From: Bolinopsis microptera
Taxonomy: Eukaryota > Ctenophora > Tentaculata > Lobata > Bolinopsidae
DNA: 64,000 nt
Direction of reading: 5' to 3'
NCBI RefSeq assembly: GCF_026151205.1
Contig: NC_087074.1
Coordinates: 5,952,001-6,016,000 of the forward strand
Below the pieces are notes generated by a model. It had not been told where the DNA came from and did no database searches. It saw only the letters and a program-made list of their open reading frames with translations. A program made the translations under genes and the position numbers. Shown here one piece after another: positions 1 through 64,000 of this stretch (positions are counted from its first letter, which is position 1; every line of letters starts with the position of its first letter).

Positions 1-49
1 TGGGGCGAGATAAAAATCATAAATTGTCTCTAATTGAGATGTAAATTGG

Positions 50-183
50 GTGTACTTTTAAAAGTACATCATTCTAGACAATGATGTACTTTCAAAAGTA
101 CGTACTTTTAAAAGTACATTATCTTCGAATGATGTACTTTTAAAAGGACAGGTTTCAAGAAAAAGGTACTTTTAAAAGTACAG
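50..183. repeat. Cluster of a 16-bp palindrome
   Basis: The perfect palindrome GTACTTTTAAAAGTAC, or a one-base variant, occurs about five times here with spacers of roughly 15-40 bp. Two copies are fused back to back near 84-118. The same palindrome recurs at 2060-2190 on the far side of the piggyBac-type material, so the two clusters may be ends of one larger element. No protein coding is evident. Function unknown. Confidence 0.8.
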
Positions 184-390
184 GTTTATATAGACTACAC
201 AATGTGTGCTGGTATGATTAATGTCGGTAAGACTGTAATGGTAGGTAAATTGTTCTGAATCAGAACGGAAGTCACAACAAAAACTTGTTGTTGTTACTTC
301 TGGGATTTAGTCGATCTTGAAGGATCCACGTTTTCACTCGGTTATTCCACGTCTTCCAGAGCGGCCTTCAATATACTCTTTCTTAATGAG

Positions 391-992
391 TTAATGCGGG
401 GGTGGGGGGGATCATAAGGTCAGAATCGTACGTGACGTTGGGGGGGGGGGGGGTGGGTCATATTTTCTTCCAAAACACAGTTAGTACATTTGTACTAAGT
501 GGTGGGTCTGCTGCTCATTTCCCAGAAAATCAGTTAGTACAAGGTACTAAGGGGGTGTTCAACCCCAAAATATCCATTTTACCTCAAATTTCAATATTGG
601 GAATGGTTTGTTTTTGGTTTTGAGGTTTTTTTTCCTTTTTTTTTGGGTTTTTTTATTTTGTTTCCTTTTTTTGTAACTTTTTATTTAATTCGACTGCATT
701 GAAAACAAAACCCCTACTAAATAGTGGGTATAATTTGCCCATTTCCCAATGTTTAATGAACTGTTTAAAGCAATTTATGGGTGGGTATCTTATTTTATAT
801 ACCAAGACACAGTCAGTACCGTGATTTCTCAACAGTTAGTACCGCAAAAGGGGTGGGTGTCCTAAATATTATCCGAAAAAAAACAGTTAGTACCGCGAAG
901 GGGGTGGGTGGGTCTTTTTTGTAAATTCCAAAGTTGCACTTAGTCGACGTCACGTACGGCACTTGGTACCTGATCCCCCCTCCCCCGCTTAA
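391..992. mobile_element. piggyBac-type MITE with TTAA target duplication
   Basis: TTAA at 391-394 and TTAA at 989-992 bracket imperfect terminal inverted repeats. The left end reads TGCGGGGGTGGGGGGGATCA and the right end is its near reverse complement. A second inverted pair (CGTACGTGACGT and ACGTCACGTACG) lies about 30 bp further in. TTAA duplications are the hallmark of piggyBac transposition. The interior has several CAGTTAGTAC motifs next to G-rich runs and no convincing ORF, so this is a non-autonomous copy. Direct sight: TTAA and TIRs. Inference: piggyBac superfamily. Confidence 0.7.
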
Positions 993-1127
993 TGTTTACA
1001 ATCCTAGATCTTGTAACTGGTTTCCTAATCCCGATTTACTATCAAATACTGACATGATTGTGTGCCATCAGCAATCTGCTGGTCCAACATAAGATTCCTT
1101 TCCTTGTAGTCTATGCATTTCCTCAGC

Positions 1128-1698
1128 TGAGTTGTTCTGCTCCTCTAGAATTGTCTCAGCCTCTGCTACTCTCTTCTGTTCCTCTAGAATTGTCTCAGCT
1201 TCTGCTACTCTCTTCTGTTCCTCTAGAACTCTCAAAGCTTCTGCTACTCTCTTCTGTTCCTCTAGAATACGCTCAGCTTCTGCTACTCTCTCCTGCTCCT
1301 CTAGAACTTTCTCAGCTTCTGCTACTCTCTTCTGTTCCTCTAAACTCTCTCAGCTTCTGCTACTCTCTTCTGTTCCTCTAGAACTCTCTCAGCTTCTACT
1401 ACTATCTTCTGCTCCTCTAGAACTCTCTCAGCTTCTGCTACTCTCTTCTGTTCCTCTAGAATACGCTCAGCTTCTGCTACCTTCTTCTGCTCCTCTAGAA
1501 CTCTCTCAGCTTCTGCTACTCTCTTCTGCTCCTCTAGAACTCTCTCAGCTTCTGCTACTCTCTTCTGTTCCTCTAGAACTCTCTCAGCTTCTACTACTCT
1601 CTTATGCTCCTCTAGAACTCTCTCAGCTTCTGCTACTCTCTTCTGCTCCTCTAGAATACGCTCAGCTTCTGCTACTCTCTTCTGCTCCTCTAGAAGGA
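1128..1698 (-). repeat. 39-bp minisatellite (13-codon coiled-coil unit on the minus strand)
   Basis: About 14 copies of a 39-bp unit. Read on the minus strand every unit is open and encodes ERVLEEQKRVAEA, a strongly charged heptad-like helix. On the plus strand the same DNA gives only leucine/serine-rich low complexity. If any of this is protein, the minus strand is the believable one, but no start, splice partner or conserved neighbour was found. It may be a decayed coiled-coil exon or a non-coding array. Confidence 0.75.
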
Positions 1699-1818
1699 GC
1701 AGAAGATTCTCACCATTTTAGGTATTCTTTAAGTTGTGAAAAGCGTCTGGCTAAGTGCGAAGTGTGTGACGTTGCGCTTTGTGTGCTTTGTTTTAAGCCT
1801 TATCATCAGTTAGAGTAA
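1699..1818 (+). pseudogene. piggyBac-like transposase C-terminal zinc-finger remnant
   Basis: The plus frame ends in a segment with CEKRL, then KCEVCDVALC, then CFKPYH and a stop. This spacing of Cys pairs followed by CF-x2-YH is the C-terminal cysteine-rich domain typical of piggyBac transposases. The upstream DDE core is absent, replaced by the 39-bp minisatellite. A piggyBac-type MITE lies 700 bp away, which supports the reading. The segment is a dead fragment. Identification is from motif spacing only. Confidence 0.5.
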
Positions 1819-2042
1819 AAGCACAAAACCTGACAATTTTCGTAAAATTCTAGTAAATTGGTAAATGGAATTATGATAGTAGTTTATAAGTATAGCTGTT
1901 CCCACCATCATGATTTGTTTAGTGTACCACTTAAATTTTGTATGGTATTGTTTAAATTTTATTCAGCCATTCTGACAAGGGCTTTTAGTTTTATTATCTG
2001 ACCCAGAGTTTCTGTTTAATTAAGTAACATACCTCCAGAAGT

Positions 2043-2195
2043 ACACTATTCATTAAACCCGTACTTTTAAAAGTACATTATTTATTAAACCCGTGCTTTT
2101 AAAAGTACATCATTCAAATATGATGTACTTTTAAAAGTACGATGCAATGTTCCAAAAACGCAAGCTCCAACAATGAACTTTTAAAAGTACGGGTC
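2043..2195. repeat. Second cluster of the 16-bp palindrome
   Basis: Copies or near copies of GTACTTTTAAAAGTAC recur here about 30-40 bp apart, with shared spacers such as ATTAAACCCGT. They match the cluster at 50-183. The positions suggest paired subterminal repeats around about 2.1 kb. Confidence 0.75.
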
Positions 2196-3810
2196 GAAAA
2201 AGCTATAAAAAATATAAATTTTTTCAAAATAATTATTGCACCGTCGGAGTTGGTACCTCAGTGCTTAGGAAACAAAATTTCATCAAAAAATTCGAACGTT
2301 TAGAGTTGTTGGTATTATATGGGTTAAGCCTAAGGTTTTCCTGGCTTTTGAAGAGGAGTCAGAATGCCTTCTGAAAAAGATGGAAAATGTTCGCTGAGAT
2401 CAAACGAACGATTTATGAACAAGGAATTGAAACTGTGGGGGTCCGTGCAGACCAACCTACCTGTGGCTAAAGCTCTAATATACAAAAACAATACATTCTA
2501 GGAGGAAAGTAACAGTTCCTGATTGAACTTAGCGGGGCCGGTGCACTATCAGTTAGACTTTTCGTTCCAATTGTTCCGCGGAAGGAGTATTGAGAGGCCA
2601 GGAGTGTTCCACAGAAGCAGTATTACTTACTTTAGGTTGGTATGGCAGGGATTGCTTCTGGATAGTTTCCCCGTTAGTTGAACTGTAGCTGTAGTCTTCG
2701 TTGGAGAAGGGGAGTTTCAATAGACAAGAATCTCATAAAAATTTTTAATTGAATTCCACAATAGAAATTCCAACTGCTGATGATTCTTTCAAAGAAATTT
2801 CTAATAAAACAGTAAACTCAGTGCCAACAATTTAAAATGAAATTAAATATAAATCGCGGTACGACATTTTAGTTATTTGTCCCGAGAAATTGATTGGGTA
2901 TTTTAAGTCAAAATAAAATAAAATTAAGAAACTGTTAATAAATAACGGTTTTACATAAACCCTTACCCCAATCCAAACCATAACTACCTTATCGGTCATA
3001 ATTATCACATTACTTTCACGCTGCAGATAATAATGTCCGTAAATAATAAAGTCCGGTAATTATTTCCATTAATTTTAGTGTGTGTCCCTGCAAGTGCAAC
3101 TGCATATGTGTAGATATGTGTGTAGCCGATTACTATATTAGTTTATTGGTATAAACCAGGGCAAATATAATCACTCATGCACTCCTCAGTCACATTCTAG
3201 AGTTCAGAAAAAGAGTAAAACACTTAGTAACAAATTATCAGCCGCGGGGTCTAAAAACTTTTACAAAATATTCCCATTGTCTTTTCCAACATGAACTGAC
3301 AAAAATACTTCTCAGCCATATTTTAACCAATGAACTTTTGGAAAAGTTTTCAATTATCAAGCCAAATGTGTGCAAAAAATTTTGAGTTCTTAGCTTAAAG
3401 CGTTCTCATTTTATGAAGACAATAGTGAAAAAGAGGGAGTGTCACGCCACGCCCACTGTAATTGGGCGTGGCTTACGAAACTTTCAGGAAATCTAAGTTT
3501 GACCCATATAATCTATAATCTCTGAAATTTTGGTGCAATTTGGAGACGAATTACGTGAGTTATTAAGAGGTTGCGTGTGGGTAGTCACTTATGGGCCACC
3601 CTGTACTATTAGAGTATTAAAAAAGGTTAAGACTAACTAGTTGGAGAGTTTCAGGAATATCAAATATCTTTTCTAATTTAAATTTCTCTATAAAAAAGTC
3701 ATGTTTTTTTTGGAGCACCCTGTATCAAAGTAATTGATAAATTACCTAGTCTTTTCTTGTCTTCTTCGAGCTTTCGATGAGTCATTAGGCTAAGTAGACA
3801 TTTTCATGAT
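2196..3810. other. No gene seen
   Basis: I see no convincing exon. The motifs GGGCCACCCTGTA near 3590-3605 and GAGCACCCTGTAT near 3711-3725 resemble the end sequences of small mariner-like or other TIR elements, but I could not pair them. Confidence 0.5.
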
Positions 3811-5078
3811 ACAGTAAAACCTTTTATAGCTGGTCTCGGGAGAAACGGGAAGTGCACAATATAGAGAAACCTCGGTATAGAGTATTTCATACACCCCATT
3901 ATGCACGTATTGTGATTGAACACAGATAGATGTGTAGATTGTGTACTCACATCACCCACCAATTACGATATGACCTATGATAAATCACATTTCTTGCACA
4001 ACTCGGTCTACGTCTGATTGTGGAGGAAAAGAAGAGGCCCAGTTTAGAGGAGGAAAAGAAAAGGCTCAGTATAGAGGAGGAAAAGAAGAGGCCCGGTATA
4101 GAGGAGGAAAAGAAGAGGCCCGGTATAGAGGAGGAAAAGAAGATGCCCGGTATAGAGGAGGAAAAGCAGAGGCCCAGTATATAGGAGGAAAAGAAGAGGC
4201 CCGGTATAGAGGAGGAAAAGAAGAGGCCCGGTATAGGGGAGGAAAAGAAGAGGCCCGGTATAGAGGAGGAAAAGAAGAGGCCCGGTATAGAGGAGGAAAA
4301 GAAGAGGCCCAGTATAGAGGAGGAAAAGAAGAGGCCCGGTATAGAGGAGGAAAAGAAGAGGCCCAGTATAGAGGAGGAAAAGAAGAGGCCCGGTATAGAG
4401 GAGGAAAAGAAGAGGCACGATATAGAGGAGGAAAAGAAGAGGCCCGGTATAGAGAAGGAAAAGAAGAGACCCGGTATAGAGGAGGAAAAGAAGAGGCACG
4501 ATATAGAGGAGGAAAAGAAGAGGCCCGGTATAGAGGAGGAAAAGAAGAGGCCCGGTATAGAGGAGGAAAAGAAGAGGCCCGGTATAGAGGAGGAAAAGAA
4601 GATGCCCGGTATAGAGGAGGAAAAGCAGAGGCCCAGTATATAGGAGGAAAAGAAGAGGCCCGGTATAGAGGAGGAAAAGAAGAGGCCCGGTATAGGGGAG
4701 GAAAAGAAGAGGCCCGGTATAGAGGAGGAAAAGAAGAGGCCTGGTATAGAGGAGGAAAAGAAGAGGCCCGGTATAGAGGAGGAAAAGAAGAGGCCCAGTA
4801 TAGAGGAGGAAAAGAAGAGGCCCGGCATAGAGGAGGAAAAGAAGAGGCCCGGTATAGAGCCAGAGGAGGAAAAGAAGAGGCCCGGTATAGAGGAGGAAAA
4901 GAAGAGGCCCGTTATATAGGAGGGAAAGAAGAGGCCCGGTATTAAGGGAGGAAAAGAAGAGGCCCGGTATAGAGGAGAAAAAGAAGAGGTCCGGTTTCAG
5001 GTTTATCCAAGTACCCTGTATAGATTATCACGGTTGGCGGTATCGGGAATAGGTATAGAGAGGTTTTATTTACTGCAC
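3811..5078. mobile_element. CAGTAAAACC-type MITE swollen by an internal minisatellite
   Basis: The left end starts ACAGTAAAACCTTTTATAG and the right end reads ATAGAGAGGTTTTATTTACTG, an imperfect inverted pair. This end type recurs at 30722-30914. Inside, nearly all the sequence is a 27-bp tandem array (4019-4990) whose unit contains GGTATAGAG, similar to the sub-terminal part of the element (CGGTATAGAG at 3874-3883). The array therefore looks born from the element's own end. Confidence 0.6.
4019..4990. repeat. 27-bp minisatellite, about 35 units
   Basis: The unit is nine codons long (GGKEEARYR on plus) and so is open in several frames on both strands. This is a by-product of a unit length divisible by three. 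A distinctive variant pair of units at 4139-4190 is repeated at 4598-4649, exactly 459 bp (17 units) later, so a 17-unit block was duplicated. Units are nearly identical, so the array is young. I do not call it a gene. Confidence 0.9.
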
Positions 5079-6499
5079 AATGAAGCCAATAAAAAATTGT
5101 ATGATTTGTGGTTATTAGATAATTAGTAATTCTCCAATTATATGATTGTCCGATGTGGAAATAGTCAGCACAAAAGCTTTGAAAAGAAGTATAACAGGAT
5201 TAAACAATGCGATCTCTCGATAACTTATTTGTACTAATACTATTATGAAGGGCTGCCAAAACACATACACTACAAATTAAAAATCAATAAATAAAATCAA
5301 CTGATGATATTCCAAACTTTTCAGAGTATCAGTCACCATTTAACATCAAAAATCGGAGGAGTAAACTACTAAGCCAGCTCATGCAGGTCAGGGATTGTAA
5401 TTAAACTAAGCGTTACAGAGTCATGGCGATAGACGCAAAGCTGTGAAGATTGAATCAGGAAATAAAAAGAGAACGCCGGTAAAATTTTACTGGGCCGCTC
5501 TCAGCCTGTCATTCCGCCGAATTTCTATTAATGAACATGATAGCCTGAGGTCCCCAGGTAAGTAAAATTGAGTTTGAGATAGACTTGTATAAATAGAACG
5601 GCTTTAAGTTCATCGTTCATTATTAACTTTCCTACAGTCTGCGCCGCTTACGTTTATATAACCGACGTACTTAATGCCTCACGTTTCACAAATATTCGCC
5701 GCACTCGAGCCTCACTTTTTACCAAATTTGCTGCGCATTAAGCAAGTGCGGGATCGCAATTTTCGCAAAATTTCGCCGCACTTATAATTATATATGTTGC
5801 CTCTGGCAGAAGTAGGAAAATTTTAAAATAAAAAACTACATTTCTTGCTTGAAGGACTTTTGTAGATGATTTTATTTCTATTCGACAGCGTTGAGCGTCC
5901 AAGCGTGTTATAAATGCTAATTCATTCATGATTATTTTCAATCCAGGCAAATCGGTGAACATGACCGAGTTTGTTTGTTTAATCATTTGATCTGCTTCCT
6001 AAAGAAATTTAGGAAGTAGAAATGATTAAATAATTAAAGTAATTTTGGGAACCCAATTAAGCTGATTAGGCGCCCTGTTAACTGTGTGGGAACTAAGTCA
6101 AATTTGGTACATTTTTCGAATGTCAGTCACCCCAACTGTCGCATCAATTTAGTACAAGAGTAGTGGTTATTAGGATTCGTGTTCACATAGCCATGTGTAT
6201 ACGCGTACTGCAAGCGAGAGGACTCTGGTTAGAGCAAGGATTCGTGTGATCCATTGTTTGTTGTTATTTGATTGTGATCGAGAAACGAACGTTCACCGTT
6301 CGGAACCTTTATTTTTAAACAATAAACATTCACTAGACTAGATGATTGGAGCCGAGAAAAATGAATCTATCAGTTACCTTAATGAGTTCTTTAATTAACA
6401 ATAGTTGTGTTCTCTCAAGTGGAAATTGATAAGGAGAGAAGAAGTTTACTACCCAGTCAGACAAACCAATATCACCTCTGATACCCTCCTGCAGCATCA
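5079..6499. other. No gene seen
   Basis: No exon recognised. A short stretch at 6207-6243 (ACTGCAAGCG then CTCTGG and TAGAGCAA) resembles 49430-49463, so it is probably part of a dispersed repeat. Confidence 0.5.
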
Positions 6500-6584
6500 C
6501 CTTTCTTATTACCATATATGGTAATAAGAAAGGTTGAAGTGGTATCAGAAAAGTGTAAGTGGTATACCACTTACACTTTTCTGA
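6500..6584. repeat. Two adjacent perfect palindromes
   Basis: 6500-6533 is a 34-bp perfect palindrome centred on ATAT (half-site CCTTTCTTATTACCATA). 6544-6583 is a 40-bp perfect palindrome centred on TATA (half-site TCAGAAAAGTGTAAGTGGTA). Both have no loop and could extrude as cruciforms. They look like tiny folded-back elements. Confidence 0.85.
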
Positions 6585-6843
6585 TTTTTTTCAGCATGGG
6601 AACCAAACATGTTTATTGTAACTGAATGAAGATAAGCTACCAGTATCAGCCATCAGCCATGTCATTGTGGTGAATTTGTTGTAATTATATTCTTCAATTT
6701 TCAACATATTTGTAAGCATTAGAATAAACAACTACTAGCTCAATGAAATTATTCATACAATGAAATTACCACATAAATATCAACAACTCAACGTAATATT
6801 CTAGTACAATCTTTGTGCTGTTCTACTCTTTGGAGGAGCGACA

Positions 6844-7025
6844 CTATTAAGCCGTGGTATATACATATTACATTACACTGGATCGAGCTTACACAGTGTA
6901 ATTTCCTCCAGTCTGCGCCGCGCGCCTATAATTATATTTATATAAACGTACGCGGCGCAGACTGGAGGAAATTACATTGTGTAAGCTTCATTGTAATGTA
7001 ATATGTATGTACTACGGCTTAACAG
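6844..7025. repeat. Fold-back (hairpin) element
   Basis: The left arm 6844-6930 and right arm about 6946-7025 are inverted copies, from CTATTAAGCCGTGGTA inward to TCCTCCAGTCTGCGCC, around a short AT-rich centre. It ends 6 bp from the stop codon of the protease gene, so it forms the start of that gene's 3' flank. Confidence 0.8.
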
Positions 7026-7030
7026 TCTTA

Positions 7031-10000
7031 CTACTGACAAGACATGATGTAGCTGTCGTATTTTTTACTTTTCTTCTCATTGCTCGAACTCACCAATGCA
7101 CATCTGAAATTTAAAAACTAGGAATAAAGTTGTAGGTTGGTTATTCTACATCGAGTCATATAATTTACATACAGAGATGTCTAATTCATCGTCTGGGGCT
7201 TTTCAAAAACCCTAAGCATTGATATTATTAATCAACTAAATTCTATTTAGTAAATTGACTACATATTGGTCGCCTTTCATCCGTGAAGTCTTCGACGTGA
7301 TTCATGGAGAAACTTGTGGCAAAGTATAATAAAGTTAAAAAACATACTTTTTTGCTGATTTGCAATGGATGCCCTTACAATCGTCTCTCTCTTCGCACGC
7401 CGCTTTAGCTTTCTCCATGCTAAGTTTTAATTTGGTGAGAACCCCCTTCATTTTCCTGTTATCCACTTTCTCCCAGTTGCAGATCTTAGGACAATCGCCA
7501 GGAATGTAGGTGGTGGAACCCTCGTGGTCTACCAAATCAGATCCTGACCTCAGGGTGAATTCATCCTCTTCTGTCGTCAGTCCTTTGCAATCTGGAGAAA
7601 ATTGTCGTCATTTTGATAACATCCTTTACGAGAAATAAGTACAACTCATGGTGTGTGAAACTATAAAACCTTTATTTTTTATAAACTAAATTAACTGCTA
7701 TAATGGAAGGTAAATTATGCTCAGAAGAATTTTGACAATTACAAACCTAACATGGCCCCACATGCACTTTTAGCAGTGTCAAGATCCCCCATAGCCACTC
7801 TCTTCCCTGTAGCGTAACCACTGAGCTCTTTATTTTCAATCATACACCACTCTGCACTTTCTTCTTCGCTTTCTTCTTTTTCTTCTTCTTCTTCACGTTC
7901 GTCACTTTCTTGCTCTGTATCTGAACCTATTGATGTATAAGTAATAACTATATAACAACATTAAAAAAGTAAATCGATACTCAGAGAGATTTATCATTGC
8001 TGGGCAAACACCAAATAGTTCAACCAAAGACTAAATCTATAGTCTGATTACTAATCATGATGGAAATATAGCATCTCTTTGCTTTCTAGATAATCGTCCT
8101 CATTTACATGCAACTATCTCTCAGTTAGATCTGCAAAAGGAGGTGAATAGTATCAGAACTAACCGGCAATAACCGGGTAGTGAGCATAGCTGGATATCTG
8201 GCACATGTTACTGAATTTCTTGTTATCTTCACTTCTCCTCATTTTTATATAACCATTCTGTCCCCATTGTTTGCCCCAACTGCAGAGTGATGCTGTCAGT
8301 GTAATTTAAAGATATTTGCCAGTTTATTTCGTTACTGAAGTAGTTGAAAAAGAACCAGTGTTGATGAATGCATTTAACCAGACGTTTGACGACATAAGTC
8401 AGGTGCAATCTCAAGGTAACCCATTTCCAATCTCCATATTAGTATATTACCAACCCCCCTTTCACCCCCCCCCCCCCTTCCACACCCCCCCTTTTTACCC
8501 CCCCCCCCTTTTCAACCCCCCTTCACCCCCCCCTTTCACTCCCCCTTTCACCCCCCCTTTCACCCCCCCTTTCAGCCCCCCATTCATCCCCCCCTCCATC
8601 AGCCCCCCTCTTTCAGCCCCCTTCCCCCCTCCCCTTCTTTCACCCCCCCCCCCCCCCCCTTTCACCCCCCCTCCTTTCACACCCCCCATTTCACCCCCCC
8701 CCTCCTTTCACCCCCCCCCCCCCCCTTTTCACCCCATGCTCCTACCTATTTCTGACTATCCAGTATAAAGCCCCGTTGTCGTCTCCGTACCCCACAACAT
8801 TTACAGCGTGGTTAACAGACACTTTATTAGCCCCACACTTCTTCGAGCTGTACAATCCTACCTGTGAAGGAAAGTAGGTAAATTCATGGGGTAAATTGTA
8901 TTGTACAACAAGGGCGGGCCTGACGTGAATTTGAGCCAACAGGACGAGTTTCAAATCTCTTGTTTCATTCCTGATTTTGCTGGGTTGTACTGTAATCCTA
9001 ACTGGCATTAAAAACTTAGCCTAGGCTATGAGTATGGGTTCCTAAGCTATGTCTGATTACATTTAACATACAAACCTTTGTCTCGTTGGTAACTGTTTCT
9101 ATTAACTTCAATTTAAATAAAACCTTAAATAATAAATGATCAACATAGTTCGCAACTTTAACCTAGGAAACATAGTCCCAAATACCTTGTATGAGAAGAA
9201 GTCGCTGGTGACAGCGATAGCTACGACCAGTACACCGATGTTGCGATCTGCCACCGCTGCTTTCAGATTGCTGTCACCTTGCACGTATACCACCGGATCC
9301 TTCTCATCAAACTTCCATCCAGATAGTGCGTTCTTTTTATCCTCGTACGAACACGAGCCATCTGTGGATATAAATACTGATGAGATGCAAGTTTATTTGA
9401 TGGACGTGGCCAGTTTTAAGTACGGTGCAATATTATTATGCTCTAGAAAAGGAACCTTATAAATAACCATGTAGAACATAGAAATAGTTACTCGTGTCTA
9501 CGCTACATTTGATTACATAGTTGTGTAAGAAGATGTAACTTACAACTGTACTAAGGGGCCATCTACTTAGGACGTCCGCCAAAATCGCAGATTTTCAAAA
9601 ACCACCCCCTCCCCCTGTCCGGATTTGTCCGAAATTCCAAAAACCACCCCCTCCCTATTTGAAATTGCCGGACGTCGTAAGTAGATGGCCCCTAACTTAC
9701 AAGTGCCAAGGTTAGGGTAAGAAGCTGCAGAGGCGAGGTGTCCCTGGTGTTTAAGAGACCATCTGTAGCAGTCACCAGGCCACCCTCCCATACAACCATC
9801 TCTGTTATAAACACAGTTTGTGTACTGCTGCTCTGACAGCTCTTTCTTTTCTCCCTGTAGGTAGGTTAAACAAGTTTTAGGTAGGGTTTTCTGAGAGAAA
9901 ATTTCGTAAAAATAAGTATAGAAGTGGAATATAAATCTGAGCTTTTATCAGTTGTAATTTGTGACAATGTAACCAACTTTTCTGTCCTTGTTCACTTGGT

Positions 10001-11391
10001 ACTCCAGTGCTGCATTGGCTCCGAAAGCCCAACAATTGCCACAACCCTGGTTCTTGACTTCTGTCATAATATCAGTGTAGTCCACGAAGTCCTAAACATT
10101 TATTAGCTATTATATATAAAGTATAAGCTTTTTTGAATCAAGGTCGTTGTATTTAAATGCAAGTAAAATTAGAAGGAAACCGAAAAGTGGTCGTGAAAAA
10201 TCCAAACAATATTTGTTATCAACGCACCGGTAGTTCTGCTGCCATAAGATTTACAGGTCGGGTTTGTTGAAGGCTTATTTCAGCTTCACTTGGGGTAAAA
10301 TCCGACATGTTCAATCCCAAATGACTTTGTAACTCGCCTTCTGTCTAAAAAGGTTTGAGTTTTAGAAAATATTTCAGTAACGAACAGAATTAACTTAAAA
10401 TAAAACTGTTTCGTTACTGTAACCAAAATGTAGCCAACTTCAGCCAAAGTTAACATTGGCCGAATTCGGATATATCTTGGTGAAAATAAATCAATTATAA
10501 TACATATTCAATTTCAGCCTTGCAATTGCGTTGTATTTAAATTGGGTACTAGCACAAACATGATCAATGGTGCAGATCACTTGTAAGATCTTCCAGCTCC
10601 ATTAAGAAATATAACCCAGAATGTTTCTCACCTCTAAGAAATATAACCCAGAATGTTTCTCACCTCTAAGAAATAAAACCCAGAATGTTTCTCACCTCTA
10701 AGAAATATAACCCAGAATGTTTCTCACCTCTAAGAAATATAACCCAGAACATGTTTCTCACCTCTAAGAAATATAACCCAGAATGTTTCTCACCTCTAAG
10801 AAATATAACCCAGAATGTTTCTCACCTCTAAGAAATATAACCCAGAATGTTTCTCACCTCTAAGAAATATAACCCAGAACATGTTTCTCACCTCTAAGAA
10901 ATATAACCCAGAATGTTTCTCACCTCTAAGAAATATAACCCAGAATGTTTCTCACCTCTAAGAAATATAACCCAGAATGTTTCTCACCTCTAAGAAATAT
11001 AACCCAGAATGTTTCTCACCTCTAAGGCAAACTCGTTAATTTCAGCTTCCCACTCCTTATCTGCTTCATCATTGTGGACGAACACTTCAGCAGCGTGTTT
11101 TTTGAATACTTGGAAGTGTTCGTTCCCGTCACCGTTCTGGAATGTTACTGATGATAATTATCATGTCATGTCTGTACCTTTCAGACACACCATCGCAAAC
11201 ATAAAATGCTGCGGTAGAGAAAGCTCTGTAAGGATCTAAACATATGATTTTGTTGTTTTACTCACACCCAAAAAGAGTTGTGGAGTCTTGTGGTACTTTC
11301 TCAAAGTTTCTTGATAAAGTTTATTAAAGTCAACATCCTTCGCTGCAGAGGATCCCAACACTACCACGAAGAGTAGAAGAGATGAAAGCAT
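7031..11391 (-). CDS. Cathepsin-like papain-family (C1) cysteine protease with acidic/Cys-rich C-terminal extension
   Basis: Secreted or lysosomal cysteine protease. Exons (high to low): 11391-11266, 11136-11020, 10344-10228, 10091-9978, 9854-9701, 9361-9186, 8861-8746, 8279-8164, 7926-7747, 7591-7348, 7103-7031. All phases close, giving 510 aa. An N-terminal signal peptide (LLLFVVVLGSSA) is followed by an inhibitor-type prodomain. The mature domain starts near LPDFVDYTD. Catalytic residues are visible: Gln135 (KNQG), Cys140 (GNCWAF), His286 (VNHAVNVVGYG), Asn306 (RNSWG). The GCMGGWP motif is also present. The family domain ends at AHYPVIAG, where G|GTTAGT is both a stop (GGT TAG, 8161-8159) and a splice donor. 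Splicing adds an acidic Glu-rich linker and repeats of the type AKSACGAMLDCKG and AKAACEERDDCKG. The donor of exon 4 (GTTGGT) is weak. The gene lies in a repeat-rich neighbourhood with a MITE just inside one intron. Confidence 0.88.
8455..8736. repeat. C-rich tract inside intron 7 of the protease
   Basis: Runs of C separated by TTTCA or TTT (irregular units like TTTCACCCCCCC). The tract ends about 10 bp past the exon 7 donor (8745/8744 on minus). On the transcribed RNA it is G-rich, so it could fold into G-quadruplexes right after a 5' splice site. Proline-rich or glycine-rich ORFs across it are artefacts. Confidence 0.85.
9552..9694. mobile_element. MITE with GGGGCCATCTACTTA ends
   Basis: Terminal inverted repeats GGGGCCATCTACTTAGGACG and CGTCGTAAGTAGATGGCCCC, flanked on both sides by TAA. 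A 3-bp TWA target duplication fits the PIF/Harbinger superfamily. It sits in intron 5 of the protease, only about 6 bp past the splice donor GTAAGT at 9700-9695. Confidence 0.75.
10612..11025 (-). repeat. 32/34-bp minisatellite carrying copies of a splice donor
   Basis: About 13 tandem units. On the minus strand each contains TTAGAG|GTGAGAAAC, which is the real donor of protease exon 2 (exon ends at 11020). Two units carry a 2-bp insertion. The array fills the intron from its first base, so identical donor sites follow the true one every 32-34 bp. Confidence 0.9.
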
Positions 11392-12996
11392 TTGTGGTTT
11401 GGTACTGGTAGCACGTTTTATACTTTAACTGTGATCGAGCTTATTTGTTAACTAACAAACTATTTTGGCTTAAGCAAAAATAGCTTGTACGATGTACAAA
11501 AAATGCTGACTGAATAGCTTTATTAACATTGTCATTAAGTTAATTTAAGCTGAACTAAAAACACTAAAAGATTAAAGAAACGTAACAAAATCAACAGGTT
11601 TACGGATCAGAAACGACGAGTTCGACTTAATCTAGCAGACAATAAAATTACTGTCCGATCCCCCCTAAAGCTAATTCTAAACTGTGAGCCTAAAACTGCG
11701 TTATAAGCACATTGCTACTCAGTCAAATGTTTCAGCTTCTTGATGATAAGTCATCAAATCTGATGAGTCGATTTAAAGTTAACACTAAGTCTAACACTTA
11801 TGACTTGACAGTTATTTAGTGCAAACGTAAGTCGTGAGGTAAACAGCATCGTTACGCGGAGGTTTTCTTCATTTGTACGTGAGCTTCAAACTATGAACAA
11901 ATGAGCTCATGAAATATAATTATAGGATGGTAATATTGACAAACGCCCCTTTTTAAACGTTAACTCGGCCAAAAAAAACCGCAGACAACACCAAATTTAA
12001 ATGTAATTACTGTATACGCTGACAGTTTATCGTGCCAATGATAAGATTGATCTTAGTCACATACAGGCTAAAGACGAAATCAGGGAAGGAGTGAGGAGGG
12101 ATAAACGGCGCGACTTGAAAGGAGGGGCGGTCTCGCTGCATCGGGAGTCCTAGAAGGAGCTTCTATCAATACCAACAGGACACCATTCCCTGTGGTCGCT
12201 TTTATTGCTCATATTATATATCGGTATATAATTTACTTGATAATTCATGCTGACTAACTGACTAAAGATGAAAGAGTTTACTTCTTTGACCGTGAACTTG
12301 ATTTACTGCACAAGATGATAATGATCGGTAAATATAGTGCATGAGCGACGATGAGGGACGTGTACAGTAAAACTGTGAAGATATTTGTTTTCCCAGATCA
12401 GAGATTCGAGATATGGTATCCTTTTCTGATTATTCTTAAGATCAACAAATTATTTTCGTTAACTATAGGGGGTATAACCAGAGTTAACACTGCAAATATT
12501 TGTTGTCGCTGTTTAGTGTCTAACCACACTGACTAATAACGATATATTTACTAACATGGATATTATATTAGTTTAAATTACTGAATGGTAAACTTGATAA
12601 TTTGGCTTCATACTATTATAATGGACGACTATTCCGGAACTACGCCTAGGGGTAGGAGTAGTAGAGAAATATACTACAGGGTTAGACAGCGTTATCTAAT
12701 ATTTGTAAAAGTCTTCTTAATATAATAAGTGTCCAAAAACCAAATGAAACTCGTCGTTTTACAACAAACAATAAAGTAAAAGTATTGTGTAAGTATTTTG
12801 CAAGTAAACATGCAAAATTTAAAGAGTAAAATTATTGATACACGAAACTGTTAAAAATCGATTTAACGATAAAAGTTTGGGATACAAATGAAAAAGCTTC
12901 ACAATTTTTAAAACTATCTAAACTTTCTGCCATTACGAATTAAATACTATCATAACCTTGATTTGAATTAAAAACAGTGTAAATTATAATTTATTA
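11392..12996. other. No gene seen; upstream flank of the protease
   Basis: AT-rich DNA with no exon I can support. It should hold the protease promoter, but I see no clear TATA or initiator that I would assign. Confidence 0.5.
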
Positions 12997-13508
12997 ATTT
13001 TACCAAAACCCATAATCATGGGTAGAGTGGACCGCTGTCAGTGTCTCTCTTTCCCAAACAAAAGGAAATGATATTACTTTGATTGACCGTTCTCAAATGC
13101 AAAATGATACCGAGAATGAAATCGGTCGCTCGCTTTTCCCATTCATTCACGGCTTACGAATTGTAATAAGTTTCGATTGATTACATCAATCAGATGCTGT
13201 AAAAATCTCTTTGGGTTGCGTTCGGGTCGATACCTAGTATTTCGGGGTAAGGGTGGTAGTTATTAGTATTACTTATTGAATTAGCTGAAGTTTATTGAAT
13301 CTTCATTGCCGAGTACAGCTGCCTTTGAGTAGTTTTTCTTAATCTATTACAATTGTAAATGAATGGGAAAAGCGAGCGACCGATTTCATTCTCGGTATCA
13401 TTTTGCATTTGAGAACGGTCAATCAAAGTAATATCATTTCCTTTTGTTTGGGAAAGAGAGACACTGACAGCGGTCCACTCTACCCATGATTATGGGTTTT
13501 GGTAAAAT
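12997..13508. mobile_element. Long inverted-repeat element with about 150-bp arms
   Basis: The left arm 12997-13149 and right arm about 13357-13508 are near-perfect inverted copies (outer end TTTTACCAAAACCCATAATC) around a loop of about 207 bp. Such long, nearly identical arms suggest recent insertion or gene conversion between arms. No ORF inside. It resembles fold-back DNA elements. The RNA would form a long hairpin. Confidence 0.8.
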
Positions 13509-15211
13509 ATCATCTCTTTTTGATTATAATGTCAGGGTACTTTATAAAGTCGAAATATAAACTGATATCTTCATTAATAAGGAGGAAGTTTCAACGATTT
13601 CGAAATCTATCCTTTAAAAACATTTCCTTGTGTTTAGGGAAGCATATCGGTCGATCACTGACTGAATATGCCACTTAATACTCATTCAAGTTGGCATTAA
13701 ATTCATATATAATGACATTAAACTGTCGTGGCAAAGCAGAATTTGTTGGAAATCACGAATGAGCAAAATTCTCACCTTTCGCACGTGCAAACTTTGAGCA
13801 GACGTTGCGTGCGCATCCAATATTGAATCGCCGTAAATTTTTGCATGTAATTGTTTTATATATAGCTTGATAAGCATGCAAAGTTTCAAAGTATTTTAAG
13901 AAGAACTGTAATCACAACGGCACTCTAAAGTTGACAGAAAATGACGAAAACAGCAATTTTCAGTGATTTTAGCGATTTTCTATCAATTTGGGCGTGTCCC
14001 AACGTGTGCAACTTTTCGATTTTCAACTTTAAAACTAGCCTATGACACAATTTATACCTATAGGAAGCAGAACTGAGCTCCACAACCCAAGGCATGGCCC
14101 AACACCAGAGAATACTAAATCGCAAAATTGACGTTTTTATAAAATAATTCTTCAAAAAAGCACAAACTTCAATGACGAATATCTTTATGAAGGAGCAAGC
14201 TAGAAAAACTTTCCGGTAGATTTTCAGAATGCTTGAACAATTATCTAAGATGAAATTTTCCTCAGATTTTGAATAAAATTACTCCTTAATGGTTTAAAAT
14301 TAATTTTAAAAGTTATTACTTTGTCAAAAATCAAGTTTTAAAAACGGTTAACTTGATGACGTCATCAAGGGGTGTTTATGACGTCATATAATTTTTGTAT
14401 ACAATGTAAACTAAAGTATAAACAATTATTTGCAAGACCTGTGGTCGGAAATGGCTGTATCTTTTATACTTTTAAATCTATGGACAATTAAATACAGGCT
14501 ACAATTGACTGGCAAAGCGTCTATCCCTGAATATATATATATATGTATATATGTATCACGACAATCTATCGTAAAACAGGGGTTCTAGAAAACCCACTTC
14601 CCGATGCTCCTGAAACCTGAAACTTTTTTTGCAGTCGATTTGGTCAACGTCTAGACGCCCTGAAAAATTTCAGATCTCTAACTCAATTTTAACATGGTTT
14701 TTAAGGCACCTGAATATGGCGATTTTGGGTTTTTTACCGAATTTCGTATAACAGTGCTGGCGAGTATTTTATGCAAATTTCTTAAAAATCTCAACATAAC
14801 TATTTTTTATTCCTGTCATCTTTGACATCAAATTAGAATGTTTTGAACTAAAAATAAATCTGCTGAACGACTTCCGATGAGTCTTAATGCCTGAAAAACG
14901 CCTCCGGCCGGAGTGCACGCTTCGCGTGCACGAAAGAGGCTTGTAACGTGTACCAAAGGGGGTATAATAGTAAAGGGGGTATAATAGTAAAGGGGGTACA
15001 TAGTATACCCACAATAAATGCACCGGTCGTGCTTGCCAGCACTGTGATATTGGAAATAACGAGTCTTTTCAAGAAAAAGACTCGTGTAAAAAGAAATGTA
15101 GAATCAACTTTATTGATAAACATTTAATTAATTTCATCGATGTAGAAAGATCAGAAATTTAGTTTTTACAAAAACTGTTTAGAGTATAAATGTTTTAAAG
15201 GAACATATTGA
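13509..15211. other. No gene seen
   Basis: No exon recognised. Small features only: a GTGCACGC/GCGTGCAC hairpin at about 14912-14930, a triple GGGGGTATAATAGTAAA-like repeat at about 14958-15005, and TA-rich microsatellite at about 14530-14556. Confidence 0.5.
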
Positions 15212-16848
15212 TATACGGGTAAACCGCCCCTAAAATGTCACCCACCCCTAAACCGCCACTCTTGATTGATTGGATCCCATCTTCTTAGAAAGTATCTTAC
15301 CTAATCATTTGTAACTCCTAAACATAAAAAAATATCATTCAGACCCTGCCACATCCTGAAATTGAATCTAAATGATGCCATAAGGGCATTTTTTTCACTT
15401 TGTACGAATTTTTTACTTTTGAAAAAAAGCGCACAATTTTATAACTCTGGAATTCATTAATATTAACTCGGTTTTGGTCTAGGATAGTGATATTTACATA
15501 TTTTAGCAACTTTGTACATATGACTGGAGATATGGAAAGTTATACATTACTCAATATTACTACCCTCCCCTAAAATGTCACCTGGCCGTCCCCTAAAATG
15601 TCATTTTATCAGATTCTGGCTTTGAGACTACAAGCACCATAAAATGGAGGACGGAGGTACCAGCCTATTAAATATTTAGCATCTAATGGTAATATTGGAA
15701 AGCTTTGGCAGCTCAAGGAATTAGTTTTATTTTATTAATCGCAATAAACATCCCCTGAAATGTCTAATTATCCCCCCTAAAATGTCATTTTAACCTGATC
15801 AAATTACTCAGGCTTTTCCTAAGATGCAATGCATACTCACATTTCGTTAATAGTTGATGTTAATAATTAACAAGTGCCAAAACAAGAGCACACCATGCGA
15901 ACAAAATACAAATTTGACATTTTAGGGGAGAAAAAAATGACATTTTAGGGGGCATATCATAGGTTTACCATAAACTAGTAAGTACCAAAAACCGTAGTTT
16001 TTGAGATTCAATTTTGCTAAAAGCAGTCAAATCTAGTCTATAGAGAAGGTCAGATCGATTACTGGGTTGGATTAGTTAACTACAGGTCACTAAAATTGCC
16101 AAAATGCAGGATGATGTTAAAAATCCCAAAAAATGCAATTAAAACATGCAATTTGCACAAGGTTAAAATCACATTGAATCCATTTCATTTGTGCCAATTG
16201 TTAGTTTATAACTAGATAATCTAACTACAGGTGTAAATTTTGTTGACTGAGTTACTGTTTTGCCGTAAGTTCTGGGTATTCAAAAAAAAGTCCCCAAAAT
16301 GTCACAAAAAGTAAATTGACTAAATTCCACCATTTTTTTTTTCAACAGATAGAGAAACTCTGGTCGACACCTCTCAGAAATAGATTATATTTGTCCCAGA
16401 AGTGGTTAAAATTAATAATTGAGCAACATTCTGAGTGCTACACAACCTGTTTTAGCTGACGTTTTAGGGGTGGTGCACGTGACATTTTAGGGGGTGATTA
16501 CGGTTTTGGGGTACTTCCTTTAGTGAGTGAATGTTTTCAAGTAGCTTAATGTTTTAATAAGACAAAACAAATAGTACTAGTGACAAAAGATAAATCAGGC
16601 CTCCTGTACATTTTGTAATTATCACACATATAGAGTTGACATTTTAGGGGTGGTGTTTTAAAAGTGACTCCATTTCAACATCAAAAAAATTGTACCTGAT
16701 TTTATTTTCAAATTTCCAAATCTTCCTGGCAGGCTAGAAAAAGGTTTAAATATTATTCCTAGACACTTCAGAACCCTGTAAATTTAGCCCTAACTCGGCA
16801 ATCTGGGCCCAAAAAACAGGTGACGTTTTAGGGGCGGTTTACCCGTAT
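15212..16848. mobile_element. Non-autonomous TIR DNA transposon with subterminal repeats
   Basis: The ends are ATACGGGTAAACCGCCCCTA and its reverse complement, about 28 bp, with one mismatch (AATGTCAC versus AACGTCAC). Inside, the motif CCCCTAAAATGT recurs near the left end (15230, 15575, 15590, 15774), and its inverse ACATTTTAGGGG recurs toward the right (15918, 15940, 16481, 16635). Such oriented subterminal copies are typical transposase-binding arrays. No transposase ORF is present. The target duplication is unclear (TA possible), so I do not name the superfamily. Confidence 0.75.
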
Positions 16849-17014
16849 TGGTATTTTTCAATATGTAATTCACATATAATACCGCATTCAGAAATGCAGT
16901 ATTTTCAACCCCCCCCTCCCCAAAAAGAGAGATGACTGCCGGTTAAATGGAAAATGTATCGCTTCGTAGTACTTTTTATTATTAATTAACCTGACTTCAC
17001 AGACTGGAGACACA

Positions 17015-17095
17015 GACACATACCTCACTGAGAATGAAGACACAGAAACATACCTTGCTGAGAATGAAGACACAGACACATACCTCACTGAGAAT
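17015..17095 (-). repeat. 33-bp repeat, three copies, with donor-like motifs
   Basis: Three copies of a 33-bp unit. On minus each holds TTCTCAG and then a GTATGT, so both an acceptor-like and a donor-like signal repeat. No flanking exon was recognised, so its link to a gene is unproven. Confidence 0.6.
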
Positions 17096-17536
17096 GAGTC
17101 TAAGAAGAGATAATACGGACACGTACATTTAAAGATTTAGAAATGAGAAGCAAAAACTGGGCACAGAAAATTGAAACAAGACAAGATCCGCTGAATTTAA
17201 GATATTTAAAAATTGTGAAGATGATTTTCTTCAAAGCTTGAGTTTGAGAAGGAAAGATTTTTGATTAGTAATCAGGGCCAGGCTCCTCCCTTCCCCCTCC
17301 ACAATCATTTCACAACCTCTCCTCGACTGATTACATTATATGTGAACTACCCCTTATTAAAAGTTTTTATTTAACACGTTTATCATTAAAAAATGTGTAA
17401 TAAGCTAATTTACATATAAATAAACTGAAAACCGTTCTGCTTTCTACAGTCTTTATTTTATTGTTAACCACTACTGTTTATTATATTAATAGATTCCAAC
17501 ATGCACCCATCCTACAACAACCTCTCCCTCTCAGCT

Positions 17537-20500
17537 CTACATCTTAGATTTCACCAGGCTCTGATAAAGCTTGGTCAGGTTATTGCAGTATTTGATGTGA
17601 GACGGTGCGTCCTTCTTTTTACACTCTGTTGAACAGTAGGGGTGCTTACATTTCTTACATCTGAAACAAGTAGAAAGTGTTGAGTAATCGGGATTTAGTA
17701 AACTAAAAAAAGTAAAGTTGGAGACACATCATTTAAAATTGAAATTCAGAACAGGATAGTTGAAACCATGCTATCATTGAAAACTCTCAACTATTTTAGA
17801 AAACTTCTCATCAGAAAATCTAATTACCGATATTGTAGCTCACCCCCCCCCCCCCCCCCCCCCCCCCCCCCAGCTCATGATAAGTAACCACTAGTTACCA
17901 CTAGTTACCACTAGTTACAAATTGAATTACCGATATTGTAGCTCATGATAAGTAACCACCAGTTACCACTAGTTACCACTAGTTACAAATTGAATTACCG
18001 ATATTGTAGCTCATGATAAGTTTTGTCGTCCTCCTCCTCTGAAGTACAACACACCACACAAAACGGAGGATACTGCATGTTCTTATAATGCTGAATATAC
18101 CTGACGAGAATACTGTTTTTAGAATGTTTTATTCTGGCCCAATTTGTGGAGCTATCTCAACAGTTTGTGTCTCAACAAAGCCTCAATCATCAATTTGAAA
18201 GTTGTCCTATTGTACAATGTACTTGTATGACTGACGCATGCTTCTTACCATATTATATACATTTCGGCCCATTTTATATGTTTGTTCGGTTTGCTGTATA
18301 TTTGCTATTTTGTAAAAGTTTTATATCAAATCATATTTCCAACTTTTAATAAATGTCACTGACCAATTAATTAATTAATTAATTAATTAATTAATGTCAC
18401 TGACCTGGTGAGACACTCGTAATAATATCCAGTAGCTAGTTCTTTAAACTGCTCGTGCCTTATTACGATTAATATGTTCTGTAGGGCGGGGCCCCATTGC
18501 TTTAGGTTCACTAGAGCTTTTACTCTCTGGAACCTTACTTTTGTATCTCGTCGCGTCTGTGGGCATTTTAGTAAGCTTTAGGAACTGGGAACTTGACTTT
18601 TTGGGCTCATAAGAGATTTATCAACAATGTCAAAATGTTGGATAATAAAGGTAGAAAGTGGATTGAAGCTAGAAATATGTTATCTTTGAAAGTACTAACC
18701 AGGGTGTCCTCATCCTTCCTCTCCTCTATAATATCCCAGTAATCCTGCTCAGTCCCCTCTAGTAAACAACGTAACTCTCTCAGAGCTAGAGTAGCGTCCA
18801 CTATAGCGTCCTCATTCCGACTTAGTTCTAGGTTGGAGCTGACCCTGAAGAGGAAGTTAGGTTATCATTCCGACTTAGTTCTAGGTTGGAGCTGACCCTG
18901 AAGAAGAAGTTAGGTTATCATTCCGACTTAGTTCTAGGTTGGAGCTGACCCTGAAGAAGAAATTAGGTTATCATCTGCTGGTTTATTGGTTACAAGAGGA
19001 CAAGTGAGGGTGACTAGTGAGCAGGACTGATAGTTTGGAACACTTCACCATGGTTACCACCATAGTTACCACCATAGTTACCATAGTTACCACCATAGTT
19101 ACCATAGTTACCATAGTTACCATAGTTACCATAGTTACCATAGTTACCATAGTTACTAAGTTACTAAGTTACCATCTAGTTACCATAGTTACCATAGTTA
19201 CTAAGTTACCATAGTTACCATAGTTACCACCATAGTTACCATAGTTACCATAGTTACCATAGTTACCATAGTTACTAAGTTACTAAGTTACTAAGTTACT
19301 AAGTTACCTGTTACTTCTACAGTTAGTGAGGAGGTTCTCAATATCGTACTGTACCTCCGGGTTATCATCGTACTCTCCATGACACCTGTAATTAATTATT
19401 TAATTAGTGACACCTGTAGTTAATTATTTGATTAGTGACACCTGTAATTAATTATATAATTAGTGACACCTGTAATTAATTATTTAATTAGTGACACCTG
19501 TAATTAATTATTTAATTAGTGACACCTGTAATTAATTATATAATTAGTGACACCTGTAATTAATTATATAATTAGTGACACCTGTAATTAATTATTTAAT
19601 TGAAAAATAACAACAAAATTAACCAAAGTTGTCTTGCTCATAGTGCTGAAGTATTGCAGTGTAGTAATAATTGTAGTAGTAGTGCTGCAGTATTGTTGCC
19701 AATCAAGTACGCCCAGTACAGGGTTTCAGAGCAACTGAATGTTAAGACTTTTCTCGAGTGGTAATGGAGAAGGGCCAAGTTATTTAACTGATATCCCCTT
19801 AAGGGTCAATTAAGGTTTTCCAGTATCTTAATATGATCTGTTACCAAAGAATCAAACTAACAAATTTGGCTCTAAAATCAGCCTTCAGAAGATCTTATAC
19901 GGAATGAAACACTAAAAGTTATAACTTATAGCTGTTAGAACAGTGACTGAAGGACTAAAATAGTAATATGTATTAATTTAAACATTGCCAAGGATACCTT
20001 ACACCAAATATATACAGTATTTTATCATACACCTGTGTCAGATTGCAGAGCGCTTACAATTCATAATTTAATAGCCAGAAATAAGCCGGAATTAGACTCA
20101 TGTTACAGAGTTCCATGCTCACAACCAAATATTTTTAACAGAATACTGGTATATATAAAACTTTTGTTCCGTTAATCTGGGGTGCATTTATACGCTGAGT
20201 GAGTTGAGTGCGGTAATTCTCCAGCATTCGAAGGTCCGCCCCGGGCACTGCGCGGCTTGTCACCCCTCGGCAGTGGGCGGCCACCCATCCGCCGACGGAA
20301 GGGCAACCGAACAGTTCCCGGAGCAGCCCGGAGAGTGCTGGCGGGCTGCCAATGTTAACTCTTCACGGTATGAAAGGTGTTCCCCATCGGGTGACCCGTA
20401 CATGGCACAGATAAGACAGTGCATTGGCAATGCCTGTCTTGGATCGTGGTGTATGGGTCACTCTTTTAAACAACTTCTCTTGTATAGATTCAGTTACATT

Positions 20501-23500
20501 ATTGTTTATAAACGATAACTTTTAAGTGCATTGACCTAGACTTTTAACATCTGGCTCTGTCACTGACAGAACATTTCAGGACAATGAACTCAGAATGCTA
20601 ACATTTCGTAGTGTAATGACCAGAAATTGGTATTAACATATTATGTTACTGAGTAGTAGCCTACTCACAAGGAAATATTTTCTACAGAATGCTAGTATAA
20701 ATACAACTTTTGCACAATTCACTCGGGGAGTATCTATACGCTGTTGAGAGGCTCATCCGTTGCCCGTGTTCTCTCGCTGTCCAGGCCGGGGGTCGCGCGC
20801 CCCCCCTCGCTCGGAGCTGGGCGGCCACCCAGCTCCCAGTTCGGCGGTCGCACCTCAACCCAGCCCGGGCGCTTGAGGGACGGAGCCGCGGATGTGCCCT
20901 CTCAACGGTATGCAAGTTGCACCCTATCGGGTAACCTGTACATGACACGAATATCCTCAGAGTGAGTATTTGCGTCGGATGCTTCTCTAGGATCGTGGTG
21001 TATGGGAGACTCTTTTATACAACTGTATCGAGTCGGTTCAATAACGATAAGTGTAGATAATTATCATCACGATCTGTCAAATACCAGTACCACTTTATAA
21101 CTTAGAGCTGGGACACAACCTTAGAAAATCAAAATGCCACGGTTTGAGAAGCACTATCGAAAAATATAATACTAAAAGGGTATCAAAATAAACTAATGAA
21201 AGATAATAATGTAGTAAGATGAAACGACAAAGTATTCTATAAATATATAAGTTCAAGTTATCGATTGAATTAATAACTTATATTAAAGTCGTTATTGTAA
21301 CGGTATATTAGAACCAGACAGAAACAAAGTGTGAAGGGCCTGAACGGAACCCCTCGGTTTCAGTTCCTTGTATTGTGTAACTTTAACTGTAATCATGGAA
21401 AAGATGGACTTGGAAAGTATTAACTACAGGTGGGATGAGATTTATTCTTGGAGCAAAGAGCAGTTGCGGAACTTTGGCAAACCGTACGGAAAGATGACGG
21501 ACATAGCAGATCCGAAGTTTGCGAAATCAGTGAATAAGCCAGAACTTGTTGGTCGGTCTTATGAGTACATTGGCTATTTAATGGAAACTGTGGAGTCGTA
21601 CCGAAATTGCTGCACAACTCTTCAGGCAAAGTTGATTCAGAACCAGGAAACTCTCATCAGCGTTCAGCAGGAGCTCTCTCAGTGTCAGTCCGAGAAACTG
21701 GAATCTATGAAGAAAATCGTGGAAACCTCAGTCGCTGATTCAGTTAAAGAGGAGATTAAGACTTACAGCGCAATTGTCAGCAATTCACAGACGGTAACTG
21801 CCCCAGTTATCTGCCCAGAAGCCCTAAAAAATGTTGTGAAGACCGTAGTCGCAGAAGAGGACCGTAGTCGAAATCTTCTTGTTTTCGGTTTGCCGGAGGA
21901 GGAGCAGGAAGAGTTAGAGGTAAGAATCGGCGAGGTTTTAGAGGAAATAGGGCAGAAACCGAAGGTGGAAGTAGAGCGACTCGGCAAGAAGAAAACTTCT
22001 ACCTGTACTCGCCCAGTGAAAGTCTGCCTGACCAGCTCCTTGATCGTACATCAAATCTTAGCAAACGCTCGGAAATTGCGACAATCAGCCAAGTTTAAGA
22101 CTGTGTTTTTGAGCCCTGACAGATCACTGGAGCAGCGGGAAGCCCGAAAGGAGCTGATTGCCAGCATGAGAGCTAAAGCTTTAGCGGAGCCGGACAAAAA
22201 GTTTTACATTAAGGAGGGACAGATATTCAGCTGTAGTCGCAATTGAGTGTATTTATCAGTACATGTGTGATAATGCTTGTTTTTCAGTGTGAGTGAAGTT
22301 TTAGTTAGTGCTAAGCGGGTGCCTACTAGGCTTTTAACTTTCTATACAGGACTGGATAGTCTTCAGACTGTTTTAAAGCTTATTTTTAGTGCAAGAGTTG
22401 GTTGCTAGGCATTGCATTTATCTAAGCAGCGCCTGTATTCAATAATTAATGAAATCTTATTAGCGGATTTAGGTATATAATTATTGTATATATTATTGTA
22501 TGTATAAATTCTTGAGTAAACATTAACCAGTAAACAAAGCTGGTTCCCAATCAATCATAACACTGCCGTACAGCAAGGACATTCGTATCACTTACATATC
22601 AGTATCACTTACATATTAAATATACTCATTACACATTACACATTTAAGTTTTAACATTTCTCATAAGTATTGGTGGTCGATATGAAGGATATTCTATGCT
22701 GCATAAAGCATTCAATCCCTCACAGGATTAAGGACAATGAACTCAGAATGCTAACAATTCGTAGTCTAATGACCAGAAATGAGTAGAACATATTACTTTG
22801 CAGAGTAGTAGCCTACTCACAACGAAATATTTTCCACAGAATACTAGTATAAATACAACTTTTGCACAACTCACTCAGGGAGTATCTATACGCTGAGTCG
22901 AGGGTGGGGTGCAGCAGTCCCCAGTACTCGAAGGTCCGCCTTAGTCATTGCCCGTCCTCCTAGTCCTCAACGATGAACGGTAGTAGGTTTGAAATACTAG
23001 TTAAACCTACGTCCGCGCGTTTCCGGGGCGGGCTGGAGAATGCTGGCAGGCTGCCAAAGTCAACTCTCCTCGGTATGCAAGGTGCACCCTATCGGGTAAC
23101 CTGTACATGACACGGATATTCTTAGAGTGAGTACTTGTGCGGGTACCTCTCTGGCAAGGATCGTGGTGTATGGGAGACTCTTTTATACTTTTATACAACC
23201 TTTCAGGAATTCAAAAACAACAGCAAAAATGTAATAAGTAAATAGTGGTTAGGTTTTAACTTACTTGAGTTTGAGATCCATTAGCATATCAATTGCTTTA
23301 TCGTATTCCACTAATGCCAGCTGGAACTCTTTATTTTTATGAAACGAATTTCCTGGGAATAAATTGTTGAGCTATATAATATCACAATGACAACTGATAG
23401 ATATGCATGGTAATTAAGCGGTTGTTCATGGTACTGGTAGTTGAACACATAGAAATGATAATTCTAAGGGGTTATACTTATATGAAACGCTCACCTCTTA

Positions 23501-26500
23501 TTTTAACTTGATCAATTTTATTAATATCATTTCTAACGGACTGTCTGGATCCCCCGTATCTGAGAGCATTTTTAACAGCGTTAAGAGGTTTGACCACCAT
23601 ATCCCAGTATTTTGTGTAGATAGAGTGGTAGAGCGGCATAAGTTTGCCTATTTCTACTTTTTCGTTCTGGTAGGTAACTTCTAGACAACCACAGTCTGCT
23701 GTGAAGGGAACTTCGTATGATACCTGGTGGTGATTGAGGTTGTCAGAGATCAGTCCATTAGTAGTCATATTCATGTATCATGATAATCTAATGTCTTTAT
23801 TAAAGTGACATTGACATAGTAGTAGTATAGCTCTTTCTTTATAATTTTAGATTCAAACCAACGACTCCTATTTCAACAACTCAAACTAACACCTTAAAAC
23901 CAACTCTAACGAACACCTTAAAACCAACTCTAACTAACACCTTAAAACCAACTCTAACTAACACCTTAAAACCAACTCTAACTAACACCTTAAAACCAAC
24001 TCTAACTAACACCTTAAAACCAACTCTAACTAACACCTTAAAACCAACTCTAACTAACACCTTAAAACCAACTCTAACTAACACCTTAAAACCAACTCTA
24101 ACTAACACCTTAAAACCAACTCTAACTAACACCTTAAAACCGACTCTAACTAACACCTTAAAACCAACTCTAACTAACACCTTAAAACCAACTCTAACTA
24201 ACACCTTAAAACCAACTCTAACTAACACCTTAAAACCAACTCTAACTAACACCTTAAAACCAACTCTAACTAACACCGTAAAACCAACTCTAACTAACAC
24301 CTTAAAACCAACTCTAACTAACACCTTAAAACCAACTCTAACTAACACCTTAAAACCAACTCTAACTAACACCTTAAAACCAACTCTAACTAACACCTTA
24401 AAACCAACTCTAACTAACACCTTAAAACCAACTCTAACTAACACCTTAAAACCGACTCTAACTAACACCTTAAAACCAACTCTAACTAACACCTTAAAAC
24501 CAACTCTAACTAACACCTTAAAACCAACTCTAACTAACACCTTAAAACCAACTCTAACTAACACCTTAAAAACCAACTCTAACTAACACCTTAAAACCAA
24601 CTCTAACTAACACCTTAAAACCAACTCTAACTAACACCTTAAAACCAACTCTAACTAACACCTTAAAACCAACTCTAACTAACACCGTAAAACCAACTCT
24701 AACTAACACCTTAAAACCAACTCTAACTAACACCTTAAAACCATCATACCTCAGCAGGGACTAGATCGAAGAGAAGAGGGTTACAGTTGGCGTTATCTTT
24801 CAGCCACTTTACCCAGAATCCCACCAGTTGACTACTGGCGTGTTTAGATACGAGTCTAGTTATATTGTTCAGGGTAAAGGCCTGACTGCCCGCGTCAAAG
24901 TAGGGGTTTATCTTGTTTTCTCCGATTGTACGCAGGAAGAGTTGAGCTGTACCAATGGGTAGCGCCTGTAGTTTGTCTGGAATACGAGTATGTACGTTAC
25001 TAATGGTTACCAATCACCATGGTAACCAATAACCTTGGTGTTAGGTCAGGATAAGTTACTGTACAAATGAATAATGCTGCCTAAAATGAATAGCGGAGCG
25101 ACAAAATAATCCCAACAATTACTCACTGGAGGTAATAATCTCAACAATTACTCACTGGAGGTAATAATAGATAGGGCCATCTTGTGGTAAAATTCGTAGA
25201 AGTTGCTGACGACTGTATTAGCGGTATTTACAGCCCTGTAGCTCTCAACCAACTGTAGGTTATCCGTCCGTCCGGCTGCAATATGTTAACAATAATACCA
25301 CATAAGGTAACATAGCTATAAGATAACATTCCATTACATTATTCAATCCAATACGATTTAAAACTCTCACAAAGTGTCCCATCCGCGCTATTATCCCAAG
25401 TTGATGATTATTATGTCGAACTTAGGTATCTGTTGTATTTTATTTATCCGTTATATTTTACCGTAGCTATGATATCTATGATACTAGAAGCCCACATTTA
25501 TCAAGTTCCCTAAGTTTAATAACCAATGACATATCAACTATAATGTATATATTTGATAAATTTTTCTCGACATTTAACGTACCCAAAAAATACTTAAAGT
25601 TTTGAAAAGACAATTAATTTACAATACATTTATTTACCTAAAAGTAGAGTATTCTTGATGTTATAATAATGATTACCTAAAAGTAGAGTATTCTTGATGT
25701 TATAATAATGATTACCTAAAAGTAGAGTATTCTTGATGTTATAATAATGATTACCTAAAAGTAGAGTATTCTTGATGTTATAATAATGATTACCTAAAAG
25801 TAGAGTATTCTTGATGTTATAATAATGATTACCTAAAAGTAGAGTATTCTTGATGTTATAATAATGATTTACCTAAAAGTAGAGTATTCTTGATGTTATA
25901 ATAATGATTTACCTAAAAGTAGAGTATTCTTGATGTTATAATAATGATTTACCTAAAAGTAGAGTATTCTTGATGTTATAATAATGATTGAGGTCCGCCA
26001 GACAGTGTACGAACTGTACGATAGTGTCGTCTCCTTCAGTAGTGTTGTAGAGCATGGGGAGCGCGTCCAGTACTACTCGGGAAATCAATCTGTACAGGCA
26101 CACACGATTAACAACAACATTAACAACATTAACAACATTAATAACACAGACTTAACAACAACAGTCTACCCGATTTAACAGAAAAAACTCAGTTTAATCA
26201 AGCACTAATTTCAATATTGAGCTAATTTCAACATGTTATACTTTATCACCTGGTGCCGTATTTACCTGGTGCCGTATTTACCTTGTGCCGTATTTACCTG
26301 GTGCCGTATTTACCTGGTGCCGTATTTACCTGGTGCCGTATTTACCTGGTGCCGTATTTACCTGGTGCCGTATTTACCTGGTGCCGTATTTACCTGGTGC
26401 CGTATTTACCTGGTGCCATATTTACCCGGTGCCATGTTTACCTGGTGCCGTATTTACCCGGTGACGTATTTACCTGGTGCCATATTTACCCGGTACCATA

Positions 26501-28786
26501 TTTACCTGGTGCCGTATTTACCTGGTGCCGTATTTACCTGGTGCCGTATTTACCTGGTGCCGTATTTACCTGGTGCCGTATTTACGTTCCTTTACTTTGT
26601 CCATAAGAAGCCGGGATGTTTTGAGGACCTTATCGTTAAACAACAAGACCTCAAACTTATTAAGAGTGTTCGCTCTGAAGGTAAGTAGTCCAACAAATAG
26701 ACAGGGAACCAAAGCAGACCAGGACCCTTGGCTGAAGTCTGCTGTTAGGAGGAATATTACCTGAAAGGGAGGACGTTAGGAAAGTGGAATTAGCGGCTGA
26801 GTCAGTCAGCAGCCAAGTCAGCAGCCACTTCCTGACTTCCAGCCTGACGGAGGCGAAATTATAGAAAATCATACATAGATGTCCATCAACTGATTAATAA
26901 ATTAACAATCAGTATAATTGAAGTGAAGGAAACAATATAAACCCACGTGGTCTAACAACCCTGAGTCGTTCATAAACTCCCGGAGATCTCTTGGCGAGGT
27001 GCCAGTACCAGTAGAGGCCGTGTCTTTCCACCAGTACCGACTGATTATACCGGTCACGTAGTCCAGCATCTTATACCACATCTGTCCTGTGCTCAGTCTC
27101 ATGGTCTCCTGAAGGAACGTTTAACAGGATCACCAGGAAGAAGAGGGAGATTACTTATGGTAATACTGGTAAGTTTAGTCGTACGACGTCAACTGAAACA
27201 AGGGCTAGGTTGGGATTAAATTTTGATTATCATAATCACTTTTATAATGTTCATTTGTAAACCTTACTTCGGACAGAAGGTTGTAAAGAGCGCTGAGAGC
27301 AATAACAGCGTTGTGAACCTTACCTCGGACAGAAGGTTGTAAAGAGCGCTGAGAGCAATAACAGCGTTGTAAACCTTACCTCGGACAGAAGGTTATAAAG
27401 AGCGCTGAGAGCAATAACAGCGTTGTAAACCTTACCTCGGACAGAAGGTTATAAAGAGCGCTGAGAGCGATAACAGCGTTAGGAGATGTGACCCCCTTTG
27501 TAGAGGGCAGATGAGGAGACATCATGTGTTCTGACATGTACTCCCAGTGCTCTAAGCTCACTCTCATGAGGGCTGGTGGTAGTTTACTCTCGTGTCTCTG
27601 GGGGGAGGGAGGCGGTAACATCTGCCAGATCTCTTATGGGTAGATAACTGTACTTTATTGTGTGGTTCTGAGGATTTAGTCGTATTTTCTATCATTGTTA
27701 TATAATGAGAAGTTCACTTTTTCTGTCTTTTACCTTTCTTTTATCAGTTTTAATCTCGATTGTCACAGCAAACTCAAACATCTTCCCCTTGTTTGTCTTT
27801 GCTGCTTTCAGTTTCTGAGATCATAATTTATCAGTTGGATGGGGAAACAAGTTTGAAAACTCTCATGTTTGATTTAAGAAGATGTCAAGTGAAGCTATGA
27901 AAATGTAAATTGAAAAAAAAACAATGAATACGAATACTAACGATTAAAAACTGAACTTACAGTATCAGAAATACAATCAGGCAGCACAAACATCTTCTGG
28001 GATTGCCTAAAATACTGAGTTTTAGTAACCGCACTGATAGGGTTAGGACCACTGAAGCGGATGCTGGCGAATATCTCCGAGTCTTCCTGGCAGAGTGCCC
28101 CGGGAAAATAGCACTTTATAACCACGTCATATGAGACTGAGTTGGAGAACAAGTTGTGGGGCTCCAAGTGAATAGACCTGAGAAAGTGAAAGTGGAAGTT
28201 AAGGGTCTTTCAGATCGAGTGGAGAACAATTTATGGAGATGCAAAAGAATAAACCTGGGGAAGGTATAGTTTGTACAGTTTGTTCCAACCGTAAGAAGAC
28301 AAAAAACATCCCTGATATGATAAAAACACATTAATAATCACAAACAAAAAGCTCACCTACCAAGGAACATCCTTTACAAAGACAATAGAGTCTACAAAGA
28401 GTTTCTTGTTATCTGTGAGCTGTTTCATGGAGAACTCAAACTTGCACTGGCCGTACGGTGACGTATCTGAGAAACAAGTTCTTATAAATCAGTTAGATAA
28501 AAGCTATTAGTGGTGCTCTCATTTCACAGTGGGCTCTCATTTCAGTGATTAAGTTATTTGAAGCAGTGGACATCCCAAATTTCTGTGCTTTGACGGAGAT
28601 AATTACTCCAATCTATATTATTTAAATTCAAAATAAAGATTTACAAGATATACCTGGAACCCTCTTGAGGAGTTTGTTAAATGAACGTATCTTGGTGGAC
28701 GATTCATTCTCTTTTCGGATTTGTTTCTTTAAATCCTTGAGGAACAATTTCACGGTCTCACCGTTGCTTGACACAGCGCTGGCCAT
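17537..28786 (-). CDS. Unrecognised 764-aa protein with C-terminal TPR repeats and MYND zinc finger
   Basis: Exons (high to low): 28786-28654, 28466-28361, 28177-27961, 27597-27436, 27108-26947, 26760-26570, 26089-25953, 25275-25156, 24976-24750, 23723-23495, 23352-23265, 19385-19308, 18844-18700, 18478-18405, 18100-17999, 17660-17537. Phases close to 765 codons with GT-AG at every junction. Residues about 560-645 form two TPR-like helices (ELALVEYDKAID type, then NRVSSNLELSRNEDAIVDATLAL). The last about 55 residues are a MYND finger: C-x2-C, CKKCKHPYC, STEC, then H-x3-C. MYND fingers bind proline-rich peptides. The N-terminal 550 residues match nothing I know. No SET domain is visible. Eight or more introns begin or end in tandem repeats. 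The 3.9-kb intron between TPR exons holds a retrotransposon fragment. The exon 10 acceptor (23723) is the least certain. Confidence 0.75.
17847..17871. repeat. Poly-C run of 25 bases
   Basis: Homopolymer in the last intron of the TPR-MYND gene. Its exact length is probably unreliable in any assembly. Confidence 0.9.
17878..18000 (-). repeat. About 65-bp duplication spanning the donor of exon 15
   Basis: The segment around the exon 15 donor (CTACAATATCG|GTAATTC on minus, exon end 17999) is copied into the intron about 65 bp away, with GTAACTAGTG triplets between. Both copies keep the GTAATTC donor. Confidence 0.8.
18812..18972 (-). repeat. 53-bp repeat, three copies, spanning the acceptor of exon 13
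   Basis: Each unit holds the last intron bases CTTC(C/T)TCTTCAG and the first exon bases GGTCAGCTCCAACC. The real exon starts at 18844. Two upstream copies therefore present decoy acceptors followed by true exon sequence. Confidence 0.85.
19041..19307 (-). repeat. GTAACTA/GTAACTATG short tandem repeat starting at a splice donor
   Basis: On minus the array begins at the donor of exon 12 (AACAG|GTAACTTA, exon end 19308) and continues as GTAACTTA, GTAACTATG and GTAACTATGGTG units for about 265 bp. The donor core itself is the repeated motif. Confidence 0.8.
19381..19600 (-). repeat. 28-bp repeat, about 7 copies, containing the acceptor of exon 12
   Basis: On minus each unit reads ...AATTAATTACAG|GTGTCACT. 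The last copy is the working acceptor (exon starts 19385). The other copies supply identical CAG|GTGTC junctions every 28 bp. Confidence 0.85.
20150..20480 (+). repeat. Diverged first copy of a TATA-bearing repeat
   Basis: Shares blocks with 20577-21020 and 22727-23190: TATATAAAACTTTTG, a TACGCTGAG core, a GC-rich middle, ACCCGTACATG, and GGATCGTGGTGTATGGG followed by CTCTTTTA. Much more diverged than the other two. Confidence 0.65.
20577..21020 (+). repeat. TATA-bearing direct repeat, copy B
   Basis: About 440 bp, matching 22727-23190 in the same orientation. Contains AGTATAAATACAACTTTTGCAC (TATA-like) followed by a GC-rich block and ends near GGATCGTGGTGTATGGGAGA. Together with copy C it brackets the ORF1-like gene, like LTRs or retrotransposon promoter monomers. 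Confidence 0.75.
21395..22246 (+). CDS. Non-LTR retrotransposon ORF1-like protein
   Basis: Intact 283-aa ORF from the ATG at 21395. N-terminal third unknown. Residues about 75-120 are a coiled coil (QETLISVQQELSQCQSEKLE). Then comes an RRM-like stretch with RSRNLLVFGLPEEEQEE and RPVKVCLTSS, and a C-terminal module with FLSPDRSLEQREARKEL and a closing YIKEGQIFS. This order is typical of the nucleic-acid-chaperone ORF1 of CR1/L2-like elements, which packages retrotransposon RNA. No endonuclease or reverse transcriptase follows in this intron. It lies antisense inside the TPR-MYND gene, between 440-bp direct repeats. Likely a broken or non-autonomous element with an open ORF1. Confidence 0.7.
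   Translation: MEKMDLESINYRWDEIYSWSKEQLRNFGKPYGKMTDIADPKFAKSVNKPELVGRSYEYIGYLMETVESYRNCCTTLQAKLIQNQETLISVQQELSQCQSEKLESMKKIVETSVADSVKEEIKTYSAIVSNSQTVTAPVICPEALKNVVKTVVAEEDRSRNLLVFGLPEEEQEELEVRIGEVLEEIGQKPKVEVERLGKKKTSTCTRPVKVCLTSSLIVHQILANARKLRQSAKFKTVFLSPDRSLEQREARKELIASMRAKALAEPDKKFYIKEGQIFSCSRN
22727..23190 (+). repeat. TATA-bearing direct repeat, copy C
   Basis: Direct repeat of 20577-21020 starting AGGACAATGAACTCAGAATG, with the same TATA-like AGTATAAATACAAC and the same GGATCGTGGTGTATGGGAGA end. It lies downstream of the ORF1-like gene. Confidence 0.75.
23881..24743 (-). repeat. 24-bp minisatellite, about 36 units, starting 6 bp past a splice donor
   Basis: The unit on plus is about AAAACCAACTCTAACTAACACCTT, almost perfectly uniform. 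It begins right after the exon 9 donor (GAG|GTATGATGG, exon end 24750) and fills the intron nearly to the next exon. Its eight-codon unit gives an artefactual 231-residue minus ORF (FKVLVRVG repeats). One unit carries an extra A near 24570. Confidence 0.92.
25100..25160 (-). repeat. 31-bp duplication of a splice donor
   Basis: The sequence ATTATTACCTCCA|GTGAGTAATTGTTG occurs twice on minus. The first (exon end 25156) is the exon 8 donor and the second is an exact copy downstream. Confidence 0.8.
25630..25985 (-). repeat. 39/40-bp minisatellite, about 9 units, each with exon tail plus donor
   Basis: On minus each unit is the last about 34 bases of exon 7 (CATCAAGAATACTCTACTTTTAG without break) followed by GTAAT or GTAAAT. 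The true exon ends at 25953. Eight further identical AG|GT junctions follow. Confidence 0.92.
26245..26585 (-). repeat. 16-bp minisatellite, about 21 units, each with CAG|GTAAAT
   Basis: On minus the unit is GTAAATACGGCACCAG. The exon 6 tail CGTAAATACGGCACCAG (end 26570) is itself the first unit, so the splice junction CAG|GTAAAT is repeated about 20 times into the intron. Plus-strand ORFs across it are artefacts. Confidence 0.92.
27263..27490 (-). repeat. 56-bp repeat, four copies, of exon 4 tail plus donor
   Basis: Each copy holds the exon 4 3' end (CGCTCTTTATAACCTTCTGTCCGAG is split here only for description: CGCTCTTTATAACC then TTCTGTCCGAG) and GTAAGG. Each copy also has TTATTGCTCTCAG upstream, which could act as an acceptor, so cryptic 25-nt exons are possible. 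The real exon ends at 27436. Confidence 0.88.
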
Positions 28787-29699
28787 GGCTATAATATATA
28801 TAATACAATCAAGCTTGAAACGGAGGCGTTAAAGAAGAAGATAAAGAATTAATCTTTAAGAAAAATCATTAAAACTGTGTACATCTTAAAATGCTTGTGT
28901 CTACAACTTTAACCGTTAGAAAAGGAAGCCAACAATTAAATTACAGTAGGAAGGAGAGGAAATTTTCATTAACTTCTGCTATTTTCATTACTGTAAGTAA
29001 ACATCTGTAAACATCTGAAAATTTAATTCGCTAAGAGACATAATAAAACCCAAGTTAGGTTATAAAACAATAAATTATCAGAGTAGTAAAAACGATAATT
29101 TGCTCTCTTTTTTAGCCTTACATTCTCAACATTTACTTTACAATTCTTAAAAAGAAATAGAACTCTTGAGGATACTAATCCAACAAAGGAATACAGCTAA
29201 AACTATGAAAGACTAGTACTCAAAATTAACAATGATTCGATAACATAAGTTTGCAAGTTTTTATCTCTTCTTCGAAATGTCCCGTAATTATAAACTGAAT
29301 AGTATAATATTATCTTAAAGTAACCATCCAGGTCACAAAAATGGCCCAAAAAGAAAACTTGTTTACGGTTCTGGAATAGAGATTTGAGACCCAATCGAGG
29401 ACAACTTTGGTACAAAGGATCAAATGTCTCAAGTAAGCATATCTCTAATCTCCTGATTTAAATGAATGATCAAGTAAACGATTCTTAATCTGCTGAACTT
29501 TCATTCTGTTCTAGGTTCAATTCGGTGGGTCCTATCACTCAACCGAGCAATCAAACCGACGACCTCAACGGACCATCCCAAAAGTTTAACAGTGTAAAAT
29601 GAAATTTCCGCTCAAAAATAATTTTCTTATTTCAACATTTAAAAGCTGTTTCTAATAATCACCACATTTTCCCCCTCCCCAGAAAGGTATCAGACAACC
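28787..29699. other. No gene seen; between POLDIP2 and the TPR-MYND gene
   Basis: AT-rich spacer between two minus-strand genes. It must hold the 3' end of POLDIP2 and the promoter of the TPR-MYND gene. No exon or strong promoter motif recognised. Confidence 0.5.
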
Positions 29700-32600
29700 C
29701 TAAGTCTGGGGCTCAGCTACCTTGCTGACAAGCAGAAAGGGAGGGATGCTGACGTTAATAAACTTCCGGTCCTCCCGCTCAAACAAGTAGGTGCCCCACA
29801 TGTGCCCTGCACTGGACCTCAGACTGACCAGAGAACTGTACTGGAAACACTGCCCTGATTTCAGCATTGGCTCCTGAGGTGTAATTAGCATGTGATTAGG
29901 ATGAGGTGTAATTAGCATGTGATTAGGATAGAGGTGGAATTAGCATGTCATTAGGATGAGGTGTAATTAGCATGTGATTAGGATAGAGGTAAAGGAGTAG
30001 TAGTCAATTTAAGGGATTCAGATGGTTTGTTGAACTAATTTATCACTTATAAAACAAAGAGTGATGAAAGTGTGAAAGACTCATCATCAAATTGCTGAAC
30101 TTTACGGTGATACACGTGATGCCCATATAAGGTCAGATACACGGTGTACACATCTGATTTATCAAGGATCGTTGCAATTATAGGTCCTATGTTTATAAGG
30201 TCTCATTGGTTTCAGAGCACTGATTAAGTTTCACTAACTTTCGCAATGTAAATTAAAACATTGCCTGGTATTTCTCTTAGACACAAAATGTGTGTGAAAC
30301 CTTAATTAGTTTACAGGACAGTACAAATAATACTACATAACACGAATGATTGGAGATAAAATTAGAGATGAAATCTGTAGAATGTAGAATGTAGAATGTA
30401 GAATGTAGAATGTACAATGTACAATGTACATGGTATGTGTGTAGTGTGTACTCATAAAGTGACAAATACTGGCACTAACTCTCACCTGGCCGACGACCCC
30501 TTTGCCAGTGACCGACTCTTTGTTGTCAGCATTGCTGAAAATACACCAAGTTCTCTCCCGTAGCTGCACGGTTATGTCCCCCACATTCTCCATTAAAATA
30601 CTGTACCTCCACCAGTGCTCTTTATTTGGTGTCTCCGACTGTAGAAATAGAGTTCGGGTCAAACTGGGTAATTTGGTCTCTGATTCCTAGGAAGCGGTGG
30701 GTCTCCGGGAACATTGCTAGGTACAGTAAAACCCCGATTTACAGTAAAACCCCGATTTACCGCGGAATTTGGGGAAAGGAAACATCCGCGGTAAATCGGG
30801 GTTTTTAAAAAATTTACATTATAGATGTTAAGCCCTATTTGGGGGAAAGAAGATGGCCGCGGTATATCGGGGTTTGCGGTAAATTGGGGCGCGGTAATTC
30901 GTGGTTTTACTATACTAGGGCCGGAGAGTATTAGTATACTTTCGAAGCAAGTTGCAAATCAGCGAATGTAATTTTATTTTTAATTTAAGATTACAAGGGT
31001 CCTTAACTCGCGTGTACAGGAAAAGGAAGTGCCACTACCAAATGGAGTGACTGCATAAGTTATCATGTTATTCTTGATTTTCACAACAATTAATATTGCG
31101 CATGTGGCATGACGTCTCTAATTTCTCAACAAGGATGATAGTTGATACTTGATACCATACCCGCAAATATTTGTTTCAACCCGGCAACGAGAGGCAGCTC
31201 GGTGCGAGGATCAGTAGGTTATAAGTCTACAACTAATCCCACTTTAACAACAGGTTTGAATGACATGCCGCATGCCTGTTTTATTTAGAGTATGTGACAA
31301 TATATTTCGTAGTAAATAAAACGCGCGCGCGCGCGTAGTACGCGTTGATCCAGCGCTAGAAATGCTATTTTAAGGTCGGAGCGCGTTACAAATCAGCTAC
31401 CGCAATATTAATCATTGCCATTGACACAGTGCGCGCGCACGTGATACAACAGCAAAAACGGATGAAACTGAAAGTCTTTATTTCAAGCAATTTCAACAGA
31501 TTTGAATCAACATACCCTGCATCCCATGTAAAAACTGTAAACAGTTATCTTAACACCATTGGTAGTTTGACTGTGAACGTCCCTCAATCGCAAGCAGTCA
31601 AAGTTGTCTTCATGGAACTGATGCAGCATGTTCGTTGAGTAATAAGAAGCCAATCCATCTGGGAGAGGATATCTTTAGTTTATAAACAATTCGATGCATA
31701 CTAATTTGTTGATTCTTGCCACAAATCGTGAGTGCTAACTATAAGAAAGACACTAGACAGTCAAATTCTAAATCCGTCGTACTTTGGTCGTTTTTCTTCT
31801 CCAGGAATTTCTGGAAGAGGTTATGCTGTATCGGATCTCTGATAGACTCGGAGTGCTCATAAGGCAGGACATCCTCGTGTGAAATGTAATCTATTCCAGG
31901 TATTGTGTAAAACTTGTTGTCAGAATTTTGTCCCAAGAACGTAATTCCTTCCCTCTGTGATACCTGATTGTTGTTAATATTTGTTAATCAGTCGATTAGT
32001 TAATTTTTAATAATTTAATTTTTAAATTGATTAATGATTGTATTATAATATAGTTAATTATATTCAATGATAGTTTGATAACTTGACAACTACATACGAA
32101 TACAGTTGAAAGAAGGCAGTCAGCAACATACACGGCCAAACACATGGTAATAGTTAAAAACTTACGATGGGACAATCTCTGAAATCGAGTAGAACTTGAT
32201 AATATATTAAAGTCTGATAGCTCTCCTTAGTAAATCCAGGGATATCGTCAACTTCTCCTTTCTTTAGCATACTGAAGTATTTTCTTTTCTTTTATACTGC
32301 TCATGTTAAAATGCGTTTAATTACCTCCATAAACTGTTGATACAACGCTATTTATAATTAATAAAAGAATTCACTCAATTACACTTTTTATAACATTCAA
32401 ACCTATCAAATAGTGTTGGGAAAGCTTTGTTATTACGACTAAATAGACGAGCTACCCAAGGAAACAGTACAACGCCCCGATAGTCCAGTTTCTTGTGCAG
32501 AAACATCTGAAACAAACGTGAGTACAAAATACTGTAATAATTATTACTTTACGTAAGTACAGAAAACTATTATTATTCTTATCTTTAGGCACACCTCTTA

Positions 32601-32911
32601 CTTTAAGACCCAATCATTCATCATAACAACCAATGCAATAACTGTAGATTATATAAATTGTTTACTTTTAAACTATAAGTTTATTTAATTGGTTACTTTT
32701 TAACTATAAGTTTATTTAAGAACAAACAACAAACCTGCCCACAGTCATAGTTGCCAGTAACTTTAGGAGCAGTAAACTTGCCCACTTCAATAAGGTTGTA
32801 AGCAGTTGAGTTGCATCTTGCTAGTAATGCAGCGGGCAGAGCAGCGGGCAGAGCAGCGGGCAGAGTAGCGGGCAGAGTGCCCTTTGAACACGACCTGGCT
32901 AACTTGAACAT
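29700..32911 (-). CDS. POLDIP2: POLDIP2 (polymerase delta-interacting protein 2)
   Basis: Seven exons: 32911-32735, 32506-32403, 32271-32166, 31963-31783, 31658-31516, 30638-30486, 29873-29700. Frame closes to 345 aa, close to the vertebrate length. POLDIP2 (PDIP38) is a mitochondrial and nuclear protein that contacts DNA polymerase delta/PrimPol and the ClpXP system. Seen: an N-terminal Arg/Ala-rich leader that fits a mitochondrial presequence, with a four-unit 12-bp in-frame repeat (LPAA). Then the YccV-like part (DYRGVVLFPWVARLF, TIPGIDYISHEDVLPYE), then the ApaG/DUF525 domain (DVHSQTTNGVKITVYSFYMG, HWWRYSILMENVG, VQLRERTWCIF, GVVGQ, SSAGHMWGTYLFER, IPPFLL). The exon 4 donor (A|GTACGA) is weak but the phase fits. 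A MITE sits in intron 5. Confidence 0.93.
29871..29990 (-). repeat. About 27-bp repeat, 4 copies, starting at the last POLDIP2 acceptor
   Basis: The unit GAGGTGTAATTAGCATGTGATTAGGAT on plus recurs with small indels. On minus the final copy supplies TTACACCTCAG, the acceptor of exon 7 (starts 29873). Confidence 0.8.
30374..30434. repeat. AATGTAGA/AATGTACA short tandem repeat
   Basis: About five GTAGAAT and three TACAATG units, in the POLDIP2 intron about 50 bp past the exon 6 donor. Confidence 0.85.
30722..30914. mobile_element. CAGTAAAACC-type MITE
   Basis: Starts TACAGTAAAACCCCGATTTA and ends CGTGGTTTTACTATA, an inverted pair, with internal GCGGTAAATCGGGG repeats in both directions. The first 18 bp are doubled. 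Same end type as 3811-5078. Lies in POLDIP2 intron 5. Confidence 0.7.
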
Positions 32912-33675
32912 TGTGTCATGTTATCTCCTAGTACCCTACTTCCTAGTAACAGAGCGGCATGTTTAGTTCCTGGTTATTTTGGGAAATGTTTATTGAAATT
33001 CCAGAGCATGATAGGTACTGTGAATTGTCATGTAAATTTCAAAAGACTTAAGATTCTATCAAATCAATAAATCAGCAAACTGTATTCTCTGTTGAATTTA
33101 TTGAGGGTACTTGTAATTAATGAACACGCAATTGTTGTGATTATCTAAAAATAGATTTCATGAAATTCATAACCTCAATATAAAATAAATTACAAAAATT
33201 ATAAACTCTACTGCAATAAGTTAAAGCCAAATTTTAAACATGTTAAAAATAATGCTAAGCATCGTGAATTGTACGTGATAATATGCAATGTAAGATCACC
33301 ATTACTGACACTATACACGTGAAAAAGTTACCGTCACATAAAATATGCAGTTCGTCATCATAATAAAATGTCAACATGGCATCTGATAATGTGAGGTTAA
33401 AAATAATCCCAGTAATCAGTATCCTTAGTGACTAATCTGGCAAATACCTTCGACATACCTGGCGTTTTCCTAAAGTTAACAACACTTACACTTAGAAATT
33501 GACCTCCGGTGGTCCGGTGGTGTGCCACTTAATTAAACAAACAGTAACACATTTTACACAACTTAATGAACAAATATCTCTAATATTACAATAATTTCAT
33601 TGATCAGACCCTGCCTGGCTTCATTGAGATAAGAACTTCCCCTGATTACACAGATTTCACAGATTCACAGTCTTC
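32912..33675. other. No gene seen; spacer between RMI1 and POLDIP2
   Basis: AT-rich. Holds the POLDIP2 5' flank and the RMI1 3' flank. No other exon recognised. Confidence 0.5.
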
Positions 33676-35298
33676 TCACTGCACAGTTGCTGTAACATAT
33701 TCCTTCAGATTCCTCTCACTAACCTCATCAATCTTCTCAAACTCCACCACTTCAAAAAGCGACAAGTTGTTCTGTACAGTGTTCAACTGAACGGTGAACA
33801 CGCCTGTTTTAAATGCCACCTCCTCCTGAAAAGTTTCCAGACCTTTCCTTAAAAACGCTTTTATCCCCGGGTTGGTCGCTCCGACAGGTTTCAACTTTTT
33901 AAACTCCTGAGACGTAAAGCCGATAAGTTTAGCCAGTAGTTTCTCACTGAGGCGAATGTTTTTAGTACCCGACCTGTCACTCAGCAGAGCTTGCGAGGTC
34001 CACTCTGGATCAGATCGGAGTTTAGAGGCGAGGCTGCAGATTGTGGCTCTTATCTTTACTGGGAATGGTAAGTTTGTGGTTAAACAGCTGATCGGTATTA
34101 TATCTGGTGGTATTTCAGGAACTGACGGAATCTTCACTTTAGGTTCCTCTAAATCTGTAGTGAAATTTTCATCAGGTTCAAAGAACTCCTCAAAATCATC
34201 GTCAAGATCATGTTCGGTTATTTGTAGTTCACTAGATGAGGAAGGGTCTATTTTCAATCTCTTACTACTGTGTGACACAGAGTTAACTGAATGAGCTCTA
34301 GAAGGAGCTACTTTCGCAGAAACATTGGAATTATTGTGTGCCAGAGAAGGTTCCTGTCTTGAAGGAACTGTGTTGAGTTTCTGCTGAGTAGAGTGACTAC
34401 GCTTTGCTGTATTCTGATTGGTAGGGTTATTAGTAGCAGTGTAAGGGTTGTGGGCGGTATTGGCACCTGATGTTACATTAGTCTGCTGATTTAGATTTGA
34501 AGTATTATTTCGAGCCTGATGGTTTGAGTTCACATTTGGATTAGAAGCATTAGCCTGAACACGATTAACAGAGTTAGAAGAAGGCACCTGAGGGTTTGTC
34601 TGGTCAGTATTGACCACCGTCACCTCCTCATCCTCCTCCTCCTCTCTCCCTCCTCCTCCCCCTCCATAGCACTCCTCAGCACTCTCTCCTGGGTGTACAA
34701 CAACCGCAGTCTCTCCACACACCCTCCAATCAGCCTGAAGTTACCTGGTTGTAACAACAACACACCAATCCTAGCAGTAACGTTAGATACCAGGATCTTA
34801 GTTCCAGGGAGAAGGTTAACAGATAGCTGGGAGCAAGGTTTATACTCCATACCATTTACTATATTGGTACCGTCTGTCAGAGTTAAGAACAACATTCGGG
34901 AGGGTGCAGGACCGTTATACTGGCTGTTGTTCTGAGTGCTGTTCTGAGTGCTGTACTGGGTGTGTTTTGGGTGCTAGCTTCAGGCACTGGCTTCTCTGTT
35001 ATCTTCTTCAACTGAGAGTAGAAGGAAGATCCAACATTAAAAACGGATTGTACCTGTAGTGTCAATGTTCCAGGTATCTCAATCTTAGCTCCACTCATAG
35101 TTGTTACATCAGAGGCAAACACTCCCCTCCTGTCTCCATGATATCTGTTGTTAGCCATTTCTTGTAGATCTGATCAGCTGTAAGTGGTTCTGAGGTTAAC
35201 ACCTCGCGTATCCAGGCGGTGTTAATTGAAACACCGTGGTGCTTGCTTTTCAGTTGATTGTGTGTGTTTTCAGCTGCACTTGAAACTGCGGGCACCAT
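33676..35298 (-). CDS. RMI1: RMI1 (RecQ-mediated genome instability protein 1), split across frames
   Basis: RMI1 is the OB-fold partner of topoisomerase III alpha and BLM that dissolves double Holliday junctions. Four minus-frame pieces in order are: 35298 on (INTAWIREVL, QIYKKWLTTDI); then IEIPGTLTLQVQSVFNVG and FYSQLKK; then PSRMLFLTLTDG, MEYKP, LPGTKILVSNVTARIGVLLL; then a long Asn/Ser/Thr linker with acidic patch and the C-terminal OB fold (KIRATICSLASKL, LSEKLLAKLIGFTSQEF) ending at 33676. The pieces lie at about 35298-35105, 35158-34900, 34905-34640 and 34700-33676. Each junction needs a net change equal to one missing base, always in the same direction, and one lies in a G-rich run. 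No intron fits. Either assembly indels or a pseudogene. Confidence 0.82.
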
Positions 35299-35996
35299 TT
35301 CCTGTTTCACATTCCTGGTGATACAGAGATTTATAATGAATACATTGTCCAGAGATTTATTAATAATTTACAGGAGCTATAAAATCACAGAAATAAAATC
35401 ACATGGCTGACTTCTTGTCCTGATGCAAACTACTATTTCTATTATAGAATGTTCCCGATAATTATAAGCCCATCTAATTGAGCCAGCTCTGGTCAAATTT
35501 AAAAAGTCTTCAGTAGGACTAAGTGGACGTCAACATTACAGATAATAAGTCACATGACCAAATTAAAGATAACAATCGGTTAGTATTATGTTCACATTTA
35601 CTTTCTTCATAGCTTTTAAATTCAACTGGACACCTAGCTGAATGACCTTATGATATCTTAGTGATTCTAACTGACATTAGCCACTGCGATATAACTGAGC
35701 GTTGTTGGAGAATGTGCACTCGCTTGGAGACCTTCAGGACCTCAATGTACATCAGATTTGTACAGTGTGCATTGCCTTGTGTTACTGTCACATGAATTTA
35801 GCTTACATTTTTGTTCGCATTTTCGATACTGCTGCTAGTCGAGTTCCGATTCAATCAAAGTTGTCGAACAGATTTCCTTGGAAATATCAATATATTTTTA
35901 AATCTCAGGAAGGATGGTACTTTTGCAACTAAGCAATTATTACATATTATAGTTATTTTATTCTGCACTAACATACTCCCTTTAGAGCATTAAAAC
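35299..35996. promoter_or_regulatory. Divergent intergenic region between RMI1 and the four-TM gene
   Basis: About 700 bp separates the two start codons of genes pointing apart, so it should hold both promoters. No exon and no clear core-promoter motif seen. Confidence 0.4.
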
Positions 35997-38900
35997 ATGG
36001 CGAACCGTATGTTCTTCTTCATAGCCCTACCAGGCACCATTATATGCTTTATAGCATACACTATGGTAGTGTTCACACCAAAATATATGACCTACGATGC
36101 ACCACTACCCAGTGGAATGAAGGTAAGCTATATAGCAAAATGTTGGTATCATTAATTTACTTGCTTTTCCTGAAATTTCAACTGTCTAATACATAGATGG
36201 TGTTATAAGGGGTCGTTCAAATATTATGTAATCACTTTTTGAACAGTTTTTACGTAATATGTGAACGACCCCTAACCTAAACTCTGCTAAACTACTGATG
36301 ATATCTGAGTAAAATCATTCTTTTAGGACGGAGACAAAGTTCAGAGTTACACAATGGGAGCTATTCAGAATTGTACTAAGAATGGGACATTCAGTTCTGT
36401 CGCTGTTAAAGCTAAGGTAGCACCGAAGAAAGCTACAAAGAAGAAGGCAGTGGCGATTGTAAGAAGGTCACTAGAGGAAACAGGGGGAGGAAAAGAAGTT
36501 AAGGAATTTGTTAAATCAGAAGTTCCGATGGTGGAAGTGGTAAAGAGTGAAGAAGCGTCCGTGGGAGCAGGAATTGAAGAGGAAGCGGAAGTGGATGTTC
36601 CAACTATGGAAACTGTTCCAATAGAGAAAGTGGAAGAGGTAGAGGAGGAAGTAGTGGAAGAGGAGGAGGAAGCTGCAAAGGTAGAACCAGCCAAAAAGGC
36701 AGCAGCACCAGCCAAAAAGGCACCAGCACCAGCACCAGCCAAAAAAGCACCAGCCAAAAAGGCAGCACCAGCTAAGAAAGCACCTGCCAAAAAAGCACCA
36801 GCCAAAAAAGCAGCTGCCAAAGGAAAGAAAACAGCTGCAAAAGGAAAGAAGACGGTTGTAGTGAAGGGACCGAAGGGACCACCTACTGACCCCACAAAGG
36901 TTCATTTCGGCAAATGGGATTGTCATCTCCTCAACTGGAAAAGTATGTACCACGCTGTATATAATACACAGTTTTATTATATATTTTGTACATAATATAT
37001 GACATAAAACCAACGTACACAAAAAATCGTCGATTTTTGTTCAGTTTATTTTTTATATTTAGCAAATATGTATTATCTGAGGAATAATTACAGTTTCGAT
37101 GGTTTATATAGATTTTGCCAGATTTCAATCCATAAGAACTTAAATTGCATATTTACTGGTAGAACCGGCAATACACTCACGGGATGCATAATTTGGTTGT
37201 TTTTGATGAATGGTTTTTTGATAGTTTTAGTAAACCCTGGAATTGTAAACCCAGGGCCGTCTCCCATAGGTGTTAGAGTTGGGAATGGTAATAAATTGAA
37301 TGTTTACTTTCAGAATGTTCAAGGTCTCATCCCTTTTGGTGAACTGAACAATGCCCATCCAATGATTGATACCACTAAATGTCTTGAAGTGTCGACTTAT
37401 CTTAATGAGGCTAAGATAGATATTGCAATACTTAACGAAACCTGGTTTAAGAGTTCTATTGCTGATAGTGAATTTCTGCACCCTGACAGATATAAGATAT
37501 TTCGCTCTGATAGATCGAAGAAAACTCATCCACCAGATCCTTCTAATCCAACCCGGTTTAGGAGGAATGGTGGAGGGGTCATGATTGCAGTGAGAGCAGA
37601 CCTTGATCTAACTTCAAAGGAAGTTCATCTCAAGTATGGTGCAGAAATTCTTGCTGTGGAATTTAAGACATCCACTGGAATTAAGTTTGTTGTATGCACA
37701 TGTTATCGTGTTGGTACACTGGGCTCCGCAAATCATGAAAAAATTGTTGAGTCTTTGAAAACTCTTCTCAGAAGAAGAGGACTGAGTAAAGTCTTCATAC
37801 TAGGAGATTTTAACCTGACCGGAGTTTCCTGGTCTACCCTGGCCAGCTCCTGTCCTATTGAGCAATCTTTTGTTGAATCTTTTGTTGATCTAGGCCTTCA
37901 ACAATGTGTGTTAACACCTACCCACTGCAAAGGCAAAACACTTGACCTATTGCTCACAAACTCTGTGTCAAATATTAATGACCTAATGGTAGGTGAGAGA
38001 GATAGTGCTTGCAAGTCTGACCACTTCCCCATCAATTTTAAGATCAACGTTAAAGTTGGTAGGAAGAAGCCAGTCAGGCGTATGTGCTATAACTTTAAGA
38101 CTGTGAACTGGGAGAGGCTAAACCATGAACTCCGACACACGAATTGGGATGCATTGCTCAATGGCACAGAACCTGAAATTGGATGGAAAAAATTTAAGGA
38201 CAAACTTTTTAATGTCACAGATAAATTTGTTAAAAAATGCTCTGTCAAGACTGATGGCCAAGATCCATGGTTTGACTCGGAGTGTTATGATGCATGGCGT
38301 AAGAAAGTGAGATTACATAAAGAAAGGCATAAAAGTGATAGAGCTGAAATTGCATTCTCCCTTGCTAGGAAAAATTTCAAAAATGTGGTTGCTCAAAAAA
38401 TGAGGGAAACATTAAATGAATCTGATGATAGTGCTTTAATAACAAAAAAATTTTGGTCCTATGTCAAATCGAAGACAGCTAGTCAGCGGATCCCTGAGTT
38501 TGTAAGCCACAAAGGCACTGTCCGCAACTGCCCTGAAGACCAGGCCAACCTATTTAATGACTTTTTCTTCGAGCAGTTCTCTGAGGCATCAACTTATGAC
38601 ATAGATATAGATTACTCTAATGATTGGCGCTTTGATATTGAATTTGACCACAGAAGGGTTCGCAAAATCCTTTCCAATATTAATGCTAATAAAGCTTATG
38701 GACCTGATGGTATCCATGGGAAACTTTTGAAAAACTGTGCGGTTGGGCTCGCATACCCTATATCAATACTTTTTCATTCATGCTACAACATTGGGACACT
38801 ACCAAGGGAGTGGAAACTGGGGCACATTGTACCAATATTCAAGAAAGGGGATAAAAATGAGGTTTCAAATTATAGGCCAATTTCTCTTACATGCTTAATC

Positions 38901-41900
38901 ACAAAAGTTCTTGAACGCATAATAAGAGATGAGTTATTGGCACTTACTAATGGCATGATCAATGACAAACAGCATGGTTTCCGAGCTGAGAGATCTTGTG
39001 CAACTAATCTTGTAGGACTGTGCGACAGCCTAGCGCTCTCACTGAATGAAAATATGAGAACAGATGTAGTCTACTTTGATTTTGCCAAAGCATTTGACTC
39101 GGTTAACCATGATCTTATATTATTTAAGCTAAAGAGCAAATTTGGTATTGATGGGAGGCTACTGAAATTCATCACTGATTATCTAAGAGACAGGCAACAA
39201 CAGGTCTTGATAAGTGGCAAGTTTTCTTCTATGAGAAACGCCCAGTCTGGTGTACCTCAAGGGTCAATTTTGGGACCATTGCTGTTCATTATGTTCATTG
39301 ATGATATATCAGTGGGGATTTCACCAGGCACACAACTGTCACTGTATGCCGATGATACTAAAATTTGGCGTAAGATTGTTTCGGAGTCTGATATCCTGCG
39401 ACTGCAGAAGGACATTGATTATCTCCATGACTGGTCACTTTCTAATAAAATGAGATTTCATCCCGACAAATGTAAGGTCCTCACCGTCGCAGGAAGGATA
39501 TCCGAAACAGTTTCCCTCCTTAGTGTCCTACCACTCTTTAACTTTGTATACTCCATGGGAAGAATCACACTTGACTATGTTGATCATGAAAAGGATCTGG
39601 GTGTAATTGTGACATCAAATCTCGATTGGAAAGATCAGTGCTCCAAAGTCCTTTCTAAGGCAAACCAAAAATTAGGCATGGCGAGAAGAAATTGTTATTT
39701 TGTCCAAGACGTAAATCGTCGTAGAGTACTGTATCTCACTTTAGTGAGGAGCCTATTTGAGCATTGCTCGGTTATATGGAGACCAGTCACAAAATCCCAG
39801 ATAAGCAAGCTGGAGGGCCTCCAAAAGCGTGCTATTAAGTGGATTCTTCACGAGGAGTATATGAGTTATCCACCATCCACATACATTCAAAAATGCAGAC
39901 AGCTGAAGATTATGCCGATTGAAGACCGCTTTGACTTCTTGGATCTCATCTTCTTCTTTAAAATTGTGAAGCAACATATACCTGTCACTTTACCCTCATA
40001 TTTGCAACCATTTCAAGGCCACTCAAGGCTCAGAAATAGTCACATGGACTCTCTATGTTTTGTAAGCTCTATCTCACCTCGAGCAAGCTCCAACGCTTTT
40101 GCCAAGAATTTCTTCTATAGGACCCACACTAAGTGGAATCACATTCCTCTAGATATCCGTGAGATAGAGAGTATCACTGATTTTAAAAGTAAACTTTCCA
40201 CTTACATGTGGGGGAAAATTATCCCGGTGGATTCGGACTCTGAACTTGACTATTCAATAGAAACAAATCCGTAAAATAGTTTATTCAAGATTATCTATTC
40301 TTGCTGTCTGCATTCACATATTTCTCAATTTCATCTCACAGCACAATATTTTATGAATTGATTGAATGGGTGTGTGATTTTGTTTAAAGTAACTTATTAC
40401 AATTTTATAAGGGCCCATGCTTGTGCAGGAGCTGCATTTGCACTCAATATCTGTGTTTTGGTGACCCTCAGGTCCTTTGGTTACATACATCCGAGACAAT
40501 TTCAATTTTGACAATCCATGCTTAGAGGACAATATTATATTTAACTAATTCATTGTGTAAACTTGTATGTAATTGACTGATTTGAAAGATTTCAATAAAA
40601 AAAAAAAATTCAAACTTTCAAACAGATATCCAAAAGGAGCGACTGGTCTAGATGTTATACTGTCTAATGTATAAAATAAAAGTCGAAATTTAACTACGTA
40701 ATTTTGGCCCATCTGCAAACGGATGCTTCAGAGGACTGCACATATAGTTTATCCCTCAGTATTAACGATAGCATTGCCGTAAACTGTTTATTGTTTAAAG
40801 CTTATATCAAGATCAACTATTGTATTTCAGTGCTTACCAACCAGCTCTTCCTTGCCTACCTTTCTACGACAGCAGTTGCTTGGTTCACACTACTTGGTGC
40901 TTTCTTGGTATCATTGGTAAAGGTCATCTTGGACTGGGTACCCCATGACAAAATCAAGGCTGCTAGAAGTGAGTCTATATATGAAGTATAAGTTTCACTT
41001 TTACAATAAAGATAATAATAACGACTTAACTTTTTACAACGAATTAGAGATAATGAACCGGAACTTAATGAGTTAAAATATTTTCAGTTCTTTGCAGTAG
41101 AAACTTTGGTCTTGGTTTGATGTCTGCTCACATAACAGCAGGTAAGCCCATATTACTGATTGCTGCTTTAAATTTTCATTATCTCCTACTCTATTCTGAA
41201 GTTAGATGATCTACAATTTAAAATGTTTTATAACAGAATCTAGACCAGGTACAATGTAATATTGGGGGGGGTGTCATGTCCGTCTATGTCCGCCTATGTC
41301 CTGTCCTTTTTGGATTCTATGAGACAACGGACGTGTTTTTTGGGACATTGGCGGACACGGACGGACATTGGCGGACTCGGACGGACATTGGCGGACTCGG
41401 ACGGACATTGGCGGACTCGGACGGACATTGGCGGACCCGGACGGACATTGGCGGACTTGGATGGACATTGGTGGACATTAGCGGACAAACATTTTGAGGA
41501 CTGAAGAGTACTGAAGAGTACTGAAGAGTACTGAAGAGTACTGAGGAGGATGGCTGAGAAGGATGGCTGAGGAGGATGGCTGAGGAAGATGACTGAGGAG
41601 GATGACTGAGGAGGATGACTGAGAGGGAGGAGAAGGATCAGGAAGACCCAGGAGGAGGAGGAGGAGGAGGACCCAGAAGGAGGACCTAGGAGGAGGAGGA
41701 GGAGAACTGAGGAGGATGACTGAGGAGGAGGAGGACTCAGGAGGAGGACTGAGAAGGAGGAGGACTCAGGAGGATGGCTGAGGAGGATGGCTGAGGAGGA
41801 TGATTGAGAGGGAGGAGGAGGAGGAAGAGGAGGAAGAGGACTGAGGAGGAGGAGGAGAAGGACTGAGGAGGAGAAGGAGGACCCAGGAGGAGGAGGACCC

Positions 41901-44900
41901 AGGAGGAGGAGGACCCAGGAAAAGGCCCCAGGAGGAGGAGGAGGACTGGGGAGGAGGAGAACTGTTGAGGACTGATGAGGAGGACTGAGGACGAGGAGGA
42001 AGAGTAGGAGGAGGACTGAGGAGGGGAGGGGGAAGAGGACTGGGGAGGATCAGGAAGACCCAGGAGGACCCAGGAGGAGGAGGAGGAGGAGGGCCCAGGA
42101 GGAGGAGGACTGAGAAGGACTGAGGAGGAGGACTGACGATGACTGAGAAGGAGGAGGACTGAGGAGTACTGAGGAGGATGGCTGAGGAGGATGGCTGAGG
42201 AGGATGACTGAGGAGGATGACTGAGAGGGAAGAGGAGGAGGACTCAGGAGGAGGACTCAGGAGGAGGACTTAGGAGAAATGAGAAGGAGGACTGAGGAAA
42301 ACTGAGGAGGAGGAGGAGGAGGAGGACTGAATAGGAGGAGGAGAAGGAGGGGGACTGGGAGAGGACTGGGGAGGAGGAGGACTGATGAGAAGGATGAGGA
42401 GGAGGACCGAGGAGGAAGAGGAGGAGGATGAAGAGGAGGAGGAGGACCCAGGAGGAGGAGGACTGAGGAGGAGGACTGAGGAGGACTGAGGAGGACTGAG
42501 GAGGATGGCTGAGGAGGATGACTGAGAGGGAAGAGGAGGAGGAAGAGGACTGAGGAGGACTGAGAAGGAGGAGGAGGAGGAGGAGGACTGAATAGGAGGA
42601 GGAGGAGGGGGACTGGGGGAGGACTGAGGAGGAGGATGGAGGACTGAGGAGAAGGATGAGGAGGAGGACTGAGGAGGACTGAGGACTGAGGAGGAAGAGG
42701 AGGAGGATGAAGAGGAGGAGAAGGACCCAGGAGGAGGACCCAGGAGGAGGACTCAGGAGGAGGAGGAGGACTGGGGAGGAGGAGGACTGTTGAGGACTGA
42801 TGAGGAGGACTGAGGACGAGGAGGAGGAGTAGGAGGAGGACTGAGGAGGAAGAGGACTGAGGAAGATCAGGAAGACCCAGGGGGAGGAGGAGGAAGAGTA
42901 GTAGGAGGAAGCATCTAAATGTTATTTCCATTTTTGTCCGTTTTTGTCCATTTTTGTCCGTTTTTGTCCGCTCTATTTTTTGTCCGTTTTTGAAAAGGAG
43001 GAAGAGGAGGAGGATGAAGAGGAGGAGAAGGACCCAGGAGGATGACCCAGGAGGAGGACTCAGGAGAAGGAGGAGGACTGAGGAGTACTGAGGAGGATGG
43101 CTGAGGAGGATGGCTGGGGAGGATGGCTGAGGAGGATGACTGAGGAGGATGACCGAGGAGGAAGAGGAGGAGGATGAAGAGGAGGAGGAGGACCCAGGAG
43201 GAGGAGGACTGAGGAGGAGGACTGAGGAGGACTGAGGAGGACTGAGGAGGATGGCTGAGGAGGATGACTGAGAGGGAAGAGGAGGAGGAAGAGGACTGAG
43301 GAGGACTGAGAAGGAGGAGGAGGAGGAGGAGGACTGAATAGGAGGAGGAGGAGGGGGACTGGGGGAGGACTGAGGAGGAGGATGGAGGACTGAGGAGAAG
43401 GATGAGGAGGAGGACTGAGGAGGACTGAGGACTGAGGAGGAAGAGGAGGAGGATGAAGAGGAGGAGAAGGACCCAGGAGGAGGACCCAGGAGGAGGACTC
43501 AGGAGGAGGAGGAGGACTGGGGAGGAGGAGGACTGTTGAGGACTGATGAGGAGGACTGAGGACGAGGAGGAGGAGTAGGAGGAGGACTGAGGAGGGGAGG
43601 AGGAAGAGGACTGAGGAAGATCAGGAAGACCCAGGGGGAGGAGGAGGAAGAGTAGGAGGAGGAAGCATCTAAATGTTATTTCCATTTTTGTCCGTTTTTG
43701 TCCATTTTTGTCCGTTTTTGTCCGCTCTATTTTTTGTCCGTTTTTGAAAAGGAGGAAGAGGAGGAGGATGAAGAGGAGGAGAAGGACCCAGGAGGATGAC
43801 CCAGGAGGAGGACTCAGGAGAAGGAGGAGGACTGAGGAGTACTGAGGAGGATGGCTGAGGAGGATGGCTGGGGAGGATGGCTGAGGAGGATGACTGAGGA
43901 GGATGACTGAGAGGGAGGAGGAGGAGGACTCAGGAGGAGGACTCAGAAGGAAGAGGAGGAGGACTCAGGAGGAGGACTTAGGAGAAATGAGAAGGAGGAC
44001 TGAGGAGAACTGAGGAGGAGGAGGAGGAGGAGGACTGAATAGGAGGAGGAGAAGGAGGGGGACTGGGAGAGGACTGGGGAGGAGGAGGACTGATGAGAAG
44101 GATGAGGAGGAGGACCCAGGAGGAGGAGGACTGAGGACCGAGGAGGAAGAGGAGGAGGATGAAGAGGAGGAGGACCCAGGAGGAGGAGGACTGAGGAGGA
44201 GGACTGAGGAGGAGGACTGAGGAGGACTGAGGAGGACTGAGGAGGACGGCTGAGGAGGATGACTGAGAGGGAAGAGGAGGAGAAAGAGGACTGAGGAGGA
44301 CTGAGAAGGAGGAGGAGGAGGAGGACTGAATAGGAGGAGGAGGAGGGGGACTGGGGGAGGACTGAGGAGGAGGATGGAGGACTGAGGAGAAGGATGAGGA
44401 GGAGGACTGAGGAGGACTGAGGACTGAGGAGGAAGAGGAGGAGGATGAAGAGGAGGATGAGGACCCAGGAGGAGGACCCAGGAGGAGGACTCAAGAGGAG
44501 GAGGAGGACTGGGGAGGAGGACTGTTGAGGACTGATGAGGAGGACTGAGGACGAGGAGGAGGAGTAGGAGGAGGACTGAGGAGGGGAGGAGGAAGAGGAC
44601 TGAGGAAGATCAGGAAGACCCAGGGGGAGGAGGAGGAAGAGTAGGAGGAGGAAGCATCTAAATGTTATTTCCATTTTTGTCCGTTTTTGTCCATTTTTGT
44701 CCGTTTTTGTCCGCTCTATTTTTTGTCCGTTTTGAAAATATAGGGTACCGAACGGACAAAAAACATGATCCCCCTATAACAGCAAAAATTGAACATTTTA
44801 TTTAGCAATTTAGGTGTCCATTAATGTCCGCCTATGTCCGCCTATGTCCGTCTATGTCCGCCTATGTCCGTCTATGTCCGCCTATGTCCGCCTATGTCCG

Positions 44901-45241
44901 TCTATGTCCGCCTATGTCCGCCTATGTCCTGTCCTTTTTGGATTCTATGAGACAAGCGGACATAGACGGACGTGACACCCCCCCCAATATTAGAGTATTA
45001 GCTGGATTTGACGATTTCTACATTAATTTATGCTACATATTTTAACATTCATTATGATACAGGTGGAATGATCATTGCATCCTCTGTCCTGATGATAGTT
45101 ATATGGAAGACAACCCTGGCAGCCGCCGGCTGGAAGCTGGGTTTCAACATATACCTTGGGCTAGGTGTTGCTGTTGGGTCTTTCTTCACTGCAATTATGT
45201 GGTTTATGGATGTCAAGAAGATGGGACTGATTCCTATTTAG
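35997..45241 (+). CDS. Claudin/PMP22-like four-TM protein with histone-H1-like insert
   Basis: Exons 35997-36122, 36327-36942, 40831-40968, 41088-41141, 45063-45241. Frame closes to 370 aa. TM1 is about residues 5-27 (FFFIALPGTIICFIAYTMVV), TM2 about 251-280, TM3 about 303-325, TM4 about 335-360. The first loop ends in FGKWDCHLLNW, compatible with a claudin-like loop with Trp and Cys. Between TM1 and TM2 lies about 150 residues of low complexity: basic KVAPKKATKKKA near 72, an acidic run near 142-157, and AKKAPAPAKKAP repeats near 163-217, as in histone H1 tails. The topology would put this outside the cell or in a lumen. Intron 1 holds a small MITE, intron 2 a full retrotransposon, intron 4 a satellite-bearing element. 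Family membership is a structural guess. Exons 3-5 are strongly supported. Confidence 0.75.
36207..36277. mobile_element. Tiny hairpin MITE (AGGGGTCGTTCA ends)
   Basis: TAAGGGGTCGTTCAAATATT at the left and TACGTAATATGTGAACGACCCCTAA at the right form an inverted pair around about 20 bp, in intron 1 of the four-TM gene. Confidence 0.8.
37027..40609 (+). mobile_element. Non-LTR retrotransposon, CR1/jockey-type, near full ORF2
   Basis: Contains one intact ORF2, then about 320 bp of 3' UTR and an AATAAA-type run of A at 40597-40609. It sits in intron 2 of the four-TM gene, same orientation. I could not fix the 5' end or a target duplication. Confidence 0.8.
37068..40274 (+). CDS. Retrotransposon ORF2: AP endonuclease plus reverse transcriptase
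   Basis: Open for 1068 codons. A hydrophobic leader precedes the endonuclease: YFQNVQGL (about residue 77), LNETWF (about 122), ILGDFNLTGVSW (about 244), KSDHFPINF (about 318). The reverse transcriptase follows: AYGPDGIHGKLL (about 544), YRPISLTCLITKVLERI, QHGFRAERSC, FDFAKAFDSVNHD (about 672), SGVPQGSILGPLLF (about 726), catalytic YADD (about 760). The C-terminal HCSVIW region is present. All catalytic motifs I can read are intact, so the copy may be active. The first tens of residues are uncertain because the true start could be downstream. Confidence 0.9.
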   Translation: MYYLRNNYSFDGLYRFCQISIHKNLNCIFTGRTGNTLTGCIIWLFLMNGFLIVLVNPGIVNPGPSPIGVRVGNGNKLNVYFQNVQGLIPFGELNNAHPMIDTTKCLEVSTYLNEAKIDIAILNETWFKSSIADSEFLHPDRYKIFRSDRSKKTHPPDPSNPTRFRRNGGGVMIAVRADLDLTSKEVHLKYGAEILAVEFKTSTGIKFVVCTCYRVGTLGSANHEKIVESLKTLLRRRGLSKVFILGDFNLTGVSWSTLASSCPIEQSFVESFVDLGLQQCVLTPTHCKGKTLDLLLTNSVSNINDLMVGERDSACKSDHFPINFKINVKVGRKKPVRRMCYNFKTVNWERLNHELRHTNWDALLNGTEPEIGWKKFKDKLFNVTDKFVKKCSVKTDGQDPWFDSECYDAWRKKVRLHKERHKSDRAEIAFSLARKNFKNVVAQKMRETLNESDDSALITKKFWSYVKSKTASQRIPEFVSHKGTVRNCPEDQANLFNDFFFEQFSEASTYDIDIDYSNDWRFDIEFDHRRVRKILSNINANKAYGPDGIHGKLLKNCAVGLAYPISILFHSCYNIGTLPREWKLGHIVPIFKKGDKNEVSNYRPISLTCLITKVLERIIRDELLALTNGMINDKQHGFRAERSCATNLVGLCDSLALSLNENMRTDVVYFDFAKAFDSVNHDLILFKLKSKFGIDGRLLKFITDYLRDRQQQVLISGKFSSMRNAQSGVPQGSILGPLLFIMFIDDISVGISPGTQLSLYADDTKIWRKIVSESDILRLQKDIDYLHDWSLSNKMRFHPDKCKVLTVAGRISETVSLLSVLPLFNFVYSMGRITLDYVDHEKDLGVIVTSNLDWKDQCSKVLSKANQKLGMARRNCYFVQDVNRRRVLYLTLVRSLFEHCSVIWRPVTKSQISKLEGLQKRAIKWILHEEYMSYPPSTYIQKCRQLKIMPIEDRFDFLDLIFFFKIVKQHIPVTLPSYLQPFQGHSRLRNSHMDSLCFVSSISPRASSNAFAKNFFYRTHTKWNHIPLDIREIESITDFKSKLSTYMWGKIIPVDSDSELDYSIETNP
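41340..41480. repeat. 18-bp tandem repeat (GGACATTGGCGGACTCGG)
   Basis: About seven units inside the left part of the TIR element, made of the same GTCCG/CGGAC letters as the terminal repeat. Confidence 0.9.
41490..44740. repeat. Purine-rich GGA satellite with higher-order structure
   Basis: Units of GAGGAGGACT, GAGGATGGCT and GACCCAGGAGG in complex order. Larger blocks repeat, each ending in an ATTTCCATTTTTGTCCG and CTCTATTTTTTGTCCG spacer at about 42920, 43680 and 44665. Minus ORFs of 224-256 residues that start MEITFRCFLLLLF are copies of this block and are Ser/Pro/Leu low complexity, not genes. Strand asymmetry (GA on one strand) could allow triplex DNA. Confidence 0.9.
44820..44925. repeat. 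GTCCGCCTAT/GTCCGTCTAT 10-bp repeat
   Basis: About ten units next to the right end of the TIR element. The unit equals the inner part of the terminal inverted repeat. Confidence 0.9.
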
Positions 45242-45880
45242 ATGAACCAAAGCTATTTCTGATACAGAACGTCTCGTCCCTGGGAGCTTTAGAAAGACCT
45301 TCTTACTGTTTCAATGGAATACCTACAATATCTATATAATAAGTGAAACAACATTTTTCCCGATGAGCAAAATCGTATTCTATTCTGATTTAAACGAGCA
45401 ATAAATCGATCTTAAAGTCTAGTCATATTAGAATTTTGGCGATAAAATTAAAATTTTTTTGATACCTTGTGTTTGAAGTCTGAGGCAAGATTCTTCAGAC
45501 TTAAAATTTATTACCTCTCAGCTTTGCAATATATTATCAAGGGAGTAGTTGAAATAATTGAGACGATTGAAATTCTGTAATCTATACTTAAACATACCAG
45601 AATCGTTTATATTTATGTACAAAATATCAAATAGATAAGTAACAACTTATCACTCCTCACTCAATTAGAAAATATGCTATTTCAATAGGCATTTTACTGT
45701 GACTCAGGAATGTTAGCAAATTCCATTAAGTTTCAAAAAAAATGAAAATATGGACCTTTAGAAAGAGTTTGAAACAACTTCAAAAGTCTTTGATCAGCAA
45801 TAATAATTCTCTTGCATTTTATCTTCCTAACTCTCAAAACTACTCGACCCAAATCTTTAATATCTACAAATAACACCGTA

Positions 45881-47463
45881 CTATTCCATATCATTGAACA
45901 AAAGTTCAATCGCTGCTTCTACATTACCGTTCGTTGCTTGTAACGCCTGTAAGATAAGATTGAAACTCTGTGGCTATAGAGTTCAGTGTTTTCATTTAGG
46001 CAGACACTATAATTGATATTCACAGAATACGTTAGACTTAGGTTGATCTTGTTAAAAAACCAATGATAAATTGAGATGGAATAGCAATAGTTAGATTACC
46101 TGGATGTTTTGAAGGTCGTCCGTGAGCCCCATGGAATGGAGTTGTTCTAACTGTTCCCTCCGACTAGCCATCTGCTGCTCGATATTCTCCTGCACCCCCT
46201 GCATGGGCTGCTCAGTCCCTTCAGCAGGAGGAGGTACTGGTGGTGGTTGCTGGTAGCTTCCAAGAAGCTGTGCCAGTGCGCCATTCGCTTGACCTGTTCC
46301 GTTTGCAGAGGGAATGTTGTTTGCCCTCATTGCACCAGATATAGCTTGCTGCAGGAACTCAGGTGTAATTCTGGGCTGATTGCTTGGAACTCCTTGGCGC
46401 AGTCCTGCACCCATGTTAGGACCAGTTCTTGCACCATTTGCATTGCTTGGTCCACTACCAGGTGGAGGGGGAGGGTAACCCAATCCTGGTGAAATGGATG
46501 GTTAGAAATAATTTTAAAACAGAGAAATCAAAATGGTGTTCATTCATTGCAAATTCAATAATAATCAGACGATGCGTTGTTAATAGAATATGTCTACTGA
46601 CCAGCAAACATGCTTGCCATATCTTGTTGATTCGATGACATGACTCCAGGTTTGGTTTTTAGGGTCTCCAGGAATTTGATAAGACAAGTGTTGGACTGAA
46701 GAAACTTTCTGGCTGCTCCTTTATCTGTAAGAGCCTTGCGGCGCTCAGGAGAAAGGAGCAGTGCTATGAGAGTTGAGGGAATTGTTTTGGGATCAAGGTT
46801 TACTTCCATATACATAAGGGCCTTTTCATTGGTCTGCATCTGAAATTTGCAGTTTAAACCTAAGAGGATTAACTTCTTGCACTGTATCATGCACTGAACT
46901 ATGAAAATTTTCATAAAAATAAAATAAATAAAGTCCAAATGTGCATTAAATGCCTCCTGGTGGCGGTTGAAGCACCCATGAGAAGTATAAGCATTATTGA
47001 TCCTATAAAAAGCATATCTTAGTAAAATGTAAATGCTTATAATCACTGTCAAATTTGCAACCGCCTCACCTACCTGAGTGATCAAGTTAATAAATGTTGC
47101 AATATGATCTTCCGTCACTGTTGGGTTATTATTCTTAATCATGGGAATGATGAATAACAGATTGTCTTCATCTGCATTGACAGTGCTTTCATCTGACAAA
47201 ACTCTCGAATTCACCACCTGTGGAAGAGTCATGATTCCAAATTCAAATGCATACAATGCAATGTAAATATATTTTTATTGCTGCACTATTGGAAATCCCA
47301 AGATGTCCAAACAATGTGAAAGTACACAAACCAACTGATGAGATTCCATCAAGTGGTCAGTGAGATGTTGCACATGATCCTTAATCAGGAGGACAGGAGT
47401 CAACCCACCGAGCCCATCTAGCCTATGTTTAGTACGTGTCTTTGTGTCATAAATTGTTATCAT
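45881..47463 (-). CDS. UBL7-like ubiquitin-binding (UBL/UBA) protein
   Basis: Exons 47463-47332, 47217-47074, 46839-46602, 46485-46100, 45946-45881. Frame closes to 321 aa. N-terminal residues look like a ubiquitin-like fold tail (HQLVVNSRVLSDESTVNADEDNLLFIIP). A helical middle follows (LDPKTIPSTLIALLLSPERRKAL), then a Gly/Pro/Asn-rich linker with ITPEFLQQAISGAMRANN. The C-terminal UBA is QLEQLHSMGLTDDLQNIQALQATNGNVEAAIELLF, with the MGL and LQATNGNVEAAIELL helices that bind ubiquitin. The linker-plus-UBA arrangement is most like UBL7. UBAC1/KPC2 or a ubiquilin relative is the alternative. Likely a shuttle between ubiquitinated cargo and the proteasome or another complex. A 5' untranslated exon may precede the ATG, since CAG abuts AATATG. 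Confidence 0.8.
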
Positions 47464-48956
47464 ATTCTGAAACCATGATTATAAGTACACGTTCTTGATG
47501 CAGAATTGAGACTTCAACAAAATGCTAAACAAATATCTTAACATTAGTAACAAATGGTGATCAATTAAACAAGCTTTCAAAATCGACTTAGTAATCAACA
47601 TAAAGTGAAAGGGTGTGAACACAGATGACATGCATGCTTCAACTTTATTAGACGGATTTTACTCTGTGGGAAACATAGTTTTAATTGGTCTGCACCAAAG
47701 TTCGAACAATCCTATTCAAATTGTGCGATTATATATGGTTAAGACTACCCTTCTTTGGTGTATGTTGGTAGCGATCCTGATAAAAATGGGATATCACCAT
47801 AATGAATCGATATGGTTTACGATATACTCGAATGTGTGCTTGTACTGAATAGTATGCTTGCAATCAAACGATCAGATCTTTTGGCAGCATAAAGGGTCCC
47901 CCTCAGTCACAGTTTTTATCGATTCATCATCCGGAATTGGTGGCACTATCGATTATCACATCCAAGTGAGTAAAAACAAAAATTTGTAATAATACATGTA
48001 ATACCTTACATGTGATCTGAACCGATCTGAAAATAAAAATGCAATGCTAATAACACGTGATGTTCACAAATTTCAATATGATGGACAGTAAAAAGGATAA
48101 AGGGAACAGTCCTAGGAAACCACTGTTAAATCATATATCTTATTTTATCACTCATTAATTTATTACTAATTATGTTTTACAATTTACATGCTATTTCCTT
48201 ATGTCCCTAGAAGGGTGTTCTGCTAACAGTTTTCGACTGACTTGAATGTCCTGCACAGCAGATTGAAGCTTCTTAAATTATTTTTTATTCTTATTGTATT
48301 GCTGTGTAAATTTGATTCTAATTCTAATTCTAACCAAGCTAGTCTGAAAATTTCTGCAAGATCGATTTGGAATGCTTCAGAGATGGCATATTCTGATGTA
48401 AGGGTGTTCCATGCCCCAGCCCCCTCCAATGCAAGCAAATCGATCCTCGCAATGTACCAGTTTCATGAAAATGAGAAAAAAGGTGTTATAACGCAAGGGC
48501 TCTTGAAAAGGAGAAAGGAAGCTTCACACCGTTAGTTTTCTCAACGTCTGGTGGTATTGGGGGGTGAAGCTGAAAGACTGGTGAAGAAGCTAGCTAGTAA
48601 GATGGAATGGATATATAAGGAAGCGCCTTCGTTTCGAAATCCTTAGAACAACAGTGATTTCTCTCCGGGGAGAAGAAAACTTTGTTAATACAGATATAAG
48701 TCTAGATTTGAACTTGGTTGACATACGTTGCATGCCGCTTTCGCGCATGTATCAAGAACTTGGAGTCAGAAGGACAAGGGTGATTTTCAAAAGTTTCTAC
48801 CAATATTTGAGATATATTGAGTTTTTGAATCATAATCTAATCTAATCTATCTTGAAGGGTTGGTTTTATATAGGGTCATTGTGACATAATGTATAGACTG
48901 TTTGAAAAAAAATTATTCTTGCAAAAAATAATAATAATTAGCTAGGGATAGCTTAA
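47464..48956. other. No gene seen
   Basis: No exon supported. Short ORFs here have no recognisable domain. Confidence 0.5.
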
Positions 48957-49312
48957 CGGGTGATACTCTTAAAATATTTGTTCCATATATTGGACCGTCG
49001 ATGAGTCCAACTCGGCACGCGTCTTGGTAGGTTATAAACCTACAAGGGATAGCTATGAGCTAAATTTAGTATATTTGTTCAGCTTTTTTGGTCTATGGCT
49101 CGCAGATTCGCTTTTTTTATGAGTTTTGACTATTTTACTCGTCTAAATTTTTTCGAAGTAGTGCGCGCCGCTTTCAGTTTTCTTCTCGAAGTAGCACTGA
49201 GATCGCCGAATTAGTTCATTAATTGTAGGTTTATAACCTATCAGGACGCGCGTCGAGTTGGACTCGTTGACGGTCCTAATATTTGAAACGAATATTTTAC
49301 GAGTATCACCGT
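48957..49312. mobile_element. Fold-back TIR element, full copy
   Basis: The left arm starts AACGGGTGATACTC and runs through CCGTCGATGAGTCCAACTCG to GTAGGTTATAAACCTAC. The right arm from GTAGGTTTATAACC through GTCGAGTTGGACTCGT to GAGTATCACCGT is its inverse. Half of a related copy is at 59821-59896, and AACGGGTGATA recurs at 63070. No ORF. Confidence 0.75.
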
Positions 49313-51311
49313 ACTCGTTAATTCATTAACAATGGTCAATTTGGGTTCAGAACATGTAACTTTAACGAATGTTTACTTAATCATGTAGCGGGCGCGTATT
49401 TGTTTCACAAGTAAAGGCGGGGGCGCGCTACTGCAAGCGCAAGGGCTCTGGATAGAGCAAAAATGAATGCACTCAGAGGGAATGCTGCATCAGCTCAGGT
49501 TTATAAAGCTTATGGAGGATGCTTCTTTGATTCGCTGCGTGGCGCGCATATTTATACAAATGCTCAGTTCGCTTCGGCAGCAAGCATTTACATTTAACCC
49601 ATCAATTTAATTTAGAATCATAACTTTTGATCGACAATGTCAATTTTACAGCTCGTAGCGACCCAACATTTATTAATTGATTTATGATGTCAATTCTTTG
49701 CAGCTCGTCGAGGCCCAATAGCCCATTTTGCCGATTTAATGAAGGTGGTGGTTGCGATAAGCATTATTGGATGCGCCGCGCGGTCCAGTTAAATAACGCA
49801 TTGCGTTATATATACTGCAACGTTATTGTACGTACTTTGAAGCGAATATTTACAGCTATCAAATCCACATAGATTTTACTTTGAAAATAAATATCGTTCC
49901 AAATTTTGTTGGTCATTATATTTGTTCATTTTTGCTGCATTTCTTTTTTATTCCACTGTGCTGTAATTTACTCACTTGACGAGAAATGAAGTTAAAGCAC
50001 TTTAATTTGATTGTGCTCTGCCAATTGCATCACTTGATTTTATTGAATGTGTATATTGTTTGAATGACCTTTGCCCTTTTTACTTTGCATCCCTGATAAA
50101 AAAGATTTAGAAACTCAATGAAACAATAAGTTTTCAATGAAACAATAAGTTTTATTTTACATTCCTTTAATCATAAATAAAATAAGAGCTTAAACCACGA
50201 ATTAGTTAACTAGAAGTAAACTTAAAGAAATATTCTTTGGTGATTGTATATAATTATTTTAAAAACTTTATTTGGTTGTTAGTATTTTTATTATGGCAAG
50301 TGGTTGAATTTAGAGGAATTTAGTGACTAAACAAAGCTTCAATGGAGCTGAGTTTGAAGAACCAACACAAAAAATGATGTTATTTTGTGACATTTTATTT
50401 TTAAATATAAAACTGAGTTCAGAATGTGCTTCTCTGATCTAAGAGAGATCCCCAAATACCAGGGAAATTAAAGGGGACTAGCAAGCCAATAGTCTTTAAC
50501 CTTATTCCTGGTAAATAAATAAATGACCAACAGGACAGTTTTTAAATAGTTTTGCACGTGGTACGAAAGAGCTCGAAAACGTCCTGCCCTTATTTTTGAT
50601 ATAAGATCTAAACATATCGACCAGGTATATTAGTTTAATACACGAAGTGAGATCCTGAGAACTTTTTTATTATTCGGATACACTATCCAGACTTAAGATC
50701 TTGAGACAGCTGATAGATTCTGCGATCTAAGCCTAGAGAAGAGGCATGTTACCTGAATGACTGAGGTGAGATCTGGAGATGTTTGCTCAGCCTCGAAATC
50801 CAAAACTGAGCACTGCTTACCATGTAACTACCCAAGGTGAGATCTCGTTTTATACAGGGTGGTTTTGATGTTTAATTCCATGATATTGATTAATTGCATT
50901 CTGATGTTGACTGCTGTTACATATGATATTATTATCATTTAAATTTTGCCCCATCAAAAGTACAAAATTCTTACACGAATAATCATGTTTTCTTAACAGT
51001 TTCTTTTTGCACCTCCGTCCAATGCAAAGATGCACGTTCTTGTTAATTAAGTATCATTTATAGCTGAGCATGAGGGTTAAATTTAAACCTTTTGGTGCTG
51101 TATAAAAATAACATTAATTTATTATTATTATTATTATCCTGCACCACATAAAAAGCACCATTTCGTATAGCTAAATTATTGAATATGCATTCTTGATGCA
51201 AAATTATTCAATTATCATTCAATTCAATTATTATTCAATTCAATTTAAGAATGCAGGATATCTCTCACAACTTTAGACCTATAGGAGTTTTGTTCTCATC
51301 TGAGGAAAGAA
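49313..51311. other. No gene seen
   Basis: AT-rich, no exon supported. A short segment at 49430-49463 resembles 6207-6243 (dispersed repeat). Confidence 0.5.
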
Positions 51312-51545
51312 GTTTTTGATTGAAATAAATTTTCGTGCACATACAGAATGAATGGTTAATAATTTAATATATATGTAGACCAAGGTCTGTGCACGGGATG
51401 CTTCCTGGAAGAATCCAGTTCTTTTAGCGGGGCACCCTACCTAAAGCCAAATTGAGATATAATAATCATATTCCTAAGAAATAATCAGAAATCGAATACC
51501 AATCAAATAATATGATATATATGAGTAGTAACCATATTTACTATG
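51312..51545. repeat. Direct repeat flanking a reverse transcriptase, copy 1
   Basis: About 230 bp beginning TTGATTGAAATAAATTTTCG, nearly identical to 54157-54392. It is followed by unique AT-rich DNA and then the RT. A third, short copy is at 54509-54581. Confidence 0.85.
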
Positions 51546-52220
51546 CAAAATGCCCCAACCACATAGTGTAAATTTATATAGAATTCAAATTCCATATCAT
51601 CATTAAACCTCAATACCTAGTCAATATAATAGCCCAAGCAAAATTAAATAACTTCTTATATACCTTACTGTCATACTACAAATTAATTAAACATTTGAAA
51701 TCTGTTGACCAGAGAATAAATTCTAAGCCTAATGCAAGTGAAATAATTTAGATGCAATAATGAATGCCTAATGTGAGTATCATTTGTCAATGTCCTTGTA
51801 AAAAAGTCTGTACAAGAGATATGAGTAACTAATATAGAAGAAAAAACAGGAAGTTGTCGTCTGTTGTAAAATAAATAAAATATCTAGAATATAAATTAGA
51901 ATATAAAATAACATTCAGTCAATGTGTCGTCAATAAACTGTACAATTATCAAATGTTAAAACTGGGTGATACAGTCACCAAAAATAAATACTAAGTATGA
52001 TAAGTTAATAAATTAAATGTGGTCTATAAAACTACCACTAGGTATAATAGGTCAATAAATTAAAAGTGGTCTATAAAACTACCACTGTGGGAACCCCTTC
52101 TCCAGTTAAAACATGTCAGTCATGTGCAAAATCAATCAGAATGGTAAGGTGGTAAAAAAGGGAATATCTTTTCGATACATCAATTATATATGCCTCAGAT
52201 TTAAAAGAATTAGAAGTTAA

Positions 52221-53741
52221 TTAGTTATCGTCGACTATGATTGCAGTGTAAAATTTTTCATATGAATTGTCGACGGTATAATTAGGGTATGTTGTTATAG
52301 ATGATAGTAGCTGTTTCTTATACGAATCACTAAAGCTTTTAACATCGGGCAGATTTCGTAGATCTGTTGGAACATTATTCCAACATTTTGCCCCCAAGTA
52401 TTGAAAGTTTTTATGTGATGTTGATCTATTGACATAAAGGTTGCAGCTTTCGCCGCTCCTACTACCTCCTGATATGTAACTAAATTTGTTCATAAAGTTT
52501 GTAGGACAATTGTCATGGATGATTCTAAACATATAATTTGACAGATGGAGTTGTCGTCTAAGATGGAGTGGTAACCATTTCATGTCTCTATAAACATTAA
52601 GGCTGCTCTCTGTTTTTGGAACGTTGAGAGCTATTTTGGCTACCTTTTTGTACAGAGTGTCAAGTTCAGCAAGTTTTGTCTTGCCAGCTCTACAATAGAT
52701 CGTGTCTAAATAATCGAATTGTGGCAACATGAGTGCATTGGCAAACATTTTCCTATATTTAATGGGTAGCAGTGCTTTACTTCTATACATGGCACCAATT
52801 CTCTTCATGACCTTCCTAATAATATAATCTACATGGCTTTTGAAGTTTAATTTACTATCTAGAATGAGGCCAAGATATTTTGTCTCTTTGCACTCCTTGA
52901 TTGTGAAAGTTACCTCATTACAATCAATGGTTATTTCATCATGTTGGTCAACAGAATCAAACAATAGGAATTCAGTCTTCTTTTCATTGAGTGATAATTT
53001 ATTAACACTGAGCCATTTAAAGATTGTCATAAGTTCTATTTTCATGTTTATAAATGTGCTTCTGCAGGTTTGATCAAAGAATAGTGCACCATCATCTGCA
53101 AATAGAAAGGGCTTAGATAGGTTACAGGCATAAATGATGTCATTTATGAAGATACTAAATAATATAGGCCCAATGATGCTTCCTTGTGGTACACCACTCA
53201 GAACTTCTAAAAATGAGCTTAGATTGCCATTGATCCTAGTGCATTGATATCTACAAGATAAGAAGTTCTTAAACCAGGTTAAAGCAATGCCACCAATTCC
53301 ATAGTATGCCAATTTTTGAAGCAATATTTCATGATTCACTGTGTCAAAGGCCTTCTTAAGATCAAGAAAGATGATTCCTGGTTTATAAGACTTAGATTTA
53401 CTCTTATATATTTCGTCCATCAGATCGTACATCAGATAAGTTGTGGAGTGATTTTTCCGAAAGCCATATTGATGCCGGATGAAAAGTTTGTTCTCTTCCA
53501 TGTAATCAGTGAGTTGCTTGCCGACAAAATATTCTATAAGTTTTCCTACAAGTGGAAGGATGGATATTGGCCTGTAATTATTAGGATCATCTTTCATTCC
53601 TGCCTTATGGATGGGAGTTACTCTAGCTTTTTTACAAAGGGTTGGTACAACACCTGTATTAAGGCTCAGATTGACAATGTGGGTCAGTGGCTCAACTATG
53701 TGTGGTACAGCTTGCTTAAGTAAAAATGAACCTCTTTAGAA
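52221..53741 (-). pseudogene. 5'-truncated non-LTR reverse transcriptase
   Basis: Open frame runs from an upstream stop near 53742 to the stop at 52221. RT motifs in order: THIVNLSLNTGVVP, NYRPISILPLVGKLIEYFV, QYGFRKNHSTT, FLDLKKAFDTVNHE, SGVPQGSIIGPILFSIFINDI, catalytic FADD, then the thumb and C-terminal region ending FYTAIIVDDN. The endonuclease and first RT motifs are missing, typical of 5' truncation at insertion. A different lineage from the RT at 37068-40274 (jockey/CR1-like). The remaining frame has no stop codon. Confidence 0.85.
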
Positions 53742-54156
53742 CTAGCAGGGAGTCAAACCAGCTTCAAAAGTAAAAGCCCATTCATGACATATGAAATTTG
53801 AACCGTTAAAAAAGAGCATACAGACTCACGACTGTAAGTGCACAAAAACACTACACTAAACAAGTACATTGAATCACAAGTGGTTCCGCGGATCTCAAGC
53901 AATCATGAAGTGAACTAATCAGAGCATGCAGTGGATAAAAGTCCAGCAATCAGCATATGACCCAATAGAAAACAGGTGCAATTCTTTTTAATAAGGTTAT
54001 TTTAAGAAATTCATTATAAGTAGAGAAATAGCGAATTAATTTTTTGAGATGCCTGATATGCACTATAAATGCATTAATTTCTTGACTCATGCTTTTCAGT
54101 ATCACCTTCAACTTCTTTGGCCCTTTTACTCACAATTCAAAACCAATTATTGAAAG

Positions 54157-54392
54157 TAGAATTTGATTGAAATAAATTTTCGTGCACATACAGAATGAAT
54201 GGTTAATAATTTAATATATATGTAGACCAAGGTCTGTGCACGGGATGCTTCCTGGAAGAATCCAGTTCTTTTAGCGGGGCACCCTACCTAAAGCCAAATT
54301 GAGATATAATAATCATATTCCTAAGAAATAATCAGAAATCGAATACCAATCAAATAATATGATATACGTATAGGAGTAGTAACCATATTTGG
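54157..54392. repeat. Direct repeat flanking a reverse transcriptase, copy 2
   Basis: Matches 51312-51545 through GAGTAGTAACCATATTT with one small difference near ATGATATA. After it, 54393-54470 is a CCGATT-rich block. Confidence 0.85.
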
Positions 54393-54508
54393 GGGGGTCC
54401 AACCCGATCAATTCCGATCATTCCGATCCCGATTTTGGTCTCATCAACCCTCATATCGGAAAAATCGGGAAAATTTAAATCTTCCCTCTGAGGTTTCTAG
54501 GCGATATA

Positions 54509-54581
54509 GGTTTTTGATTGAAATAAATTTTCGTGCACATACAGAATGAATGGTTAATAATTTAATATATATGTAGACCAA
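54509..54581. repeat. Direct repeat, short third copy
   Basis: First about 70 bp of the same repeat, ending TGTAGACCAAG, then diverging about 75 bp before the CHAF1B start codon. Confidence 0.85.
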
Positions 54582-54657
54582 GAATCCTATATTTCTATCA
54601 ACTCTGACGATTATTTAAATACTGTTGAATTAACAACCATTCAAACCAGACCTAGCA

Positions 54658-57600
54658 ATGAAAGTAACAATCCCGGAAATTGCATGGCACAACAGGGATC
54701 CAGTGTTCAGTGCTGATTTCAGTATGGGAGAGGGCTGTCAGTGGAGAATGGCAACTGCTGGTGCTGATTCTGATGTCAAGGTTCGCCTAGTTACAAATAA
54801 TCTAATTTTACACTCTGTATTCTGTTTTTTTTTGTAGCTTTGCATCTACCATCTGATAGATTTAAATCCTAAGTTTCACAATAGCGAAAAAACGTAAAAA
54901 TCAAGGAAAACAAGTAACTTCCAATGATGCAAAGTTTTAAATTCACTTCTTAAATGTGTATTTTCAAGATGTGGAGAGTTGTGCCACACAGAGACGGTAA
55001 AGATGCGGAAGTAACTTTCCTGTCCAATTTGAGAAGACACACAAACACTGTCAACTGTGTCAGGTTCTCACCTGATGGTTTGCTATATTTGAACATTCAT
55101 ATTAAAGACTTGTATCCATCTGAAACTCTGCTTGAAGTTTGCTGATGTTCATGGTAGTTATTTCTGTTTCAGATCTAAAACTAGTTTTTTATCAGCTTAT
55201 CTTGGCTCATAAGATTTTCTATCCAGTGAAATAAAAGAACCCAATTTCAGGTTTATTGCTCGCATCTGGTGGGGACGGTGAGTGCTATTTTTCCTTGTAT
55301 ATCAAATTTTTAAATAATTTTGCACCAAATTTTGTGTAACTCACACAACACATTCTGACACATTTGGGACATTAAGATTTTTACTAAATTTTACTGTAAA
55401 CATTGTACATGTTGAACCCAAGTTATTTTTACAGATGTGTAACATGCCCGTCAGTTTGTTTATATCGAGTTTTAATATGTATCATGTATCACAAACCAAT
55501 TTTCTGCAGATGGTGCTATGTTTTTGTGGCAGGAAAAGGAAGATAAGAATGTTGAGGGTAATTTATTTGAAGAGGATTCAGAACAAAATAAAGAGCATTG
55601 GGTTGCATACAAAATGTTGAGGTAAGAGACTATCACTGATCACACCTATCATTGATCATACATCACTAATCAGACCTGTCAAGTTTAGACAAACCATCAC
55701 TGATTACTTCTGTCAAGCTACGTATATGGCTTCTGTAAAATCTACGGGAATGTATTCAAGGCATAGATTAGGGCCACATGTCAACTGTATTCATATATCT
55801 ACCCGGCTGACTTGTATAGTATTTCTATAATTATTCATTGATAAACCTCAAGATATACCTATAATAAGAAGACTTTTTCCACAGAGGGCACATAGAAGAC
55901 ATAATGGACATCGCCTGGTCACCTGATGGGAAAATGATAGTTTCAGGGTCTATTGATAATAGTGTTATAGTTTGGGAGGCTAAAACTGGTGAGTCAAGTT
56001 CCTTTTTATTTTTTTTTAAATACAGTTGTGTAGAAAGACAAATTACAAATTTATACTTATAGAATGTAGCACAGAAAATTATATCATAGATTATATTATA
56101 AGCCGGCTTATGATATAATCTATGATGTAATTTTCAGTGGTCTGATTGATCTTGTTCTCGCATATCGGTACTACACAGTACACAAGGATCAGAGTTGCAG
56201 GATCTAGTTTTTATGTTTTTGATCCCTGACAATTGACATTTATGACCACCATTTTGTGGGGCTGGGTTATTGCAGCCTTAGGTTTCAGGCTGTGTGATAA
56301 TCACACCATTCAGTCTGTGTGATAATCACACCATCCTCCATCAACCGGTTTCAACAAGTCTCCAGTTCATACTCCAGTTTATTGCACTTCTTCTTCTGTA
56401 GTTTGTAAAAGTTGTCAGATCTTTTTGCTGTACTTAGAGTAAAGAATTGTAATAAAATATTGGATCAGTACTCAGTAGCAGTAATTGGTAAGCTGGTTCT
56501 GGGTTCTTATAAAGTTATAAAATCCTATAGAATCCTCGACTCATATATCATTTGATGAATTCCTTCCTCTGTCCACTTACTGTACTTTTGAGCGTGTGAT
56601 CCACTCTTGTATTGCCTGTTTGATAAGTTTACTTAAGTAATAAAATGTTTCTCTTATCTTCACATTTTACTCTCCCCTAACGTTTCAGTTACTGAAAAGT
56701 ATATATAAACTTCACGTTTTATACATATTACTTCACATTTCAATTATTTCATGCCGGCAATACAAATTGTAAACACCCTCCTCAGTACATTGGTATGCAA
56801 TTAGCATAATGTATGAAAATATTGGTGATCTTGGATATCCGGACATCCGCGGATCAAATACAAATAGCATTGGAATTAGGATGTTTATCTATGTTGGTTC
56901 CCAACTCACGGCTGACGGCTCTCTAATAAATTATCTTGAAATACTTCTCGCACCAAATACCAATACACATTTTGTATAACACAGTAATGAGCAAATCTCG
57001 TTCAATCTTTGAAGCAAAAATATCTTAACGTACTCTTCTTATTTAATACAAATTAAGCGTATAGAATAGTATCAGGACGACACACCCAAATATGTAACAA
57101 TTAAATAATTAATATCGTATGACATGCTCGTCAATCTTACTAATTCCTTGCCACTCTCCCAGATCCTAATACCTATGCTCCTTTATAAACATTCCATCAA
57201 TGCTAACTGTTATCTCAGGCAAGAAGCTGCATCTGCTGAAGGAACATTCCCACTACGTGCAGGGAGTCACGTGGGATCCCTTAGGAGAGTTTATCTGCTC
57301 TCTTTCTAGCGATAGGTTTGTCATCTGATATCAACTCTGCTAGATCATATTTTCTTATAACATTATCTCTAGTTTTGAATTTGTGAACTACCATCTTTCG
57401 TCTATGTAACTATTGTATATATGTGGCAAACGCCCAAACTGAATGACGAATATGATTATCAAACATGAAAAAGATCCTTCCCTGAAATTAAAATAAAAAT
57501 TTGTCCCACACAAAATTCGTTGAAGAATGATAAACAAATGTCTCAGATCGTTGCTAGTATACGAAGCAGCACGTGGTAACTTAATGTACAACGTATCAAA

Positions 57601-58705
57601 ACACCGGCGGGAAAAGAAGCAAGTGGAGAAGGACGCAGATGATAAGGAGAAGACAGAGAAGATTGAAAAAGAGAAAACCAACAGATTGTTTGTTGAAGAG
57701 GGCGCCACTAAATATTTCAGAAGATTGGATTTCACTCCTGATGGAGCTTTTCTTATCACTCCAGGTTTGATCCTAAAGAGCGTTTTGTCATTTCTTCCTA
57801 TTCTACAGAAGCCTGACGTACACGTTCATGGCAGTTTTTTGTTTGGTATGAGCATTTTTGGGATGTTTGGCATTCTAGGGCTGAGTGTGGGCATGGCCAT
57901 CCCGTGGGCACAGTTGTCGCTCGGGGTCTGCGGCCCCTCAGGGGTTCAGTTGCGGGCTCTGTATGTTGGTTGACTGCTGTCTCGGGTCTGGTTTCGTGAA
58001 AAATGATGTTTTCTTACTATAAGAAAATCATTCATATTACTAAATGAGTAAGTATCAATAGAATTGATCGTATTAACTAAATAACTTAACTAAATAACTT
58101 CGCAGCCGGTCAGGTGTCAACCGCAGATGATCTCTGTCACGTGACTTATATGTTTTCCAGAAGTAATCTTAAAAAGTAAGTTTATGTGTTGAATTATTTT
58201 GAACATCTTTCGTGTATATTGCTAAAGTATAAAGGAAACATTCGCATTCAACTGTAATTATTTTATTTTCATAGTTTTTTGCTATAAAATTGTCAGCAGA
58301 GTTTTAAACTTTTGACGAATTTCAGGCCGATCTGTCATTTGCCGGGCCCTCAAAAACCAGTGTGTGCTGTAAGATGCTGCCCGGTATTGTACGAATATCA
58401 AAATAAAGAAACTAAAAAACATACCAAGTTAGTATCAAAATTGTTCTTTTCTAATTAGATTTAGTTCATTTAAGTCAAAGTAATTATCTCTATACATTTT
58501 GTAATTCATGTCATATTTTTTCTGTGCATACTGGTTTACATTGCTTTCTTACATCATGTGACGATTATTTCTTTTTCAGTTTACCGTACCGTATGATTTA
58601 CGCTGTTGCATCGTTAAGTGAAGTTTACCTGTACGATACTGAACAATTTACACCATTTTGCTCCGTGTCAGATATTCATTACGCTTGTATAACAGACTTG
58701 GCATG
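54658..58705 (+). CDS. CHAF1B: CHAF1B (CAF-1 p60 subunit), N-terminal WD40 exons; C-terminus not found
   Basis: CAF-1 loads histones H3-H4 onto newly copied DNA; this subunit is a WD40 propeller. Exons: 54658-54780, 54969-55077, 55251-55277 (27-nt micro-exon), 55510-55621, 55885-55988, 57219-57315, 57547-57764, 58106-58175, 58326-58427, 58580-58705. All phases agree, 362 codons. Seen: start MKVTIPEIAWHNRDPVFS, WRMATAGADSDVKMWRV, HTNTVNCVRFSPDGLLLASGGDDG, WVAYKMLRGHIEDIMDIAWSPDGK, KEHSHYVQGVTWDPLGEFICSLSSDR, then a basic insert (KHRREKKQVEKDADDKEKTEK), YFRRLDFTPDGAFLITPAG, KPICHLPGPQKPV, NLPYRMIYAVASLSEVYLYDT, YACITDLAW. The family continues with another blade and a tail that I do not find before 60500. 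Confidence 0.9.
56066..56142. repeat. Hairpin in a CHAF1B intron
   Basis: AAAATTATATCATAGATTAT and its inverse ATAATCTATGATGTAATTTT meet around AAGCCGGCTT. A near-perfect palindrome of about 60 bp. Confidence 0.8.
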
Positions 58706-60447
58706 GTAAGTGAAATAGTAAACACAGACTTCTCAATTCTTTATTTGTGAAACATTGTATTGTCTTCTCGACTGTTCAAAACGTTTTGGTTGGTCATCAC
58801 GATGAAACCTATATCGTAGCTGCTTCGCTTAAGACGCGCTTTGCAAAGTATGTCACTGCTAGTACAGAGTTCCTTTATCATATATGTTTATACTATCTCT
58901 TTAATTTTGGTGACCCAAGAATGGGTATAAAGAAATTAGCTTTTCTTTGGGCAACTGAACTGATTCCTAACGGAGAACATCTGTAGCTTATAGCTGGCGA
59001 GGGTATGTTGTTAGTTCTCATTGAAAACAATGTGTTGCTTAAACTCGTGAGTCTAAAAAACAAGTTTTGGCGCGAAAATCTAAATATACCAAATTTTATA
59101 TGGAATATGCGGAAGGCGCGACACGCAAAATGCTAAGAGATCTGCGCTCAATAAACGCGCAATGTGCCTCGCGCGTAGGGCCTGTCGTGATATCATGGAT
59201 CGCTTAGGTTCCACCAGGATCTGGTAGTCCTCATAATTCTGCGGCCTCTATGTTTCGTCATCTCGCACAACTCTTTAAGAATCTTGTGGATTTGGCATGT
59301 GAAAATTTGCAGCCTTCCAGACATTGATTGGGTTAACGAGGTGTCGTACGTCACCTCAAGATCGGGTGACAGGGGGCTGACCAGGCCAGAACCCAATTGA
59401 TTGGGTCTTAGGTCACGTGATTATGAGCCTGAGGTCACGTGACTATGACGTCACCAGACCTTCCTCTCCGTTTCCCGCTCATTGGACCAGGTGAGCTTGC
59501 ATGCATGTGAATGTGGGTGTAAGTATAGCTGTACTGTAGTTTATACCTAATTAAACCCCTATAGAAACCGAAAATTTATTTTCTGGCAGAAAGCTAGAAA
59601 TTTACCAAAATATCGTCATTGTTTTAAATTTATTTTGATGACCATTCCTGACCTAAAATCGCACGAGAAATCGATTAAACTTGGTTTCAGAACTCAACTA
59701 TGCTTCCTTATGTCTTAAAATCCATGTTTTATCAATACAATCAACATCTCGATCATGTAGTTAAACTTATTACTTAACGGATTCAAGTATAGTTACGCGG
59801 TAGACAAACTAAAACAAAATTAGGTTTATAACCTGCCAGGACGTGCGCCGAGTTAAACTTGTCGAAGGTAATATTTTACGAGTATCACCCGTTAAAGACA
59901 AAACACCAGTTTAATTGTCCTTTTGTCTGAACCATATGGTTAAGTGCAAGCTGTATACAATACGTCAAAAAATCATATCAACGAATCGTATCAAAGTCCA
60001 TCATCAGTTAGTAACAGAGTAGAGATCAGAGCAGAACGAAGGAACATGCTTGCTTGCGGGAATCTTTTCTGAAATATTGTCGACAGGTTAACATCAATTG
60101 CATTTCCGTTACTTGGGTGTGGGATATAAAGCATTATATGGTTGTTAAAAGCCTACATAATACTCTTCAGTTAATATGGCTAATGTTTAGCATTATTTAT
60201 AATCCATTATAATGATTGATGTGATCTGAAATTAAGTTAAGCTACAGACGTTTTTTGTGACAATACAAGAAATAATGGTTGAGCTCCTGCCTGTGAGCCA
60301 CTTAGGAAATACAGTATATCTGATTTATTGTACCTTCACTTCTTCTGCTTTTTCGTTTGCTGTCTGTGCTCTGCGACAGCAATTTGTTGCCCAGACTTCC
60401 TATCCTCCCCTACCACCTTCTTACCACAGGTTGACATAAGAGCCACT
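58706..60447. other. No exon found where the CHAF1B C-terminus is expected
   Basis: I searched all plus frames here by eye for the last WD blade (a DGYCSF-like motif) and a Ser/Pro tail and did not find them. It holds a partial fold-back element copy (59821-59896) and a short repeated GGTCACGTGA-T/C-TATG motif near 59411-59448. Confidence 0.5.
59821..59896. repeat. Half copy of the 48957-49312 fold-back element
   Basis: TAGGTTTATAACCTGCCAGGACG followed, through a diverged GAGTTAAACTTGTCG, by ATATTTTACGAGTATCACCCGTTAA matches the right arm of that element; no left arm here. Confidence 0.7.
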
Positions 60448-60496
60448 TGCCTCTCAACGGCTTGATTGTTGTTGACAAATGCCGTTTTGAGAGGCA
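60448..60496. terminator. Hairpin 4 bp past the stop codon of the 60500-62562 gene
   Basis: TGCCTCTCAACGGC and GCCGTTTTGAGAGGCA pair around a 19-bp loop. It may be a small fold-back element or an RNA structure in the 3' UTR. Role unknown. Confidence 0.5.
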
Positions 60497-60499
60497 TTC

Positions 60500-62562
60500 T
60501 TATATAGGAGATTTCTCCCCCGGGTACCCCACCAACGACAAGCGGTCCTCTTTCAGAAGCACGTTCTTTCCACCAAGGTAGTGGAGGCTGTCCCCTACCT
60601 TTCCATCAAAGTAAAGCCCTGCACGAAAGTTCAAATTAAGTTTACACTAATACTTACTCATTACTCAAATATATATATTTGAACTCTTAATATCATGAAA
60701 TACGCAATCGAACAGATTTGTCTTACCCTCCACTTTAAGATCTTGCACCGACAACAGAGCACTCCTCCTTCGCTTATTTGTTGCCAAGCGCAACTGAGCC
60801 TCTGTTGCCTCCCTGTACAGTCCGTCCTGAGAAGTCATGTCACGAAGAATATTAGTCATCGTGACATTGCTGATGCCATGCCTCATCATAGATCCAGTGA
60901 CCATATCGACAGCAGGGTTAATCTCCAACTCCCGGTCCCGCCTATTTGGTGTCCAATCTTTATCTGATGGGTCCTATAGAAGTATAAATTATTTATCATG
61001 TAGCCTTTATCCTAACTTAAAGTGAATAAGGTCACGCGATGAATCACTTATTGTATAACGTGACGTTTTAATTACCGTCTATAATAGCTAAGATGTTATC
61101 ACCACGAGCTTACAATTATTATTGTGCTGACAGGGATGAGACTACTGAAACTTACGCAGTATGACTCCTGGGACGATTCATCCACAATAGCGAATTCATA
61201 GTTGAACTGTCGATCTGTCTGGTCCATATCTTCTACTTCTAGTTCTAATTCGGCCGGTCCTGCTTCATTTTCACTCCTAAATAATGTATTATTGAATTTA
61301 TATCAGAGAACACAAGTTCATATCATCGAAATTTCCGACATAGTGTTATAGCAATCGATTTATTCGGGATTGCTGATCATAGGCTACCTACCGTTCTTCA
61401 TTTGTACTTATAACGACAGGCTGGAGGTCTTCTGTCGTCAACCGGGATTCCTCTGCTACGATCCCACTGCCTTGCTGGGATTCCACTGCTTCGCTGAAAT
61501 GTATATATCTCAAATTGCAGCAATGAATTCAGTGTAAAAAGGAGTATTATATTACCTTATTTGTTAGAATCCTTACGGTAAATAAAGTATAGAAAATCTC
61601 TGAAGATCACGACCAAGGCCAAGAGGTGTACACAGTGGGGTATAGTTGGCAAGTGTGAATAATAAACCCCATGTACAGGAAAAGTAAACAAACCTATATA
61701 ATATTTGTGTCGCTTATAATGTAGACGATCGCCTGTCTGTACAGTACATAGTAAACTACACATTACACACTACACACCCTGCACCATGTTCATCGTTTTA
61801 GTTGTACTAGTACATTATAACAATGTGTGTGCAGCATGTAGTGTATTTTGTACTTTACAGACAGTCGATTGTCTGCATTAAACAAGTTATTGCACCTTGC
61901 ATACATCCCGACATATTACATAATCATTATTCCTATATACCGCTGAATGGGAGTGAGTATTACAAACCTCGGGTCAGAAAACTTCCCAAGGACCGAGAAT
62001 CTTTTGTTCAATTCATCCTGGAAGTCGGCGTACGGTGTATTGTTGACTTTACAATTACGGATCTTCTTCATGGTTGCATGAAGTTTCTTCAGTTTTCTAA
62101 AAGTAAAAGATGAATGAATAAAAACCTCCGAAATAAGTGTTACATCATAAACAAACAAAGTCCGTAATTTGCTGATACGTGTTCTATGCTCACACTCGCT
62201 CCCTCAACTTCTGTCTTAATCTACGGATATCGAACGAATTGTAACAAAAAGAATAAAAAATTCACGTGTAAAGTTGCAAGTAATAATATATCTAATAGCT
62301 TGATCATATATTCAGCGACAATATTTACAAGGGAAATTGAAACTACATACTTGAAGATGTTGGCTTTACTGTTAAGAGATATCAATAATTCCGATTCAGC
62401 ATAAAATTGAACAAGTTCCTCAGCCACCAAGGTCAGAATTCTGTTAATCTGTACCTTCGGTTGCTGGTCACTTCTAAGAAGTAATAATTGAAGCACTCTC
62501 CTAGTCGAAGGAATCGTTTGAGGTAACTCAAGTGGCTCTCCAATAAGGGAGGAAAACTTCAT
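60500..62562 (-). CDS. Unrecognised 309-aa protein, six exons
   Basis: Exons 62562-62351, 62096-61968, 61493-61392, 61276-61156, 60973-60727, 60618-60500. Frame closes with GT-AG junctions. The N-terminus is helical (STRRVLQLLLLRSD, EELVQFYAESELLISLNSK), then basic KLKKLHATMKKIRNC and a DELNKRF segment. An acidic middle follows (ELELEVEDMDQTD), then DWTPNRRDRELE and a helical stretch with RREATEAQLRLATNKRRRS-like charge. The end is GLYFDGKVGDSLHYLGGKN. This last motif is reminiscent of large families of uncharacterised invertebrate proteins possibly derived from transposons, but I cannot name it. Nuclear role possible from its basic patches; otherwise unknown. It may end early, since the stop lies just before a hairpin. 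Confidence 0.65.
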
Positions 62563-63819
62563 TTTTGAATGGAAAATTGTAACGAATTGAAAATGTAACG
62601 ATTAAAATAATGCTTGCATTTCTTGCGTATTTAGCAGCCTTTTTTAGCGTAATCTTGATTAAAACTGCTGCCATTGGTCGATATATTCTATCAGTAGAAT
62701 AAGCTGTTGCAATTGGCCACATATTGTTAACTAATGCACCCTACTAACGCGTGTCTTACTCCGCAAAACCATCCAAAAGCTATACACTAATCCTACCTAA
62801 TCTTACACTCAGCTCTAATGGCTATTCTACACTCAAACTAGAACATTCTAAAAGATCGATTATTACGCTGAAACCCTGCTGTGTACAGCTTATTGGCCAC
62901 TGTGTATGTGCTAGTAGTCATATATGTGTGAAAAGATGCCGATAATACTTCCAGATTAATTACGAAAATTGAAATAACAGAGACTTAAAAAAAGCTGCCC
63001 AACTGAAATTGCACAAATTGCAATACAACTGCCACATAACACAAGGTTTTTATACATATAAGTTTATTTAACGGGTGATAGCTAGCTTAGCTACTGCGTA
63101 CTGCGACTACCCTGTCGGGCATTAATAGGAACGCTTGAAGTCATTTTAATAATACAATACCATTAAAGCACATAATTGTGAACGTTAGGGCCTTCGGTCC
63201 AGCGTCCACATAATGTCGGTCCAAATGATTTCCGATGAGGTAAATACAAAGTATTGTTTTTCATGGACGAACTGTTTATCAAAAGATGTTAAACATGCAA
63301 TTGCAATGTGTAACGATGAAGTCCGAAACCATACTGTGACACCACCAGGGCATTCTCACCAGGGCATCTAAACTAGTACTTTAGATTTGTTTGGAGAGGC
63401 GAATCATAAACTAGTACTTGGTAGAATAATCTTCTCGATCCAAAGTAACTATTCTCAGAATAGTATTCTTATGCTCGACGTGACGAAGTGCTCTATAATG
63501 CGACTTACGTGGGCCCACACAATACATTAATGTCTTCCTCCTTAGATAGTAGGAATATCGGTATTTGACAAAACTTTAGTTGAGTACTCGATAGTGCCTA
63601 CTATCGAGTATCGTGTACGCCGTACGGATTCTAAGGATTCTGTTTTTGTTTTTTTTATCATGTAAGATGATATCACGCATGACTGACCATATTTTCGTTG
63701 CAATAAAAAAATATTCTGTGGTCGATGTTGCTTTGCGTTGTAAGTATTTTAAGACTATATCAGGCACATTTATTCTGGTTTTTAACCAATTGTATCATAA
63801 GCAATAGAACCGACAACAA
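62563..63819. other. No gene seen
   Basis: No exon supported. Holds ACGGGTGATA (63070), the end motif of the fold-back family, and a palindrome ACTCGATAGTGCCTACTATCGAGT at 63585-63608. Confidence 0.5.
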
Positions 63820-64000
63820 ATGCCTCTACTGAAGTGTCCTAGATCAGAAGCAACATACCAGGATGTCCTGGACACCATGTCCCTGTGGAACATACCCCTA
63901 TGTGTCCTGATCTGTCTGCTGAACTCCCTGGTTATTCACCACTACTACCGTCAAACCAACAAACTAACATCCCTCTTGTTTCTCCTCATATCCCTCTCTG
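63820..64000 (+). CDS. Start of a probable seven-TM receptor (partial)
   Basis: Open from ATG at 63820 to the window end, about 60 residues. A short outside segment is followed by TM1 (LWNIPLCVLICLLNSLVIHHYY) with LNS in place of the usual GN of rhodopsin-type TM1, a basic inner loop (RQTNKLTS), and the start of TM2 (LLFLLISLS), as in GPCRs. Intronless so far. Family cannot be set from this length. Confidence 0.5.
   Translation, partial: MPLLKCPRSEATYQDVLDTMSLWNIPLCVLICLLNSLVIHHYYRQTNKLTSLLFLLISLS

What the first reader, a model, noticed from the sequence alone, without database searches (positions are those of the whole stretch)
17537..28786. Minisatellites repeatedly sit exactly on splice junctions of one gene
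In the TPR-MYND gene at least eight exon borders adjoin or lie inside tandem arrays: donors of exons 4 (56 bp), 6 (16 bp), 7 (39 bp), 8 (31 bp), 9 (24 bp), 12 (about 8 bp), 15 (about 65 bp), and acceptors of exons 12 (28 bp) and 13 (53 bp). In most, the unit contains the working AG|GT or AG itself. The protease exon 2 donor and POLDIP2 exon 7 acceptor show the same. The unit lengths and sequences are unrelated, so this is a recurring process, not one repeat family. The known idea that tandem duplication of an AGGT-bearing segment creates introns fits; here the duplication seems to have run on into arrays. Intron growth would be nearly invisible to selection because any donor-acceptor choice in the array can be spliced.
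Basis: partly seen in the sequence, partly recalled or inferred. Interest (0 to 1): 0.88.

Follow-up and report, generated by a model that had tools for sequence, protein, structure and literature searches.

The report
Minisatellites seated on ctenophore splice junctions
In one gene of a comb jelly, stretches of stuttered DNA repeatedly start exactly where coding parts end, apparently because the end of an exon was copied over and over into the neighbouring intron, a pattern known before from amphioxus.

Summary
The gene is NCBI LOC134812524 of the ctenophore Bolinopsis microptera. It has 17 exons; residues 6-742 of the NCBI protein match my model exactly. Of its 13 tandem arrays (period 5 or more), 9 sit on a splice junction: 7 donors, 2 acceptors. 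Uniform placement that allows straddling gives 2.4 (1 of 20,000 draws reached 9). Eight of the nine enter the exon, one by a single base, so the exon end is the likely template.

The same anatomy occurs in unrelated genes: kinesin motifs INTSLSELG and SKLTR, a WD40-like exon. In 248 kb of other loci, donors touch arrays 14 of 200 times against 4.9 simulated (0 of 300 runs). Homology-called introns give a weaker excess (11 of 39 arrays against 5.4-6.4, P 0.01-0.03). A genome-wide motif-pair count was not decisive.

These resemble the 'mirages' of amphioxus genes (PMC3087553). Intron creation is not shown: no array in the gene touches both ends of its intron. The claim that any site choice works fails: 0 of 69 alternative sites keep the full frame.

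The parts
17537..28786 (-).
   Evidence: residues 6-742 of NCBI P0001 identical, which covers the junctions from the E3 donor on; E1-E2 have a counterpart in homolog P0002
27255..27480 (-). 56 bp array, 4 copies, straddles E5 donor (45 bp of exon)
26248..26585 (-). 16 bp array GTAAATACGGCACCAG, 21 copies, straddles E7 donor (last 16 exon bases = unit)
25634..25989 (-). 39 bp array, 9 copies, straddles E8 donor (37 bp of exon)
25105..25168 (-). 29 bp array, 2.2 copies, straddles E9 donor (13 bp of exon)
23877..24743 (-). 24 bp array, 36 copies, starts 6 bp after E10 donor; unit does not contain the working donor
19380..19601 (-). 28 bp array, 7.9 copies, straddles E13 acceptor by 6 bp (TTACAG|GTGTCA in the unit)
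19046..19308 (-). 9/12 bp array, begins at last base of E13 (donor)
18812..18974 (-). 53 bp array, 3 copies, straddles E14 acceptor (33 bp of exon)
17872..18021 (-). 68 bp array, 2.2 copies, straddles E16 donor (23 bp of exon)
10603..11026 (-). 32 bp array, 13 copies, straddles donor of protease exon 2 (11136-11020, gene-finder exon), 7 exon bases in unit
29875..29990 (-).

Best explanation
These are exon/intron-border minisatellites ('mirages'). A short segment that spans a splice junction, or begins just inside it, was tandemly duplicated and then grew by slippage or unequal exchange into the intron. The exon copy nearest the exon body stayed the coding copy; the further copies became intron. 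Shown: position on junctions; exon letters in most units; one copy only in the annotated protein; near-identical copies. Inferred: slippage or microhomology as the origin; that the introns are older than the arrays; that the exon-proximal site is the one used in RNA. The junction preference beyond what tolerance explains is present in my samples but about 2-3 fold, and its cause is unknown.
For: Nine of 13 arrays in the gene on junctions. Eight of the nine enter the exon, by 45, 37, 33, 23, 16, 13, 6 and 1 bp. At E5, E7, E8, E9 and E14 the residues concerned align without a gap to a 44% identical homolog (P0002): NAVIALSALYNLLSE, ERKYGTRLISR, LNHYYNIKNTLLLA, LSIITSNKLQ, CRSNRVSSNLEL (near E13 and E16 there are small gaps), so there the exon is the older part and one copy is kept. 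Same in other genes: kinesin INTSLSEL(G) 33 bp x 52, kinesin SKLT(R) 53 bp x 2, kinesin SSRSHA 38 bp x 2, WD40-like SGDKSGNI 29 bp x 4 or more. Simulated uniform neutral duplication: donors 14 of 200 observed, 4.90 expected, 0 of 300 runs; acceptors 10 of 212, 4.04 expected, 0 of 300.
Against: Straddling arrays alone fit the neutral expectation in the control loci (donors 4 against 2.6, 83 of 300 runs; acceptors 2 against 1.8, 171 of 300); the excess is in arrays that abut the junction. With strong arrays only, donors 8 against 2.9 (1 of 120 runs), acceptors 4 against 2.4 (27 of 120, not significant). Homology-called introns alone: 11 of 39 arrays against 5.4-6.4. Motif-pair counts are not decisive: CAGGTAAGT 420 against 1 for its mirror, AGGTGAGT 1085 against 231, but an arbitrary permutation GAGTAGTG gives 1156 and its mirror 545. 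No RNA was seen.
Confidence: 0.75

Rival explanations
1. The arrays are fossils of intron birth: tandem duplication of an AGGT-bearing exon segment made the intron (Rogers model) and ran on into an array.
For: Many units carry AG|GT or GT...AG. In L053 exon letters AAGTGGGGATAAAAGTGGTAAT recur from the third base of the intron.
Against: No array of the gene touches both junctions of its intron: 9 arrays, 9 junctions. Introns hold other sequence besides the array. In kinesins 0 of 8 array-bearing introns, against 9 of 39 others, share profile position and phase with a paralogue (recent copies dropped; positions approximate): in the direction of young introns but too few to tell.
Confidence: 0.12
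2. No junction preference: minisatellites fall everywhere, and those in exons are purged; the gene is an extreme draw.
Against: Donor excess 14 of 200 against 4.9 (0 of 300 runs), 8 against 2.9 with strong arrays (1 of 120), 11 of 39 arrays against about 6 in homology-called introns.
Confidence: 0.2
3. Arrays are kept by selection because repeated donors or branch/acceptor signals strengthen or regulate splicing.
For: Abutting arrays carry the excess; several acceptor-side units contain CTAAT, branch-point-like by recall.
Against: Splice letters are not better kept among copies than others (34 of 945 against 124 of 6159 changed; register imperfect, so weak either way). All 69 alternative sites tested break the frame, a cost rather than a benefit.
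Confidence: 0.08
4. Assembly artefact or wrong gene model.
For: Arrays are the hardest parts to assemble; no reads were available here.
Against: The NCBI protein agrees letter for letter from the E3 donor on and a homolog aligns along its length; many unrelated arrays with different units.
Confidence: 0.03

Closest known systems
Amphioxus 'mirages' (Adh3; globins BflGb6, BflGb9; PGBD5; TnC)
   Same: Minisatellite-like tandem duplications of exon/intron borders, both 5' and 3', units of 10 to about 160 bp, often with AG/GT; reported as not interfering with regular splicing (PMC3087553, passages; PMC3902484, passages).
   Different: Here a ctenophore; nine junctions of one gene; up to 112 copies at an acceptor called by my gene finder (L022); rate estimated against a null; RNA and polymorphism not tested.
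Intron gain by tandem duplication of AGGT segments (Rogers model; ATP2A1; fission yeast SPOG_01682 with a 24 bp exonic repeat; potato RdRp)
   Same: Duplicated exon segment with AG|GT, in fission yeast with an intron across several copies (PMC4974935, passages).
   Different: There the intron lies between copies; here the array touches one end only and intron gain is not shown.
Internal tandem repeats changing gene structure of human paralogs (PMC2812944; outline only)
   Same: Minisatellite expansion inside genes.
   Different: Not described as seated on junctions in the outline that I saw.

Membership tests
Mirages (exon/intron-border minisatellites) | Tandem unit spans an exon/intron border | tested here: met
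   Eight of nine arrays enter the exon, by 1 to 45 bp
Mirages (exon/intron-border minisatellites) | Both 5' and 3' borders affected | tested here: met
   7 donors, 2 acceptors in the gene
Mirages (exon/intron-border minisatellites) | Regular mRNA splicing undisturbed | not testable with these tools
   Only proteins: NCBI P0001 keeps one copy
Mirages (exon/intron-border minisatellites) | Copy number varies between haplotypes | not tested
   The search for a second copy did not complete
Intron gain by tandem duplication (Rogers) | Copies of the unit at both ends of the intron | tested here: not met
   9 arrays touch 9 junctions, one each
Intron gain by tandem duplication (Rogers) | Intron absent from relatives | not testable with these tools
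   No related genome held; kinesin paralogues inconclusive

The most novel reading that the evidence does not exclude
In ctenophores, splice junctions, donors above all, are preferred birthplaces of minisatellites genome-wide (several percent of donors carry one), so introns grow from their ends, and the spliceosome must pick the exon-proximal site among dozens of near-identical ones.
Probability: 0.4. Interest if true: 0.75.

Novelty: new member of a known kind. Interest (0 to 1): 0.5.

Why it matters
If it holds genome-wide, one rule (exon end copied into the intron) links minisatellite birth to intron growth in a phylum far from amphioxus. It also offers natural test genes for an open question: how one donor is chosen when up to dozens of near-identical ones follow and the other choices truncate the protein.

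Tried and rejected
Annotation-free tests gave little. Donor strength of 154 array units against array-free segments: 7 against 3.8 and 4 against 1.25 at two of the five thresholds, weak. Genome-wide motif pairs looked strong for CAGGTAAGT (420 against 1 for its mirror; singles 2462 against 1212) and AGGTGAGT (1085 against 231; singles 8474 against 7650), but the permuted motif GAGTAGTG (1156, mirror 545) shows that such counts are ruled by a few large arrays; acceptor motif TTTTCAGGT 56 against 21, singles not counted. A first null that forbade straddling gave P 6e-5; I dropped it as too easy. Constraint on splice letters among copies: none seen, register crude. Rfam on the window: no match. 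Of 13 distinct arrays in the listed part, four with several copies were fetched without regard to genes: by eye, three follow an apparent coding exon (L053, L055, L056), one shows none (L054). Early gene models were wrong around E5-E7 and lacked E4, corrected with P0001 and P0002; the Pfam and protein searches used the model.

Full report
What it is. The window lies on contig C3 of a 264.65 Mb genome. A search with the assembled protein (model) returned NCBI LOC134812524 isoform X2 of Bolinopsis microptera on a contig of 21,284,423 bases, the length of C3, so the organism is this ctenophore. The gene runs on the minus strand from 28786 to 17537 in 17 exons coding for 817 residues. Residues 6-742 of the NCBI protein are contained letter for letter in the model; this covers the junctions from the E3 donor on. 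The first two exons are not in that isoform but have a counterpart in a second homolog, P0002 (803 aa).

The observation. Of 32 junctions, eight lie inside a TRF array, one lies 7 bp and one 10 bp from one. With periods of 5 or more there are 13 arrays in the gene; nine touch a junction (seven donors, two acceptors) and each touches one. The nine arrays with score 100 or more all touch a junction. Eight of the nine enter the exon, by 45, 16, 37, 13, 1 and 23 bp at donors and 6 and 33 bp at acceptors; the E10 array begins 6 bp inside the intron.

Direction of copying. At E5, E7, E8, E9 and E14 the residues encoded by the exon copy align without a gap to the 44% identical P0002; near E13 and E16 small gaps lie close by. 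Both proteins hold one copy. So, at least at those five, the exon end is the old part and the array is made of its copies. The first unit of the 16 bp array is the exon's own last 16 bases.

Consequence for splicing. In the nine arrays I tested alternative donors (score 1.5 or more) or acceptors (score 0 or more) one at a time: 0 of 69 keep the full-length frame; the E10 array offers none. Even the 39 bp array does not keep it, because three of its steps are 40 bp.

Elsewhere in the genome. I took exon matches of kinesin (PF00225), TCP-1 (PF00118) and myosin head (PF00063): 109, 35 and 73. 204 of these 217 went into my lists and 182 lie in loci that I fetched. Introns were called from neighbouring matches: 103, of which 100 remain after dropping two loci that are recent copies (L012, L015); one myosin exon with the same range as its neighbour was left out of the chain. 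Clear cases: in a C12 kinesin (L022) the coding letters of AINTSLSEL(G) with the donor recur 52 times over 1.75 kb, and two further acceptors of the locus, called by the gene finder only, adjoin arrays of 112 and 18 copies; in a C5 kinesin SKLT(R) with its donor (L013); in a C13 kinesin SSRSHA (L035). The TCP-1 and myosin loci show fewer: in 18 TCP-1 introns one acceptor 4 bp from an array, in 35 myosin introns one donor at 8 bp and one acceptor at 4 bp, none straddled.

How much above chance. Homology-called introns: 39 intronic arrays, 11 touch a junction; 6.4 expected when each array may be reseeded anywhere in its intron including across the junction (P 0.026), 5.4 when pooled over introns (P 0.014); for strong arrays 6 of 16 against 2.9 (P 0.04) or 2.7 (P 0.04). 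Then a small gene finder trained on these introns (157 of 200 known junctions recovered; array bases not scored as coding) was run on the same loci (248 kb; 200 donors, 212 acceptors) and on 300 simulations in which arrays were collapsed and re-grown at random seeds: donors 14 against 4.90, acceptors 10 against 4.04, neither reached in 300 runs (a first set of 60 agrees). The excess lies in abutting arrays (donors 10 against 2.3, acceptors 8 against 2.2); straddlers alone are as expected (4 against 2.6; 2 against 1.8). With strong arrays only, the donor excess stays (8 against 2.9; 1 of 120) and the acceptor excess does not (4 against 2.4; 27 of 120). In the window outside the gene: donors 1 of 15 against 0.35 (29 of 100), acceptors 3 of 17 against 1.3 (2 of 100). 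Both tests use the same loci, which are not a random draw of the genome, and some gene-finder exons will be wrong.

Genome-wide motif counts were tried as an independent test and are not decisive (see Tried and rejected). Of four arrays picked from the CAGGTAAGT list without regard to genes, three follow an apparent coding exon by eye.

Known or new. The anatomy is that of amphioxus mirages, described for Adh3 and globins (PMC3087553, passages read) and PGBD5 and TnC (PMC3902484, passages read). Intron gain from tandem AGGT repeats, including a 24 bp multi-copy case in fission yeast, is summed up in PMC4974935 (passages read). I found no report of it for ctenophores in three searches of the held library (listings), in passages of PMC12221973 ('tandem repeat' absent) or in passages of the Hormiphora genome paper PMC8527503, which notes that Tandem Repeats Finder marks 13% of that ctenophore's genome and that introns there are rich in indel differences. 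Subscription papers are not held. So this is a new member of a known kind, in a distant phylum and unusually dense in one gene.

What stays open: why abutting arrays are in excess, whether the introns predate their arrays, and how the exon-proximal donor is chosen.

Noticed in passing
L014 389-509 and 992-1113: Two neighbouring predicted exons with nearly identical 3' ends, each followed at once by the same 11 bp array (GTAACAGCTGG): a border array that seems to have been duplicated with its exon.
   Followed up: no
L030 2207-2255, L040 1123-1166, L041 4217-4253; window 19380-19601, 29875-29990: Acceptor-side arrays in different genes have units rich in CTAAT/TAATTA, branch-point-like by recall, shortly before the AG.
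   Followed up: no
window 19386-23264: The long intron 12 holds an open frame of about 280 codons (21397-22246, + strand) and blocks near 20190-20480, 20720-21030 and 22870-23190 that look alike by eye, perhaps mobile elements; no Rfam match.
   Followed up: no
window 37008-40271 and 52224-53735: Open frames of 1088 and 504 codons that look like retroelement endonuclease/reverse transcriptase (by eye).
   Followed up: no
window 41343-44929: About 3.5 kb of GAGGAGGAC-type repeats with larger repeated blocks.
   Followed up: no
window 17843-17871: A run of 29 C directly beside the E16 donor array.
   Followed up: no
G000:C3:9154012-9154203 and 9154255-9154485: Two adjacent myosin-head exons with nearly the same profile range (105-167 and 102-167), candidates for mutually exclusive exons.
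   Followed up: no
G000:C10:1535228-1536996, C8:17904441-17904966, C1:2508249-2509875: Very regular tandem arrays whose unit holds a strong donor word (CAGGTAAGT every 32 or 11 bp, AGGTGAGT about every 46 bp); whether they adjoin exons was not looked at.
   Followed up: no
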